Assembly (NCBI RefSeq): GCF_009765685.1
Contig: NZ_LMUY01000103.1
Span: 171,023 to 235,022 of the forward strand
DNA from: Acidisphaera sp. L21
Lineage (GTDB): Bacteria > Pseudomonadota > Alphaproteobacteria > Acetobacterales > Acetobacteraceae
DNA length: 64,000 bases
Reading direction: 5' to 3'
The first letter of the stretch is position 1, and each line of letters begins with the position of its first letter. The translations under genes were made by a program, and so were the position numbers. The notes beneath the pieces were generated by a model that searched no databases, was not told the DNA's origin, and saw nothing but the letters and a program-made list of their open reading frames with translations. Positions 1 through 64,000 of the stretch are shown here, one piece after another.

Positions 1-844
1 CGTTGCGCAGCACGGGCAGCAGGTGGTCCAGATTGTGGCCGTCGATCGGGCCCAGGTAGTAGAAGCCCAGTTCCTCGAACAGCGTGCCGCCGGTGAGGAT
101 GCCGCGGGCATATTCCTCGGCCCGCTTGGCGGTCTTGGCCATGCTGGACGGGAAGCGCTTGGCCATGCGGGCGGCCAGGTCGCGCAGGTTCAGGAACGAG
201 TTGGAGCTGAGCAGCCGGGTCAGATAGGCGCTCATGGCGCCGACGGGCGGGGCGATCGACATCTCGTTGTCGTTCAGCACCACGACCAAGCGGGCCTTCA
301 TGGCGCCGGCGTTGTTCATCGCCTCGTAGGCCATGCCGGCGCTCATCGCGCCGTCGCCGATGACGGCGATGACGTTGCGGGGGGCGCCCATCATGTCGGA
401 CGCCACCGCCATGCCCAACCCGGCGGAGATCGAGGTGGAGGAGTGGGCGGCGCCGAACGGGTCGTACTCGCTCTCGGACCGGCGGGTGAAGCCGGACAGG
501 CCGCCGGGCTGGCGCAGGGTGCGAATGCGGTCGCGGCGCCCGGTGATGATCTTATGCGGGTAGCATTGGTGCCCGACGTCCCAGATCACGCGATCCTTGG
601 GCGTGTCGAACACGGCGTGCAGGGCGACGGTGAGTTCGACCACGCCTAGGCTGGCGCCGAGATGGCCGCCGGTGGTGCTAACGGCGTCGATCGTCTCGGC
701 CCGCAACTCATCCGCCAGTTGGCGAAGCTGCTCGGCAGAGAAATTGCGCAAATCCGCAGGCACACGCACGCGATCCAACAATGGGGTCGACAGGCGCGGC
801 GGGAGAATCGGGGCGTTCAACTCAATATCCCCGGGAGACGACAT
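1..844 (-). CDS. dxs: 1-deoxy-D-xylulose-5-phosphate synthase, N-terminal part (gene runs off the window)
   Basis: Cytosolic thiamine-diphosphate enzyme that condenses pyruvate and glyceraldehyde-3-phosphate to DXP, the first step of the MEP isoprenoid pathway. About 281 residues are visible. They include the family stretch [10 protein letters not shown] (about residues 86-95) and the ThDP/Mg motif [18 protein letters not shown] (from about residue 159). The full enzyme is about 640 residues, so the C-terminal part lies beyond position 1. The ATG at 844 was chosen because it gives the usual short N-terminus ([10 protein letters not shown]). It overlaps the end of ispA by 23 bp, so the two genes are probably cotranscribed, ispA first. 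The linkage suggests a dedicated precursor supply for the adjacent hopanoid genes, which is an inference. Confidence 0.95.
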
Positions 845-1739
845 AGGCGGCAAGATCCTTCAATCGCGCGGCCCGCGCCCCGAACATATCCAGATGGGAA
901 ATCGCTTCGTCGCTGAGTGCCCGGGCCCGCGCCGTGGCGCCCTCCAAGCCCAGCAGCGCAACCAAAGTTGCTTTCCCGGCAGCGGCATCCTTGCCGGCGG
1001 TCTTGCCGATCGCCGCGGTGTCGCCCGCGGCGTCCAATACGTCATCGGCGATCTGGAATGCAGTGCCCAAATCCCGCCCATACGCTGCAATCTTGGACCG
1101 AGCCGACGGGCTGGCGCGACCCAGGATCGCCCCGGCCTCTGCGCTATATTGGATCAACCGACCGGTCTTCAGCGCCTGCAGACGCTCGACCTCGGCCTCG
1201 CTCAGTGTCCGGCCTTCAGCCGCCATATCGATCATTTGACCCCCTGCCATTCCGCGGGCGCCACTGGCGGCGCCCAGCGCCGCGACCAGCTCGCAGCGCG
1301 CCAGCGGGTCGGGGTGCGTACCCTCCGCCGCCAGCACTTCGAACGCGCGGGCCTGCAGAGCGTCGCCTGCCAAAATAGCGGTGGCTTCGTCGAACGCCAT
1401 GTGTGTGCTTGGCTTGCCACGACGCAGATCGTCGTCGTCCATCGCCGGAAGGTCGTCGTGCACCAGCGAGTAGGCGTGCAGCATTTCCACCGACGCGGCG
1501 ACGCGGGCAGCCCTGGGACGCGGCACGTCGAACAGGCTGGCGATTTCCAGCACCAGGAAGCCGCGCAGGCGCTTGCCGCCGTTCAGGCTCGCATAGCGCA
1601 TGGATTCGATGAGCCTGCCTTCCGCACCCTCCGGCTGGCCGAGCAATTCGTCGAGCGCTGCTTCGGTAACGATGACGGCGTCCGCCATCGCGGCCCCAAG
1701 TGCATCGGCGTTGTCACGCAAGAGCGAATCAGCCGACAT
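822..1739 (-). CDS. ispA: Short-chain polyprenyl (farnesyl) diphosphate synthase
   Basis: Condenses DMAPP/GPP with IPP to make farnesyl diphosphate, the substrate for squalene synthesis by HpnCDE. The 305-residue protein has the first Asp-rich motif [10 protein letters not shown] (residues 95-104) followed by LRRG, and the second motif DDVLD (232-236), both typical of trans-prenyltransferases. A GGKRLRG substrate-binding stretch precedes them at about residues 54-60. Length and motif spacing fit the IspA group. Its end overlaps dxs by 23 bp. The small exonuclease VII subunit gene (xseB), often upstream of ispA, is not present here. Chain length (C15 rather than C20) is inferred from context. 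Confidence 0.93.
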
Positions 1740-2185
1740 TCATGACCCTGAACACAGACACGCCCTTCCGGAAAGCTTTGCTGGCACCCCGCCAAATTGG
1801 CGAGGTCGCGGAGGCATAATCCCTCCAAACAAACACTGCCGACCCGCCCGTTGCAAGATGCAGAGGCTGTTGGGGGCAATTTCGCGACTTTTTGGCAACA
1901 GGTTGGACTGCGGATGATGCAGTCGCGCCACGAAGCCGCATTGTAACCTATTGTAGCCCGGTAGGGCCAGTGGCACGATGCGAGGTTGTGGCCGAACAGC
2001 ACGCTGTCGCAGCGATCATGAAACCTGGCGGTTGTAATCGGCTTACTGGCCTTCAACATGCCAGGCTTGCAGTGCACAATGCCGGGATCGGCGCGTGCAG
2101 GCCTTTGCGTTCATAGGCCACCGGCGTGTATGTCGCCGTCCACGATCCGCTGGGGCTCCCGCCCCGGCATAGGAGAATGAGGTAG
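1740..2185. other. Divergent intergenic region ispA / hpnH
   Basis: About 446 bp between the divergent starts of ispA and hpnH. Short open frames occur on both strands but none has a recognisable product or a ribosome binding site, and no tRNA-like fold was seen. It presumably carries the promoters for the ispA-dxs and hpnH transcripts. An AGGAGA sequence about 12 nt before the hpnH ATG and a nearer GAGG are the likely hpnH ribosome binding sites. No clear sigma-70 boxes could be assigned by eye. Confidence 0.5.
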
Positions 2186-3328
2186 ATGTCGATTCCCGTG
2201 CAGCAGGTTCTCCGGGTCGGAGCCTATGTGGTGAAGCAGCATTTGACCGGGCGCAAACGCTACCCGTTGGTCCTGATGCTGGAGCCGTTGTTCCGCTGCA
2301 ACCTGGCCTGCTCCGGCTGCGGCAAGATCGATTATCCGAACGAGATCCTGAACCAGCGCCTGTCGGTCGCCGACGCGCTGGAGGCTGTGGATGAGTGCGG
2401 CGCCCCCGTCGTTGCCATCGCTGGCGGTGAGCCGCTGCTGCATCGTGAGATGCCGGAGATCGTCGCCAAGATCCTGGAGCGGAAGAAGTTCGTCTATCTC
2501 TGCACGAACGCCCTGTTGCTCGAGAAGAAGATGGACGACTACAAGCCGAACCCGTTTTTCTCCTGGGACGTCCATTTGGATGGTGACAAGGAGATGCACG
2601 ACAAGGCCGTGAGCCAGGACGGCGTTTACGAACGTGCCATCTCCGCCATCAAGAAGGCGAAGGAGCGTGGCTTCCGCCTGTCCATCAACTGCACCCTGTT
2701 CGACGGCGCACAGGCCGATCGCGTGGCCAAATTTTTTGACGACGTGATGGCGATGGGTATCGACGGGATCATGACGTCCCCTGGTTATGCCTACGAGCGT
2801 GCGCCCGACCAGGCCCATTTCCTGTCCCGCCAGAAGACCAAGCAGCTCTTCCGCGACATCCTGACCCGCGGCAAGGGCAAGGGCTGGAAGTTCACCCAGT
2901 CCCCGCTCTTCATGAACTTCCTGGCTGGCAACGAGAGCTATCATTGCACGCCATGGGGCAAGCCGACCCGCAACGTATTCGGCTGGCAGCGCCCCTGCTA
3001 CCTGCTGGGTGAGGGTTACGCCAAGACCTATACCGAGTTGATGGAGACCACGGACTGGGACAAGTACGGCACCGGCAATTACGAGAAATGCGCCGACTGC
3101 ATGGTCCATTCCGGCTACGAGAGCACCGCCGTGGTCGACGCCGTCAAAAGCCCGATCAAGACCATGATGGTCGCCCTGCGCGGCCCGCGCACCACCGGGC
3201 CGATGGCGCCGGAGATCCCATTGGATAAGCAGCGCCCGGCCGAATACACGTTCAGCAAGCACGTGCAGCAGAAGATGGAGCAGATCCGCCACAAGCCGAA
3301 GGCGGCCGAGATGTCCGACGCGGACTAG
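2186..3328 (+). CDS. hpnH: Adenosylhopane synthase, radical SAM protein HpnH
   Basis: Radical SAM enzyme that attaches the 5'-deoxyadenosyl group to diploptene to give adenosylhopane, the first step of C35 hopanoid side-chain synthesis. The 380-residue protein has the CxxxCxxC [4Fe-4S] motif CNLACSGC (Cys38, Cys42, Cys45) and the SAM-binding AGGEPLL stretch. The C-terminal half has further conserved Cys (CADC around residue 305) as in the HpnH family. The start at 2186 follows an AGGAGA site. It is divergent from ispA-dxs and convergent with the agmatinase-family gene, with an intrinsic terminator directly after its stop. Confidence 0.95.
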   Translation: MSIPVQQVLRVGAYVVKQHLTGRKRYPLVLMLEPLFRCNLACSGCGKIDYPNEILNQRLSVADALEAVDECGAPVVAIAGGEPLLHREMPEIVAKILERKKFVYLCTNALLLEKKMDDYKPNPFFSWDVHLDGDKEMHDKAVSQDGVYERAISAIKKAKERGFRLSINCTLFDGAQADRVAKFFDDVMAMGIDGIMTSPGYAYERAPDQAHFLSRQKTKQLFRDILTRGKGKGWKFTQSPLFMNFLAGNESYHCTPWGKPTRNVFGWQRPCYLLGEGYAKTYTELMETTDWDKYGTGNYEKCADCMVHSGYESTAVVDAVKSPIKTMMVALRGPRTTGPMAPEIPLDKQRPAEYTFSKHVQQKMEQIRHKPKAAEMSDAD

Positions 3329-3347
3329 CCGCGCCGTCGTGAGATAG

Positions 3348-3386
3348 AATAGGGCGGAGGGCGCGGGCTCTCTGCCCTATTTTTTT
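3348..3386 (+). terminator. Rho-independent terminator after hpnH
   Basis: An 8-bp perfect stem (AATAGGGC at 3348-3355 pairing with GCCCTATT at 3374-3381) is followed by a run of T residues to 3386, about 20 nt after the hpnH stop. The T tract lies on the plus strand only, so it terminates the hpnH transcript. The stop codon of the convergent agmatinase-family gene (3377-3379) sits inside the second arm. Confidence 0.8.
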
Positions 3387-4357
3387 GCCCGTTGCTTCCG
3401 GGCAGCGGCCAGCACGCACAGGATTTCGAACAGCATCGCCGCGCCGTGCATGGCAGTGATGCCGCCGACATCGAACGGGGGTGACACCTCCACCACGTCG
3501 CCGCCGACGAAGTTCAGCCCGGTCAGCCCGCGCACCATGCGCAGCGCCTCCAGCATGGTGATGCCGCCGGGTTCGGGCGTGCCGGTGCCGGGGGCGTAGA
3601 TCGGGTCCAGGCTGTCGATGTCGAACGACAGATATGTCGCGCCGTCGCCCACGACCCGGCGTGCCTCCTCCACCGCCCAGCGCCAGCCGCGATCGGCCAG
3701 TTCCTCGATCGGCATGACGCGCATGCCGCTGGATTCGCTGAAGCTCCACAGCCCACCCGCCACATTGCTGTGGCCGCGAATACCGATCTGGATCACCCGC
3801 TTCGGGTCCAGCAATCCCTCGTCCACCGCGCGGCGGAACGGCGTGCCGTGGTGGTAGCGGGAGCCCATGTACTCGTCGCCGGTGTCGGCATGCGCGTCGA
3901 TGTGGACCATTCCGACCGGGCCATTCGCCCCGACCGCGCGCAGGATCGGCAGCGTCATCGAGTGATCGCCCCCGGCCGAGAGCGGCACCACGCCAGCGGA
4001 GACAACCTTGCGGTAGAACGCCTCGATCTCGCCCAAGGCGGGTTCGAGGTTGTAGGGCTGCTCGATCCAGGCATCGCCCAAATCGCGCACGCGCAATCCG
4101 TCGAAGGGCTGCACGCCGGTGGCGGTGTTGATCCGGCGGGAGAGGCTGGACTGGTTGCGGATCTCGCGCGGGCCGTGCCGGGTGCCTGGCCGATTGGTGA
4201 CGCCGCCATCGAATGGCACGCCGATCACGCCGATATCGACTTGGGTGAGATCCTGCTCGTAGGGCGCGCGGAAGAATGTCGGGATGCCAGAAAAGCGCGG
4301 CTGCACCTGCGGATCCGCCATCTCGTGATAGCGGGTTGTCTGCTTGATCGGTTCCAT
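3377..4357 (-). CDS. speB: Agmatinase / guanidinobutyrase-type ureohydrolase
   Basis: Mn-dependent ureohydrolase of the arginase/agmatinase family, releasing urea from agmatine or a related guanidino compound. The 326-residue protein has the full metal site: GGDHS (His132), DAHAD (Asp154, His156, Asp158) and SFDIDSLDP (Asp246, Asp248). A GGAGG ribosome binding site precedes the ATG at 4357. It lies 69 bp downstream of hpnG on the same strand, so it may be at the distal end of the hopanoid operon, although no ureohydrolase step is known in hopanoid synthesis. Substrate cannot be decided from motifs alone; agmatinase and guanidinobutyrase are both plausible. Confidence 0.85.
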   Translation of the reverse strand: MEPIKQTTRYHEMADPQVQPRFSGIPTFFRAPYEQDLTQVDIGVIGVPFDGGVTNRPGTRHGPREIRNQSSLSRRINTATGVQPFDGLRVRDLGDAWIEQPYNLEPALGEIEAFYRKVVSAGVVPLSAGGDHSMTLPILRAVGANGPVGMVHIDAHADTGDEYMGSRYHHGTPFRRAVDEGLLDPKRVIQIGIRGHSNVAGGLWSFSESSGMRVMPIEELADRGWRWAVEEARRVVGDGATYLSFDIDSLDPIYAPGTGTPEPGGITMLEALRMVRGLTGLNFVGGDVVEVSPPFDVGGITAMHGAAMLFEILCVLAAARKQRAKK

Positions 4358-4426
4358 GGCGGCCTCCCCGAGTGTGCCGACCTAACGTCACGGGGTTGCC
4401 CGGTGGTCAACTCACCTTGGGTGACA

Positions 4427-5062
4427 TCACGCAAGTGGCCCGATGGCCGCGACCCGCGCCAGCAACGCCGTGCGGGCGGAGGCGGCTTCCCGCCCGAGCG
4501 CGATGAGGCCGGAGATCTGGCCGGGGTGCCGGGCGAGCGAACGCAGCAGCGCGGCCGGCCGGATGCGGCCGTTCGCATCCAGTGCCGTCATCGCGGCGGG
4601 CGGCAGGTCGCGATCCGCCGGGTCGCAGATGGCGCGCAGCACGGCGAAGGGCAAGCCGTGTTCCGCCGCGACCCGGGCCACTGCGCCGCTTTCCAGATCG
4701 GCGGCCGATGCACCCGTGCGCCGCCAGGCTGCGAATTTATCCTGTCGGGTGCCGATGATCGCGCTGGCCGCCAGCAGCAATCCGCCGGCCACACCCAAGC
4801 GCGCTGCCAGTGCCGGGTTGGCGCGCCACAATGTGCCATCCTCCGCCACGACGCCCTCGGGCACGATTACTAGACCGGCGGCCAGTTCGGGCGACAATCC
4901 GCCGGCCAGGCCGAAGCTGATGAGACCGGTGACGCCCGACTCGGCCAAGCGGTTTGCTGCCACCGCAGCCCCGGCGGCATCGCCACCGCCGACCGCGACC
5001 TCGATCCCAAGGCCGCGGGCTATCCGCGCCTCCGCCACCAGGCCGACGACGACGCCCAGCAC
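4427..5062 (-). CDS. hpnG: Hopanoid-associated nucleoside phosphorylase HpnG
   Basis: Member of the purine nucleosidase/phosphorylase superfamily that removes adenine from adenosylhopane to give (phospho)ribosylhopane, directly after HpnH. The 211-residue protein shows the family glycine-rich segment FGLAGGLSPEL, and the ASAADLESGAVARVA stretch containing the D-x-E-S-x-A signature. The start is GTG at 5062, three bp beyond the shc stop, so it is translationally close to shc. Assignment rests on the superfamily motifs plus its position immediately after shc, where hpnG is normally found. Confidence 0.9.
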   Translation of the reverse strand: MLGVVVGLVAEARIARGLGIEVAVGGGDAAGAAVAANRLAESGVTGLISFGLAGGLSPELAAGLVIVPEGVVAEDGTLWRANPALAARLGVAGGLLLAASAIIGTRQDKFAAWRRTGASAADLESGAVARVAAEHGLPFAVLRAICDPADRDLPPAAMTALDANGRIRPAALLRSLARHPGQISGLIALGREAASARTALLARVAAIGPLA

Positions 5063-5065
5063 GGG

Positions 5066-6994
5066 CTAGAAGCCGAACGCGACCCGGCGGTCGTTTCCAC
5101 TGAGCAGGTTCCGATACCGCGCCATCGCCATCAGCGGGAAGAACAGGCGATAACCGTGGTAGCGCAGGTAGAACACGCGCGGGAAACCCACGGCGGTATA
5201 GGGCAGTTCGTCCCACTCGCCATCGGTGCGTTGCGTGCGCTGCAGGTATTCGATGCCCTGGGCCACGGCGGGGTGATTGACCTCGCCAGCCGCCATCAGC
5301 CCCAGCAGCGCCCATGCGGTTTGCGACGGGGTGCTCTGCTTATACTGCCCGGCGGGGGCGTTGGCGTAGCTCTCCTCGTCTTCGCCCCAGCCGCCATCGC
5401 TGCGTTGGCGCGACATCAGCCAGGATGCGGCGCGACGGATCGCCGGGTCGTCATGCGACAGCCCGATCGCGTTCAGCGCGCAGAGTGTGGACCAGGTGCC
5501 ATAGATGTAATTGGTGCCCCAGCGCCCGAACCAACTGCCATCCGGCTCCTGCTCCCGCCGGATGTAGGCGAGGCCTCGCGCCATGGCCGGGTCCTGCATG
5601 GTGTGGCCCAACTGGGCCAGGAACGACATGCAGCGCGCCGTCACGTCGACCGTTGGCGGGTCCAGCAGCGCGCCGTGATCGGCGAACGGGATGTGGTTCA
5701 GGAACTGGTAGTCGTTATCGACGTCGAACGCGCCCCAGCCGCCATTACGGCTCTGCATGCCCAAGATCCAGGTGCGTGCCCGCTCGATCGCCGGGGCGTG
5801 GCCCGGCTCGCGGCTGCGGTGGAGCAGCATGGCGACCACGGCAGTGTCGTCCACATCCGGGTAATGCGCGTTTTCGTACTGGAACGCCCAGCCGCCCGGT
5901 GCCACGTCTGGGACCTTCAGTGCCCAGTCGCCCTTCAGCGTGGTGATCTGCCGGCTTACCAGCCAGTCGCTGGCGGCTTCGACAGATTCGGCATCGCCAG
6001 CCTCGGCCAGCGCATGGGCTGCCAGCCCAGTGTCCCAGATCGGCGACAGGCAGGGTTGGCAATAGGCGCGGTCCGGCTTCACCACCAGCAGCTTGCGCAC
6101 TGCGCCCCAGGCGGTGACGGCGTCGGGATGATCCGCCGGGTAGCCGAGCGCGTCGAACATCATCACGCTGTTGGCCATTGCCGGGTAGATCGCGCCCAGC
6201 CCGTCCTCGCCATTCAGTCGCTCGACCGTGAATTGCACCGCAGCTTCGACGGCGCTGCGGCGGGACCGGAGGGGAAAGAACGGCATGATCGGCCGCAGCA
6301 CCGAATCCAACCTGCGGAATACCGGCCCCCAGGCGGAGCGATACGGGCCGCGGAACCAGTCCTTCACCTGCTCGGGCGGGGTGCAGAACAGTTCCTGCAC
6401 CGAGATGCCGCGCGGGTTGCGGGCTTGCGGGCGCAGCGCCATCAGCACCAGGAGCGGCACCATCACCGTGCGGGACCAGTATGACACCTTCGACAGGTGG
6501 AAGAAGAACCACCGCGGCAGGTGCATGATCTCGACCGGCATCACCGGGGTCGCGCGCCACGGCACCTGGCCGAATAGCGCCAATTGCACCCGGCAGAACA
6601 CGTTGCTCCGCTCGGCCCCGCCCATGCGCAGGATGCACTCGCGCGCCCGCACCATGTGCGGCGCGTCCGCGGAGTCACCGATCGCCTTAAGGGCGAAGTA
6701 AGCCTTGACCGTTACGGATAGGTCGGGCGCGCCATCGTAGAACAGCGGCCAACCGCCTTCGCGGCCCTGGATGCCCCGGAGGTAGACGCCGATCTTGGCT
6801 TCCAACTCGGGCTCGATGCGGTCGAGATAGTGCTCCAACAGCACGTATTCGGCCGGGATCGTCGCATCCGCCTCCAACTCGAACAGCCAATGCCCGTCCG
6901 CGGCCTGCCGGGAGAGCAGGGCGGCCTTGGCGGCGTCGATCGAGGTCTGGAGAGTGTCGGTTTCGGGGCGGGTAAGCGTTTCGCTTGGCATCAT
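5066..6994 (-). CDS. shc: Squalene-hopene cyclase
   Basis: Class II triterpene cyclase, a monotopic membrane enzyme that cyclises squalene to hopene/hopanol. From the MMPSE start the protein has 642 residues, the usual length. It carries the protonating DXDD motif as DVDD (residues 380-383) and several QW repeats, for example QSRNGGWGAFD, QEPDGSWFGRWG and QRSDGGWGED in the C-terminal half. Further upstream in-frame starts would run through the end of hpnE and were rejected; the chosen start is about 10 bp past the hpnE stop. It is the sixth gene of the hpnA-hpnG operon. Confidence 0.96.
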   Translation of the reverse strand: MMPSETLTRPETDTLQTSIDAAKAALLSRQAADGHWLFELEADATIPAEYVLLEHYLDRIEPELEAKIGVYLRGIQGREGGWPLFYDGAPDLSVTVKAYFALKAIGDSADAPHMVRARECILRMGGAERSNVFCRVQLALFGQVPWRATPVMPVEIMHLPRWFFFHLSKVSYWSRTVMVPLLVLMALRPQARNPRGISVQELFCTPPEQVKDWFRGPYRSAWGPVFRRLDSVLRPIMPFFPLRSRRSAVEAAVQFTVERLNGEDGLGAIYPAMANSVMMFDALGYPADHPDAVTAWGAVRKLLVVKPDRAYCQPCLSPIWDTGLAAHALAEAGDAESVEAASDWLVSRQITTLKGDWALKVPDVAPGGWAFQYENAHYPDVDDTAVVAMLLHRSREPGHAPAIERARTWILGMQSRNGGWGAFDVDNDYQFLNHIPFADHGALLDPPTVDVTARCMSFLAQLGHTMQDPAMARGLAYIRREQEPDGSWFGRWGTNYIYGTWSTLCALNAIGLSHDDPAIRRAASWLMSRQRSDGGWGEDEESYANAPAGQYKQSTPSQTAWALLGLMAAGEVNHPAVAQGIEYLQRTQRTDGEWDELPYTAVGFPRVFYLRYHGYRLFFPLMAMARYRNLLSGNDRRVAFGF

Positions 6995-7004
6995 CCATCC
7001 GGGC

Positions 7005-8246
7005 TCAAACGACGGACTCAAGAGCCGCCGCGGCAGTTTGACCTGACCTGATCGCACCCTCAATGGTGGCAGGCAGGCCGGTGTCGGTCCAATCTCCGGC
7101 CAGCGCAAGATTTGCAAGGCCGATTCTCGCGCCTGGCCGCTTGCGGTTCTCCGCTGGAGTCGCCGCAAACGTCGCACGCTTCTCCTTTACGACACGCCAG
7201 GCCGGCATTGGTTTCGCAATGCCGAGAGCGGCGCACAGTTCCGGCCACACTGTTGCAGCTAAGTCACTAGCTGGACGGTCTATCAGCCTATTCGCCGCGC
7301 TGATGGTGACGGAAACCACACCCGGTTTCACAAAAACCCACTCCGCCGTGGTGCCGAGCAGCCCTACGAAGCCGACCGGGCCTGGCGCCATGTCGTGGCG
7401 GTAGTGCAAATTAACGATCGACTCGAACGCCTCCGGTGCGGTCAGGCCCGGCAGGAGCGATTGCGCCACCGCCGCCGGCACCGCCAGGACGATGCCGTCG
7501 CCGACATCGAGCGTCACTGGCCCGTGGGGCGCGGCGAGAGTGGCGACGCGGCCACCCTCCACCGCCAGGGCCGAGATCCGGCGACCGACATGGATGGTGG
7601 CGCCGGCATCACGCAGCACGGCGAGTGCCGGGTCGATGAAGGTGGCGGACAGGCCGTCCTTGGGGAAGGCGGGGATGCAGGCGCTGCCGCCGCGCATCAG
7701 GGTCTCGCGCATGACCGCCGCCATCAGCGCGGCGCTGCCGGTGGCGGGCGCGGTGTTCAGCGCGGCGATCACCAGTGGCTCGATCAACCGGTCGTTCAGC
7801 GCGCCATGCGGCATGACGTCGGCGACGGTGGCGTCTGGACCAGCCCGCAGCAGGGCCAGCAACCCGGCATATTCGCGCAATCGTGCCCCCGGCACGCGAC
7901 GCCGGGGCGCCAGCACCCACCAGGGAATCGGTCCGGCATTGGGCTCCACCGTCCAGTGCTCGCCCGTCGCCGCGTCGTAGAACGGGAACATCGAGCGTGC
8001 CGGCCCGGCCAGCGTCCCCTCCGACCCGACGCGGCGCAGGAAGCCCGCGATGGCCCGGTTGCCGGACAGCCAGAGGTGGTTGCCGTTATCGATGCGGCAG
8101 TCCAGTTCCTTGTCGTGGTAGGACCGGCATCGTCCGCCGGCGGCCGGACCTGCCTCGTACACGATCACGTCGTGTCCGGCGTCCACCAGCGCCAGCGCGG
8201 CGGCCAGCCCGGCCATGCCGGCGCCAATCACATGAACCCGGCTCAT
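7005..8246 (-). CDS. hpnE: Hydroxysqualene dehydroxylase HpnE
   Basis: FAD-dependent amine-oxidase/desaturase-like enzyme that reduces hydroxysqualene to squalene, the last of the HpnCDE steps. The 413-residue protein starts with a Rossmann dinucleotide-binding motif (VIGAGMAGLAAALAL, residues 6-20) followed by an acidic residue at the end of the second strand (VYEAG). The C-terminal LAGDWTDTGLPATIEGAIRSG is the second conserved FAD-binding segment of this superfamily. Its ATG overlaps the hpnD stop by 4 bp (ATGA), implying translational coupling. Confidence 0.93.
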   Translation of the reverse strand: MSRVHVIGAGMAGLAAALALVDAGHDVIVYEAGPAAGGRCRSYHDKELDCRIDNGNHLWLSGNRAIAGFLRRVGSEGTLAGPARSMFPFYDAATGEHWTVEPNAGPIPWWVLAPRRRVPGARLREYAGLLALLRAGPDATVADVMPHGALNDRLIEPLVIAALNTAPATGSAALMAAVMRETLMRGGSACIPAFPKDGLSATFIDPALAVLRDAGATIHVGRRISALAVEGGRVATLAAPHGPVTLDVGDGIVLAVPAAVAQSLLPGLTAPEAFESIVNLHYRHDMAPGPVGFVGLLGTTAEWVFVKPGVVSVTISAANRLIDRPASDLAATVWPELCAALGIAKPMPAWRVVKEKRATFAATPAENRKRPGARIGLANLALAGDWTDTGLPATIEGAIRSGQTAAAALESVV

Positions 8247-9100
8247 AGCAAATGGCGTGCAACGATCGCCAGTTTACGCCATTTCGGCACCTTTACGGGC
8301 TGGTCCAGCGCCGCCCAGCCGCGCTTCTCCACCATATCCAGAATTGCCGAGTAAGTCGCCCCCATCAGCCGCGCCGGCCGCATCGCCTTCTGGTCGCACT
8401 GCGCCATTGCTGTATGCGCCAGCCCAAAACGCCGCCGCGCCTCCGCCAGCATGCGGTCGCACACCACCGGCAAGTGGGGCGAGGCGAGGGCCGCCCGCGG
8501 TTCGTGCGGCACGCCCGCATCGTCCAGCCACTCGCGCGGCAGATACAGCCGGTCGCGCCCCGCATCCTCGTCCAGGTCGCGCAGAATGTTGGTCAGTTGC
8601 AAGGCGCGGCCGAGCGAGAACGCCACCTCGTCCGCCCGGGCGGACCCGTCGCCGAAGGCGCGCACAGACAGGCGGCCGACCGCGGCGGCCACCCGATCGC
8701 AATACAGATCCAGCGTGGCGAAATCCGGCGCGGCGATGACGGTATCGGCGTCCATCTGCATGCCATCGATCACGGCCAGGAAATCCTCCTGCCGTAGCCC
8801 GAACGCCTTCACCGCCGCCACCAGCACGCGCGTTACCGCGTCGTGGCCGTGGCCGGCATAGACGTCAGAAATTGCCTGCCGCCATTGCTGCAGCCCGGCG
8901 TGTTTCGCCTCGATCGGGGCTTCCTCGTCGGCCACGTCGTCCACCAGGCGGCAGAATGCGTAGATCGCGTACATTGCCATCCGCCGGTCCGGCGGGAGGA
9001 TGCGCATGCCGCGGTAGAACGACGTGCCGGCGGCCTTCACGATCGCCTCGACCGCGGCCAGATCCTCGGGCGGCGCGCCCAACGGGTTCACCGCAGCCAT
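8243..9100 (-). CDS. hpnD: Presqualene diphosphate synthase HpnD
   Basis: Condenses two farnesyl diphosphates to presqualene diphosphate. The 285-residue protein belongs to the squalene/phytoene synthase family: the first Asp motif lies in FCRLVDDVADE (Asp54-Asp58) and the second in ALQLTNILRDLDEDAGRDR (about residues 166-184), which is the classic family signature. The start at 9100 (MAAVNPLGAP) overlaps hpnC by 13 bp; longer upstream starts would run through the whole of hpnC's end and have no family similarity. Coupled to hpnE by an ATGA overlap. Confidence 0.94.
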   Translation of the reverse strand: MAAVNPLGAPPEDLAAVEAIVKAAGTSFYRGMRILPPDRRMAMYAIYAFCRLVDDVADEEAPIEAKHAGLQQWRQAISDVYAGHGHDAVTRVLVAAVKAFGLRQEDFLAVIDGMQMDADTVIAAPDFATLDLYCDRVAAAVGRLSVRAFGDGSARADEVAFSLGRALQLTNILRDLDEDAGRDRLYLPREWLDDAGVPHEPRAALASPHLPVVCDRMLAEARRRFGLAHTAMAQCDQKAMRPARLMGATYSAILDMVEKRGWAALDQPVKVPKWRKLAIVARHLL

Positions 9101-9918
9101 GGTAATGCCAGCAACACGCTGCCCACCACATCGCCCCGCCGCAGCTTTACCCGGCCGGCCAGCGGGTCTTCCCGGTGTAGCCGTCCAGTCAGCCGCTTCG
9201 CCAGCCCGGCGATGACGGCGGTTTCCACGCGCAGCCGCCGGTCCTTCACGCGCCGGGGCAGGGCGGCGCCGGCACGGTTCAGGCCTTGGGTCAGTTCCAC
9301 CATCTGGTTCAACACCTGCCGAAACCCGGGCGAGGCGGCACTCGCCGTGACGGCGTCGGTGGTCAGCCCCGCCGCCGCCAGCATGTCCTGCGGGATGTAG
9401 CAGCGATCCAGTTCCGCCAGATCCCCGGCGCAATCCTGCATGTGGTTCAGCACCTGCAGCGAGGCACACAGCGCGTCCGATGGCTCATAGGTGTCGGTAG
9501 ACTCCCCGTGCAGGTCCAGCACGTGCCGCCCCACCGGCATGGCGGAGTAGCGGCAGTACTCGATCAACTCGTCCCATGACGCATAACGCAGCTTCGTCGC
9601 GTCCTGCCGGAACGCGCGGAGCAGGTCCAGCGAGTGCTGTGCCGTGACGCCGGTTTCGGCCAGGCTGGCGCGTAGCCGGGTGGCGCTGGGCGAGCCATCC
9701 GGCTTGTCGCCCACTAGCACTGCGCCCATCACGTCCAGCCGGGCGACCTTGTCCTCGGAACTCAGCGTCGCACTGTCGGCGATGTCGTCGGCTTGCCGGG
9801 CGAAATCGTAAAACGCATGCACGTGCGGGCGCAGCGAGGCACGGATCAGCCGCGAACCAACCGGGAAGTTCTCGTCGCTTTTGCCCTTGCCGGACGGGGC
9901 CTCGACAGACGTGCTCAT
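9088..9918 (-). CDS. hpnC: Hydroxysqualene synthase HpnC
   Basis: Squalene/phytoene synthase homologue that converts presqualene diphosphate to hydroxysqualene. The 276-residue protein has FYDFARQADDIAD (Asp44-Asp48 motif) and the second-region equivalent LNHMQDCAGDLAELDRCYIP (about 157-176). This second motif is diverged from the LTNILRD form of HpnD, as is typical for HpnC. The ATG at 9918 overlaps the hpnB stop by 4 bp. Order hpnC-hpnD-hpnE matches the established squalene module. Confidence 0.93.
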   Translation of the reverse strand: MSTSVEAPSGKGKSDENFPVGSRLIRASLRPHVHAFYDFARQADDIADSATLSSEDKVARLDVMGAVLVGDKPDGSPSATRLRASLAETGVTAQHSLDLLRAFRQDATKLRYASWDELIEYCRYSAMPVGRHVLDLHGESTDTYEPSDALCASLQVLNHMQDCAGDLAELDRCYIPQDMLAAAGLTTDAVTASAASPGFRQVLNQMVELTQGLNRAGAALPRRVKDRRLRVETAVIAGLAKRLTGRLHREDPLAGRVKLRRGDVVGSVLLALPWLR

Positions 9919-11027
9919 GTTCCGGCCTCGCCATAGGCCCGGTTCTTCCACACCACGCCGCGGCCGCGATGGTGGTCGATCGCCGAGCCGATCGTCGCCG
10001 CCATGTAGAAAGCCGCGACGAGCGGCAGCGCCAACGCCCACAGCACCGATTGGCGGAACCGCAGCAGCGTCGGCACGTAGCTGGCGGCCGAGCCGACCCA
10101 TGCCGCAAGCCCGGCCCAGCGTGTCGGGCCGTGGCCGAAGATCGCCAGCAACGGCGGCGCCAGCCACACCAGTGCCAGGCCCACGATGGTGCCCAGCAGG
10201 ATCAGCGGCGAGAAACGCAATTGCACATACGCCGTGCGCGCCACCATGCGCCATACATCGACGGCTTCCGGGTAGGGGCGGATGGAGCGTGCCAGTTGGC
10301 TATGCCCCAGCCAGATGTGGCCGCCCTGCTTCACCGCGGTTGCCAGCGCCACGTCGTCGATCAATTTGCCCCGCACTGCTTCGATTCCACCGATCCGCTC
10401 CAGCGCCGCCCGGCGGATCAGGATCGTGCCCCCGGCCGCGGCAGCCGTGCTGTTCGCCGGGTCGTTCACGCGCGCGAAGGGATACAGCAATTGGAAGAAG
10501 AACACGAAGGCGGGCACCAAAGCCCGCTCGGCGAAGCTCGTGCAGTTCAGCTCCACCATCTCCGACACCTGGTCCAGCTTGGCGCTCTCCAGCTTGGCGA
10601 CCAGGGTGGCAACGTGCGCCGGGTCATGCACGATGTCGGCGTCGCATAGCAGCACGACCGGAGCGTCGCCGCGCCGCACGCCCTGCGCCACGGCCCAAAG
10701 CTTGCCGCTCCACCCGTCGGGGCGGGGGGCGCCGTCGATCACCACCAGGCGCGGATCGGCCAGGCTGCGCGCGATGGCGCCGGTGCCGTCGCTGCTGCGG
10801 TCGTCGACCAGGAAGATGCGCAGCGTGCCCGGATACGCCTGCCCCAGCAGGGAACGGAGGCAGCGTTCGATGCTCTCTGCCTCGTCCCGCGCCGGCACCA
10901 CGATATCCAGGGCCGGCGCGTCGGTGGGAATGGCGGGCGCCAGTATCGGGCCGGCGGACCAGAATCGGCCGTGCCAGGCCAGCAGATACACCCAGGTGGC
11001 CAGGGCCAGCAGGGCGATCGCGATCAT
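9915..11027 (-). CDS. hpnB: Hopanoid-associated glycosyltransferase HpnB
   Basis: Membrane-associated GT2-type glycosyltransferase of the hopene-associated group; its exact substrate is not established. The 370-residue protein opens with a hydrophobic anchor (residues 1-18). It then has DIVVPARDEAESI, the nucleotide-sugar stretch FLVDDRSSDGT and the LLCDADIVHDP segment with the D-x-D metal-binding acidic pair. The last 110 residues contain several hydrophobic segments likely to span the membrane. The ATG at 11027 overlaps the hpnA stop (ATGA). A longer in-frame reading through hpnA has no family similarity and was rejected. Confidence 0.91.
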   Translation of the reverse strand: MIAIALLALATWVYLLAWHGRFWSAGPILAPAIPTDAPALDIVVPARDEAESIERCLRSLLGQAYPGTLRIFLVDDRSSDGTGAIARSLADPRLVVIDGAPRPDGWSGKLWAVAQGVRRGDAPVVLLCDADIVHDPAHVATLVAKLESAKLDQVSEMVELNCTSFAERALVPAFVFFFQLLYPFARVNDPANSTAAAAGGTILIRRAALERIGGIEAVRGKLIDDVALATAVKQGGHIWLGHSQLARSIRPYPEAVDVWRMVARTAYVQLRFSPLILLGTIVGLALVWLAPPLLAIFGHGPTRWAGLAAWVGSAASYVPTLLRFRQSVLWALALPLVAAFYMAATIGSAIDHHRGRGVVWKNRAYGEAGT

Positions 11028-12025
11028 GCCGGCAACCGCCCAGCGTCGCGGAACCAGGCGATCGCGTCGGCCACCGCCTCGCGTGCCGGGCGGTAGGTGT
11101 AGCCCAGTTCGGCCTGCGCCTTGGCGGACGAGAAGAACATCTTCTTCTTCGCCATCGCCAGAATGTCGCGGGTCACGATCGGCTCGATCCCTGCGACTTT
11201 CGCCAGGCCCTCGCTGGCCAGCGCCAACGGATACAGCGCGGCGACCGGCAGCTTCACCCGCGGCGGCTTGCGCCCGACGATGTCGGCCACCATGGCCAGC
11301 AGGCTCTGCATGCCCATATCCTCGCCGCCGAGGATGTAGCATTCGCCGACCCGACCCCGCTCCAGCGCCAGCACGTGGCCCTGCGCCACATCGTCCACAT
11401 GCACGACGTTCAGCCCGGTATCGACATAGGCCGGCATGCGCCCGGCGGCGGTGTCGGTGATCATCTTGCCGGTGGGCGTCGGCTTGATGTCGCGCGGGCC
11501 GATCGGGGCGCTGGGGTTCACGATGACGACCGGCACGCCATCCCGCGCCAGCGCCAGCACGGCCTGTTCGGCCAGGTATTTGGACTTCTTGTAGACGCCG
11601 ATGACCTTTTCCAGCGAGTTCGGCGTCGTCTCGGTCCCTGGCGTGCCGTCGCCGACCAGGCCCAGCGCCGCGACGCTGCTGCAATACACCATGCGCTGCG
11701 CCCCGGCCGCCTGCGCCGCCAAAAACAGTGCCCGGCTGCCATCGACGTTGGCGCGGTTCATCGCCTCCGGATCCGGGACCCATAGCCGGTAATCCGCCGC
11801 CACGTGCACCACGTAGCGGCAGCCCACCGCCGCTCGCTCCAGCGATGCCGGCTCCTTCAGGTCGCCCACGGCCAGTTCGGCGGGCAGCCCGGCGATGTTG
11901 CTGCGGTCGCTCCCCTCCCGCACCAGCAGGCGAATGGCGTGGCCACGCGCCAGTAGCGCACGCGCCACGGCCGAGCCGACAAACCCGGTAGAGCCGGTGA
12001 CGAGGGTAAGACCTGTATCAAGCAC
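11024..12025 (-). CDS. hpnA: Hopanoid-associated NAD-dependent epimerase/dehydratase-type sugar enzyme HpnA
   Basis: Extended short-chain dehydrogenase of the dihydroflavonol-reductase/epimerase type, first gene of the hpn operon; its biochemical role is not firmly known. The 333-residue protein has the NAD-binding TGSTGFVGS motif (residues 10-18), SSVAALG with the catalytic Ser region near 116, and YKKSK (Tyr145, Lys149). The start is GTG at 12025 (MLDTGLTL). It is separated by 65 bp from the stop of an upstream binding-protein gene on the same strand, so the operon promoter may be in that short gap or further upstream. Confidence 0.92.
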   Translation of the reverse strand: MLDTGLTLVTGSTGFVGSAVARALLARGHAIRLLVREGSDRSNIAGLPAELAVGDLKEPASLERAAVGCRYVVHVAADYRLWVPDPEAMNRANVDGSRALFLAAQAAGAQRMVYCSSVAALGLVGDGTPGTETTPNSLEKVIGVYKKSKYLAEQAVLALARDGVPVVIVNPSAPIGPRDIKPTPTGKMITDTAAGRMPAYVDTGLNVVHVDDVAQGHVLALERGRVGECYILGGEDMGMQSLLAMVADIVGRKPPRVKLPVAALYPLALASEGLAKVAGIEPIVTRDILAMAKKKMFFSSAKAQAELGYTYRPAREAVADAIAWFRDAGRLPA

Positions 12026-12090
12026 GCGCGCTGGCTACAGCAGGCGGGCGCGCCGGTCCAGATCGGGGGCTTGGACCAGCGCGCGGCGGC

Positions 12091-13683
12091 TCAGGCCTTT
12101 TGCAGGTTCCAGAACACCGGGACGGGCGCCTTGAGCTGCCCGGTGATCCGCTTGTTCCAGGCCGTGCTCTGGAAATACTGGCCCATCGGCGCATACAGCG
12201 CTTCCTCGAACACGGCCGCCTGCATCTCCGTCGCCAGGCGCTTGCGCTCCCCGACGTCGTTGCTCTCCAGCCAGGCGTCGCGGGCGGACTCCACCTTGGC
12301 GGCGGTGGGCCAGCCATACCAGGCGCCGGCGCCATTGCCGCGCAACGCCGGGGCGCCCAGCGGGTCCACGTAGTCCAGCGCCGGGAAGGAGGACGAGAAC
12401 ATCGACCAACCGCCCTTGTCCAACGGCTCCTTGCTGGCGCGGCGTTGCACGACGGTGCCGAAATCCATCGCCGCATCCGTGACCGCGATGCCAACCCGTT
12501 TGCAGGTCGCCAGCGTCACCTGGGCCATCGCGTCGTAATAGGGCTGGTCGGTCGGGTGCAGCAGGATGACCGGCGAGCCGTCGTATTTCGCGTCATCCAG
12601 CATCTTCTTGATCTCCGCCACCGTGCGTTTGCCGCCCAGCCGGTCCATGCCGGCGTCGTTGGCGGACTCGGTGCCGGGCAGGAAGCAGCCGATCGGGGCG
12701 TGGTAGGCGGAGGCATCGTCGCCCATCACCGCCTGCATCACTTCGATCGGGTTCAGCGCGGCCAGCAGCGCCTGGCGCACACCCTTATTGGCGGTCGGGC
12801 CCTGTAGGCTGTTGAACCGCAGCACCGGGTACAGGCCGAATGGGTCCAGCCGGTCCACCCGCAGCGAGGCGTCGTTGCGCAGTTGCGGGATCAGGTCGGT
12901 CAGCGGCTGCTCCACCCAATCGACCTCGCCAGCGCGCAACGCGGCAGCAGCGGTCGCGGCTTCTGGGATGATCCGCCACTCGACCCGGTCCACCAGCGGG
13001 CGCTTGGCCCCGGCGGTGGCACTCGGCGCCTCGTCGCGGGGCACGTAGCCATCGAACTTGGCGAAGATGGCGCGGCTGCCCGAGATGTATTCGTTCGTCA
13101 CGAAGCGGAACGGGCCGCTGCCCACGACCTCCGTCACGGCCTTGAACGCGTCCGTGTTGGCCAGCCGCTCCGGCATGATGACCGGCGGGCTCGGCTGGGA
13201 CTTGCCCAGCGCCCAGGCCAGCGAGGCGAACGGCTTGTTCAGGCGGAACACCAGCGTGGTGTCATTCGGCGTCTCGATCGCGTCCAGACGGCTGGCGACG
13301 GTCTGGCCCAGCGAATCGCGCTTCATCCAGCGCTTGATCGACGCGGCGCAGTCGACCGCGCGGACCGGGCTGCCATCGTGGAATTTCAAGTTCGGCCGCA
13401 GCGTGATCGTCCAACGCTTGCCGTCATCCTCGATCGTGTGGCCCTGCGCCATTTGCGGCTGCGGCTGCAGTTTTTCGTCCACGCCGTAGAGTGTGTCGTA
13501 GACCAGATAGGCGAAATTGCGCGTCACCGTTGCGGTGGTCCACACCGGGTCCAGGCTGGTTAGATTGGCTTGCGGCACGAAAATCAGCGTGCGCGACCCG
13601 GCAGACTGCGCCAGGGAGGGACGCGGCAAAGCAGCGGCGGCACTCGCCATCGTTAATGCGGTAATAAACCCTCGTCTTTGCAT
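12091..13683 (-). CDS. Peptide/opine-type ABC transporter substrate-binding protein (SBP family 5)
   Basis: Periplasmic binding protein of the DppA/OppA family (530 residues). The N-terminus MQRRGFITALTMASAAAALP looks like a Tat-type signal with cleavage after SLAQ. The conserved WTITLRPNLKFHDGSPV stretch is diagnostic of the family. The start at 13683 has a GGGAG site 8-9 nt upstream; an in-frame ATG 57 bp further out is less likely. No permease or ATPase genes are nearby, so it is an orphan binding protein. It closely resembles the protein at 59229-60818 (shared WTT-x-Y/T-VTRN, KFHDG, DKGGWS, RGNG and a C-terminal FWN...KA), indicating paralogues. The ligand is unknown. Confidence 0.9.
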   Translation of the reverse strand: MQRRGFITALTMASAAAALPRPSLAQSAGSRTLIFVPQANLTSLDPVWTTATVTRNFAYLVYDTLYGVDEKLQPQPQMAQGHTIEDDGKRWTITLRPNLKFHDGSPVRAVDCAASIKRWMKRDSLGQTVASRLDAIETPNDTTLVFRLNKPFASLAWALGKSQPSPPVIMPERLANTDAFKAVTEVVGSGPFRFVTNEYISGSRAIFAKFDGYVPRDEAPSATAGAKRPLVDRVEWRIIPEAATAAAALRAGEVDWVEQPLTDLIPQLRNDASLRVDRLDPFGLYPVLRFNSLQGPTANKGVRQALLAALNPIEVMQAVMGDDASAYHAPIGCFLPGTESANDAGMDRLGGKRTVAEIKKMLDDAKYDGSPVILLHPTDQPYYDAMAQVTLATCKRVGIAVTDAAMDFGTVVQRRASKEPLDKGGWSMFSSSFPALDYVDPLGAPALRGNGAGAWYGWPTAAKVESARDAWLESNDVGERKRLATEMQAAVFEEALYAPMGQYFQSTAWNKRITGQLKAPVPVFWNLQKA

Positions 13684-13819
13684 CGTTTCACTCCCGTATA
13701 TTGTTGTGACCGACCATAAGTTGGGCGGATTGACCTGCAAAGCCCCTTGGCAGGGTTAAGGGTTAGGTTACCGTTCCCTAACACGTCCGCAATGGTCCCG
13801 GATCCAATGGCACGCATTA

Positions 13820-16800
13820 ATGGCACGCAGTGATCCGCAGTCTCCGCTGACGATGGTTCCTGGAGACCAGGCGGAGCAAGATAGGCTGAGCCTAATTCAG
13901 AAGTCCGGCTTGTTTGAGGGAGAGTGGTTTCTCGCGCGCAACCCGGATCTGGGCGATAACGGCCCACGCGCGATGGTCCACTGGCATCGCTATGGCTGGC
14001 GGGAGAATCGCTGGCCCAATCAATACTTCGATCCGGATTATTATCGCGCCCGCAACCCGGATTGCATGGCCGATCCGCTGCTGCACTACATCCAGGTCGG
14101 CGAGGCGGCTGGCCGGCGGCCGGTGCCGTATTTCGACCCGGTTTGGTATCGCGCCCAACACGCGGTGCCCGCTGATGAGTTGTGCCTGACGCATTTCCTG
14201 CGCCACCGCCAGAGCGGCAATTTCAGCCCGATCGCCGAGTTCGATAGCGCGCATTACCTGAAGAACAACGAGGACGTCGCCTCCGCCGGGATGGACCCGA
14301 TGGAGCATTATCTGGTGCGCGGGTTCAGCGAGGGCCGCTCACCGTCCCCGGGTTTCGATCCGCGCCGCTGGCCCGGCGCGGCGCTGGATCCCAACCCGCT
14401 GCTGGGCCTGCTGCGCTGGCGCGAACAATCGCGGCTGGACGCCAGCGTGCCCAACATCGCCGACGAGGTGCGCAAGAACACCCGCCCGAATGCCGGGTTC
14501 GAGGAAGTGGCGCCCTTGCCGCCCGGTCTTCCGGCGCAGGCCAAGCTGCTGGCGTATTACCTGCCGCAATATCATCCGGTGCCGGAAAACGAGGCCTGGT
14601 GGGGCAAGGGCTTTACCGAATGGACCAATCTGGGCCGCGCCCTGCCGCGTTTCGCCGGGCATTATCAGCCGCGCATCCCGCGCGATCTAGGCCATTACCG
14701 CCTGGACAGCACCGACACGCTGCACCGCCAGATCGCGATGGCGAAGGGCGCCGGGCTGCACGGCTTCGTCGTCTATTTCTACTGGTTCAACGGTCGCCGC
14801 CTGCTGGAGGGGCCGCTGGAGGCCTTGCTTGCCGATCCAACCCTGGACATGCCGTTCTGCCTGATGTGGGCGAATGAGAATTGGACGCGGCGTTGGGATG
14901 GCTCGGAACACGAGATCCTGCTGAGCCAGGATTACCATTCCCGCGACGAGCGCGCCTTGGTGGACGAGTTCGCCCGGCATTTCGCCGACCCGCGATATAT
15001 CCGCATCGGTGGCCGGCCGGTGCTGATGGTGTATCGCCCGCGGTTGATCCCCGACACCGCCGCCACGGTGGCGCGGTGGCGGCGATTGTTCCAGGCGGCG
15101 CATGGCGAAGACCCGATCTTCATCATGGGCCAAAGCTTCGGCGATACCGACCCGCGGGAGTTCGGCATGGATGCCGCAGTGGAGTTTCCGCCGCATAAGC
15201 TGACGTCGCAGGTGCCGATGATCACCGACCAGTTGCATGTGCTGGACCCTGCGTTCGATGCCCAGGTCTACGACTACGCCGCCATCGCCCGCGCCTCGGT
15301 GGACGAAGCCGCGCCGCCATACCCGTTGATCAAGACCGTCGTGCCCGGCTGGGATAACGACCCGCGCCGCCAGGGCGCGGGCACCGTGCTGCATGGCGCC
15401 ACCCCGGCGCTGTATCAGGCCTGGTTGGAGGACCTGATCCGCTACGCCAGGCGCAACCGGATCGAGGGGGAGGCGATCGTCTGCATCAATGCCTGGAACG
15501 AGTGGGCCGAGGGCGCGACGCTGGAGCCGGACGTGCATTGGGGCGGGGCATTCCTGAACGCCACCGCCCGCGCCGTGAGCGGCCTGCCGGCGGTGGAATC
15601 CCGCACCCGGGTGCTGCTGATCGGCCATGATGCGCTGGCGCATGGCGCGCAGACCCTGCTGTTGCGCATCGGCCGGGCGCTTCGGGCCGGCCACGGGGTC
15701 GATATCGCGTTCCTGCTGCTGGGCGGTGGCGTGATGGAGGCGGATTATCGCAGCGTGGCGCCAACCACCGTGGCAGGCGGGCTCGACCAACTGGATGGGC
15801 TGCTGCAAGCCGCCCGCGCTGGCGGGTGCAACGCCGCTATCGTCAACAGCGCCGCCAGTGCCGGGGTGGTGCCGCTGCTGCAACGCCATGGCATCCAGTC
15901 CGTGCTGTTGGTTCATGAATTGCCGCGGTTGCTGCAGGAAAAGGGCCTGCAGGAGCCATTGCGGCAGGCGTTGGCCGTGGTCGATACGGTGGTATTCCCG
16001 GCCGAATTGGTGCGCGAGCGGTGCTACGAAGCGCTGGCGGCCACGCCACGCCATGCTGTGGTCCTGCCGCAGGGCATCGATCTGCCAGACACGCCGGCCC
16101 CGCCCGTTCTGGCGGCGGTGCGGGCCGAATTGCGGGTGCCCGTTGGTGGCCTTCTAGCCCTGGGCATGGGCTACGCGGATTTGCGCAAAGGCTTCGACCT
16201 GTTCCTCCAGGCCTGGCGGGTCACGCGGGATGTCCAGCCACCCATGTGTTTCGCCTGGGCTGGCGGAATCGACCCAACCACCAAGGCCTATCTCGGCACC
16301 GAGATCGCCGCGGCGGAGGCGACCAACACATTCCGGTTCCTGGGTCCGCGGCCGGATCCGGCCGCCCTGTTGGCCGCGGCCGACGTGTTTCTGTTGACCT
16401 CGCGGGAAGATCCGTTGCCCTCCGTGGCGCTGGAGGCGATGGCGGTCGGCACGCCCGTCGTCGCGTTCCAGGAAACGGGCGGCATCCCCGACCTGCTCAC
16501 CTATTACGGCGGCGGCCGCTCCGTGCCGCTGGGTGACGTTGCCGCCATGGTCGATGGCGCGTTGCAGGAGGCGTTGGGCGCCACTTCGGCGCGCCGGGCC
16601 AGATTGTCGGCTACCGGTCGCGCCGCCTTCCGGTTCGAGGATTACACCGCCCGGCTGCTGTCCCTGGCGCGCCCGGCCATGCTGCCGATCTCGGTCGTGG
16701 TGCCGAATTGCGACTATGGCCGCTATCTGGAGGAGCGACTGGCCTCGATCTTCGCGCAGTCCTACCCCGTGACCGAGATCATCGTGATCGATGACGCCTC

Positions 16801-17512
16801 CACCGACGACAGTGTCACGGTGATCGAGCGGACGGCGCAGGCGTGGAACCGGCGTATCCGCCTGGTACGGCAGGACCGCCGCTCCGGCTCGGTTTTCGCG
16901 CAATGGCGCCGCGCGGCCGAGTTGGCGACCGGCGAGTGGTTGTGGATCGCCGAGGCCGACGATGGGGCGGAACCGAGCATGTTGGCCGCCCTGGCCGCCG
17001 CGGCGGCCAGGGCGCGGGACCCGGCGTTCGCCTTCTGCGATAGCCGCGCCATCGACCCGGCCGGCGCGACGATGTGGCCCGACCACAAGACCTATTACGG
17101 CCCCAGCGTGCTGGCGACGGACGCCGTGTTCGAGGGCGCCGCCTTCCTGCGCAGCCACCTGGCCGAGCGCAACCTGATCATGAATGCCAGCGCCGTCTTG
17201 TGGCACCGGGAGGAATTGCTGGCCGCCCTACGCCGCTGCGAGGCCGAATTGCGCGAGTTCAGGGTCGCTGGGGATTGGCGCCTGTATGCGGAGGTGCTGG
17301 CGCGGGAAGGCGCGCAGGTCGCCTATGTGTCCAAGCCGCTGAACCACCATCGCCGCCATGCCGCCAGCGTCACCGCCCGCATCGGGGCGGCGGCCCATTC
17401 AGCGGAGATCGCCCGGATCCATGATGTCGTGGCCAAACTGGTGGGGCCGGATGCGGCACTGCGCCGGCGGCAGCGGCGTTACCGCAAAACCCTGCTGAGT
17501 GGCTCGGCCTAG
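13820..17512 (+). CDS. Large multidomain polysaccharide glycosyltransferase: N-terminal repeats, WbsX, GT4 and GT2 domains
   Basis: 1230-residue cytoplasmic protein, probably assembling a surface polysaccharide. Residues 30-205 hold about five degenerate 35-40-residue repeats built on F-D-x-x-Y-Y-x-x-x-N-P-D ... H-Y-x-x-x-G-x-x-E-G-R-x-P. Residues 240-580 are a WbsX/GT99-like domain (LAYYLPQYHP, WWGKGFTEWTN, FVVYFYWFNGRRLLE, NAWNEWAEGATLEPD). Residues 596-950 are a GT4-type transferase (MGYADLRKGFDLFLQAW, SREDPLPSVALEAMAVGTPVV). Residues 954-1230 are a GT2 domain (ISVVVPNCDYGRYLEERL, IDDASTDDS). It precedes the dTDP-rhamnose genes by about 75 bp on the same strand, suggesting rhamnose is one of its donors. 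No strong ribosome binding site was seen; a Met at 13853 is an alternative start. Confidence 0.88.
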   Translation: MARSDPQSPLTMVPGDQAEQDRLSLIQKSGLFEGEWFLARNPDLGDNGPRAMVHWHRYGWRENRWPNQYFDPDYYRARNPDCMADPLLHYIQVGEAAGRRPVPYFDPVWYRAQHAVPADELCLTHFLRHRQSGNFSPIAEFDSAHYLKNNEDVASAGMDPMEHYLVRGFSEGRSPSPGFDPRRWPGAALDPNPLLGLLRWREQSRLDASVPNIADEVRKNTRPNAGFEEVAPLPPGLPAQAKLLAYYLPQYHPVPENEAWWGKGFTEWTNLGRALPRFAGHYQPRIPRDLGHYRLDSTDTLHRQIAMAKGAGLHGFVVYFYWFNGRRLLEGPLEALLADPTLDMPFCLMWANENWTRRWDGSEHEILLSQDYHSRDERALVDEFARHFADPRYIRIGGRPVLMVYRPRLIPDTAATVARWRRLFQAAHGEDPIFIMGQSFGDTDPREFGMDAAVEFPPHKLTSQVPMITDQLHVLDPAFDAQVYDYAAIARASVDEAAPPYPLIKTVVPGWDNDPRRQGAGTVLHGATPALYQAWLEDLIRYARRNRIEGEAIVCINAWNEWAEGATLEPDVHWGGAFLNATARAVSGLPAVESRTRVLLIGHDALAHGAQTLLLRIGRALRAGHGVDIAFLLLGGGVMEADYRSVAPTTVAGGLDQLDGLLQAARAGGCNAAIVNSAASAGVVPLLQRHGIQSVLLVHELPRLLQEKGLQEPLRQALAVVDTVVFPAELVRERCYEALAATPRHAVVLPQGIDLPDTPAPPVLAAVRAELRVPVGGLLALGMGYADLRKGFDLFLQAWRVTRDVQPPMCFAWAGGIDPTTKAYLGTEIAAAEATNTFRFLGPRPDPAALLAAADVFLLTSREDPLPSVALEAMAVGTPVVAFQETGGIPDLLTYYGGGRSVPLGDVAAMVDGALQEALGATSARRARLSATGRAAFRFEDYTARLLSLARPAMLPISVVVPNCDYGRYLEERLASIFAQSYPVTEIIVIDDASTDDSVTVIERTAQAWNRRIRLVRQDRRSGSVFAQWRRAAELATGEWLWIAEADDGAEPSMLAALAAAAARARDPAFAFCDSRAIDPAGATMWPDHKTYYGPSVLATDAVFEGAAFLRSHLAERNLIMNASAVLWHREELLAALRRCEAELREFRVAGDWRLYAEVLAREGAQVAYVSKPLNHHRRHAASVTARIGAAAHSAEIARIHDVVAKLVGPDAALRRRQRRYRKTLLSGSA

Positions 17513-17586
17513 GCGGAATCACTGCCTTGGTTGCTGCGGTGGCGGCTGGATGGCAGATTGAGACGGTTACAAGAACAGGTTTCAAA

Positions 17587-18666
17587 ATGCGACTGCTGCT
17601 CACCGGTGGCTGCGGCTTCATTGGCTCGGCCGTTGTGCGGTATTTGATCCGGCACCGCGACGCCACGATCATCAATGTCGACAAGATGTCCTATGCCGCC
17701 TCGGAAGATGCGCTGGAGGAGGCGCGGGGCCATGCCCGGCACGTCCTGATCCACGCCGACATCACGGATGCCGCGGCCATGCAGCAGGTGTTCGCCACCC
17801 ACCAGCCGGACGCGGTGATGCACCTGGCGGCCGAAACCCATGTCGACCGCTCGATCGACGGGCCGGGGCCGTTCGTGCAGACCAACGTCGTCGGCACCTT
17901 CGTCCTGCTGGAGGCCGCGCGGGCCTACTGGGCGGGGCTCGACCCGGCCCGGCGTGCCGCCTTCCGCTTCCATCACGTGTCCACCGACGAGGTGTTCGGC
18001 GCGCTGGAGGTGAACGACCCGCCCTTTACCGAGACCACACCCTACGACCCGCGCAGCCCATATTCCGCCAGCAAGGCCGCGTCCGACCACCTGGTCCGCG
18101 CGTGGTGGCACACGTATGGCCTGCCGACCTTCGTCACCAACACCACGAACAATTACGGCCCCTGGCAATTCCCGGAGAAGCTGATCCCCCTGGTGACGCT
18201 GAACGCGCTGGAGGGCAAATCCCTGCCGGTCTATGGCGACGGGTCCAACCAGCGGGACTGGCTGTTCGTCGACGACCATGCCGAGGCACTGGTGCTGGCG
18301 CTGGAGCGGGCCGAACCCGGCGCCACCCTGGCGATCGGCGCCCAGCAACCGCGCAGTAACCTGCAGGTGGTGAAATCCATCTGCGCCGCGCTGGACCGCC
18401 TGCAGCCCGACCCGGCCGGCCCGCGCGAGCGGCTGATCCACTTCGTCACCGACCGCCCCGGCCACGATTTCCGCTACGAGATCGACCCGGCGCGGGCCCA
18501 CTCCGCCCTGGATTGGCGCGCCCCGCATGATTTCGACCGCGGGCTGCAGCGCACGGTGGAGTGGTATGTGAACAATCGCGCCTGGTGGGACCGCATCCGT
18601 GCCGGGCGCTACGCCGGGCAGCGTTTGGGGACGGCAGCGCCGCTTCAGCCGGTCGCGGCAGCGTGA
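17587..18666 (+). CDS. rfbB: dTDP-glucose 4,6-dehydratase
   Basis: Second enzyme of dTDP-L-rhamnose synthesis: oxidises, dehydrates and reduces dTDP-glucose to the 4-keto-6-deoxy sugar. The 359-residue protein has the NAD-binding TGGCGFIGS (residues 6-14), HVSTDEVFG with the catalytic Thr-Asp-Glu triplet, and the [10 protein letters not shown] Tyr-x-x-x-Lys motif. [14 protein letters not shown] and [15 protein letters not shown] are further family segments. The start at 17587 (MRLLLTGG) places the Rossmann motif correctly; an upstream in-frame GTG/ATG would add about 20 unconserved residues. The stop overlaps rfbA (GTGA). Confidence 0.96.
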
Positions 18667-19538
18667 AGGGCATTCTCCTCGCCGGTGGCTCTGGCACGCG
18701 GCTGCATCCGATGACGCTGGCGGCCAGCAAGCAATTGCTGCCGGTCTACGACAAGCCGATGGTCTACTACCCGCTGTCGATCCTGATGCTGTCGGGAATC
18801 CGCGACATCCTCATCATCTCCACCCCGGTGGATCTGCCGATGTTCCGGCGGTTGCTGGGCGATGGCTCCCAGCTTGGCTGCCGCTTCACCTATGCCGAAC
18901 AGCCCTCGCCGGACGGGTTGGCCCAGGCTTTCCTGATCGGCGCCGACTGGTTGGGCGGGGAGGCGTGCGCCCTGGTGCTGGGCGACAACATGATCTTCGG
19001 CGACCACCTCAGCCTCACCCTGCAGGCCACCGCCCAGCGCACCGAGGGCGCCACCGTCTTCGCCTACCAGGTGCGCGACCCGGAGCGGTATGGCGTGGTG
19101 TCGTTCGACGCCGCCGGGCGCGCCACCAGCATCGTGGAAAAGCCCACGACGCCGCTGTCCAACTGGGCGGTGATCGGGCTGTATTTCTACGATCACCGGG
19201 TGAGCGAGCTTGCCCGGCAGGTGAAACCCTCGCCGCGTGGCGAGTTGGAGATCACCGACCTGAACCGCCTCTATATGGAGGCGGGGTCGCTGACGGTGGA
19301 ACGGCTGGGCCGCGGTTGCGCCTGGCTGGATGCGGGCACGCCGGACAGTCTGTTGCAGGCGTCGACCTTCGTGCAGACCATCCAGTCCCGCCAAGGCATG
19401 CTGGTCGGCTGCCCGGAGGAGGTCGCATTCCGCATGGGCTTCATCGATGCCGCCACCCTGCGAACCCGGGCCCTGGCGCTGAGCAAGACGGAACTGGGCC
19501 GGCTGCTGCTGGAACTTGCCGACGGAGTGCATGCATGA
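18663..19538 (+). CDS. rfbA: Glucose-1-phosphate thymidylyltransferase
   Basis: Makes dTDP-glucose from dTTP and glucose-1-phosphate, the first step of the dTDP-rhamnose pathway. The 291-residue protein begins [18 protein letters not shown], the nucleotidyltransferase signature, and has [11 protein letters not shown], the metal-binding LGDNMIFGD, and VVEKP-like [21 protein letters not shown]. Start is GTG at 18663, overlapping the rfbB stop by 4 bp. The length equals typical RmlA proteins. Gene order rfbB-rfbA-rfbC-rfbD with overlapping junctions indicates one translationally coupled operon. Confidence 0.96.
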
Positions 19539-20092
19539 AGTTCGAACGCCTCGCCATTCCCGAACTGCTGTTGTTCACCCCGGCGCGGTTCGGTGACGCG
19601 CGCGGCTTCTTCTCCGAAACGTGGAAGGCGCGGGACATGCAGGATGCCGGGATCGACCTGCCTTTCGTCCAGGATAATCACAGCATGTCGCAGGCCCGTG
19701 GCGTGCTGCGCGGGTTGCACTGCCAGTTGGACCCGCATGCCCAGGGCAAGCTGGTGCGGGTGGTGCGCGGTTCGATCTGGGACGTGGCGGTGGATGCCCG
19801 CCGCGGCTCCCGCACGTTTGGCCGCCATGTGGGCGTGGAGCTGAGTGCCGCCAATTGGCAGCAGCTCTGGGTCCCGCCCGGCTTCCTGCACGGCTTCTGC
19901 ACGATGGAGCCGGATACCGAGGTGGTCTACAAAACCACCGATTATTACGATAAGGCGTCCGAGCGGGCGGTGCTGTGGAACGACCCGGACCTGGCAATCT
20001 CGTGGCCGATCCCGGCGGCGGAGATCCAACTGTCCGAGAAGGACAAGGTGGCGTCGAGTTGGGCCGATATGCCGGTCTGGTTCCGGGTATGA
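19535..20092 (+). CDS. rfbC: dTDP-4-dehydrorhamnose 3,5-epimerase
   Basis: Cupin-fold epimerase acting on dTDP-4-keto-6-deoxyglucose at C3 and C5. The 185-residue protein shows the RmlC hallmarks: [33 protein letters not shown] (catalytic His in LHCQ), [27 protein letters not shown] and [21 protein letters not shown]. The ATG at 19535 overlaps the rfbA stop (ATGA) and the end overlaps rfbD by 4 bp. Confidence 0.96.
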
Positions 20093-20952
20093 TCCTGGTC
20101 ACCGGCGGGGCTGGCCAGGTTGCCACCGAACTGGCGGCCCGATCGGCCCAGGTGAGCCGGGTCGGCCGGCCCGAGTTCGACTTCGACCGGCCCGAAACCA
20201 TCGCCGCCAGTTTCGACCAGGTGCAACCCAGCCTCGTGGTGAACGCTGCCGCCTGGACCGCCGTCGATGCCGCGGAAGCGGAGGAGGCAGCCGCGTTACG
20301 CGCCAACCGCGACGGCCCGGCCGAATTGGCCCGGCTCTGCGCCGCGGCCGGCATCCCGCTGGTCCATATTTCCACCGATTACGTGTTCGACGGTCGCAAG
20401 GGCGCGCCTTATGTCGAGACGGACCCGACCTGCCCCACCGGTGTCTACGGCAGCAGCAAACTGGCCGGTGAGCAGGCGGTGTTGTCGTACGACCGCGCCA
20501 TCGTGCTGCGGACCTCCTGGGTCTACGCCGCCATCGGCAAGAACTTCGTCCGCACCATGCTGGGCGCCGCGCAGAAGACCAAGACGCTCAAAGTGGTGGC
20601 CGACCAGCATGGATGCCCGACCAATGCCGGGGACCTGGCCGACGCCATCCTCGCCATTGCCGCCCGCGTCGCGGATGGTTGGCGCCCGGACTACGCCGGC
20701 ATCTTCAACGCCGCCGGCACGGGCAGCACCACCTGGCACGGCCTGGCGCTGGCCACGTTCGAGGAAGCCGCCCGCCATGGCCGCGCGATGCCGACGGTAA
20801 ACCCCATCGCCACCGCCGACTGGCCAACCCCGGCCAAGCGCCCGCCGGACTCCCGCCTGGACTGCAGCAAGCTCGCCCGGGTGTTCGACGTCCACCTGCC
20901 GGCCTGGCGCCCGAGCCTGGCCCACACGGTGGACGTGATCATTACGGTTTAA
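20089..20952 (+). CDS. rfbD: dTDP-4-dehydrorhamnose reductase
   Basis: Final step of dTDP-L-rhamnose synthesis, NAD(P)H-dependent reduction of the 4-keto group. The 287-residue protein begins with the Rossmann motif VTGGAGQVATELA. It has NAAAWTAVDAAE, STDYVFDG, the YGSSKLAGE active-site motif and RTSWVYA, all RmlD features. The ATG at 20089 overlaps rfbC by 4 bp. Its 3' end overlaps the convergent pseudouridine synthase gene by 11 bp, so there is no room for a terminator between them. Confidence 0.95.
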   Translation: MILVTGGAGQVATELAARSAQVSRVGRPEFDFDRPETIAASFDQVQPSLVVNAAAWTAVDAAEAEEAAALRANRDGPAELARLCAAAGIPLVHISTDYVFDGRKGAPYVETDPTCPTGVYGSSKLAGEQAVLSYDRAIVLRTSWVYAAIGKNFVRTMLGAAQKTKTLKVVADQHGCPTNAGDLADAILAIAARVADGWRPDYAGIFNAAGTGSTTWHGLALATFEEAARHGRAMPTVNPIATADWPTPAKRPPDSRLDCSKLARVFDVHLPAWRPSLAHTVDVIITV

Positions 20953-21610
20953 ACCCGCAGGCCACCAGCGCGTCCAGCATGTGCGGCGGCGGCGGTGCGA
21001 TCGCTTCCAATACCGGGTCCAGCGGTAGGCGAATGGCGCGTGCCAGCAGATGCAGTTTGCCGGCGCCATCACCATAAACCGGGTCCCCGAGCACCGGGCA
21101 GCCCAGCAGCGCGCAATGCACCCGCACCTGGTGCGTGCGCCCGGTGCGGGGGCGCAGTTCCAACCAGCTCATCCCGTCCACCCGGCCGCGCACCTGCCAG
21201 TCCGTCACCGCTGGCGGGGCGGAGCCGTCCTGCACCATGCGCCAGCCGGCTGGGCTGGTGCGCTTGGCCAACGGCGCATCGATGCTGCCGGACTCGGCGG
21301 TGGGGCCGCCCTTCACCACCGCCCAATAGGTCTTCTGCGCCTGCCCGGCCGCGAACACCGCCTGCGCCGCCAGCAACGGAGTCTTGCGCAGCGCCACCAC
21401 CAGGCAGCCGGCCGTATCCGTGTCCAGCCGATGCACCAGCCACGGCCCGTCCTTGCGGCGTGACAGGGCGGCAAACCAATCCTCCACACTGGGGGTGGCG
21501 CGCGGGCCCGGATGCACTGCCAGGCCGGCCGGCTTGTTCAGCACGACGAAATGGGTGTCCTGGAACAGGATTGGCGGCGGGCTAGTGTCCAGCATGATCG
21601 GCCAACCCAT
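20942..21610 (-). CDS. RluA-family RNA pseudouridine synthase
   Basis: Isomerises uridine to pseudouridine in rRNA or tRNA. The protein (up to 222 residues) has the catalytic motif HRLDTDTAG, corresponding to the RluA HRLD-x-x-T-S/A-G loop with the catalytic Asp. It also has FVVLNKPAGLAVHPG near the N-terminus and RPRTGRTHQVRVHCALLGCPVLGDPVYG near the C-terminus. There is no S4 domain and the length is near RluA/TruC size, so the target cannot be named. Two starts are possible: 21610 (MGWPIM) or 21595 (MLDTSPPP); both overlap the upstream recO gene. Confidence 0.9.
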   Translation of the reverse strand: MGWPIMLDTSPPPILFQDTHFVVLNKPAGLAVHPGPRATPSVEDWFAALSRRKDGPWLVHRLDTDTAGCLVVALRKTPLLAAQAVFAAGQAQKTYWAVVKGGPTAESGSIDAPLAKRTSPAGWRMVQDGSAPPAVTDWQVRGRVDGMSWLELRPRTGRTHQVRVHCALLGCPVLGDPVYGDGAGKLHLLARAIRLPLDPVLEAIAPPPPHMLDALVACGFKP

Positions 21611-22328
21611 TCACCCGCGCCACCAGCCGGTCGCGTGCCGCAGGCAGCGGGCGGTGCTGGGTGCCGAACGCGTCGCGGCCCAGGAAATGACCGGTCATCG
21701 CCAAGCCCTGCGCCCATTGTGCAGCATCCGCCACCGCGTCATTGGCGCCGGGTCGCAGGAAGGCGGGCAGGGGCAGCAGCCGTTCCTTCCACGGCCCGGC
21801 CGCCGCATCGCTCACCGCGCGACCGGTCCGCGGAGACACCCAAATCAGCCCGTCCGTCTCCCCGCTCAGCACGCATTGGGTGAGGTCCAGGCCGTATCCA
21901 AGCTCGGCTAGCAGCGCCATTTCCCACCGCACCAGATCGGCCAACACCGCCGGTCCGACCGGCAACCGAGTGATCAGCGCCAGCAGCCCGGCGAACACTA
22001 GCGGGTGCGGCTCCCGCTCAGTCAGCGCGCCCTCCGCCACGGCGCACGCGCTGGACAGCACGGACAGCGCCAGCGCGTCGTCCATCGCCAACGCCGCGCC
22101 GGGATGCACCAATTCGGCCGTGAACGAGCCGAGTTGGTCCGACAAGCGGGCCACCCAGCGCACCTCCAGCAGATTGCCGGGTTGCCAGATTCCCGCCTTG
22201 GACCGCGACGCACCACCGCGGGCCAAGCCGCGATGCGCGCCGAACTCCTCCGTCAGCACGGTCGCCAGCGCATCGCCCTCGCCATACGGGCGGGCATCCA
22301 ACACGATGGCGGGCGCTTCCCACTCCAT
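21582..22328 (-). CDS. recO: DNA repair protein RecO
   Basis: RecO loads RecA at gaps in the RecFOR pathway. The 248-residue protein starts MEWEAPAIVLDARPYGEGDALATVLTEEFG, matching the OB-fold N-terminus of alphaproteobacterial RecO (the AIVL--RPYGE-DA pattern). LARGGASRSK and QPGNLLEVRW follow in the same domain, and the helical C-terminal region follows. Identification is supported by its position directly after era, the usual order rnc-era-recO. The zinc-binding Cys cluster of some RecO proteins is not evident. Confidence 0.9.
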   Translation of the reverse strand: MEWEAPAIVLDARPYGEGDALATVLTEEFGAHRGLARGGASRSKAGIWQPGNLLEVRWVARLSDQLGSFTAELVHPGAALAMDDALALSVLSSACAVAEGALTEREPHPLVFAGLLALITRLPVGPAVLADLVRWEMALLAELGYGLDLTQCVLSGETDGLIWVSPRTGRAVSDAAAGPWKERLLPLPAFLRPGANDAVADAAQWAQGLAMTGHFLGRDAFGTQHRPLPAARDRLVARVNGLADHAGH

Positions 22329-22337
22329 CGCGGCTCG

Positions 22338-23231
22338 TTAGCCGGGGTCTTCCAGGCCGATGGCGCGCAGCCTTGCGCCTTCCTCGTCCCAGCCAGCGCG
22401 TTCCTTCACGTTCAGGAACAGGTGCACCGGACGCTCCAGCAGGGAGGAAAGCTGCTTGCGAGCCTGGGCGCCGATTTCCTTCACCCGCGCGCCGCGGCCG
22501 CCGATCAGGATCGCCTTGTGGCCCGGCCGGGTCACATACACCGTCACGTCGATCCGGACGGAGCCATCCTTGCGCTCGGTATAGCTCTCGGTCTCGACCG
22601 TGGTGGCGTAGGGCACTTCCTCGTGCGTCTGCAGGAACACCTGCTCGCGCACCAACTCGGCGGCCAGCAGGCGGTCCGGCAGATCGGTCAGATCGTCGGG
22701 CGGATACAGGTATGGACTGGCAGGCATGGTTTCGGCCAGGCGGTCCATCAGCACGTCCGCCCCGTCGCCGGTGGCGGCGCTGACCATGAACGTCTCTTCG
22801 AACGTCGCCAGGTCGTTCAGCGTCGCGATCAGCGGCAGCAGCGCCTGCGGCTCGACCAGGTCGACCTTGTTCAGCACCAGCCAGGTACGGCCGCCGCGTT
22901 GCGCCAGGCGGACGGCGATGTCGCGCACCGACTCGCGCGCGCCGGCCTTGGCATCCACCAGCAACAGGGTGACGTCCGCCTCCTCCGCACCGGTCCAGGC
23001 GGCGTTCACCATCGCCCGGTCCAGCTTGCGCTTCGGCGTGAAAATGCCCGGCGTGTCCACCAGCAGGATCTGCGTCTCCGCCCGCATCAGGATGCCCAAG
23101 ACGCGAAACCGCGTCGTCTGCGCCTTGGGGCTGACGATGGACAGTTTTGCGCCGGTCATCCGGTTCAGCAGGGTGGATTTTCCGGCATTCGGCGCGCCGA
23201 CCAGGGCGGCGAACCCGCATCTCGTGGTCAT
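22338..23231 (-). CDS. era: GTPase Era
   Basis: Ribosome-assembly GTPase that binds the 3' end of 16S rRNA. The 297-residue protein has the P-loop GAPNAGKST (residues 12-20), the switch region SPKAQTTRFRVLGI, the G3 motif VDTPGIF and the G4 motif LNKVDLV. The C-terminal KH domain contains IGGRGARVKEIGAQARKQL. The ATG overlaps the rnc stop by 4 bp, so translation is coupled to rnc. RecO follows about 10 bp downstream. Confidence 0.96.
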   Translation of the reverse strand: MTTRCGFAALVGAPNAGKSTLLNRMTGAKLSIVSPKAQTTRFRVLGILMRAETQILLVDTPGIFTPKRKLDRAMVNAAWTGAEEADVTLLLVDAKAGARESVRDIAVRLAQRGGRTWLVLNKVDLVEPQALLPLIATLNDLATFEETFMVSAATGDGADVLMDRLAETMPASPYLYPPDDLTDLPDRLLAAELVREQVFLQTHEEVPYATTVETESYTERKDGSVRIDVTVYVTRPGHKAILIGGRGARVKEIGAQARKQLSSLLERPVHLFLNVKERAGWDEEGARLRAIGLEDPG

Positions 23232-23962
23232 GTTTGCAATTGCCTCAATAAATCTGCCGCCGCGTCGCGCTCAGCCATTTGCTTCGTGCTGGCGACGCCC
23301 GTCCCGGTTCGCCCCATGGCGGTGACCGTCACCGTGAATTCAAAGGCATGTGCCGGGCCGGTGCGCGACATCTCCATGAATTGCGGCAGCGCCACGCCCC
23401 GTGCCTCCAGCCATTCCTTCAGGTCCGACTTGGGGTGCTTCGGCGGGTTTTCCTGTGCGTCCACCGCCTCGCCCCAGGCGGTGCGCACCATGAGCCGTGC
23501 TGCCTCCAGTCCGCCATCCTGGTAGACTGCGCCCAACACAGCCTCCACCGCGTCCGCGACCACGGCGGCGCCGCGGCCGACGCCGGCGCGGGCTTCGTTG
23601 GGGGCGACGATCAGCATGTCGGACACGCCAAGCCGCGCGCCAATGGCAGCCAATTGCGGCTCGGCCACCAGATCGGCGTGGCGCCGGGCCAGCAGCCCCT
23701 CCGCCTCATCCGGGAAACGCTCGGCCAGCCATTCGGCGACCAGCAGGCCCAGTACACGGTCGCCGACGAATTCCAGCCGCTCGTTAGATCGTATCTTCGC
23801 CGCACGGCTGGGGTTGCGGGGGACGGCGGAGCGGTGTGTCAGTGCCTCACGCAGCAGTTCGGGGCGGCGAAACCGATGACCGAACGCAGTGTCGATCACC
23901 GAATGCCGGTCAGAATGCGGCTCCAGCGGATTTCGAGCGGCCATTCCCATATCTGCCACCAT
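23228..23962 (-). CDS. rnc: Ribonuclease III
   Basis: Double-stranded-RNA endonuclease for rRNA and mRNA processing. The 244-residue protein has the catalytic signature NERLEFVGDRVLG (residues 60-72) and the second acidic site DAVEAVLGAVYQDGG. A C-terminal double-stranded-RNA-binding domain starts at KSDLKEWLEARG and ends ASTKQMAERDAAADLL. The first possible Met (23962) overlaps lepB by 67 bp; Met at 23950 or 23944 would reduce this to about 50 bp. The overlap with lepB is unusually long for this operon but does not disturb either domain structure. Confidence 0.95.
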   Translation of the reverse strand: MVADMGMAARNPLEPHSDRHSVIDTAFGHRFRRPELLREALTHRSAVPRNPSRAAKIRSNERLEFVGDRVLGLLVAEWLAERFPDEAEGLLARRHADLVAEPQLAAIGARLGVSDMLIVAPNEARAGVGRGAAVVADAVEAVLGAVYQDGGLEAARLMVRTAWGEAVDAQENPPKHPKSDLKEWLEARGVALPQFMEMSRTGPAHAFEFTVTVTAMGRTGTGVASTKQMAERDAAADLLRQLQT

Positions 23963-24642
23963 GGCGCGGATGCGTCGATGGAGAAGAAGATGAATTCGGC
24001 CCGGCCGACGAGGTTCTCAACCGGCAGGAAGCCGACGCCGCGGCCATCCATGAACCGGCTGTCCAGGCTGTTGTCGCGGTTGTCGCCCATGGCGAACAGA
24101 TTTCCCTCGGGCACCACGAATTCCTGCGTGTTATTCTGGAACCCGTCATCGCCCATTTTCGCGATCAGATGCGACACGTTGCCGGGCAACGTCTCCGTAT
24201 ACTGCTTCTCCGCGATGGAGGCGCCGTTTTCGTCCGTTGCCAGGATATCGCCCATCGGGCGCCGCGGGGCCGGCTGGCCATTCACGTACAGCACGCCCGC
24301 CTTGACCTGAATATGGTCGCCCGGCAGGCCGACGATGCGCTTGATGTAGTCGGCGTAGTCGTCGTGCATGTTCTTGAACACGGCCACGTCGCCACGCTTC
24401 GGCAGGCTGCCGAAGATCCGGCCGGAGAACAGGTTCGGCGAGAACGGCATCGAATACCGCGAGTAGCCGTAGCTGAACTTCGACACGAACAGATAGTCGC
24501 CCACCAGCAGCGTCGGGATCATCGATCCGGACGGAATGTTGAACGGCTCGAACGCGACGGTGCGGATGACGACGGCGATGAGCCCGGCGTACACGATAGT
24601 CTTGATGTTATCGAGCCAGCCGCCCGATTTCGCTTTAGCCAT
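23896..24642 (-). CDS. lepB: Signal peptidase I
   Basis: Membrane serine protease that removes Sec/Tat signal peptides. The 248-residue protein has one N-terminal transmembrane segment (about residues 12-30). The catalytic Ser40 lies in PSGSMIPTL and the general base Lys101 in YIKRIVGLPGD; the conserved box MGDNRDNSLDSR also fits type I peptidases. Gene order lepB-rnc-era-recO is typical of alphaproteobacteria and suggests one transcript. Its start region faces the divergent small secreted-protein gene at 24776. Confidence 0.96.
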   Translation of the reverse strand: MAKAKSGGWLDNIKTIVYAGLIAVVIRTVAFEPFNIPSGSMIPTLLVGDYLFVSKFSYGYSRYSMPFSPNLFSGRIFGSLPKRGDVAVFKNMHDDYADYIKRIVGLPGDHIQVKAGVLYVNGQPAPRRPMGDILATDENGASIAEKQYTETLPGNVSHLIAKMGDDGFQNNTQEFVVPEGNLFAMGDNRDNSLDSRFMDGRGVGFLPVENLVGRAEFIFFSIDASAPWWQIWEWPLEIRWSRILTGIR

Positions 24643-24775
24643 GAAGGTGCGGCGGTCCGGTGAAATGCGGACGGATGAAGCCGATGGGGCGGGGGTCTGT
24701 CAAGGAAGCTGCCGCGATTGACAGCGCTGCGTAGACGGGCATGAAGGCCGGGCGAATCGATTCAGGAATAATCCC

Positions 24776-25021
24776 ATGCGTCTCCAACCGCTCTGCCTGC
24801 GCCTGCTGCTGTGTGGGACCACGCTTGTTTTTGGGCTCGCCGCCACCGTGACGGCGCACGCGCAGCTTGGCAGCGTGAACAACCCGCCGCCGCAGCATCT
24901 GTTCAATTTCGATGGCACGCCGAAGCCGCTGAATAACGGGCTGGGCACCATGGCCGAGCGTCGCCGCGCCCTGGCCCGCAGCAAGGTGCGCCGTCCGGTG
25001 CATCGCCACCCCACGAAGTAG
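24776..25021 (+). CDS. Small secreted protein of unknown function
   Basis: An 81-residue open frame with a clear Sec signal: MRLQPLCLRLLLCG, a hydrophobic core to about residue 26 and a likely cleavage after AHA. The mature part is about 53 residues, Pro/Asn-rich then strongly basic (ERRRALARSKVRRPVHRHP). I recognise no family. It lies alone between divergent lepB and the convergent methyltransferase gene, ending 4 bp from the latter's stop. A CAGGAA sequence about 10 nt before the ATG could be the ribosome binding site. Gene reality is supported by the signal peptide only. Confidence 0.55.
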   Translation: MRLQPLCLRLLLCGTTLVFGLAATVTAHAQLGSVNNPPPQHLFNFDGTPKPLNNGLGTMAERRRALARSKVRRPVHRHPTK

Positions 25022-25025
25022 GGCG

Positions 25026-25613
25026 CTACAGCCGGGTCAGCACCACCGGGATTTCTTCCTTGCCGTCCCAGTGCGGCACCGCGGCAATTAGCGTGTCCGG
25101 CCATTGCCAGGCCGCGCCAAACAGCGTGCGCATCTCGTCGGGCGGGCAGTCGAAGGGCGGCCCATCCGGTTTGCCGGTCTGCATGAGCAGCAGGAACAAC
25201 CGGCCACCCGGTCGCAGCCAGCGGTGTAATTGCGCAACATAGCTGGGCCAAACCGGTGGTGGCAGGGCGCACAGGCAGGTCTGGTCGTATACCGCGTCGA
25301 ACGGCGCATCGGCTGTCCATTCCAGCAGATCCGCCGCTTCGATCCGGCCGGGCAGGCTGAAGGACTGGAACCGCGCCTGCTGCACGGCAACGGCGGTCGC
25401 CGCGGCGTCAACGATGGTCACGTCGAAACCGTCCTGGGCCAGGGCCCGCGGCTCGGCACTGCGGCCGGCACCCGGCAGCATGATACGGCATGGCGCCAAC
25501 GCCCCGCTGGCGCGCCAGGTGGTGAAGGCCGGATGCAGCGACGGGCGTTCCCACGGCGTGCGTTCGGCCTTGAACCGGGCCTCCCAGTCCAGGGCGAACG
25601 TCTTCCCGCTCAT
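25026..25613 (-). CDS. Class I SAM-dependent methyltransferase, thiopurine methyltransferase-like
   Basis: 195-residue methyltransferase with the TPMT-like layout: N-terminal [21 protein letters not shown], motif [31 protein letters not shown] with the acidic Asp at the end of strand 2, and later [26 protein letters not shown] and [12 protein letters not shown]. The W-x-x-R ... W family start is visible. The ATG at 25613 overlaps the acpS stop by 4 bp, placing it last in the rel/spoT-acpS transcript. The true substrate is unknown; thiopurines are not implied. Confidence 0.8.
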
Positions 25614-26014
25614 GCCGGGTCGCCGGAGATCGTCACCTGGGCGAAGGCATAGGGATGTTCGTCGGTGAGGGTCAGATGGATCGTCGCGACCTGGCCGTTG
25701 GGCGTGATTTCCCGCAGCCTGGCGAGTGCCCCGCCGGTCAGCTTCAGCGTCGGCTGGCCGCTGGGCAGGTTGACCACCCCCATGTCGGAGTGGAACACGC
25801 CGCGGCGAAACCCGGTGCCCAGCGCCTTGGCACAGGCCTCCTTGGCGGCGAACCGCTTGGCGTAGGTGCCGGGCTGGATGCGCACGTGCCGCCGCGCCGC
25901 GCGGGCCCGCTCCGCCTCGGTGAAGACGCGGTGCAGGAACCGGTCGCCGAAGCGGTGCATCACCCGTTCGATCCGCCGGATGTCGCACAGGTCGGAGCCG
26001 ACGCCGATGATCAT
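25610..26014 (-). CDS. acpS: Holo-[acyl-carrier-protein] synthase
   Basis: Transfers 4'-phosphopantetheine from CoA to apo-acyl carrier protein. The 134-residue protein begins [19 protein letters not shown], with the Mg-binding Asp8, and has the second signature [17 protein letters not shown] with the catalytic Glu. This is the AcpS size and motif set. The ATG at 26014 overlaps the stop of the upstream rel/spoT gene (ATGA), and its stop overlaps the methyltransferase start the same way. Confidence 0.94.
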
Positions 26015-28284
26015 GCCCGCGCCCGTTCGACCTGAGTGATCCCGTTGGCGGCCCGCAACCCGGCGATGACTGTCGACAGGTGCCGCAAATCCCGGACCTC
26101 CACGTCGATCAGGATCTCGAAGAAATCCTGCTGGCGGTTCACGATCTTCAGGTTGGTGACCGCCCCGTCGTGCTTGGAGATCGCGTTGGTGAGATTGGCC
26201 AGCACACTGGGTTCGTTGGCGGCGATGACGCTGATCCGGCCGGTATGGACGCCGCCGGCCAGTCCGTCGCCCTCCCAGCCGATGTCGATGAACCGTTCCG
26301 GCGTGGCGGCGAAGCTTTCCAGCGTTTGGCAGCCCTTGGCGTGCACCGTGACGCCCTTGCCCGTGGTGACGATGCCGACGATCGGGTCGCCCGGCAGCGG
26401 ATGGCAGCACCCGGCATAGTTCACCACCATGCTCGGCAGCAGGCCGGTGATGGCCATGCTGCCCCCGGCCGGACGGCTGGGCGCCCGGCTGGGCATATGC
26501 GGGATCATCCGCGGCGCCCGCGGCGCCTGCCGCAACTCCGGATAGGCGGCGTGGACCACGTCCTTCGGCCCGGTATTGCCGTTGCCGACCGCGACGTACA
26601 GATCGTCCAGCGAGGCGGCCTTCAGCGTCTTCAGCGCCGCTTCCAGCACCTTTTCCGACCCGTCCACGCCATCCTGCCGGAACGCCTTGGCCAGCGCCGC
26701 CCGCCCGGCATCCACGTGCTGCTGGCGCTGCTGCAGGGCGATGTAGCGCCGGATGCGCGCCCGCGCCTTGCCAGTGACGGCAAACCGCTCCCACGCTGGG
26801 GAGGGGGAGCCGCCGCGCGCGGTCATGATCTCCACCTGGTCGCCGTTCTGCAGTTCGGTCCGCAGCGGCAGCAGGCGGCCATTCACCTTGGCGCCGACGC
26901 AGGTATCGCCCACCTGGCTATGCACGGCGTAGGCGAAGTCGATCGGGGTCGCGCCACGCGGCAACTGGATCAGCTGCCCCTTCGGCGTGAAGCAGAACAC
27001 CTTGTCCTGGTATAGCTCCAGCTTGGTGTTTTCGAGGAAGTCCTCGCCCGTGGTGGAGTTGTCCAGAATTTCCAGCAGGTCACGGACCCAGGGGAAATCC
27101 TGCGCGTCCGCCGGGCTGCCGACGCCCTGTTTGTAGCCCCAATGGGCGGCGACGCCGTTATCGGCCACACGCTGCATATCGGCGGTGCGGATCTGCACCT
27201 CGATCTTCTGGTTGCGCGGATGCGGCAGCGTCACGCCGGTATGCAGGCTTTGGTAGCCGTTGGATTTCGGGGTCGAGATGTAGTCCTTGAACCGCCCGGG
27301 GATGACCGGGTAGTTCGCGTGCACCGCGCCCAGCGCGATGTAGCAATCTGCCCGTGTCGGTACGACGACGCGGAAGGCCATGATGTCGGACAACTGTTCG
27401 AACGCGATATTGCGCCGCTGCATCTTCTCCCAGATGGAGAACGGGCTCTTCTCCCGCCCGCTCACGTCCACTGCCTCCACACCAGCCGCATGGCACAGCC
27501 GGGCGAGTTCGGTGCGCACTTCCTCGATGATGTCGGCGCCCTGGCCGCGCAGGAAGTTCAGCCGGGCCTGGATGGTGTCGAATGCCTCCTTCTCCAACTG
27601 GGCGAAGGCGAGGTTCTGAAGTTCGGTCTTGACCGCGTCCATGCCGATGCGTTCGGCGAGCGGGGCGTAGATCTCCATCGTCTCACGCGCGATGCGCTGC
27701 CGCCGCTCGGTCGAGGTGACGAAGTGCAGCGTGCGCATGTTGTGCAGCCGGTCCGCCAGCTTGACCAGCAGCACGCGGATGTCCTGGCTCATCGCCAGCA
27801 CCAGCTTGCGGAAATTCTCCGCCTGCTTGTCGCGCCCGGTCTTCAGTTCCAGCTTGGTGAGTTTGGTGACGCCATCCACCAGCCCGGCGATCGGCTTGCC
27901 GAACCGTGCCTCGATGTCGGCGAGCTTGACCCCGGTATCCTCCACCGTGTCGTGCAGCAGGGCGGTGATGATGCTGCCGGTGTCCAGCCTATACCCGGCC
28001 AGGATATCGGCGACCGCGACCGGATGGGTGATGTAGGGGTCGCCATTGTCGCGCCGCTGGTCGCCATGCGCCTGCATGGCCATGACGTAGGCGGCGTCGA
28101 TCAGGCTGGTATCGGCCTTGGGGTCGTATGAGAGGACCCGTTCCGTCAGTTCGAACTGACGGATGATCTTCGCCTGCGAGCGTGCAGTTTGTGGCCCTGC
28201 AGCTTGCGGTCGTGCAGTCTCTAACCCGTCCGGTGCATGGACAGTCTGGCTAGGCGCGGGGTGGTATGCCCTATGCTTGTCCAT
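26011..28284 (-). CDS. spoT: Bifunctional (p)ppGpp synthetase/hydrolase, Rel/SpoT family
   Basis: Long RSH enzyme of 757 residues controlling the stringent alarmone. Domain order: HD hydrolase with [11 protein letters not shown] (about residue 115), synthetase with [23 protein letters not shown] ([29 protein letters not shown]) and a C-terminal ACT domain ([29 protein letters not shown]). The RFKD loop is the basic RxKD type seen in bifunctional enzymes rather than the ExDD of monofunctional RelA. The first about 40 residues are Ala/Gln/Pro-rich and poorly conserved. An AGGGG site precedes the ATG. It lies just downstream of rpoZ, a standard neighbour. Confidence 0.95.
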
Positions 28285-28308
28285 GCACCCCTGTGGTCCA
28301 GTCCGCGG

Positions 28309-28707
28309 TCAGCGGCGGCGGCCGCCGAGTTCGGCCTCGATCGCCGCCTCCAGATCCTCGGGCGACATATCTTCGACGGGAAGGCTCTGCGCCTCCTCCT
28401 CGGCCGACACGTCCTGCAGCCCGAAGATGTTCTGGTCGGTCGGGATAAGGTCGAGCACCTCTTCGTCCGCAGGCTCCGGCTCCGGCGCGCGGGAGAGCGA
28501 CTTGATCAGATCCTGCTCCAGCTTCTGCAGGCCGATCGTCTCCTCGGCGATCTCGCGCAGGGCTACGACCGGGTTCTTGTCGTCGTCGCGATCGACCGTC
28601 AATTCTTCACCACGGCTGAGGTTGCGCGCGCGCTGGGCAGCGAACAGAACCAGCTCGAAACGGTTGGGAACGCGCTGGACGCAATCCTCGACAGTGACGC
28701 GTGCCAT
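28309..28707 (-). CDS. rpoZ: RNA polymerase omega subunit
   Basis: Small assembly subunit of RNA polymerase. The 132-residue protein opens [31 protein letters not shown], the classic omega N-terminus, followed by [14 protein letters not shown]. The remaining half is an acidic tail typical of alphaproteobacterial RpoZ. The ATG at 28707 is preceded by a GGAG about 9 nt upstream; a TTG 21 bp further out is less likely. It is immediately upstream of the rel/spoT gene. Confidence 0.95.
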
Positions 28708-28744
28708 CGGGCAGTCTCCAAAGTACAAATGGGGTTGGACACAC

Positions 28745-29272
28745 CTAGATAGTCTTCGGGCCGTCGTCTCGCAAGTGCGAAGACGTCAGCGGTCGTGCGC
28801 CCTGGTCCTCCAGCGCGTCCAGCAGGGCACGCGCGGACTGATTCAAGACCGGATGGCGCCAGTTCGGTGCCACGTCCAGCAGGGGAGCCAGCACGAACGC
28901 CCGCTCGTGCATGCGGGGGTGCGGGATTGTTGGATCCGGGGCGGTGCGCACCAGGTCGCCCATGGCGATGATGTCCAGGTCCAGGGTTCGGGCCGCGTTC
29001 GGGGTGCTGCGCTGGCGACCATGCGCCAGTTCCACTGCCTGGAGCGCCGCGAGCAAGACCGCCGGGTCAACCATCCCCTCCAGCCGTGCGACACCATTGA
29101 TATAGGGCGGCTGGCCGGATGGCGGCATCGGCTGGGTCGCGAACCAGCGGGAGAGGGCGACGCAGCGAAGACCCACCAAACCATCCAGGGCGGCAGCGGC
29201 CCGGCGGCAGGTCTCCAGCGGTGCAATGCCCGATTGCGTTGGCAGGTTGGCGCCTAGTGCAACCAGTATCAT
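28745..29272 (-). CDS. folK: 2-amino-4-hydroxy-6-hydroxymethyldihydropteridine pyrophosphokinase
   Basis: Transfers pyrophosphate from ATP to the pterin in folate synthesis. The 175-residue protein has [11 protein letters not shown] at the start, [21 protein letters not shown] (the pterin loop, normally ending YxN), the HPPK signature [15 protein letters not shown] with the metal-binding Asp pair, and [14 protein letters not shown]. The start at 29272 is chosen because it begins exactly at the first beta strand; the upstream Met adds 10 unconserved residues. Confidence 0.93.
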
Positions 29273-29307
29273 CGGGTTCGGCCTTTCTGCACAGGTGAGC
29301 ACGTCTT

Positions 29308-29961
29308 ATGGTTGAATTTCGCCCATGGTATCGCGCCCCTGTCTCAGCGCAGTCGCTTAAGGAATATGAACTCGTGCTTTTTCTGCCGAATGATCGCACT
29401 GCTCTTTTTATCGATGGCGCGAACCTCTATTCCGCTTCTAGAAATCTTGGTTTTGACGTCGATTACCGGAACATGCTCGAATTCTTTCGCGCAAAAACAA
29501 ACGTGATCCGGGCCTATTATTATTCTGCAATTTTGGAAACCGAGGAATACTCGCCATTGAAGCCGCTGACCGATTGGTTGGCCTATAACGGCTATGCGCT
29601 AATCACAAAGCCGGCCCGCGAATTTACCGATGCTGCGGGTCGTCGCCGGGTCAAAGGCAACATGGATGTCGAACTCGCGGTGGACATGATGGAGCTAGCA
29701 CCGAAGCTGGACCACGCTGTCCTGTTCAGCGGCGACAGCGATTTTCGCCGGCTGGTGGAGGCCGTGCAGCGCATGGGGGTGCGCGTGTCCGTCATCTCCA
29801 CCGTGCGCAGCAGCCCGCCCATGGTGGGGGACGAATTGCGTCGCCAGGCCGACCATTTCATCGAACTCGCCGACATCGCCACCGGCTTCACCCGCCGCCA
29901 GACCGAGCCGCGGGCACGCCCCGCCCGGTCCAGCGACTATGTCGAGCCGACCGACGCTTGA
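29308..29961 (+). CDS. NYN domain (LabA/DUF88 family) protein, putative ribonuclease
   Basis: 217-residue protein with a PIN-like NYN fold: ALFIDGANLYSASRNLGFDVDY (first acidic site), KGNMDVELAVDMME (central Asp), and HAVLFSGDSDFRRLVEAVQRMGVRVSVIS (third Asp cluster). These are the conserved acidic residues of LabA/DUF88 proteins, which are thought to act on RNA. A basic Arg/Pro-rich tail follows. The start is uncertain: conservation begins at about residue 26 (LPNDRTALFIDG). Codon use in the first 200 bp is less GC-rich than the neighbourhood. The stop overlaps or abuts the uracil-DNA glycosylase gene, suggesting an operon. Confidence 0.83.
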   Translation: MVEFRPWYRAPVSAQSLKEYELVLFLPNDRTALFIDGANLYSASRNLGFDVDYRNMLEFFRAKTNVIRAYYYSAILETEEYSPLKPLTDWLAYNGYALITKPAREFTDAAGRRRVKGNMDVELAVDMMELAPKLDHAVLFSGDSDFRRLVEAVQRMGVRVSVISTVRSSPPMVGDELRRQADHFIELADIATGFTRRQTEPRARPARSSDYVEPTDA

Positions 29962-29966
29962 GCACG

Positions 29967-30605
29967 ATGCCGGCCAGCCCCTCGCTCGATTGCCCGCTTT
30001 GCCCGCGCCTGGTCGAATACCGTGTTGCCAACCGGGCCGAGCATCCGGAGTGGTTCAACGCGCCCGTGCCGAGCTTCGGCCAGACGGATGCGCAGTTTCT
30101 GGTCGTTGGCATGGCGCCCGGGGTGCGAGGGGCCAACCGCACCGGCCGGCCGTTCACCGGCGACCATGCCGGGATCCTGCTCTACCAGACGCTGTTGCGG
30201 TATGGATTCGCCACCGGGCAATACGCGGCCGACCCGGCGGATGGGCTGGTGTTGCAGGACACCCGCATCGTCAACGCCGTGCGCTGCGTGCCGCCGGCCA
30301 ATCTGCCTGTCCCGGCGGAGGTGAAGACCTGCAATCAGTTCCTCACCGCCGAATTGGCCGCGATGCCACGGCTGAAGATCGTGTTGGTGCTGGGATTGCT
30401 GGCCCATGCCGCTGTGCTGCGGTCCATGGGCATCCGCCAGGCGCTGCATAAGTTTCGCCATGGTGAGTTTCATGCTCTGGCGAATGGCCTGGTGCTGGCC
30501 AACAGCTATCATGTGTCCCGCTACAACACGAACACCGGACGCCTGACCGAGCCGATGTTCCAGTCCGTCATCGCCGAAACCCGGCAACGCCTCGGCGCCG
30601 CCTGA
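29967..30605 (+). CDS. Family 5 (type b) uracil-DNA glycosylase
   Basis: Iron-sulfur uracil-DNA glycosylase of the UDGb group, excising uracil and other deaminated bases. Four Cys suited to the [4Fe-4S] cluster are visible: Cys9 and Cys12 (CPLCPRL), Cys107 (RCVPPAN) and Cys122. Motif 1 is GMAPGVRGANRTGRPFTGD, the Gly-Ala form of family 5 that lacks the catalytic Asp of family 1. Motif 2 is HVSRYNTNTGRL near the C-terminus. From the ATG at 29967 the protein has 212 residues; a TTG at 29958 that overlaps the previous stop (TTGA) is an alternative start. Confidence 0.9.
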   Translation: MPASPSLDCPLCPRLVEYRVANRAEHPEWFNAPVPSFGQTDAQFLVVGMAPGVRGANRTGRPFTGDHAGILLYQTLLRYGFATGQYAADPADGLVLQDTRIVNAVRCVPPANLPVPAEVKTCNQFLTAELAAMPRLKIVLVLGLLAHAAVLRSMGIRQALHKFRHGEFHALANGLVLANSYHVSRYNTNTGRLTEPMFQSVIAETRQRLGAA

Positions 30606-31336
30606 TGGAGGAAGACCGCATCTGTGGCGCCAACGCGGTTGCCGCAGTGTTTGCCAAACGGCCGGAGGCGGTGAAGCGCCTGTTCTACACCGAGGACATG
30701 AAGGAGAAGGTCGGGCCGTTCTGCGCTGCGCTGGCCGCGAAGCGCCGGCCATATCGCCTGCTGGACGAGGCGGACATCGCCAAGACCGCCGGGTCGATCC
30801 ACCATGGCGGCGTCGTTGCCATCGCCGAGACGCGCTATGTCGGCATCATCGACTTCGTCCGGCCGCCGCGCATGCAACTGCTGGTAATCCTGGACGGCGT
30901 CAGCAATCCGCATAACCTTGGCGCCATCGCCCGCAGCGCGGCGTTCTTCGGCGCCGGCGGGCTGCTGTTTCATGAAATTCCAGGGCAGGCCATGCCGTCC
31001 GACGCTGCGTATCGCACGGCAGAGGGCGGGCTGGAGTATCTGGAACTGCACAAGACCCGTAACATCCGCAAGGCGCTGCTGGCGCTGGAGCCGCATTACC
31101 GCACCGTCGCGACCGCCTTCACGCCGGACGCGATGCCGCTGCAAACGCTCCCGCGGGATCGCCCGATCGCCCTGGTGCTGGGCAATGAGGAGCGGGGTGT
31201 TTCCTGGGACACGCTGGAAACCTGCCGCCGCCGGGTGCGCATTCTGGGGCCGGGCAAGGTGCAGAGCCTGAACGTCGCCCAGGCCGCCGCCGTGCTGCTG
31301 GCCAACCTGACCGACCCGATGGCACAGCCGGGCTAG
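30605..31336 (+). CDS. SpoU/TrmH-family RNA 2'-O-methyltransferase
   Basis: 243-residue SPOUT methyltransferase for rRNA or tRNA ribose methylation. An RlmB-like N-terminal substrate domain (RICGANAVAAVF ... KTAGSIHHGGVVAIAE) precedes the knotted catalytic domain. That domain has LDGVSNPHNLGAIARSAAFFGAG (motif 1), ALVLGNEERGVS (motif 2) and VQSLNVAQAAAVLL (motif 3). The ATG at 30605 overlaps the glycosylase stop by 1 bp (TGATG). Methylation target is unassigned; RlmB-like 23S G2251 is one possibility. Its end overlaps convergent DoxX by 4 bp. Confidence 0.88.
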   Translation: MEEDRICGANAVAAVFAKRPEAVKRLFYTEDMKEKVGPFCAALAAKRRPYRLLDEADIAKTAGSIHHGGVVAIAETRYVGIIDFVRPPRMQLLVILDGVSNPHNLGAIARSAAFFGAGGLLFHEIPGQAMPSDAAYRTAEGGLEYLELHKTRNIRKALLALEPHYRTVATAFTPDAMPLQTLPRDRPIALVLGNEERGVSWDTLETCRRRVRILGPGKVQSLNVAQAAAVLLANLTDPMAQPG

Positions 31337-31731
31337 ACGCCGACGCGGCGCCGGGCGATCAGCGCATCCAGGCTGAAGGCGCCGCCGCCGAATGCCACGA
31401 CGTACACCATGCCGCCGGCGATACCGACGTTCTTGAGAAAATGGATTTCCATGTTCAGGTCGGCGAAGTTGGAGTGGAATTGGATCGCGGTCACGATGCA
31501 CCACACGGCCAAGACCAGCCCGGATAGCCGGGTGAACAAGCCGAGCACGAGCGCCAGTCCCACCCCCAGTTCGATGAACACGGCGAGCGCGTAGGCGGCC
31601 TCCGGCATCGGCAGGCCGGATTTGGCGATGTAGGCCTGCGTGGCGGCGGCCGTCATCAGCTTGCCCCAGCCACCCCACACGAACAGGACACTGAGCAGGA
31701 TACGGCCAATGAGAGCCAAGATGTCGGACAT
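31333..31731 (-). CDS. DoxX family membrane protein
   Basis: About 132-residue inner-membrane protein with four predicted hydrophobic helices. The DoxX-type first helix is IGRILLSVLFVWGGWGKL, with the conserved GxGK-like end; later helices are AYALAVFIELGVGLALVLG, SGLVLAVWCIVTAIQFH and NVGIAGGMVYVVAFGGGAFSLD. Function in the family is poorly defined (quinone-related redox or oxidative stress roles have been proposed). ATG at 31731 is taken as start; a GTG at 31737 is possible. It is at the end of the ftsK-transglutaminase-exporter gene row, about 20 bp from the exporter stop. Confidence 0.85.
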   Translation of the reverse strand: MSDILALIGRILLSVLFVWGGWGKLMTAAATQAYIAKSGLPMPEAAYALAVFIELGVGLALVLGLFTRLSGLVLAVWCIVTAIQFHSNFADLNMEIHFLKNVGIAGGMVYVVAFGGGAFSLDALIARRRVGV

Positions 31732-31752
31732 GCGCACAAAGCCTCGTTTCGG

Positions 31753-32925
31753 TTAGGAACGCCGGTACAGGTCGATCACGGTGGCGCAAACCGCGCCCAG
31801 CAGCATCGCCAGCGCCATGGGGCCCGCCGTGCCGTCGGCCAGCACGCCCATCAGCGACCCGCTGATCGCGGCAAGGATGAACTGGATCGTGCCCATGAGG
31901 GCCGACGCGCTGCCGGCCCGGGTCGGGTGCGGCGAGAGCGCGCCGACCGCGGTGTTGGGCTGGATGAAGCCCAGCGTGCACATGCCCAGGAAGATCGGCA
32001 CAAACACGCTGAGCACGCCGAACGGTCCGGCAAAGGCGCAGATTACCAGCGCGATGGTGGATGCCAGGAACAGCCGTACCGCCACCCGCAATACCCGGCT
32101 GGCCCCGAACCGCCTGAGGAAGAACGGATTGATCTGCGCGCCCAGGATGTAGCCGGCGGCACAGATGCCGAACAGCATGCCGTATACCGGCGGCGACAGG
32201 TCGAACAACTGGATGTAGACCGGCGGCGAGCCGCTGAGATAGGCGAACATGCTGAACATGACGCAAGCGCCGATCGACATGTACAGGAAGAACGTCCGCT
32301 CCCGCAGGATGGTGCCGTAGCGGGAGACCAGGCCGACCAGCCCCAGCTTGACCCGACGCTCCGCCGGCAGCGTTTCTGGCAGCACGAAGATGACGATCAG
32401 GAGGGAGATGGCGCCATGCACCGTGGCGAACCAGAAGATCACCTGCCAATTCGCCACCGCCAGTAGGAATCCACCCAGCGTGGGCGCCAGGATCGGGGCC
32501 ACCCCCATCACCAGCATCAGTTGCGACATCAGCCGCGCCGCTGCATGGCCATCCGCCAAGTCACGCACCATGGCGCGCGGTAATACCAGGCTAGCCGAGC
32601 CGCCAAACGCGCCGATCGCTCGCAGGATGGTGAGCGCCGTCAGGCTCGGCGCCAGGGCGCAGCCGGCGGAGGCTAGGGTGTAGATCACCAGCCCGGCGAT
32701 TAGCGGCGCGCGCCGCCCGAAGCGGTCGGACAGCGTGCCCTGAGTGATCTGCCCCACCGCCAGGCCGGCGAACCAGCTGGCCAGGGTGATCTGCGCCGTG
32801 CCCTCCGGCGCGCCGTAGCTCGCCTCGATCGCGGGGAACGCCGGGAGGTACATGTCGGTCGACAGCGGACCCACCGCTGTCAGAAACCCGAGCAGCGGGG
32901 GCAGCAACCGGGACGTGGATTTCAT
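31753..32925 (-). CDS. Bcr/CflA-family MFS drug exporter
   Basis: 390-residue major facilitator protein with 12 hydrophobic segments. The N-terminal half has PLSTDMYLPAFPAI (Bcr/CflA motif D1), GQITQGTLSDRFGRRAPLIAG (MFS motif A) and LRAIGAFGGSASLVLPRAMVRDL (motif B). The MGVAPILAPTLGGFLL stretch is the antiporter motif C of 12-helix drug exporters. The start at 32925 (MKSTSRLLPP) sits 4 bp after the transglutaminase stop. Substrates are unknown. Confidence 0.88.
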   Translation of the reverse strand: MKSTSRLLPPLLGFLTAVGPLSTDMYLPAFPAIEASYGAPEGTAQITLASWFAGLAVGQITQGTLSDRFGRRAPLIAGLVIYTLASAGCALAPSLTALTILRAIGAFGGSASLVLPRAMVRDLADGHAAARLMSQLMLVMGVAPILAPTLGGFLLAVANWQVIFWFATVHGAISLLIVIFVLPETLPAERRVKLGLVGLVSRYGTILRERTFFLYMSIGACVMFSMFAYLSGSPPVYIQLFDLSPPVYGMLFGICAAGYILGAQINPFFLRRFGASRVLRVAVRLFLASTIALVICAFAGPFGVLSVFVPIFLGMCTLGFIQPNTAVGALSPHPTRAGSASALMGTIQFILAAISGSLMGVLADGTAGPMALAMLLGAVCATVIDLYRRS

Positions 32926-32929
32926 CGGA

Positions 32930-33778
32930 CTAAGGTGCTTGCGTGCTAACCGCTTGCGTAGTGCGGATCGGGTTGGGGGTCGGCCCGTTGATCCAGACGG
33001 AGGGCGGCTGCGCCTGCGCGCCACCGTAGATCGAGCAGAAGGCGACGTCGGCCGCATCCCGCCCGGCACCGATACGCACCAGCCCGTCCAGCGCCGCCAT
33101 GCGCGTCGGGTCGAACAGATACCAGGCGCCGCCGCCGGGCCCATGCAAGAAAGCTTCGAACACGGCGTGGAAGTCCGGCGGGGAAAGCTGCCAGGCGTAG
33201 GCGCTGATGTAGCGCGCGGGAATGCCCACGGCGCGGCATAGCGTGATCGCCAGGTGCGCAAAATCGCGGCACACGCCGGCGCGGTCGCCCAGCGTGTCGT
33301 ACGCGCTGGTCAGCGCGTCGGAGGTGCCGGCCTGGTAATCGACGTTGTCGCGGATCCAGTTGCAGATTGCCGTCACCCGCTGGTGGCCGGTGGGGCCGCC
33401 GCCGCCGAATTGCCGGTTGGCGAACCGGTTCAACCGGTCGGACTGGCAATAGCGGCTGGCGTTCAGATAGGTCAGAACCTCCATCGGCAGGGAGCCGCCG
33501 GGGATCTCGGTCACGCCCGTCGGGTCCAACATCAACGGGTCCAGCGCGATCTGTGCCCGGTAGTCGATCTGGAATTCCCCGGCCGGCACGACGTAGCGGA
33601 TGAAGCGGTTGCCGCTTTCGGGCGCATCGAACCGGTCCGGCTGGCCCAGATCGGGGCTGGTGGTCAGCGTTTCGGACACGATGCGCTGCCGGGGCAGGCG
33701 CGCGGCCTCCAGGTTGAAGACGAAGGGGGTTGGGGCCTCCACCTGGTAGCGCAGCGTGCAGCCGATGGTGAAGTCCAT
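32930..33778 (-). CDS. Transglutaminase-like cysteine peptidase domain protein
   Basis: 282-residue protein of the bacterial transglutaminase-like superfamily. The catalytic triad is visible: Cys170 in RAGVCRDFAHLAITLCRAVGIPARY, His204 in DFHAVFEAFL, and Asp223 in WYLFDPTR. An N-terminal beta-rich region (about residues 1-110) is as in Mth-type family members. No signal peptide is seen. It lies 4 bp downstream of ftsK and 4 bp before the exporter gene, so probably cotranscribed. The role is unknown; peptide-bond hydrolysis or transamidation are both possible. Confidence 0.87.
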   Translation of the reverse strand: MDFTIGCTLRYQVEAPTPFVFNLEAARLPRQRIVSETLTTSPDLGQPDRFDAPESGNRFIRYVVPAGEFQIDYRAQIALDPLMLDPTGVTEIPGGSLPMEVLTYLNASRYCQSDRLNRFANRQFGGGGPTGHQRVTAICNWIRDNVDYQAGTSDALTSAYDTLGDRAGVCRDFAHLAITLCRAVGIPARYISAYAWQLSPPDFHAVFEAFLHGPGGGAWYLFDPTRMAALDGLVRIGAGRDAADVAFCSIYGGAQAQPPSVWINGPTPNPIRTTQAVSTQAP

Positions 33779-33782
33779 AGGA

Positions 33783-36284
33783 TCAGTCCTCGTCGTGGGT
33801 TCGGCGCACCAGGATCTCGCGTTTGCCGACGTGGTTCGCGGGGCTGATGATCCCCTCTTTCTCCATCTGCTCTATCAGCTTGGCCGCGCGATTGTAACCG
33901 ATGGACAAATGGCGCTGGATGAACGACGTACTCGCCTTGCCCTCGCGCGCCACCACCGCCACGGCCTGGTCGAACAGCGACTTCTCCCCGTCGCTGCCGC
34001 CGGCGATGCCGCTCATGGCGCTGCCGCCTTCGTCCTCGTCCGGCGCCTCGGTCACTTCGTCCAGATAGGATGGCTCGCCCTGGGCACGCAGGAAGGCAAC
34101 GACGTCCTCCACCTCCCGGTCGCTGACGAACGGGCCGTGCACGCGGCCGATGCGCCCGCCACCCTGCATGTACAACATGTCGCCCTGGCCCAGCAGTTGC
34201 TCCGACCCCTGCTCACCCAGGATGGTGCGGCTGTCGAATTTGCTGATCACGGTGAAGGAAATCCGGGTCGGGAAGTTCGCCTTGATCGTGCCGGTGATCA
34301 CGTCGACCGACGGGCGCTGCGTTGCCATCACCACGTGGATGCCGGCGGCCCGGGCCATCTGGGCCAGGCGCTGCACCGCGGCCTCGATCTCCTTGCCGGC
34401 GACCATCATCAGGTCCGCCATTTCGTCGATCACCACCACCAGGAAGGGCAGCTTCTCCAGCGCCAGCGGATGCTCCTCGAAGATCGGCTTGCCCGTCTCT
34501 GCATCGAACCCGGTCTGCACGCGCCGGGTCACGACCTCGCCGCGGGCGCTCGCTTCCTCGACCCGCTCGTTATAGCCGCCGACATTGCGCACGCCGAGCT
34601 GGCTCATCGCCCGATAGCGCCGTTCCATCTCGCGCACGGTCCATTTCAGCGCCGTCACCGCCTTGGCCGGCTCGGTCACGACGGGGGCCATCAAGTGGGG
34701 AATGCCGTCATAGACCGACAATTCGAGCATCTTCGGGTCGATCAGGATCAGCCGGCACTGATCGGGGCTCAGGCGATAGAGCAGGCTCAGGATCATCGCG
34801 TTGATCCCGACGGACTTGCCCGAGCCGGTGGTCCCGGCCACCAGCAAATGCGGCATCCGCGCCAGGTCGGCCAGGATCGGCTCGCCACCGATATCCTTGC
34901 CCAGCGCCAGCGCCAACCGCCCGGGATGTTTTTCCCACGCGTCGGAGCCGAGCAGTTCGGAGAGGTACACCGTCTCCCGCTTGGCGTTCGGCACCTCGAT
35001 GCCGATGACGTTGCGGCCGGGCACGGTGGCGATGCGCACCGCGGTGACGGACATGGACCGCGCCACGTCGTCCGCCAGCCCGATCACCCGGGCAGAGCGG
35101 ATGCCCGGCGCTGGCTCCAGCTCGTACAGCGTGACCACCGGACCGGGGCGGATTTCCCGGATGGTGCCCTGCACGCCGTACTCGTCCAGCACCGATTCCA
35201 GCAGCCGGGCGTTGGCCTGTAACGCCTCTTCGCTGGGGCCGGTGTTGGCGCGGACGGGCGCCGCCTTCAGCAACGACAGCGGCGGCATGCGCCAGTTGCC
35301 GGGTGCGGCCTCCGGCAGCGGCAGGCTCGGCTGATGCGTGGGCGCCGTCTTGCGGGTCGGCAGGCTGATGCGGGTGCGGGGGGCCGGGGCCGCGACGGCC
35401 ATTTGAGTCCGGGGGAGGGTGGTCTCCTCCTCCTCGACTTGCTCGGCCTCGTGCTCGTCGTGTCGCTCCGCCTCCTCCTGTCTCTCCCCCTGGAACTCCC
35501 TTTGGGGCTCGCCCATCGGCGGCGGGTTGGCACGGCGCGCGGGTGCGGGGCGAGAGGCGGCGCGCAGCATCGGTTCCAGCGGGCGCAGTGGCTCCGGCTC
35601 GCGCCGGCGGAGCAGGCGAAGTGGCGCCATCAGCAGCGGGAGAAGCCCGACGGCGCCGCGTCCAACCTTGTGCCCGCGCGCGAGCGAGCCGCCCGCCACG
35701 CGCCCGGCCGCCCGCCATTCCCCGGCGGATAAGCCCAAAGCGGCCCAGAACAGCACGACGCCCAGTACGCCGCCGACCGCCAGGGCGATCATGACGCCAA
35801 GCGGGCCGAGCAGGCCGTGCGCATAGGACGTCACCGACTGCGCGATCACCCGCCCGATCGCACCACCCGGCCCGGCGTCGGACGGCCAGGCCGCCTGGGT
35901 GGGCAGGGCGGCGGCCAGTGCGGCCAGCACCGGCAGCGCCGCGAGCGTGCTGGCCAACCGGGCGGCGAAACTGCCGAGCCCGCGATGCGAGGCTATGCGC
36001 CAGGCCCAGGCCAACGCCACCACGCCGGGCAGCACCGCGGCGACACCCAGGCTTTGCAGCAGCAGATCTGCCGCCATCGCGCCCGCTGGCCCGGCCAGGT
36101 TGGTCGGCGGACGGGACGTCGCGGTGTTCATCGATGGGTCGAGCGGGTTGTAGCAGGCCAGCGCCACCAGCAGCGCGACGCCGCCCAGGCCTAGAACGAT
36201 CCCGCCCAATTCGGACAGGCGCCGGCTGATCAGCGTGCGAATGGCAGGGGAAGCAAGGCGGCGTGCCGGGACAGCAGCGGACAT
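33783..36284 (-). CDS. ftsK: DNA translocase FtsK
   Basis: 833-residue septal DNA pump coordinating chromosome segregation with division. The N-terminal 200 residues have four to five membrane segments. A linker follows, rich in Pro, Arg and a Glu/Gln-rich acidic run (about residues 265-305). The motor has Walker [15 protein letters not shown] (about residue 485), Walker [14 protein letters not shown] (about residue 620) and [26 protein letters not shown]. The C-terminal winged-helix gamma domain ends [26 protein letters not shown]. Met at 36284 (MSAAVPARR) is preferred over one 57 bp upstream. The shorter linker compared with E. coli FtsK is normal for this class. Confidence 0.95.
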
Positions 36285-36350
36285 GCGTGACGGTGCCTCT
36301 AGTTCATCCGAGATCGCAGCTATAGCCGGGAACTCGCGCATCCAGAATGC

Positions 36351-36384
36351 AAAAAGGGGTGCGACCTTTCGGCCGCACCCCTTT
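36351..36384 (-). terminator. Rho-independent terminator of glnK-amtB
   Basis: An 11-bp perfect stem (AAAGGGGTGCG at 36353-36363 with CGCACCCCTTT at 36374-36384) with a 10-nt loop. Read on the minus strand it ends in a T run, about 20 bp after the amtB stop. It separates amtB from the ftsK promoter region. Confidence 0.8.
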
Positions 36385-36404
36385 GCGTTGCGGATCTGCC
36401 GCGC

Positions 36405-38508
<2,104 letters not shown>

Positions 38509-39822
38509 ATGAAACGAGCCACCTGGTCACCCTTGTCCGCCAAATCAGCCCGCGGACCATTAACGATGATCTGTGGCACTGTCTTTCTTGGTATTATGGC
38601 TGGACAAGCCGCCGCCCAACCCGTGGCAACTGCCCCCGCACCAGCGACAGAAAAGGCGTGGGCTCCGCCGACAAGCTTTTCCGACTGGGCTAGCAGCATC
38701 AAGTTTTGGGGCCAGGTTGAGGCGGGGATCGTCGGCAACACCCAGGACCCGAATAACGGCGCCAATTACGGCGCGCTGTTCACCGACAAGGCCAACCGGC
38801 CGATCCTGAACCAACTGATGCTCACGCTCGAACGGGACATCGATCCTAAGGCGACGTCCTACGATTTCGGCTTCAAGCTGCAGGGCATGTATGGTTCCGA
38901 CGCTCGGATTATCCACTCACTGGGCTTGTTCGACCACGCGATCCACGACCGTAATCAGTTGGACATCGTCGAGGCAAACGTCACCGCACATACGCCGTGG
39001 CTATTCGAAGGTGGTATCGACTTCAAGGGCGGCCTGTATCCAACGCCGCTTGGGTTCGAAGTCATCGACCCGAAGGCCAATCCTTTCTACACCCACTCCT
39101 ACATCTTCAACTATGGCCTACCCTATAAGCATCTCGGCTTGTTGAGCACGGCGCACGTGACGAGCGTGCTGGACCTGTATCTCGGCATCGACACCGGCAC
39201 CAACGTCACGATTTTCGACGGCGACGACAACCGCCGACCCGGCGGCATCGCTGGGTTCGGGCTAAACCTGTTGGATGGCAAGCTGACCCTGCTGGCGCTG
39301 ACCCATATCGGGCCAGAGAATTCCAAGCGGAACACGCCCTTCGCAAATTCCGCCATGCGGTACTACAACGACGTCACCATCACCTATAAGGCAACGGATG
39401 CGCTAAGCTTCACAACCGAGCTCAACTACATCAAGGATGATGGTTTCCGCGCCGAGGGCTATGGTGCGGCGCAATATATCTCCTACGCGCTGACCGATAC
39501 GTTGACCTTGAACGGCCGGGCCGAAATCTGGCGGGACAATTCGAATTTCTTTGTCAGCACGCCAGTCAATAATCTGGACTTCGTAAACTTCGAGCGTGGC
39601 TATTCCCCGGCCAATTTCTACACGGCGGTGCGCCCAACCACCTATTCCGCTCTGACGGCGGGGGTCACCTACAAGCCGGCGGGGATCCCGGCGCCGATCA
39701 ACAACCTCATGGTACGGCCGGAACTTCGCTACGACCGCTCGCTCTCGGGGTCGAAGCCCTATGGCGACGGGAATGACAAGGGCGTTTTTACGATCTCAGC
39801 GGACGTGATCCTCGGCTTCTAG
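38509..39822 (+). CDS. Putative beta-barrel outer-membrane porin (BBP2/OmpL-like)
   Basis: 437-residue exported protein: a signal sequence of about 36 residues with cleavage near GQAAA, then an alternating hydrophobic/polar pattern rich in Tyr, Phe and Gly. Segments such as IKFWGQVEAGIVGN, TSYDFGFKLQGMYGSD, FEGGIDFKGGLYPTPLGFEV, and a C-terminal FTISADVILGF fit a barrel with a terminal Phe. The resemblance is to putative beta-barrel porin family 2. No ligand can be stated. It is divergent from glnK-amtB, so a link to nitrogen compounds is possible but unproven. AAGGAAG is the ribosome binding site. Confidence 0.8.
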   Translation: MKRATWSPLSAKSARGPLTMICGTVFLGIMAGQAAAQPVATAPAPATEKAWAPPTSFSDWASSIKFWGQVEAGIVGNTQDPNNGANYGALFTDKANRPILNQLMLTLERDIDPKATSYDFGFKLQGMYGSDARIIHSLGLFDHAIHDRNQLDIVEANVTAHTPWLFEGGIDFKGGLYPTPLGFEVIDPKANPFYTHSYIFNYGLPYKHLGLLSTAHVTSVLDLYLGIDTGTNVTIFDGDDNRRPGGIAGFGLNLLDGKLTLLALTHIGPENSKRNTPFANSAMRYYNDVTITYKATDALSFTTELNYIKDDGFRAEGYGAAQYISYALTDTLTLNGRAEIWRDNSNFFVSTPVNNLDFVNFERGYSPANFYTAVRPTTYSALTAGVTYKPAGIPAPINNLMVRPELRYDRSLSGSKPYGDGNDKGVFTISADVILGF

Positions 39823-39881
39823 GCTAGGCGGGTCACGCCCGGCACGGCAAACTGGCGGCTCACGAAAAGGGGGCCGCCACG

Positions 39882-40787
39882 ATGCGTGTCTCGCTCGCTG
39901 TTTTCTGCGCCTGCGCCCCCTGGCTGCTGATGGCGGCGGCGCCATGCCGGGTCGACCTGCGGGCAAGTGTCGCGGTGACGCAGGCGGGGGGCGTCCTGCT
40001 GGTGCCGGTTACGCTCAATGGCAGCACGGTGGATTTCGTGCTGGACACGGGGGCGGAGCGTACCGCGGTCGGCACCGCGGCCGCCGAGCGATTGCACATC
40101 GCGCGGGATGAATGGGTCAGCACCGATATCCAGGGTGCTGGCGGTCGCGACCAGCAGCGGCTGGGCAGGCCCACATCCCTGTCGTTTGGCGGCATCGCGC
40201 TGAAGCGGCGTACGGTGGCGGCCGATACCTCCGTGGTCATTGGGCCGGTGCCGGATTCCGTGGGTGGTCGGTCCATCGCCGGGCTGCTGGGGCAGGATTT
40301 TCTGTCGGCCTTCGACCTGGATTTGGACGTCGCTGGCGGCGTGCTGAAGCTCTATGACGTGTCCGGCTGTCGCGGGCGGTTCCTGCCGTGGACGGGCCCA
40401 TACGGCGCCATCCCCGCGTGGCGACCGGTGCGCAATGTGCTCGCACTGCCGATGCGCGTCGGCAGCACGGCGATCCAGGCGGAGTTGGATAGTGGCGCCG
40501 GGAGCACCGTCATCACCCTGCCGGGCATGCTGGCGTTGGGGCTGGCCTCCGGCGGAGCCGATATGGTGCGCGGTTTCGGCAAGGGCAGCCTGGCGGCGCG
40601 GACACAGCATTTTCCAGCTGTCCAGATCGGCGGCTTGCGACCGGAGCCGGCGGATCTGGTCATCGCGCCCATTCGCACGCTGCGCAGTATCGGTGCGCTA
40701 TTGGGAGCGGATTGGGTGGTTGCCCGGCATGTGTGGATCTCCTGGGCGACCGACCAGGTATTCGTGGGTGCGACTAGCGCGCGATAG
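39882..40787 (+). CDS. Secreted protein with two retropepsin-like aspartic protease domains
   Basis: 301-residue protein with an N-terminal signal (to about residue 20, ending MAAAPCR, so a lipoprotein-type Cys22 is also possible). Two aspartyl-protease half-domains are visible. The first has VDFVLDTGAERTAVG with Asp55, then SIAGLLGQDFLSAFDLDLD. The second has AELDSGAGSTVITLP with Asp203, then GALLGADWVVARHVWISW. Each repeat has its own D-T/S-G triad and hydrophobic-G-D flap partner. The pair could form one active site within a single chain, as in pepsins, rather than by dimerisation. It is 60 bp after the porin gene. Confidence 0.85.
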   Translation: MRVSLAVFCACAPWLLMAAAPCRVDLRASVAVTQAGGVLLVPVTLNGSTVDFVLDTGAERTAVGTAAAERLHIARDEWVSTDIQGAGGRDQQRLGRPTSLSFGGIALKRRTVAADTSVVIGPVPDSVGGRSIAGLLGQDFLSAFDLDLDVAGGVLKLYDVSGCRGRFLPWTGPYGAIPAWRPVRNVLALPMRVGSTAIQAELDSGAGSTVITLPGMLALGLASGGADMVRGFGKGSLAARTQHFPAVQIGGLRPEPADLVIAPIRTLRSIGALLGADWVVARHVWISWATDQVFVGATSAR

Positions 40788-41384
40788 CCGTCGCGGACAG
40801 CCGTCGCCGGTCTAACCGCCGTGGCCACCGCGCGCAGCCAGGTCAGCACGGTGGATTCGCGCGATATGCTCGCCATCGCTGGGGGCGGCGCGACGACGAC
40901 CGGCGGTGCCACGATTTCGGCACCCGGCGGTGGTGCAACGCTGGCGGTTGTTCCGTCCGGTCCGAACGTCCTGCCGCGCCGCCTTGTCCAGGGTCCAGGC
41001 GACGATCTGCAGCAGGTTGGCCGGGCGGTGATCGGCCTCCTCCAGCAAGAGCCTCATCCGTGGCGGCGTCTACGGGGCGCGCATGATTGCGGGTCGATGA
41101 CATGCGGCGGCTCCTGCCAAGTGCGGTGGCGACCGCACCCGGTGGCTGAACCGCGCCACATGATGCGTGGCGGCATTATCTCTGCGCGGCCTGTGCGGCG
41201 CTTGTCCGCAGGGCACGCGGCTTGAACCGGGTCCACATGAAGTGACCGTATTGGCCGATCCGAACGGCCTCATCTTGGCGGGTGCCAGGCAAGGACCTAT
41301 GTTGCGGGCATCGGCAGGCGCCGACCGCCTGCGGCTTGCTGGCCTGTTCGGGCGGCGTCGGCGACGATCAAAGGGCAACAAGCA
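40788..41384. other. Intergenic region with no confident gene
   Basis: About 600 bp between the aspartic-protease gene and the MFS gene. Two weak coding possibilities are listed separately (a minus-strand broken frame and a short plus-strand frame coupled to the MFS gene). Nothing else was recognised: no tRNA, repeat or terminator-like hairpin with a T run. Confidence 0.45.
40791..41057 (-). pseudogene. Possible frameshifted short gene, unknown
   Basis: A minus-strand frame begins MRLLLEEADHRPANLLQIVA with strongly G/C third positions for about 30 codons. It then continues more plausibly in another frame as a Pro/Val/Ala-rich segment (PPPGAEIVAPPVVVAPPP) leading to ISRESTVLTWLRAVATAV. The apparent switch is around 40970 (after LDKAAR). 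No ribosome binding site and no recognised family; it may be a decayed gene, a sequencing shift, or chance. Confidence 0.2.
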
Positions 41385-41388
41385 ATGA
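41242..41388 (+). CDS. Possible short leader/coupled open frame before the MFS gene
   Basis: A GTG-started 48-codon frame (TVLADPNGLILAGARQG near its start, Arg/Lys-rich end) whose TGA overlaps the MFS ATG by 4 bp (ATGA). The overlap is like that of real coupled genes in this window, but no family or ribosome binding site is seen. In-frame extension upstream to 41167 is possible. Confidence 0.25.
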   Translation: MTVLADPNGLILAGARQGPMLRASAGADRLRLAGLFGRRRRRSKGNKQ

Positions 41389-42584
41389 GTCAATCCGACA
41401 CCACCAGCGCGGTGGGGGCCGGCCTCGGGCCTGGGCTGACGCTCGCCATGGCCGTTGCCGTCGGCGTCGCCGTCGCGAACATCTATTACAACCAACCGCT
41501 ACTGGGCATTATCGAGCGTGAATTTCCGGGTGCGGCAGCCGGCTTCATTCCAACCGCGACCCAACTGGGCTACGCGGCCGGGTTGTTTCTGCTGGTACCG
41601 CTCGGCGATCTGATGGACCGGCGGCGGCTGATCCTGGCGCAATTCGTTGTGCTGGCGGTGGCAGCGGCCGCCGCAGCGATGGCGCCGACTGTGGGCACGC
41701 TGATCGTTGCCTCCCTGCTGGTAGGTGCCAGCGCGACCGTGGCGCAGCAAATCGTGCCCTTCGCGGCCGCGCTGGCGCGACCGGAGCGGCGGGGGCGGAC
41801 GATCGGCACGGTGATGGCGGGGTTGTTGTGCGGCATCTTGTTCAGCCGAACCTTGGCCGGCTTCGTCGGTACCCATGCTGGTTGGCGGGAGATGTTTTGG
41901 CTGAGCGTGCCGTTGGCCCTCATCATGGCCGCCATGATGGCAGCGCTGCTGCCACGCAACCAGCCTTACGAGAAGCTCGGCTACGGGGCTGCATTGGCCT
42001 CCGTGGCGCGGCTGTGGCGGGAGGAGCCGACGCTGCGCCGCGCGACGATCGTGCAGGCGGCCTTATTCGCACAGTTCAGCGTGTTTTGGACCATATTGGC
42101 GCTTCACCTGCAGGAGCCTCGCTTCGCCCTGGGCGCGGACGTGGCCGGGCTGTTCGGTGTCGTCGGCGCGGTGGGCGTGCTGGCCGCACCCCTGGCCGGG
42201 CGCGTTGCGGACCGGCGAGGCCCGGCGATGGTCATTGCGTGCGGAGCGACGCTGGCGCTGCTGGCTTGGCTGCTATTCGGATTCTGGAACAGCGTGCCCG
42301 GCCTCATCATCGGCGTCATCGTGTTGGATTTTGGGGTGCAGAGTTCGCTGGTGAGCAACCAGCACGTCGTGTTCGCGCTGAACCCCAGCGCCAGAAACCG
42401 GCTGAACACCGTGTTCGTCACCGGTCTGTTCATCGGCGGGGCGATCGGGTCCGCCGGCGCCATGCTCGCCTGGACCTATGCCGGGTGGCCGGGCGTGTGC
42501 AGTTTCGGTGGACTACTGGCCGCGGTGGCGCTGGCGGTGGAACTCGGGGGGCGCCACACGGCACGTCCCCAATTGGCCGAATAG
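41385..42584 (+). CDS. MFS transporter, YgaY-type
   Basis: 399-residue permease with 12 hydrophobic segments. The N-terminal [21 protein letters not shown] is typical of a subgroup of MFS proteins with the YYNQPLL motif. [26 protein letters not shown] is motif [28 protein letters not shown] is the motif C region, and [16 protein letters not shown] is the second motif A. An AGGGCAAC site precedes the ATG. It is 125 bp upstream of rutA on the same strand, so it may export or import a pyrimidine-related compound, in place of the usual rutG permease; this is only inferred from position. Confidence 0.87.
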
Positions 42585-42708
42585 GCGGCCTGTTTGCTGC
42601 GCACGTGCCCGCTTTGTGGTCACATGCGCGGCGCTACAGGCGCGAGGAGCCCCGGGCCCGCCTGGCATGCGCCTTGCGGACAGCCTGGCGGTCCAGACGA
42701 GGTGCGAT

Positions 42709-43800
42709 ATGGAAGTCGGCGTTTTCATTCCAATCGGCAATAATGGCTGGCTGATTTCCAGCACGTCGCCGCAATACAAGCCGAGTTTCGACCTCAACCG
42801 CCAAGTCGTGCAGACGGCGGAGCGGCATGGGCTGGATTTCGTGTTGTCGATGATCAAGCTGCGCGGCTTCGGTGGCCCGACCGAGTTTTGGGACCACAAT
42901 CTGGATTCGTTGACGCTGATGGCCGGACTGGCGGCCGTGACGTCGCGCATCCGCCTGTTCGCCACCGTGCCGACGCTGGCCGTGCCGCCGGCGATTGCGG
43001 CGCGCATGGCCGTCACGATCGACAGCATCTCCCAAGGACGATTCGGACTTAACGTCATCACGGGGTGGCAGCGGCCGGAATACTCCCAGATGGGGATCTG
43101 GCCCGGCGACCATTATTTCGGCCGCCGCTACGACTATGCATCCGAATACGTGCGGGTGATGCGGGAGTTGTGGGAGACGGGGGTCTCGGACTTCCGCGGC
43201 GAGTTCTTCCAGATGGAGGATTGCCGACTGAGCCCCCGCCCCTCGGTGCCGATGAAACTGATCTGCGCCGGGCAAAGTGCGGCGGGCATGGCGTTTACGG
43301 CAGAATGGGCGGACTACAATTTCTGTCTGGGCATAGGGTTCAACACCCCCACCGCCTGTGCCCCAACGATTGCGCGGATGCAGGAGGCGGCGGCGAAAAC
43401 GGGGCGGGCGATTTCGTGCTTCGTGCTGCTGATGGTGATCACCGGCGAGACCGATGCCGAGGCGCATGCGAAGTGGGAGCATTATCGCGGTGGCGCGGAT
43501 TTGGAGGCGGTGTCGTGGATGATGGACCAGGCAGCCGCGGACACACGGCCGAATGCCGATACCAATGTGCGCCAACTGACCGAGGCCGACCGGGCGTTCA
43601 ATTTCAACATGGGCGCGCTGGTTGGGTCCTACGCCACGGTGGCGGGGATGCTGGACGAGATGGACGCCATTCCGGGCCTGGGTGGCGTGATGCTGACCTT
43701 CGATGAGTTCATTAGCGGCACGGACATCTTCGGCACCTGCATCCAGCCGCTAATGCAGTCGCGGCGCCACATCCAGCCGTTTGCCGAGGCCGCGGAATGA
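42709..43800 (+). CDS. rutA: Pyrimidine monooxygenase RutA
   Basis: FMN-dependent (class C flavin, LLM-type) enzyme that opens the uracil ring between N3 and C4 to ureidoacrylate peracid. The 363-residue protein carries the RutA hallmark stretch [64 protein letters not shown] and [15 protein letters not shown], all long near-exact matches to the family, also appear. The start at 42709 (MEVGVF) follows GAGGTG; a Met at 42667 is an unlikely extension. Its stop overlaps rutB by 4 bp. Confidence 0.94.
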
Positions 43801-44546
43801 GCGAGCCTGCTGGATACCTGCCCCCAAACGATCCGCAACTGCGCATTTTGGCGGCGGAGCCCGAGGCGCTGACATTTCGGGCGGATCAGTCAGCGTTGAT
43901 CGTGGTGGATATGCAGAACGCCTATGCCTCCCCTGGCGGGTATCTGGACCTGGCCGGGTTCGATATTTCCGGTGCCGCAGCGGCGATCGACAAGGTGGCG
44001 GCGGCGATCATCGCGGCCCGAGACACCGGCATGACGATCGTGTTCTTCCAGAACGGGTGGGACCCGGCGTATCTGGAGGCGGGCGGCCCCGGCTCCCCCA
44101 ACTGGCATAAATCCAACGCGATGAAGACGATGCGGGCGCGGCCGGAATTGCAGGGGCAGTTGCTGGCGAAGGGGGGTTGGGATTACGCGCTGGTGGATGC
44201 GCTGCAGCCGCAGCCCGGCGATATCGTGATCCCCAAGCCGCGATACAGCGCGTTCTACAATACTAATTTGGATAGCATGCTGCGGGCGCGCGGCATTCGC
44301 ACATTGGTCTTCACCGGCATCGCCACCAATGTCTGCGTCGAGTCGACGTTGCGGGACGGCTTCTTCCTGGAATATTTCGGCGTGGTGCTGCACGACGCGA
44401 CGCACCAGGCGGGGCCACCCGCGATCCAGGATGCGGCGCTATTCAACATCAAGACGTTCTTCGGCTGGGTAACCAGCGTCGAGGCGTTCCGGGCGTCGTT
44501 GCAGGCCGATGCGACACCGGCCTGGCGTATGGAGGGCGACGCCTAA
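43797..44546 (+). CDS. rutB: Ureidoacrylate amidohydrolase RutB
   Basis: Isochorismatase-fold hydrolase that acts on ureidoacrylate after RutA, releasing carbamate and aminoacrylate. The 249-residue protein has the catalytic triad Asp38 (VVDMQNAY), Lys147 ([10 protein letters not shown]) and Cys180 ([15 protein letters not shown]). Also present are QNGWDPAY and [13 protein letters not shown] overlap with rutA shows coupling. rutC, rutD, rutE, rutF and rutR are not found in this window. Its 3' end overlaps the convergent SulP gene by 4 bp. Confidence 0.94.
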
Positions 44547-46018
44547 CTCGGTTGGATCAAGGGCGCGTGCCGGTCCATCAGGGTGGCGCTGCTGGTGTTG
44601 AGGCCGATGAGGTCGACCTGGATACCATGCCGGCGCATTTTCGTCACCACGCCCTCCAGCGCGCCGACGGCGGTGACATCCCATAGATGCGCCGCCGTCA
44701 GGTCGATACGCACGACCGAGGCGGTGTCCCGCAGGTCGAATTGGTCGGCGAAGATGTCGGCGCTGGCGAAGAAGATCTGCCCCGCGACGCGGTAGATGCG
44801 GGTGTTCGTCGCCGCATCATACTCGCTGCGCACGTCCATCAGCCGCATGACCTTGAAGGCGAAAAATACGCCGCTGAGTAGCACGCCGACGGTGACGCCG
44901 GCGGCCAAATTGCTGGTTGCGACCGTCACGGCGACGGTGGCGAGCATGACGATGCTGGACACTTTGGGGTGCCGGGCGAGGTCACGCACGGAGGTCCAGG
45001 AGAAGGTGCTGATCGACACCATGATCATGATCGCGACGAGCGCTGCGACCGGCACCTGCGCCACGAAGGGTCGCAGCAACACCACCAGCACGAACAGGAA
45101 GAACCCAGCCACGAACGTGGAGAGCCGGCGTGCGCCGCCGTAGCGGACGTTGCTGACCGTCTGGCCGATCATGCCGCAGCCAGCGATGCCGCCGAACAGG
45201 CCTGCCGCTAGATTGGCCAGGCCCAGCCCGGTGCATTCCCGCGCCTTTGAACTGGTCGTGTCCGTCAGGTCGTCCACCACGGTAGCGGTCATCATCGATT
45301 CGAGCAGGCCGACCACGGCCATCGCCATCGCGTAGGGCGCCACGGTGTGGAGCGTCTCGAAGGTAAATGGCACATGCGGCAGCATTAAGGATGGCAGGCC
45401 CTGCGGCAGGCGGCCCAGATCCGCCACGGTGTGGATCGGCATCGGAACGAGCATGCTAAAAGGGGTGAGCACCAGGATACAGACCAGCGGCGACGGGATT
45501 GCCGTGGTCAGCCTGGGCAGCAGGTAGATGATGACCAAACCCGCCGCGATCATGGCGTAGGTGTGCCATTCCACCCCTAGCATCTGCGGCACCTGCGCGG
45601 AGAAGATAAGGATGGCAAGCGCGTTGACGAAGCCCGTTCGTACCGAGCGAGAGACGAAGCGCATCAGGACGTCGAGCCGCAGCAGGCCGAATACGATCTG
45701 GATCCCCCCTGCCAGGATCGTCGCGGCCAGCAGGTATTGCAGCCCGTGGCCCCGCACCAGAAAGGCCGCCACCAGCGCCACCGACCCAGCGGCGCCCGAA
45801 ATCATCGCCGGGCGACCACCGGTGAAGGCGATGATTGTGCCGATGAGGAAGGAGGCGAACAGCCCTACCTCGGGATCCACCCCGGCGACGAAGGAGAAGG
45901 CGATCACCTCGGGGATGAGCGCGAAGGTGGCGACCATGCCAGCCAGCACGTCCCGGCGTGCATCCTGCATGCTGCCGAACCATTCGGTCCGATAGCGGGA
46001 GAGGACTGATGGAGTCAT
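44543..46018 (-). CDS. SulP-family anion transporter with STAS domain
   Basis: 491-residue inner-membrane transporter (sulfate, bicarbonate or other anions). The N-terminal half has [25 protein letters not shown], the SulP transporter start, and [17 protein letters not shown]. Further TM segments run to about residue 375. The C-terminal STAS domain ends [31 protein letters not shown]. The substrate cannot be read from the motifs. ATG at 46018 (MTPSVLS) is chosen at the start of the cytosolic lead; an in-frame extension to 46186 lacks family support. Convergent with rutB. Confidence 0.9.
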
Positions 46019-46240
46019 CGGTGCAAATGTCCGAAAACAGCGCAGGCAGGTGGCCGGGTCAAACGAGCGGGCGTCCGCATGCGCAAGCGTTGTCCGGCGG
46101 ATTAGCGGCCGGAAGAGCCACCCGGAGTCACACCGGGTCCAGGACGAATGGAGTAAACTAACCGGCCTGCTGCTGCGATGCAACAAATCCCGGCGGTGTT
46201 TACCAGATTGAAGCCTGGCGGTTGAGGGTTCGCTCTGGCG

Positions 46241-49200
46241 CTACACCGCAAGCGGCTTGCGATTGCGCCGGCGCTTGGCGTGGTCCGTGGGGGCAACCGC
46301 TGGTTCGGCTGGCGTGGGCCGCGGCGGATCTGGCTCCTCCGTGCTGCGGGCCTGCTCCGCTGTCTTACCCGCCGCGTTCTCATCCTGCAGCACGGCTGCG
46401 ACCGGTGCTTCTTCAATAAGGAGATCGGTGGCATCCGCGGCCGCCCGAATAGCGGCTATGTCCGCCTGCGCCACTTCTAAAGCGATCTCCCGCAGTGCAA
46501 ACGATAGGATTCGGTCGTCTGCAGCGTCGCCGATATCCATCGGGCTGACGGCCTTGCCGCTCACGATCGTCAGCAGGAGATATTCGCCGGCAGTCATAAT
46601 TTGTTGCGCCGACAGGGTCAGCGTTTCGCGACGCCAGCTGTCGTCGGCCCGAATCGTCCGGGCGATCTCGTCCCCGTCCAGCAAGAAGCGGAGATCCACT
46701 GGGCCATCTGACAACGCACCTCGATACAGCATCATGTCGATGTGGAGGTGAACCGGTGCCCCCCTGTCCGAGAGCAGCCGGAGGCTCAGCGTGGCTTCGC
46801 CACCATTCGCCCACACCATGGAGGCTTCGGGTGCGTGCCAGTCTTCCCATAGCGCATCGCGGATGTTGCCGCCCTCGGCGAATGAAACGGGCGTGCCAGG
46901 TAACAACGTTAGAAACGACGGCGCCTCCATTGGCGGTAGAGCCGCCATCGCCGGTAGCGGGGCTGTAGCCCCTACCTGTTCCATCCGTTCCATTTCCGCA
47001 GTTGCAACTGTCCTGATCTCGATCGAGAAAATCCGGAAGGATAGTCGACGCTGGTCCCCGCCTTCGGCCACCATGATCGGGGCGATGCCCGGTGGACCCG
47101 AGAAGGTCACACGCATGATATTCAGCGCATCGATCGCCAAGTCTGTCTCAACTTCGATCGTTTCTGTCGAGACGCTCAACGCGTTCGCCGGCAGCATGCT
47201 CACTTGGGCTCGTCCGACGATGACTGTCATGGCCGCATCCTCACCAGCCAGCCAATCATACGACACATACCGGATGGTCAGGCGCAGTTTGTCCTGTAAA
47301 TCGCCGCGCAGCCGCATATGGGCCGTGCTTGGCCGCCCATCGGACCAGGTACCATCCGACTCCGGTGGATGCCAGCCACCTGCAAGCCCTGTGGTCAATC
47401 GCGACGTCGTATTGAATTCAAGCAGCGTGTTCAAATCAACCATCGGAGCGGGTACGCCGGCTTCCTGGCGGCGGGGCGCCGCCATCACCACGACCGTTTC
47501 GGTCTGCAGCGACTGGATGATTTCTCTGGGAACGCGATCGAAAAACCCAACCCGGCGTACAGTGACACGTCCGAAGCCTTCGCTTCGCACGCCCAGCATA
47601 CAATGCTCCAACGACCCATTCTCAGACGACATCAGCTTGATCGCGCGGAGTTCGTGCTCCTGGCCAGTGAAGATAAGGCGGCCGACCGATATGCCGTCGA
47701 GCGTAATCGCGGCCTGGCACGGGCCATCCACCAGGACGTCGAGGCCGAGGTAGACGGGGGCGTTACCCTGTGCCGGGCGACGCATCGGGATACCATTGTC
47801 GTGCTTGAGAACATCTGACCAGATGTTGAGCTTGGTGTGGAAGATCGGCTCCAGCGTCATGTCGAGCACGCGGAGCCCGAGCAAGCGGCCGTCAGTCGTT
47901 TCGCTGTATTTCGCTGGAGCGCGCGGGTCTTCAATCTCCAAGGCGACGATTAGATCCTTCGTGTCGCCCAGGAGTTCGCGGTAAATCGGTATATGCAGTT
48001 GCTGGGCTTGCGAGCCGACGATCAAGTTGGTGACGACCGTGTTATTGATCGTGCAGCGGACGCGCTGGGGTTGCGTGTCGCCCGGCATGAACGCACGGGC
48101 GCGGATCACCAATGCCACACCAACGCTGGCTGGAGCGTCGAGTCGCATCCCCAGTGATGCGACGCTGCCGATCGTCCAGCACCCATCCCGTTCGATGCCG
48201 GACCAGCCGCCAAGCTGATACTCCGCGCCGGGCGAGCGGGTACCGCCCTCGACCAGTCCGAACGTAATCGACTCGCCCATGGCGAGCGGCGTCAGCGCCT
48301 CGGGTGCCAAGTCATGGGCCAGCGCGTCTGCCACGGTGGACGCGGATTCCGCCCAGCTATAGGGCTCGTAGGTCTTGGCCTTCGTGGTGCGGGCGGCGAG
48401 GTAGGCTGGCGTGAAGCAGTAGCTCTGCAACGCCTCGTACCAGCCCTTGAAGTCCATCGGGTCCAGCAACTCCACCAATTCGGGGGCGATCTCCGGCAGC
48501 GACCCAGCGTTGGAAGAGAGGCAGAACTTGCCATATCGCAGGCTTTCCGCGACGGGCAGGCCCCAGCCCTCGTACAGGGAGGGATAGACGGTGAACATGC
48601 AATTCACGTACAGCCAGTTCAACGTCATGTCGTTGATGCCGTGCAGGATGTGAACGCGGGTGGATGCGATGCCGTCCGTCGCCAGTTGCTTGACGATGTC
48701 CTCCGCGCCCCAGCCCTTGCTGCCCACCATGATCAGGTGGGGTGCGCGCTCACCGTAATCGGACACCAAGCGCCGCCACAGCGAAAACAGGAGCGTGTGG
48801 TTCTTGCGCACGTCCAGGGCGCTGACATACAGCACGAAGCGGCTGTCGCGGAAACGGCTGACCACATCAACGTCAAGCTCCGCGGCCGGGTCGATACTGG
48901 CGGCGGTATCGCCGAGGCGGAAGACGTCGATTGGCGGCAGGGGCGCGCGCACTGCCAATGCGAACTCCCGGATGTCGTCGGCGCTGCATTGCGAGCAGGT
49001 GAGGATCCGGTCCGAATACTCCAGTACACGGGCGCAATTGTTGGAAAAGTCTTCGCCGACGCCTTCAGGGAACCACTTCTCAAATTTCCACTGGATGACA
49101 TCGTAGATGGTGGAGATGAGTCCGACCTTCATCGCGCGCTTCGTGGTCAGCAGGTCCTGCAAATAGGCTCCGTTGCGGATCCACGCGCCGCCAAATAGGA

Positions 49201-51499
49201 CGATGACGTCCCCAGGCGAAAACGGGATTTGGGCGTAGGGTAGTTTATTGTTCCAGTCGGTCATGAATGGCTCGGCCGCCGAAGACCGCAGGTTCTTGTA
49301 TGCGCCATTCTCCAGCCAGGCGCGGCTGATCGGCAGAAAGCGACGGAAATGCGAGTTCCACAGGATGAACTGCACACGGCTGCCGAGACTATCGGATAGT
49401 TCTATCGCCAGCCGGTCCTCGGTCCGGGCGATGCCAGAGGGTGGGCCATCACGGTGAGCCGACGTGGTGAGATCGACAAACAAGGTCTTTGCGCGGTCAA
49501 GCGGTAGACTCTCGATTTGGGCGTGGTTGGCCACGGCGGATCGGTACGCGTCCAGCGTACGTTGGGCGTGGATTTCCCAGCTATGCTCGCGGCTGACCAA
49601 ATCGATCAGGGCCGCGGATTTCTCGTAGACGCGACCCTCCCCATAGGCAGCCAGCACCGCCTCTCGCACACTCGCCAGATCCGCCGGATCGCAGTAGCGG
49701 GCCAAGTCGCCGAAATACTCCCGCTCAGACGAGCGGTCACTGAGAACCATGTTGCAGCCAGCCGCCGCGGCCTCCAATGCCACCAGCGGCGCGCCCTCCG
49801 ACCAACTCGGCAGGCAGAATACTTTTGCACCTGCATAGGCAGAGGCCAGCATCTGGCTGCCCGGCGGCAGGCGACCGATGAAATGAACGTTCGGTGCGTC
49901 GATTTTACTGAGCAGCGAAACGTAGGGCGTGGTCTGCTGCTCACCCACGAACACCAGCGGAATGTCCGTGTCGCGCAAAGCCTCAATCAGGGCGAGTTGG
50001 TTCTTCCGCGCTTCGACCCGGCCCACACAGAGTACGTAATCGGAGATTCCGAATTCTTCGGCGAACATCGCCGGGTCCGCCCCGGTGTACAACTCAAGGG
50101 CAACGGGGTTTGGCACGATCGACGTGGATGGATGTTCGATCCCCTGCTCCCGCAGCAGGGATTCCTCATGGCGACTTAGGAAAATCAGATGGTCCGCGCG
50201 GGATAGGAGTTTGCTGACCATGCGGATATAATCGGGGATCGGTTCGTATTGCTTGGCGTCGGGCAGTTGGGCCGCTGCCAGGCGGTCCCGTGCGGCGCTG
50301 TAGGCGAATTCCACGCCGACGCTGTCGGTGCCGACTTTGGGCAGTAAATGGAGCGGCGTCTCGTAAGCCTGCTTTTCACGCAGATCGAGGTAGATCGGTG
50401 AAATCACCAGGGGACGGTTGGATTTCTGCACCTGACGAAGCAGCAATTCACACTCGGCCGGGTGCCAAATGTTCAGCACGTGCACGACGTCGAATTGTTC
50501 GGCGGAGAAATCGCGTCCGGCGATGAATTTGGCATCGACCCCAAGCCGCCGCAGCATGACGGCGGTCCGCGGCGCGCGCGTGGTCGGTCCACCTTTGGAC
50601 CCAACTTCGCTGCCGTGCACGACGATCGCGGACGAATGCGGCGGCTCGGGCAGTACTTGGACGATGGGGCCGGCAGTCTCGCGCAGGTTCTCGCCCAAGA
50701 TTTCGCCAAACAGCGTGTTATGGTTTTCGGCCCAGGCGGTCCAGCTATAAGCGGCAACGCTGCTGGCCAGATCCTGCTTTTCCTGTAGCGCCTGCAGCAA
50801 CACACGGCGCAGATCATTGGCGTCGCCGTTGCGAAACTCCCGGTGAGGAAACTCGGGCACCCACCCGACATTGGACGAGATGATCGGGCAGCCGCAGGCC
50901 AGCGCCTCTAGCGCGCACATGGGGCCGCCCTCGACCAACGCTGGTATCAGCACGTAATCGAGCGTGCGGTAGAAGTTGGGAAGCTCTGCCTCCGGCACGA
51001 ATTGCGATGCGCCGGGCCAGCCGTCACCGGTAAAATGCCAGTCGATATCGGGGATATCCATCACCGACTGCACCAGGGCCTCGCCTTTGCGGCCGGTGTG
51101 ATAGGTACGACCGACGACGCCGATCTTCAGCCGCGGCCGAAACCGCGTGTGGTCAACGCCGGGGGAAATGGTGCGGACGTTTTGGTGCCCGGCGGCACGC
51201 AGGATCTCCTCGGTCGCACGGGATTGGGCGACGGAATAATCCACCGCACCGGCCACTGCGAAGAAACGATCCGCAGCATCCTGCCTCTGCTCCAGATGGG
51301 TAAACAGGGCCAACTCGTGCTGGGAAACACGGGCCTGCCGCGAGCCATAGGTGATGTAATATTGAATGTCGGCCGCCGGGTCTGGCACGGTATCGAAGCC
51401 CACATAATCCAGCCGGCTCGCGATTTCGTGAGCAAGCCGCTCCAAGATCCAGCCATTGTCGGATATGACGATATGAACCCGCTTGAGGCCGCGTGACAT
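46241..51499 (-). CDS. Giant protein with three GT4 glycosyltransferase domains and three C-terminal Trp-rich beta modules
   Basis: 1752 residues. GT4 domain A (about 1-270): IGVVGRTYHTGRKGEALVQS, LIPALVEGGPMCALEALACG. Domain B (about 286-660): RVEARKNQLALIEAL, CLPSWSEGAPLVALEAAAAG. Domain C (about 670-1065): VLYVSALDVRKNHTLLFSLW, YPSLYEGWGLPVAESLRYG. The remaining about 690 residues hold three beta-sandwich-like modules starting near 1078, 1354 and 1528. Each begins with an aromatic motif, GGWSGIERDGCWTIG, GGWHPPESDGTWSDG and EDWHAPEASMVWANG. They are followed by matching beta-rich stretches (LRVLDMTLE, FRIFSIEIR, FALREIALEV at the ends). A Pro/Arg tail (ENAAGKTAEQ ... RRRNRKPLAV) ends it. 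No membrane segment or signal was seen. Probably polymerises a surface glycan; the sugars are unknown. Confidence 0.82.
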   Translation of the reverse strand: MSRGLKRVHIVISDNGWILERLAHEIASRLDYVGFDTVPDPAADIQYYITYGSRQARVSQHELALFTHLEQRQDAADRFFAVAGAVDYSVAQSRATEEILRAAGHQNVRTISPGVDHTRFRPRLKIGVVGRTYHTGRKGEALVQSVMDIPDIDWHFTGDGWPGASQFVPEAELPNFYRTLDYVLIPALVEGGPMCALEALACGCPIISSNVGWVPEFPHREFRNGDANDLRRVLLQALQEKQDLASSVAAYSWTAWAENHNTLFGEILGENLRETAGPIVQVLPEPPHSSAIVVHGSEVGSKGGPTTRAPRTAVMLRRLGVDAKFIAGRDFSAEQFDVVHVLNIWHPAECELLLRQVQKSNRPLVISPIYLDLREKQAYETPLHLLPKVGTDSVGVEFAYSAARDRLAAAQLPDAKQYEPIPDYIRMVSKLLSRADHLIFLSRHEESLLREQGIEHPSTSIVPNPVALELYTGADPAMFAEEFGISDYVLCVGRVEARKNQLALIEALRDTDIPLVFVGEQQTTPYVSLLSKIDAPNVHFIGRLPPGSQMLASAYAGAKVFCLPSWSEGAPLVALEAAAAGCNMVLSDRSSEREYFGDLARYCDPADLASVREAVLAAYGEGRVYEKSAALIDLVSREHSWEIHAQRTLDAYRSAVANHAQIESLPLDRAKTLFVDLTTSAHRDGPPSGIARTEDRLAIELSDSLGSRVQFILWNSHFRRFLPISRAWLENGAYKNLRSSAAEPFMTDWNNKLPYAQIPFSPGDVIVLFGGAWIRNGAYLQDLLTTKRAMKVGLISTIYDVIQWKFEKWFPEGVGEDFSNNCARVLEYSDRILTCSQCSADDIREFALAVRAPLPPIDVFRLGDTAASIDPAAELDVDVVSRFRDSRFVLYVSALDVRKNHTLLFSLWRRLVSDYGERAPHLIMVGSKGWGAEDIVKQLATDGIASTRVHILHGINDMTLNWLYVNCMFTVYPSLYEGWGLPVAESLRYGKFCLSSNAGSLPEIAPELVELLDPMDFKGWYEALQSYCFTPAYLAARTTKAKTYEPYSWAESASTVADALAHDLAPEALTPLAMGESITFGLVEGGTRSPGAEYQLGGWSGIERDGCWTIGSVASLGMRLDAPASVGVALVIRARAFMPGDTQPQRVRCTINNTVVTNLIVGSQAQQLHIPIYRELLGDTKDLIVALEIEDPRAPAKYSETTDGRLLGLRVLDMTLEPIFHTKLNIWSDVLKHDNGIPMRRPAQGNAPVYLGLDVLVDGPCQAAITLDGISVGRLIFTGQEHELRAIKLMSSENGSLEHCMLGVRSEGFGRVTVRRVGFFDRVPREIIQSLQTETVVVMAAPRRQEAGVPAPMVDLNTLLEFNTTSRLTTGLAGGWHPPESDGTWSDGRPSTAHMRLRGDLQDKLRLTIRYVSYDWLAGEDAAMTVIVGRAQVSMLPANALSVSTETIEVETDLAIDALNIMRVTFSGPPGIAPIMVAEGGDQRRLSFRIFSIEIRTVATAEMERMEQVGATAPLPAMAALPPMEAPSFLTLLPGTPVSFAEGGNIRDALWEDWHAPEASMVWANGGEATLSLRLLSDRGAPVHLHIDMMLYRGALSDGPVDLRFLLDGDEIARTIRADDSWRRETLTLSAQQIMTAGEYLLLTIVSGKAVSPMDIGDAADDRILSFALREIALEVAQADIAAIRAAADATDLLIEEAPVAAVLQDENAAGKTAEQARSTEEPDPPRPTPAEPAVAPTDHAKRRRNRKPLAV

Positions 51500-51882
51500 A
51501 TTAACAGACTACTCCACTGCCAGATGCGCCGGCACATTCGCTACATCCGGCTATCATATCATCACGCTTATCACCAATTGAACGAGGTCGTTTTAACAAC
51601 GCACTGTTATTTGCTTCCCTTCGGCTGCAGGTGCGCCACATCCGACGATCTAGCCTATTGCCGTTCCTTGGCTCTGAGCGCCGAACGAGCAAGAACAGAT
51701 GAGCTGTTTTCTGACACAGGGCGAGCCTGATGCAAAGCGCCACATACGGCGCTGTGTCATCGTTAACGGTAGGTCTGCCCCGATGCGGACCTGTCTTCGT
51801 GTTCACCAATGCGCCACGGCAACGTTCACGTCAGGCCGTTACATAGGGTGGCATCGGTGCTTCGGCGCCTTAGTGAGCGAGG
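51500..51882. other. Divergent intergenic region glycosyltransferase / degP
   Basis: About 380 bp, more AT-rich than the flanks in its first 150 bp. It contains a short inverted repeat (AGCGCC at 51738-51743 with GGCGCT at 51750-51755, 6-nt loop) in the degP-proximal half. It presumably holds the two divergent promoters. An AGGA just before 51883 may serve the degP start at 51895. No gene was recognised. Confidence 0.45.
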
Positions 51883-53400
51883 ATGCTGCAGATTATGCAT
51901 AAGAATGTTCTGAAGATCGGCCGTGGGTCGCGGACGGCACTAGCCGCCGTTCTTTTGGCCGGCACGGCGCTGGGTGGGTTTGCCGCCGGACACGTGGCCC
52001 TAGCGGATACGGCGCCGGCAACCACCTCCGTCACCACCGCAGCGTCCGGCGCAATCCAGCCGACGGCAACGGCGCATCTGTTGCCGGACTTCTCGGACCT
52101 GGTCACCCAGGTTCGCCCGGCCGTGGTGTCGATCACCACGAAGTTGCGCGCGCAGCCGGATGACGAAGACTCGGGCATGCCGAACTTCCCCGGTATGCGT
52201 CACCCCGAGCAGGGCCGCGGCCATGCCATCGAGGCTCGCGGGTCGGGCTTCATCATCGATGCCGATGGCACGATCGTGACGAACAACCACGTTGTGAAGG
52301 ACGCGCAATCCGTGTCGGTGACGATGGATGATGGCACGCAGCTTCCGGCGAAGATCATCGGGCGTGACCCCCGGTCCGATTTGGCCGTGTTGCGGGTCGA
52401 TGCCGGGCACAAGCTGCAGTTCATCCAGCTTGGCGATTCGAACAACGTGAAGCCGGGCCAGTGGGTCGTGGCGGTGGGCAACCCGTTCGGGCTGGGCGGC
52501 ACCGTGACCTCCGGCATCGTGTCGGCCCGCGGACGCGACATCGGGTCGGGACCGTATGACTCGTTTATTCAGGTCGATGCGGCCATCAACCAGGGCAACT
52601 CCGGAGGCCCGCTGTTTACCCAGGACGGCAAGGTGATTGGCGTGAACACCGCCATTCTGTCCCCATCGGGCGGCAGCGTCGGCATCGGCTTCGCCATCCC
52701 GTCCGACACGGTGCGCAGCGTGGTGGCCGAGTTGGAGAAGAGCGGCCACGTCACACGCGGCTACATCGGCGTGCAGGCCCAGCAGGTAAGCACCCAAATG
52801 TCGGCAGCCCTGCACCTGCCCTCCGCCAACGGTGCATTGGTAGCCAGTGTCGAGCCGGACAGCCCGGCATCGAAGGCGGGCCTGCAACCTGGTGACGTGA
52901 TCCAGACGGTGAACGGAACCAAGATCGCCAACCCGCGCGACCTGGCGGTTGACGTTGCTGCGGTGACGCCGGGCGAAGACGCCAAGCTGGAGTTGCTGCG
53001 CGATGGCGACAACAAGTCCGTCTCCATCACGGTTGCATCGCTGCCGAGCGACACGCAGGACGGGACCGACGCGGCCTCGGCACCACGAGGAATCGGCGTC
53101 GCCCTGGCGCCGCTATCACCCGATATGCGCAATCGCTTCAACGTGCCGGGGCGCACCCAGGGCGCGATGATCGCAGAGATAATGCCGGGCTCGGCGGCCG
53201 AGCAGGCTGGGCTGCAGCCTGGTGACGTGGTGGTGGGTGTCGGCAACAAGCCGGTCAACTCGCCGGCTGATGCGGTGTCGGCGATCCGGGCGGCGACGTC
53301 CGGCGGCAAGACGGCAGCGCTGCGCATCATGCGGGACGGCAACATGGCATTCGTGGCGGTTGCCGCAACCACGAGCGGCGACAAGTCCGACCAAGGCTGA
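51883..53400 (+). CDS. degP: Periplasmic serine endoprotease DegP/HtrA (Do-like)
   Basis: 505-residue protein (501 from an alternative Met at 51895, which is better placed for an AGGA site). It is anchored or exported through an N-terminal signal (to about residue 40, AGTALGGFAAGHVALAD). The trypsin-like domain has His136 (TNNHVV), Asp166 (RSDLAVL) and Ser240 (GNSGGPL). Two PDZ domains follow (GYIGVQAQQV..., GVALAPLSPDM...), each ending in the SPASKAGLQPGDVI / SAAEQAGLQPGDVV motif. It degrades misfolded envelope proteins. Downstream are two strong hairpins, the second a terminator. Confidence 0.94.
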   Translation: MLQIMHKNVLKIGRGSRTALAAVLLAGTALGGFAAGHVALADTAPATTSVTTAASGAIQPTATAHLLPDFSDLVTQVRPAVVSITTKLRAQPDDEDSGMPNFPGMRHPEQGRGHAIEARGSGFIIDADGTIVTNNHVVKDAQSVSVTMDDGTQLPAKIIGRDPRSDLAVLRVDAGHKLQFIQLGDSNNVKPGQWVVAVGNPFGLGGTVTSGIVSARGRDIGSGPYDSFIQVDAAINQGNSGGPLFTQDGKVIGVNTAILSPSGGSVGIGFAIPSDTVRSVVAELEKSGHVTRGYIGVQAQQVSTQMSAALHLPSANGALVASVEPDSPASKAGLQPGDVIQTVNGTKIANPRDLAVDVAAVTPGEDAKLELLRDGDNKSVSITVASLPSDTQDGTDAASAPRGIGVALAPLSPDMRNRFNVPGRTQGAMIAEIMPGSAAEQAGLQPGDVVVGVGNKPVNSPADAVSAIRAATSGGKTAALRIMRDGNMAFVAVAATTSGDKSDQG

Positions 53401-53406
53401 GGCCAT

Positions 53407-53435
53407 GGCGCCCGGGGGTTAGATCCCCTGGCGCC
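53407..53435 (+). repeat. Strong GC hairpin after degP
   Basis: GGCGCC-C-GGGG (53407-53417) pairs with CCCC-T-GGCGCC (53425-53435), 10 bp with one mismatch and a 7-nt loop, starting 6 bp past the degP stop. It has no T run, so it may stabilise the 3' end or aid termination together with the next hairpin. Confidence 0.6.
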
Positions 53436-53440
53436 ACGGC

Positions 53441-53486
53441 AAAAAATGGGGCGGTCCGGTAACCCACCGGGCCGCCCCATTTTGCG
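53441..53486 (+). terminator. Bidirectional rho-independent terminator between degP and the LLM monooxygenase gene
   Basis: A 12-bp stem AAAATGGGGCGG (53443-53454) with CCGCCCCATTTT (53472-53483), further pairing inside (CCGG with CCGG). It ends in T-rich sequence on the plus strand and in a T run on the minus strand (the AAAAAA at 53441-53446). It terminates both degP and the convergent minus-strand gene, whose stop lies 12 bp away. Confidence 0.8.
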
Positions 53487-53497
53487 TTTGGCGCGCT

Positions 53498-54619
53498 CTA
53501 CTCGGCCGCGTGCGCCAAAGAGGCGATACCATCGCGCGCGGCCACCAGTTTGCGGACCCGCGGCAGCAACTCGCGGCCATACTGGATCGCGTCGACCAGC
53601 GGGTCGAAACCGCGGATCAGGAAGGTAGTGATACCCAGATCGTAGTAGTCGAGCATCGACTCCGCGACCTGGTCCGGCGTTCCGACAAGGCCGGTCGAGT
53701 TACCTTGCGCCCCAGTGAGTGCGGCGATACCGGTCCAGAGCCGCTTGTCGACGCGCGCACCCTGGGCGGCTGCGGCCAGAAGGCGGCGGGAGCCCTCGTT
53801 GGCCGGCTGCTGCGTCACTTCCCGTGCATTGTTGGGCGAGCGGCCGCTGCCGCCGCTGGCGCGCAGTGCCTTGGCCTGTGCCAGAATGTCATCGGCCTTG
53901 GCCCACGCCTTATCCTCGGTATCCGCCAGCACTGGGCGTAGCGACAGGCTGAACCGAGGCTGGCGACCAAACGGAGCGGCAGCAGCCCGGATCTGGGCGA
54001 CGAGGCTGCGCACCTGGTCGTAGGTTTCGCCCCACAATGCGTAGACGTCGGCATGTTTGCCGGCGACGGCGATCGCGCCCTCGGACGCGCCGCCGAAATA
54101 GACTGGGATGCCGGAAGGGTTGTACGGCTTCAGGTCGCCGAACCCGCGCTCCACCTGGTAGTATTTGCCGGCATAGTCGAAGGGGGTTGTGGACGTCCAT
54201 TCCTGGCGCACGATGTCCAGGTATTCACCAGTGCGGGCATAGCGCTCGCTCTTGGTCAGGTGGTCGCCATCTTGCGCCAGTTCGACGTCATTGCCGCCTG
54301 TGATGATGTGCACGGCGGCGCGGCCCTGGGAAAGATGGTCCAGCGTGGCGAGTTGCCGGGCGGCCAAAGTGGGAGCGGTGAAGCCGGGGCGGTGGGCGAT
54401 CATCAGGCCCAGCCGTTCAGTCACGGAGGCGATGTGCTGGCCGACCAGGATGCTCTCGGCCGAGGTCGAGTTGAAGGCGATGAGCACGCGGTCGAAATCG
54501 ACGTGCTCGTGCGCCTTAGCGACGGTGGCGATGTAGCCCGGGTCGATCGCGAGCCCGGTGCGACGCATGGTTTCGGATGAGTTGAAGTGGCCGACATAGC
54601 CGATGAATTCGACGCTCAT
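53498..54619 (-). CDS. LLM-class flavin monooxygenase, alkanesulfonate monooxygenase-like
   Basis: 373-residue FMNH2-dependent enzyme resembling SsuD: FDRVLIAFNSTSAESILVGQ, RLGLMIAHRPGFTAPTLAARQLATLDHLSQGRAAVHIITGGND, and SGIPVYFGGASEGAIAVAGKHADVYALWGET. SsuD-type enzymes release sulfite from alkanesulfonates when sulfate is scarce. The neighbouring sulfonate-type binding protein supports a sulfur-scavenging role, but neither an SsuB/SsuC pair nor an SsuE reductase was found in this window. Substrate is not certain. Confidence 0.88.
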   Translation of the reverse strand: MSVEFIGYVGHFNSSETMRRTGLAIDPGYIATVAKAHEHVDFDRVLIAFNSTSAESILVGQHIASVTERLGLMIAHRPGFTAPTLAARQLATLDHLSQGRAAVHIITGGNDVELAQDGDHLTKSERYARTGEYLDIVRQEWTSTTPFDYAGKYYQVERGFGDLKPYNPSGIPVYFGGASEGAIAVAGKHADVYALWGETYDQVRSLVAQIRAAAAPFGRQPRFSLSLRPVLADTEDKAWAKADDILAQAKALRASGGSGRSPNNAREVTQQPANEGSRRLLAAAAQGARVDKRLWTGIAALTGAQGNSTGLVGTPDQVAESMLDYYDLGITTFLIRGFDPLVDAIQYGRELLPRVRKLVAARDGIASLAHAAE

Positions 54620-54643
54620 GGTGGAAGCTCCCGTCTTCGTGGC

Positions 54644-55597
54644 CTAGCCGGCCAGGGTTTCGTTGAACGATGCGTCGAACGCCTTGCGGGCGTCGACGCG
54701 GGTGCGGATGATCTTGGCGGCCAGATAGAGGTCCGCCGTCTTCTGTTCGTCCGCGATGACGCCGTCATCGATCGCAACCGGCTTGGTCGCATCGGTGTCG
54801 ATGGTGAGGCGGGCGACCGGCTCGGTCACACCGATCTCCGTGGCCAGGACGCGAGCGTAGTCCGCCGGATGGCTGAGCGCCCAGCGCCGGGCAATGGCAA
54901 GGCGGTGGGTGAAGTCGACGATTTGCGGCCGGTAGGTGGCAATGGCCAAATCCGTCGCGGTAAGGAACGACAGCCCCGTCATGAGGCCGTTGCGCCCGTC
55001 CACGATGACCCGGGCTTGATCCACCAGCTTGGCCTGCGCCACGTAGACGCCCCAGGAGCACCAGGCATCGACCGACCCGGCACTGAGTGCAGTCTTGGCC
55101 TCCGCCGGTAGGAGGTTGACGACCGTGTAGTCGGAAGGCGACCATTTCTGCTGCGCCGCCACTGCCAGCACCAGCAAATGGCCGATGGAGCCGCGGTTGA
55201 CTGCGATGCTGCGGCCCTTCAGGTCCGCTACAGCGCGGATTGGCGAGTCTTTGCCGACCATGATCGCGGTGCCGCCCGCGGTCGTGCGAACGGGGGCGAT
55301 GATGCGCCCGCGCAGCCCAGCAGCCAGCCCGAAGGTCGTTGGGGCATCGCCGGCGAACCCGAGGTCAACCGCCTCGGCGTTCAATGCCTCCAGCACGGGA
55401 GCGGCAGCGGGAAACTGACTCCACTCTAGGCGGTATGGCAGGTTGTCCAGCACGCCGGCAGCCTTCATGACGGATTGAGTGCCCCCCTTCTGGTCGCCGG
55501 CGCGCAACACCGGGTCTGCGGCAAAGGCAGCGTGCCGAATGGCCAGGGCCGGCGCTGCCAGCAGCATGGCGCGGCGGGATAGTTGGAATTCAGACAC
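54644..55597 (-). CDS. Sulfonate/nitrate-type ABC substrate-binding protein (SsuA-like)
   Basis: 317-residue periplasmic binding protein. A GTG start at 55597 is chosen because a GGAGAGAGAGG ribosome binding site lies just upstream. The N-terminus has SRRAMLLAAPALAIRHAAFA, a Tat-type signal. The mature part has RAGDQKGGTQSVMKAAG, ALNAEAVDLGFAGDAPTTF, GKDSPIRAVADLKGRSIAVNRGS and DAWCSWGVYVAQ, typical of the SsuA/TauA class. It directly precedes the monooxygenase gene on the same strand. No permease or ATPase is adjacent. Confidence 0.87.
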   Translation of the reverse strand: MSEFQLSRRAMLLAAPALAIRHAAFAADPVLRAGDQKGGTQSVMKAAGVLDNLPYRLEWSQFPAAAPVLEALNAEAVDLGFAGDAPTTFGLAAGLRGRIIAPVRTTAGGTAIMVGKDSPIRAVADLKGRSIAVNRGSIGHLLVLAVAAQQKWSPSDYTVVNLLPAEAKTALSAGSVDAWCSWGVYVAQAKLVDQARVIVDGRNGLMTGLSFLTATDLAIATYRPQIVDFTHRLAIARRWALSHPADYARVLATEIGVTEPVARLTIDTDATKPVAIDDGVIADEQKTADLYLAAKIIRTRVDARKAFDASFNETLAG

Positions 55598-55915
55598 GAA
55601 ACCTCTCTCTCCGCGCAACGGGATCGCAGCGGCGTTATTCGTCAGTCAGGTGCAAACGAGCCGGCCGGAAAATGCTACTCGCGCAACGCCCGGCCGCGAC
55701 ATCGGACGGCGCGTGACCGCCGGATGATCTGGCTCTGACATGGTGCGATGCACGGTTGCATAGGGTGAAGGTCAGATCGCCGGGGCCAAGTGTCAAAGAC
55801 TAAACAGTGGACTGGTTGCAAAAAGGATAGGCTTGCTCCACCAGAGCCACCGCGCAGTAACGTTCATCGCTTTAAGGCAGCGGATTGAGAACCTTATCTG
55901 CTGACGACCGCGTGA
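55598..55915. other. Intergenic region, nothing recognised
   Basis: About 318 bp between the sulfonate-type binding-protein gene and the FAD protein gene, both on the minus strand. It probably carries the promoter of the binding-protein/monooxygenase pair. No gene, repeat or terminator was recognised. Confidence 0.4.
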
Positions 55916-57334
55916 TTACAGCGTCGACGTGGCCAGCGAGACCCGGGTCGGCAGGGCGGCGAGCAGGCCTGCGAGGTGAGTTGCCAAATTTACGGCCTGT
56001 CGGCGCAGGTCCGGCACGGCAGTCATCTCCCAGAACATGCCGCGCGTCAGTGGCCCGATGCCGAAGATCTGCCGCGAGATGCCGCCTTCGCCATCGCGAA
56101 GGGCGCAAGTACCGGTCACGTCTAGCCCCAGATGCAGCGTGTCGGGGCGGGCCATGCCGGTATCCAGCAGGGATCGCAGCAGCGGATCGTCGGTGCGGGC
56201 GTAGTCGTAGGATGGGCCGGAGCAATTGATCACCCGGGCAGCCAGCAAATGGCCCTCGCCACCCCCGTCGCGCGGGTGGATGCGAAATCCGACTTCGACC
56301 CGGTCGCTGCCCACCGCCTCATACGTCTCGATACGGCCGCGGCGAACGCGCAATTGGAAGGCGGCTCGGGCAGCGGCAATCCTGTCGGCCAGTTGCGGCG
56401 CCAGGCGGTGTCGATGGACGTCCCACCACGGGCGTAGGTGTCGGAGAAACGCCTTGCGCCCAAGTGTCGGCATGGATTGCCACAGATCCTGCGTGAAGGG
56501 GCGGATCGAGTCGACGGCGGCCTGCCAATTGCTGCCGCGGGAGGCGGCGTCTTCCGCCTCCCGCCGCAAGGCGGCCAGCAAACCCACCGGGTTGCTCGGC
56601 AGCGGCGGCAGGGGGCGGGGCAGTAGGGCAGTAGGGGGCACATGCGTCCGGGGAAGCAAGCCGCGGCGCGACATGGCGGTGATGGGGCCGGTATGGCCGC
56701 GGTCCAGCAGGGACAGGATGGTGTCGATGGCGGTGAGGCCGGTGCCGATGAGGAAGACTGGCTCGGTCTGTTCCAGCCCGTCCAACGCGTCAGGCCGCCA
56801 TGGGTCGGCGTGATAGAACGGGCTATCGTAGAAGCTGGGGTCGGCGATGCGAGGGGCGGCCGGGGGGAAGTTACCGATGGCCAACACGGCAAGGTCGGCG
56901 GTCAACGCGCGGTCGCCGTCCAGATGCAGCCGCAGGGCCGACCCGGCGGGCACGATCGACTGCACGTTGCCGCGCATCATCGTCAGGCGGCCTTGGATTT
57001 CTGGCCGCCGCAGCTCCGTCTGCAGTGCATGGCGCAGATAGGCGCCGTAGGCCTGGCGGGGGACGAAGCCAGGGCTGTCGGCGCTTTGCCACTTTGGATG
57101 GGATTGCAGCCAGTCGACGAAGTCACTGGGCTGGTCCGGAAAGGCAGTCATCCGGGCGGCTGGGACGTTCAGCAAGTGGTTCGGGTTCGCAGTGGCGTAG
57201 GCTAGGCCGGGCCCGAACTCCCCCACGCGTTCCAGCAGCACGATGCTGGTGCCTGCGGGAACGCGGCGCAGGGCCTGGATGGCCAGCAAGGTGCCGCTGA
57301 AGCCAGCACCGACGATCGCGAGAGTGCGGGACAC
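55916..57334 (-). CDS. FAD/NAD(P)-binding oxidoreductase (FAD-NAD(P)-binding family)
   Basis: 472-residue flavoprotein with an N-terminal FAD-binding motif TLAIVGAGFSGTLLAIQALRR, then FGPGLAYATANPNHLLNVPAARM, LAIGNFPPAAPRI and a second NAD(P)-type motif FLIGTGLTAIDTILSLLDRG. The C-terminal HLGLDVTGTCALRDGEG and IFGIGPLTRGMFWEMTAVPDLRRQAV resemble proteins of the FAD-NAD(P)-binding family that include putative hydroxylases or nitrogen-compound oxidoreductases. The actual reaction is unknown. It is 70 bp downstream of the GMC gene on the same strand, so a shared transcript is possible. Confidence 0.83.
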   Translation of the reverse strand: MSRTLAIVGAGFSGTLLAIQALRRVPAGTSIVLLERVGEFGPGLAYATANPNHLLNVPAARMTAFPDQPSDFVDWLQSHPKWQSADSPGFVPRQAYGAYLRHALQTELRRPEIQGRLTMMRGNVQSIVPAGSALRLHLDGDRALTADLAVLAIGNFPPAAPRIADPSFYDSPFYHADPWRPDALDGLEQTEPVFLIGTGLTAIDTILSLLDRGHTGPITAMSRRGLLPRTHVPPTALLPRPLPPLPSNPVGLLAALRREAEDAASRGSNWQAAVDSIRPFTQDLWQSMPTLGRKAFLRHLRPWWDVHRHRLAPQLADRIAAARAAFQLRVRRGRIETYEAVGSDRVEVGFRIHPRDGGGEGHLLAARVINCSGPSYDYARTDDPLLRSLLDTGMARPDTLHLGLDVTGTCALRDGEGGISRQIFGIGPLTRGMFWEMTAVPDLRRQAVNLATHLAGLLAALPTRVSLATSTL

Positions 57335-57404
57335 CTTGCCTCCATCTGGACTGGACGGGACCTACTGGGCCGGGGCCGCCATGTCCACCGCAGCGTGCGG
57401 GTGG

Positions 57405-58958
57405 TTAGGCGGCGCGCATCTGCCGGGCCAGGTTCTCCCCGATCATCACGCAGGTGAAGTGCAGATTCGCCCGGCAATCCGCCGGCATGATGGAGGCGTC
57501 GCAGACCCGCAGGCCTTGCACGCCACGGACTTTCAACTCTGGATCCACGACGCCGCGGGGATCTTCGTGCGCGGTCATGTGACAGGTGCCCGCGGCGTGC
57601 TGGATATCCGCGGCCTCCTGCAGCAAGAGCGCGTCCAACTCGGGCGGAGGCAGGGCGGCGGCTTCGGCGGGGGTGAGGCTGGATTCGCCGAAGCGCATGG
57701 CTTGGGCCAGGTGGGCGATGGCTGGTTGCGCGGTGAGCACGGCTAGACGGCGCACGGCGTCGCGCATCCGCTCCAGATCGCGGGGGTCGGAGAGCATGTT
57801 TTCTTCCACCACCGGGTCGATCTCGGGATCGGCGGAGGTGAGGCTGAGTTCACCGCGGGAGAAGGCTTCGTATAGGGCCGCGCCGATGGCGCCCTGCGGC
57901 CCGGGTTCGGTGCCGAAATGGCCACGATGGTTGTAGCCTATGAGGATCATGTCGCGGTCGCCGCCACCCGCCAGACGGCTGCTGTAGGTGACGCAGGAAT
58001 TGGTGTGCCGGGCGTCCGCGTCCTTGGCCTGGAACTCCGGCCGCAGATCCAGGGTGGCGCGGACGATCGGGTGGTCCATCAGGTGGCGGCCGACCGAGGC
58101 TTGGTCCCGCAGGACGGTGATGCCCAACTTGCGCAGCGCCGCGGCGTCGCCGATGCCGGATCGCATGAGGATGGCTGGGGAATGGATGGCGCCGGCGGAC
58201 AGCACGATCTCGTGGGCCGCGATCTCCTCCCACGGGCCGCCATCGAAGCGGACGCGGACGGCGGCGGCGCGGGTGCCGTCGAACACGACGCGGTCGACCA
58301 TGGCGCCGCCGCGGATTTCCAGGTTGGGGCGGCCGCGGGCGGGCTCCAGATAGGCGTCATTGGTGGTGACGCGCTGCCCGACGCGGCTGTTGATCGGATT
58401 GCAGGATATGCCCTCCCCGGTCGGCGCATTCAGGTTGGGCTTCCATTTGTAGCCGCAGGCCAGGGCGGCGTCGCGCAGTGCCACGTCGACGATGCCCCAT
58501 TCGGCCAGGGGGGCGCGATAGACCGGCAGCGGGCCGCCACGGGTGGCGCCGAAATCGGCGTCGTCCTCGATCTGGTCGAACAGCGGCATCACGTCGGAGG
58601 CGGCCCAGCCTTCGCACCCTGCCTCTGCCCACTCATCGAACGCGGCCGGGACGCCACGGATGGCGATCTGGGCGTTGACGGTGGAACTGCCGCCCAATGC
58701 CCGGCCACGCCAGTAGAAACGGGGAGCCTGCGCGGCGGTGCGGCGGGACATCAGCTTCGGCCACTGCCATTCGGCCTGATGCGCCGGGTCGTTCATGAAG
58801 GGGATGATGTTGGCGGATCGCAGGGCGTGGGGCGCGTCGGACGGGCGCCAGTCGCGCCCGGCCTCCAGCAACAGAACGCGGCGGGACGGGTCTTCCGACA
58901 GCCGGGCAGCCAGCGGGGCGCCGGACGAACCGGCCCCCACCACGATCACGTCATACAT
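57405..58958 (-). CDS. GMC-family FAD oxidoreductase (choline/alcohol dehydrogenase-like)
   Basis: 517-residue flavin enzyme. The FAD motif is DVIVVGAGSSGAPLAARLSED (residues 3-23). Family segments FYWRGRALGGSSTVNAQIAIRGV and LSAGAIHSPAILMRSGIGDA (GMC signature 2) are present. The catalytic His region is HAAGTCHMTAHEDPRGVVDPELKVRGVQGLRVCDASIMP. Members oxidise alcohols, choline or sugars. It overlaps the C-terminal remnant of a binding-protein gene upstream, so it was probably once cotranscribed with that gene. The substrate is unknown. Confidence 0.92.
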   Translation of the reverse strand: MYDVIVVGAGSSGAPLAARLSEDPSRRVLLLEAGRDWRPSDAPHALRSANIIPFMNDPAHQAEWQWPKLMSRRTAAQAPRFYWRGRALGGSSTVNAQIAIRGVPAAFDEWAEAGCEGWAASDVMPLFDQIEDDADFGATRGGPLPVYRAPLAEWGIVDVALRDAALACGYKWKPNLNAPTGEGISCNPINSRVGQRVTTNDAYLEPARGRPNLEIRGGAMVDRVVFDGTRAAAVRVRFDGGPWEEIAAHEIVLSAGAIHSPAILMRSGIGDAAALRKLGITVLRDQASVGRHLMDHPIVRATLDLRPEFQAKDADARHTNSCVTYSSRLAGGGDRDMILIGYNHRGHFGTEPGPQGAIGAALYEAFSRGELSLTSADPEIDPVVEENMLSDPRDLERMRDAVRRLAVLTAQPAIAHLAQAMRFGESSLTPAEAAALPPPELDALLLQEAADIQHAAGTCHMTAHEDPRGVVDPELKVRGVQGLRVCDASIMPADCRANLHFTCVMIGENLARQMRAA

Positions 58959-59194
58959 CGGTATTTTTTCTCAGCGTTCCAAAACAGCGGGATGGCCGAG
59001 GGTATCAGGCCCGTGACGTTGGCGCGATAGGCAGCCGGCTGGGCGAATTGGCCGAACGGCACGACCATTGCCTGGTCGTACAGCACGTCCTGGAACGGCG
59101 TTCAATGTCTGCGGAGCGGGGTTTGCGCGCGGGCGGTTGCCGCGCAGAACCCCACGGCCAGCGCGAACAGCGCTGACCTCACCCAATGTCGCAT
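58951..59194 (-). pseudogene. Internally deleted remnant of a peptide-type substrate-binding protein gene
   Basis: Minus-strand ATG at 59194 starts a convincing signal peptide (MRHWVRSALFALAVGFCAAT then ARAQ) that stops after about 30 codons. Immediately downstream, another frame reads FQDVLYDQAMVVPFGQFAQP ... TGLIPSAIPLFWNAEKKY. This matches the C-terminal end of the intact neighbour, which reads FQDVPYLPLGEYFQPTAYSKKLTGVLKGLPIFWNCDKA, continuing into the GMC start. So the two ends of a gene of about 1.6 kb have been joined by a deletion of most of the interior. Not expected to be functional. Confidence 0.7.
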
Positions 59195-59228
59195 CGTTTC
59201 TCCTTCGTCTGGGTTGGTAAAGCTTCGG

Positions 59229-60818
59229 TTACGCCTTATCGCAGTTCCAGAAGATCGGCAGGCCCTTCAGTACGCCGGTGAGCTTCTTCGAGTAGGCGGT
59301 GGGCTGGAAATACTCGCCCAGAGGCAGATAGGGCACGTCCTGGAACGCCAGGGCCTGCATGTCCTCGCCGATCTTCTTCTGCGCAGCCGCGTCCGGCGCC
59401 TCGAACCAAGCGGTGCGTAGTGCTTCCATCTTGTCGTCGGTAGACCAGCCGAACCAGCCGTTGAGGCCGTTGCCGCGCAGGCCGAGATGGGAGGCAGGAG
59501 AGTATTGGTCCACGCCGGTGAAGCTGGTGAAAAAAACGCTCCAACCGCCCTTGTCCGGTGCGTTGCGGCTGGCGCGGCGCTGCACGACGGAGCCCCAGTC
59601 GGTCTCCTGCAGATCGACGTTCATGCCGGCGCGCTTGAGCATATCGGCGCCGACCTGGCCCATGGCGGTGAGCACGGGAAAATCGGTGGCGACCATGACG
59701 ACGATCTTCTCGCCCTTGTACCCGGCGGCGGCGAGATCCTTCTTCACCTTGTCCATGTCGCGCTTACCCTCCAGCACGGACATGCCGACATTGCTCTCCA
59801 GCGGGGAGCCGGGCGGGAAGAAGCCGACCTTGCCGTTCCACATCTTCGGGTCGTCACCGGCGACGGCGGTCATGTAGTCGCTCTGATCCACTGCCCCGAG
59901 TAGGGCGCGGCGGATCGCCGGGTTGTCGAAGGGCGGAAAGAGCTGGTTGAAGCGCATGAGCGAGGGGTAGCCGGTCGGGTCCAGCGTCTCGATGGCAATG
60001 TTGCCGTTCTTGCGCAGGATCGGCAGCAGGTCAAAGGTCGGCTGTTCCCACCAATCGACTTCGCCGCTCTGCAGGGCAGCGATGGCAGTGGCGGCGTCGG
60101 GGATGACGTTCCACTCGATGCGGTCGAACTTGGCGATCTTGGGGCCGGCGGTCCAATCGGGCGTGCCGCTGGGGCGGGGGACGTAGCCGTCGAATTTCTC
60201 GTAGACGACTTTGGCGCCGGGCACGCGCTCATCGGCCTTGAAGCGGAACGGGCCGCTGCCGACCATCTCCGTGATTTGGGTGAAGGCGTCGGTTTTGGCC
60301 AGGCGCTCCGGCATGATGGGAAGCATGCTGACGCCGACCTTGCCGAGGGCGGCGGGAAGCAGCGGGAAAGGCCGCTTCATCTTGAACAGGATGGTCTTGT
60401 CATCGGGAGCGGAGAGTTCGTCGGTGTAGGCCATCACGGCCTGGCCGAACGCGTCGCGCTTGCCCCAGCGCTGGATGCTGGCGACGCAGTCGCGCGCCAG
60501 GACGGGGGTGCCATCGTGAAATTTCAGCCCGTCGCGTAGGGTGAGCTTCCACTCCTTGTCGTTCATCACGCCGTCGCACATTTGCGGCTGCGGTGCGAAC
60601 TTGCTGTCGGTGGCGAACAGCGTGTCGAACACGGTCATGCCGTGATTGCGGGTGACGTAGGCGGTGGTCCAGACTGGGTCGAGCACGGCCAGGTCGCCCT
60701 GTGGGATGAATTTGAGCACTTTGCTGCCCGCGGCCCGGGCGATGTTGGGCCGCGCGAGGCCCAGGCTGCCGATGACCGGCGCGATGGCGGAAGCCTGTAG
60801 GAAAGAGCGTCTCTTCAA
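59229..60818 (-). CDS. Peptide/opine-type ABC substrate-binding protein (SBP family 5), paralogue of the protein at 12091
   Basis: 529-residue periplasmic binding protein. Starts at a TTG (60818) with GGGAG 8-12 nt upstream; this gives a Tat-type signal, KRRSFLQASAIAPVIGSLG. Mature sequence has LDPVWTTAYVTRNHGMTVFD, WKLTLRDGLKFHDGTPVLARD and GGWSVFFTSFTGVDQYSP. These are shared with the protein at 12091-13683 (for example VWTTA-x-VTRN, TLR-x-x-LKFHDG, GSGPFRF). It lies upstream of the remnant and GMC oxidoreductase. No ABC permease or ATPase genes are in the window. Confidence 0.9.
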   Translation of the reverse strand: MKRRSFLQASAIAPVIGSLGLARPNIARAAGSKVLKFIPQGDLAVLDPVWTTAYVTRNHGMTVFDTLFATDSKFAPQPQMCDGVMNDKEWKLTLRDGLKFHDGTPVLARDCVASIQRWGKRDAFGQAVMAYTDELSAPDDKTILFKMKRPFPLLPAALGKVGVSMLPIMPERLAKTDAFTQITEMVGSGPFRFKADERVPGAKVVYEKFDGYVPRPSGTPDWTAGPKIAKFDRIEWNVIPDAATAIAALQSGEVDWWEQPTFDLLPILRKNGNIAIETLDPTGYPSLMRFNQLFPPFDNPAIRRALLGAVDQSDYMTAVAGDDPKMWNGKVGFFPPGSPLESNVGMSVLEGKRDMDKVKKDLAAAGYKGEKIVVMVATDFPVLTAMGQVGADMLKRAGMNVDLQETDWGSVVQRRASRNAPDKGGWSVFFTSFTGVDQYSPASHLGLRGNGLNGWFGWSTDDKMEALRTAWFEAPDAAAQKKIGEDMQALAFQDVPYLPLGEYFQPTAYSKKLTGVLKGLPIFWNCDKA

Positions 60819-60971
60819 GTTCCATCTCCCTCGGGCCGGAGCCCGGTAACGGCGCAAACAGATTTCCACCGGCAGGCAAAATCTATGCCGCACTGCACAA
60901 GGCGTGGCGGCGGTCTGCGAAATGCGGTTAGGCTGCGCCGGTCCATTGCCCCTACAGCCAAGCGAGCCCCG

Positions 60972-62369
60972 ATGACCGACCTCTGGCGCCTGTCCGCAAC
61001 CGAGCTTGCCGCCCGCATCCGCCGTCGCGACGTGTCGGCCCGGGAGGCGGCGTTGGCCGGGTTGGCCCGGCTGGATGCGGTGAACCCGAAGATCAATGCG
61101 GTGGTGGATCATCGGCCAAACGAGGTTCTGGCAGCGGCGGACGCGGTGGATGCCACGATCGCACGGGGCGATGACCCACGTGTGCTGGGTGGCGTGCCGG
61201 TGACGGTGAAGGTCAATACCGACCAGACTGGCTATGCCACCACGAACGGCGTGCGTCTGCAGAAGGACCTGATCGCCAGCAGTAACAGCCCGGTGGTCGA
61301 TAATCTGCAGCGCGCCGGGGCGGTGATCCTGGGGCGCACGAACACGCCGGCCTTTTCCTATCGCTGGTTCACGACAAACTTGCTGCATGGGGATACGAAG
61401 AACCCGCGCGACGCGTCGCTGACACCGGGCGGCTCGTCGGGCGGGGCGGCAGCGGCGGTGACGGCTGGGATCGGGCATCTGGCGCACGGTACGGACATCG
61501 CCGGGTCGATCCGCTACCCGGCGTATGCCTGCGGCGTGCATGGGCTGCGGCCGACGCCGGGGCGGGTGCCGGCGTATAATGCGTCGGGGCCGGAGCGGCC
61601 GATCGGGCCGCAGATCAGCGCCGTGTCGGGGCCGATCGGGCGGACGATTGCGGATCTTCGGCTGGGGCTGGCGGCGTTTTCCGCGCCCGACCCGCGGGAC
61701 CCCTGGTATGTGCCGGCGCCGCTGGAGGGGCCGGCGGCGCCGCGCCGGGCCGCTTTGTGCCTACGGCCGGATGGGTTGGCGACGTCGCCGGAGGTGGTGG
61801 CGGCGCTAATGGATTCGGCCGACCGGATGCGTGCCGCCGGCTGGGTGGTGGAGGAGGTGGATGCTTTGCCGCCCCTGCGCGAAGCGGCCGAGATGCAGAC
61901 GAAGTTGTGGCTGGGTGATCGGTTCGAGGCGCAACTCGCCTCCGTCACCAAAGAGGGCGACCCGGGGGCGATGAACATCCTGGCGCAGCACGAGGCGCTG
62001 GCGCGGTCCGTCGACCCGGCCATGCTGGGCGCGATTCTGATGCGGCGGGCTGCCATTTTGCGCCTGTGGCAGGTTTTCCTGGAGGACACGCCGGTGGTTC
62101 TGCTGCCCGTGTGCGCCGAACTACCCTTCCCCGACCAGCAGGACATGAAGGGGGCCGAGGCGTTCCAAGCGGTGTGGGAGGCGCAGATGATCCAGGTCGC
62201 GCTGCCCGTGGTGGGATTGCCGGGGCTGACGGTTTCGACCGGTATGGTCGGGACGGTTCCGGTGGGCGTGCAACTGGTGAGCCGGCGCTACCGGGAGGAT
62301 TTGTGTCTGGCGGCCGGCGAGGCGATCGAGGCCGGGGGCGTGCCGGCCTCCCCCATCGACCCGGTCTAG
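60972..62369 (+). CDS. Amidase-signature family enzyme
   Basis: 465-residue amidase (GatA-like fold). The Ser-cisSer-Lys triad is visible: Lys80 (VPVTVKVN), cis-Ser155 within TPGGSSGGAAAAV, and Ser179 in GTDIAGSIRYPA. The C-terminal VVGLPGLTVSTGMVGTVPVGVQLV is also typical. The ATG at 60972 (MTDLWRL) is divergent from the binding-protein gene. It may hydrolyse an imported amide or peptide-like compound; the linkage with an orphan peptide-type binding protein is suggestive only. Confidence 0.9.
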   Translation: MTDLWRLSATELAARIRRRDVSAREAALAGLARLDAVNPKINAVVDHRPNEVLAAADAVDATIARGDDPRVLGGVPVTVKVNTDQTGYATTNGVRLQKDLIASSNSPVVDNLQRAGAVILGRTNTPAFSYRWFTTNLLHGDTKNPRDASLTPGGSSGGAAAAVTAGIGHLAHGTDIAGSIRYPAYACGVHGLRPTPGRVPAYNASGPERPIGPQISAVSGPIGRTIADLRLGLAAFSAPDPRDPWYVPAPLEGPAAPRRAALCLRPDGLATSPEVVAALMDSADRMRAAGWVVEEVDALPPLREAAEMQTKLWLGDRFEAQLASVTKEGDPGAMNILAQHEALARSVDPAMLGAILMRRAAILRLWQVFLEDTPVVLLPVCAELPFPDQQDMKGAEAFQAVWEAQMIQVALPVVGLPGLTVSTGMVGTVPVGVQLVSRRYREDLCLAAGEAIEAGGVPASPIDPV

Positions 62370-62434
62370 GCACCCCTTCCAGCGACCACGCTGCATCTGG
62401 CAGAATGGGTGGGATTGCTGCTGGGGATGGTGCA

Positions 62435-63157
62435 TTGAGCCAGAACGACGAACTCGCCCGGGTGAAGGCCCGGATCAAGGCGCTGACCGACCGCACCGTG
62501 GCGCGCGGCTGCACCGAGGCGGAGGCGATGGCGGCCGCCGAGATGGTGGGCCGGCTGCTGGAGCGGTATGCGCTGACCATGGAGGAGGTGGATGTCCGGC
62601 AAGAGCCGTGCGTCCAGATCGAGGTGCCAATCGGCGGGCGGCAGCGGCGCCCGATCGACGTTTGCGTGCCGGCGCTGGCCCGGTTCTGCGACTGCAAGGT
62701 GTGGCTGGCGCGGAGCGAAGAGCAGACGCATTACGTGTTCTTCGGCTTCGAGACGGATACGGCGCTGGCGGCTTATCTATTCGCCGTCATCTCACGCGCG
62801 ATCACCACCGGGCTGACCGGGTTTCGCCGGGGCGAGGCGGTTTTGATGGGGGTGGCATTGCGCCGGGCCAGCGCGAGCTTTCAGCATGGCATGGCGGCGC
62901 GGGTGGCGGAGCGGTTGGGGGGCATGCATGCCGAACGCGAGGCGGCCGTCGCTGCGCAACGTCCGACTGGCACGGCGCTGATGCTGGTGCGTCACCAGGT
63001 GGTGGAGGAGGCGTTCCAGGCCCGCAAGGTTCGCCTGCGCTCCCTGCCCGGGCTGACGCTGCGGCGGAATGCGGCATTCCGCGCCGGCCGGGTGGCGGGG
63101 GACCGGGTGAATTTGCGTCGCCCGATCGAGGGGGGTGACCCGGCGCTGCTGCGCTGA
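62435..63157 (+). CDS. DUF2786-domain protein
   Basis: 240-residue protein with an N-terminal DUF2786-type helical domain (LARVKARIKALTDRTVARGC ... AAAEMVGRLLERYALTMEEVD) followed by a region with CDCKVWLARSEEQTHYVFFGFETDTALAAYLFAVI. It resembles proteins also found in phages and in cassettes of unknown role. The TTG start at 62435 follows GGGGATGG; an in-frame ATG at 62405 is an alternative. Its stop overlaps the next gene by 1 bp (TGATG). Function is not known. Confidence 0.72.
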   Translation: MSQNDELARVKARIKALTDRTVARGCTEAEAMAAAEMVGRLLERYALTMEEVDVRQEPCVQIEVPIGGRQRRPIDVCVPALARFCDCKVWLARSEEQTHYVFFGFETDTALAAYLFAVISRAITTGLTGFRRGEAVLMGVALRRASASFQHGMAARVAERLGGMHAEREAAVAAQRPTGTALMLVRHQVVEEAFQARKVRLRSLPGLTLRRNAAFRAGRVAGDRVNLRRPIEGGDPALLR

Positions 63158-63585
63158 TGGCGGACCGGCAGCGCAACCGCGTTTACGCGTGGGAGGATCG
63201 GGTGGTGGCGCCGCACGACCCGACCGTGGTGCCGTTTGGCGCCGGGCAGGGCATGGTGAATGCGATCTGGGCGGAAATGGGGCTGCTGTATCCGCCGCGT
63301 GTCGAACCGCTGCCGGCGCAGGCGCGATGCCGGATTGCGGATGCGAACCGGCTGCGCATCCGGCTGCCGCGCTCCACACCATCGTGGTGCGTGCTGCATG
63401 AATTGGCGCATGCGATGACGACGACGCAGGATGGTGTGTCGGACGGCCATGGGGCGGATTTCGTGGGTGTGTATGTGCAGTTGCTGAGGACATATTTGCG
63501 GCTGGACGGGGCGGAATTGCAGGCCAGCCTGGCGCAGGCCGGGGTGAAGGTGCGGATGGAGGCGCGGGCGGTGTTCTCCGATTGA
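63157..63585 (+). CDS. Putative zinc metalloprotease-like protein with HExxH motif
   Basis: 142-residue protein. A clear zinc-binding motif HELAHAM (His81, Glu82, His85) is followed by a third likely ligand in SDGHGADFVGVYVQLL (His98, with HGADF resembling the SprT/minigluzincin third ligand region). No signal peptide or membrane segment. It is translationally coupled to the DUF2786 gene. I do not recognise a named family with certainty; SprT-like or phage-type minimal peptidases are the nearest comparison. Confidence 0.72.
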   Translation: MADRQRNRVYAWEDRVVAPHDPTVVPFGAGQGMVNAIWAEMGLLYPPRVEPLPAQARCRIADANRLRIRLPRSTPSWCVLHELAHAMTTTQDGVSDGHGADFVGVYVQLLRTYLRLDGAELQASLAQAGVKVRMEARAVFSD

Positions 63586-63596
63586 TACGGAGTGGC

Positions 63597-64000
63597 CTAA
63601 TAGGATTTAGGTAATTTCAACACGCGTTCGGCAATGTTGGACAGGATCAGTTGTTCGCTGACGGGGGCCAGCTTGGCGATAAGGCTTTCGCGCAGTAGGC
63701 GTTCGACGTGGTATTCCTGCGCGTAGCCCATGCCGCCATGCGTCATAACGGCCTGTAGGCAGGCGCGGTAGCCGGCCTCGGCGCCGGCGTATTTCGCGGC
63801 GTTGGCCTGGGGGCCGCAGGGGACGCCGCTATCGTACATCCAGGCCGCGCGCAAGCAACCGTAGAAGGCGGATTCCAATTCAATCCAATTGAGCGCAAGC
63901 GGGTGTTGGATGGCCTGGTTCTGGCCGATCGGGCGGCCGAACACTTCGCGTTCGCGCGCGTAGTTGGCGGCACGCTCCAGCGCGTATTGGCCAAGGCCGA
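63597..64000 (-). CDS. Acyl-CoA dehydrogenase, C-terminal part (gene runs off the window)
   Basis: About 134 C-terminal residues of an acyl-CoA dehydrogenase are visible. They include REVFGRPIGQNQAIQHPLAL, the helical-domain R-x-x-F-G-x-x-I motif, and AVMTHGGMGYAQEYHVERLLRES, matching the family's QxxGGxGxxxExxxxRxxRD end. The upstream end lies beyond 64000. The fatty-acyl substrate cannot be judged from this part. Confidence 0.9.
   Translation of the reverse strand, partial: GLGQYALERAANYAREREVFGRPIGQNQAIQHPLALNWIELESAFYGCLRAAWMYDSGVPCGPQANAAKYAGAEAGYRACLQAVMTHGGMGYAQEYHVERLLRESLIAKLAPVSEQLILSNIAERVLKLPKSY

Follow-up and report, generated by a model that had tools for sequence, protein, structure and literature searches.

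The question raised by this locus is what one polypeptide that combines three GT4 glycosyltransferase (GT) domains with a row of C-terminal beta-rich modules would do in glycan assembly. The window, a 64,000-nucleotide stretch of the genome of Acidisphaera sp. L21, includes at 46241-51499 exactly one ATG-to-stop open reading frame, which lies on the minus strand. It encodes the 1752-residue protein described in the first-pass annotation, where no strand had been given. A plus-strand gene at the same position was ruled out, as that strand is full of stops. The features of the gene are as follows.

46241..51499, minus strand: whole open reading frame, 1752 aa, ATG start, stop included
50696..51478, minus strand: GT-1, residues 8-268, compact GT4 domain (Pfam, alignment)
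49532..50632, minus strand: GT-2, residues 290-656, GT4 domain (Pfam, alignment)
48320..49486, minus strand: GT-3, residues 672-1060, GT4 domain (Pfam, alignment)
47846..48259, minus strand: module M1, residues 1081-1218, predicted CBM-like jelly roll with W1099/E1103/W1108/R1205
47480..47812, minus strand: module slot M2, residues ~1230-1340, eroded, low model confidence
47012..47431, minus strand: module M3, residues 1357-1496, predicted CBM-like jelly roll with W1376/E1380/W1385/R1484
46475..46897, minus strand: module M4, residues 1535-1675, predicted CBM-like jelly roll with W1554/E1558/W1563/R1663
46244..46450, minus strand: C-terminal tail, residues 1684-1752, ~70 residues, Pro/Ala/Glu-rich, weakly conserved

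Pfam recognised three GT4 stretches in the protein (Glycos_transf_1 / Glyco_trans_1_4; PF00534 at 154.8 bits against a cut-off of 26.4, and PF13692 at 135 bits) and gave no match in the final ~690 residues. The GT4 matches in NCBIfam were all sub-threshold, and therefore no named enzyme family fits the protein. Six further full-length proteins show homology to it from end to end. In the alignment of these seven members the R/K and EX7E donor-site residues are invariant in all three GT domains, namely R131, K138, E190 and E198 in GT-1, R494, K499, E568 and E576 in GT-2, and R898, K899, E977 and E985 in GT-3. Three separate GT4 domains, each with its own donor site, had been proposed from the translation and are borne out by these data; as the donor-site residues are intact in every domain, a dead remnant among the three was ruled out at the level of sequence.

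GT-1 is the most conserved domain among family members (54-58% identity), followed by GT-2 (41-43%) and GT-3 (33-37%); the modules are at 15-25%. Comparison of the three domains with one another by hhalign gave probabilities of 76% for GT-1 and GT-2, 57% for GT-1 and GT-3, and 96% for GT-2 and GT-3. They are mutually distant, which rules out a recent triplication of a single GT, and therefore they are not copies of one activity. Judged from the intact motifs, all three are probably active and differ in specificity. GT-1 is compact and not truncated, as a stand-alone relative of equal length, a 273-aa protein, is encoded in a Planctomycetota MAG, where its gene adjoins another GT4 gene. GT-3 is of a type common in the bacterial family, often found alone or with one module after it, and a GT-3 domain with one module forms a separate protein of ~750 aa in several genera. 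Known parts thus appear to have been fused in the giant protein.

A 1864-aa paralogue in the same genome and a 1939-aa protein of another genome (G003) have the whole layout, with 41% identity over residues 1-1222. In every member with a long enough contig, GT-1, GT-2 and GT-3 are followed by three to five modules. With GT-1 as bait, members were found in 6 of 299 genomes of the bacterial family and 10 of 395 genomes of the order, representing four genera, and no further members among 385 genomes of the class. One member, with a GT-1 identity of 59%, is present in Sphingobium lactosutens; this locus and the Planctomycetota locus were obtained by a contig scan (one query, two loci) in which genomes outside Alphaproteobacteria are under-sampled. 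The full protein defines a rare, so far unnamed family. Its patchy spread and the Sphingobium member, rather than a tree, suggest horizontal transfer.

Three GT domains in one chain were initially considered unusual. They are not without precedent, as the O8-type WbdA of Escherichia coli is likewise a chain of three GT modules (PMC11231755) and a second chain with three GT4 domains is encoded in the same genome. The latter, a 1264-aa protein, is encoded in L034:6413-14260, ahead of a GT4-module protein and a TPR-GT4-module protein.

The C-terminal part was searched with an HMM for which all 32 training modules had been taken from other proteins, unrelated to this one. M1, M3 and M4 were found with i-E values of 1.5e-26, 1.6e-12 and 5.5e-17, respectively, and the best i-E in 200 shuffles of the window protein was ~3. 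The three C-terminal copies are therefore far beyond chance, in agreement with the three beta-modules with a common motif noted earlier. To these is added a fourth, degenerate slot (M2) between M1 and M3, which is recognisable in relatives and eroded past detection in the window protein.

The module is widespread: 87 of the 150 genomes sampled from the same bacterial family carry it. The profile search across Acetobacteraceae that had been suggested thus reveals a module with many relatives, and one without any was ruled out. It is carried by GT4 and GT2 proteins, GDSL hydrolase-GT2 fusions, multi-pass membrane proteins and methyltransferases, among others. In the G003 relative, the fifth module matches DUF7024 (PF22895) at 31.3 bits against a cut-off of 24.4, and a single-module membrane protein matches it at 29.8 bits; the gathering cut-off of PF22895 was not reached in the window protein or anywhere in its genome. 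The 32-module HMM, some members of which match PF22895, finds the PF22895-positive module of P0003 at 5e-24. By this HMM link the window modules are classified as distant relatives of DUF7024, and the module is already known in kind, not new. A literature search on DUF7024 found none in the library used.

Prediction of the 616-residue C-terminal part gave model confidence of ~82 for M1, ~73 for M3 and ~71 for M4, and poor values for M2 (pLDDT ~40). The strand order is identical in the modelled M1, M3 and M4, and M4 modelled alone with 56 modules aligned reached a pLDDT of 94 and a pTM of 0.88. The top structural matches were CBM35 2w47_A for M1 (Z 10.7, rmsd 3.0, 120 aligned), CBM6 8j3x_A for M3 (Z 10.5, rmsd 2.6, 117 aligned) and CBM22 4xun_A for M4 (Z 10.7, rmsd 2.5, 122 aligned). 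Overall, the predicted structures matched CBM22, CBM35, CBM29, CBM6 and CBM15 chains with Z 9-11 and rmsd 2.5-3.4 over 112-127 residues, with BcsB close behind. Thus, the structure prediction and search proposed in the first-pass annotation, which had left room for three segments of unlike fold, yielded one common fold whose nearest solved structures are CBMs; the predicted fold of M1, M3 and M4 is a CBM-like beta-sandwich jelly roll. Cry toxin domain III and meprin MAM domains, which do not bind sugars, also reach Z 9-10 to the modules. No significant match was found between the module sequence and solved structure chains, so that a sequence match to solved CBMs was rejected; Pfam likewise gave no CBM family match in the modules of the window protein. 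Sugar binding by the modules is plausible from the modelled fold.

A motif W-x3-E-x4-W, followed further on by R, occurs in nearly every module, each of W, W and R being conserved in at least 90% of 56 modules. The exception is M2, in which E and R are both absent in 5/5 aligned orthologues (P0002-P0006), cases that are orthologous and hence not independent. The joint loss is as expected from a structural ion pair and suggests one. The W/E/W/R motif is near-invariant across hosts as unlike as methyltransferases and membrane proteins, which suits a structural role no less than a ligand site.

With roughly even chances, the protein would be a cytoplasmic trifunctional GT4 glycosyltransferase with a CBM-like tail that holds or positions a glycan or docks partners. 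A cytoplasmic location is expected, as GT4 domains use nucleotide sugars. Working on an acceptor that is membrane-bound or otherwise tethered while a surface glycan is assembled, the three divergent GT-B catalytic domains would add sugars in succession and probably form as many as three different linkages. The product may be a polymer or one short oligosaccharide. The row of CBM-like modules (three and a vestige here, three to five in relatives) would hold or position the acceptor or the growing glycan; alternatively, it may dock partner enzymes. We infer catalysis by each GT, action in sequence, sugar binding and the type of glycan. The trifunctional reading is supported by the fixed order of GT-1, GT-2, GT-3 and modules, by the three GT4 matches with intact donor motifs, by the mutual distance of the GTs, by the common CBM-like fold predicted for the modules and by glycan genes near some relatives. 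Against it stand the lack of adjoining glycan genes at the window locus, from which the rmlBADC cluster is ~26 kb away, the occurrence of the CBM-type fold in non-sugar-binding domains, and the lack of a sequence relationship between the modules and any solved CBM.

The neighbours of the triple-GT gene differ between genomes. In the window they are a SulP transporter gene on one side and a gene for a DegP-type protease on the other, and no adjoining glycan genes were found. Among relatives, a nucleotide-sugar dehydrogenase gene lies directly upstream in G834, genes for a polysaccharide pyruvyl transferase and a methyltransferase lie beside the gene in G175, and genes for a single-module protein and a methyltransferase lie near it in G803; one methyltransferase neighbour is common to two of the relatives' genomes. 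Directly upstream of the G803 gene, L088:8447-9046 encodes a 200-aa protein that comprises little beyond one module. Three triple-GT genes, not including that of the window, are accompanied by a divergent TPR-protein gene (L031:8607-9863, L032:8414-9565 and L078:6980-8131), and the N-terminus of these TPR proteins is alpha/beta-hydrolase-like (weak match).

Elsewhere in the window, a 1230-aa fusion of a WbsX-type glycosyltransferase with GT4 and GT2 is encoded at 13820-17509 on the plus strand, and rmlB, rmlA, rmlC and rmlD follow immediately at 17527-20949. Together they make up a dTDP-rhamnose / surface glycan cluster. The rml genes are ~26 kb from the triple-GT gene, and their presence means that dTDP-rhamnose is available in the cell. 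The genes at ~825-12025 resemble a hopanoid cluster, for which the profile check covered an HpnH-like radical SAM protein with DUF3463 (2186-3325) and an HpnA-like epimerase (11027-12025).

An alternative is a processive polymerase, the idea of the first-pass annotation, in which the GT domains would act in turn, repeatedly, on one lipid-linked chain while the modules retain the polymer. In WbdA of E. coli O8 and Klebsiella pneumoniae O5, one polypeptide carries three GT modules, each responsible for one linkage (PMC11231755), and tandem CBM-like modules could confer processivity on such an enzyme. We consider this reading somewhat unlikely for the window protein: its gene lies outside any O-antigen cluster, no coiled-coil or terminator partner was identified, and the reading is weakened by the absence of Wzt_C (PF14524) from each of six genomes searched among those that carry the triple-GT family. 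Wzt_C is the CBM-bearing domain of an ABC transporter, and some ABC-dependent systems do without it. Its most specific form, a three-linkage single-chain polymerase that resembles WbdA, carries three to five acceptor-holding modules of its own as a processivity tether and is spread over Acetobacteraceae and sphingomonads, is rather unlikely.

The modules may instead be protein-protein scaffolds that assemble enzymes of glycan synthesis and bind no carbohydrate, a reading that we regard as doubtful. Fusion of the module to hosts as varied as those listed above would be in keeping with a scaffold, as would its fast divergence (18-25% identity versus 33-58% for the GTs) and the structural look of W/E/W/R, with E and R lost together in all M2 modules. 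However, the nearest folds are mostly CBMs, and all hosts that can be named are of kinds used in glycan metabolism. It is improbable that three pathway steps, otherwise separate, were simply fused without acceptor channelling, the tail being decoration: a complete GT-1 alone in the Planctomycetota MAG and a separate GT-3 with one module indicate that the parts work apart, but every full-length member, over a GT identity range of 33-58%, retains all three GTs fused to three or more modules.

The trifunctional glycosyltransferase that we favour can be compared with several known systems. In WbdA of E. coli O8/O9 (K. pneumoniae O5/O3), two or three GT modules likewise share a cytoplasmic polypeptide, each serving one linkage (PMC11231755). 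However, no CBM-like tail is reported for WbdA, and its genes belong to O-antigen clusters that also contain wzm/wzt and wbdD, whereas no such neighbours were found at the window gene. Several fused GT domains are also present in WbbB of Raoultella terrigena / K. pneumoniae O12 and in ORF6 of K. pneumoniae O7, the latter with a predicted CBM-like domain (PMC11231755); unlike the window protein, these have GTs of other families in another order and include a terminator domain. CBM22, CBM35, CBM29, CBM6 and BcsB resemble the window modules in their beta-sandwich fold and tandem arrangement, but are mostly secreted or periplasmic, whereas the window protein would be cytoplasmic. The ~750-aa GT4-module proteins of the same bacterial family have the same succession of GT-3 and module, but lack GT-1 and GT-2 and carry a single module. 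A literature search for three glycosyltransferase domains with GT4 found none. There are precedents for either half of the design, and the combination of three GT4 domains with a module array is a variant not found described.

How a multi-GT chain keeps the order of sugars and the length of its product is an open question in bacterial polysaccharide assembly. The triple-GT family offers a natural series of module numbers, from three to five with one slot degenerate, in which a role of the modules in tethering or processivity can be addressed, and a widespread module, mostly without a Pfam name, would thereby gain a function.
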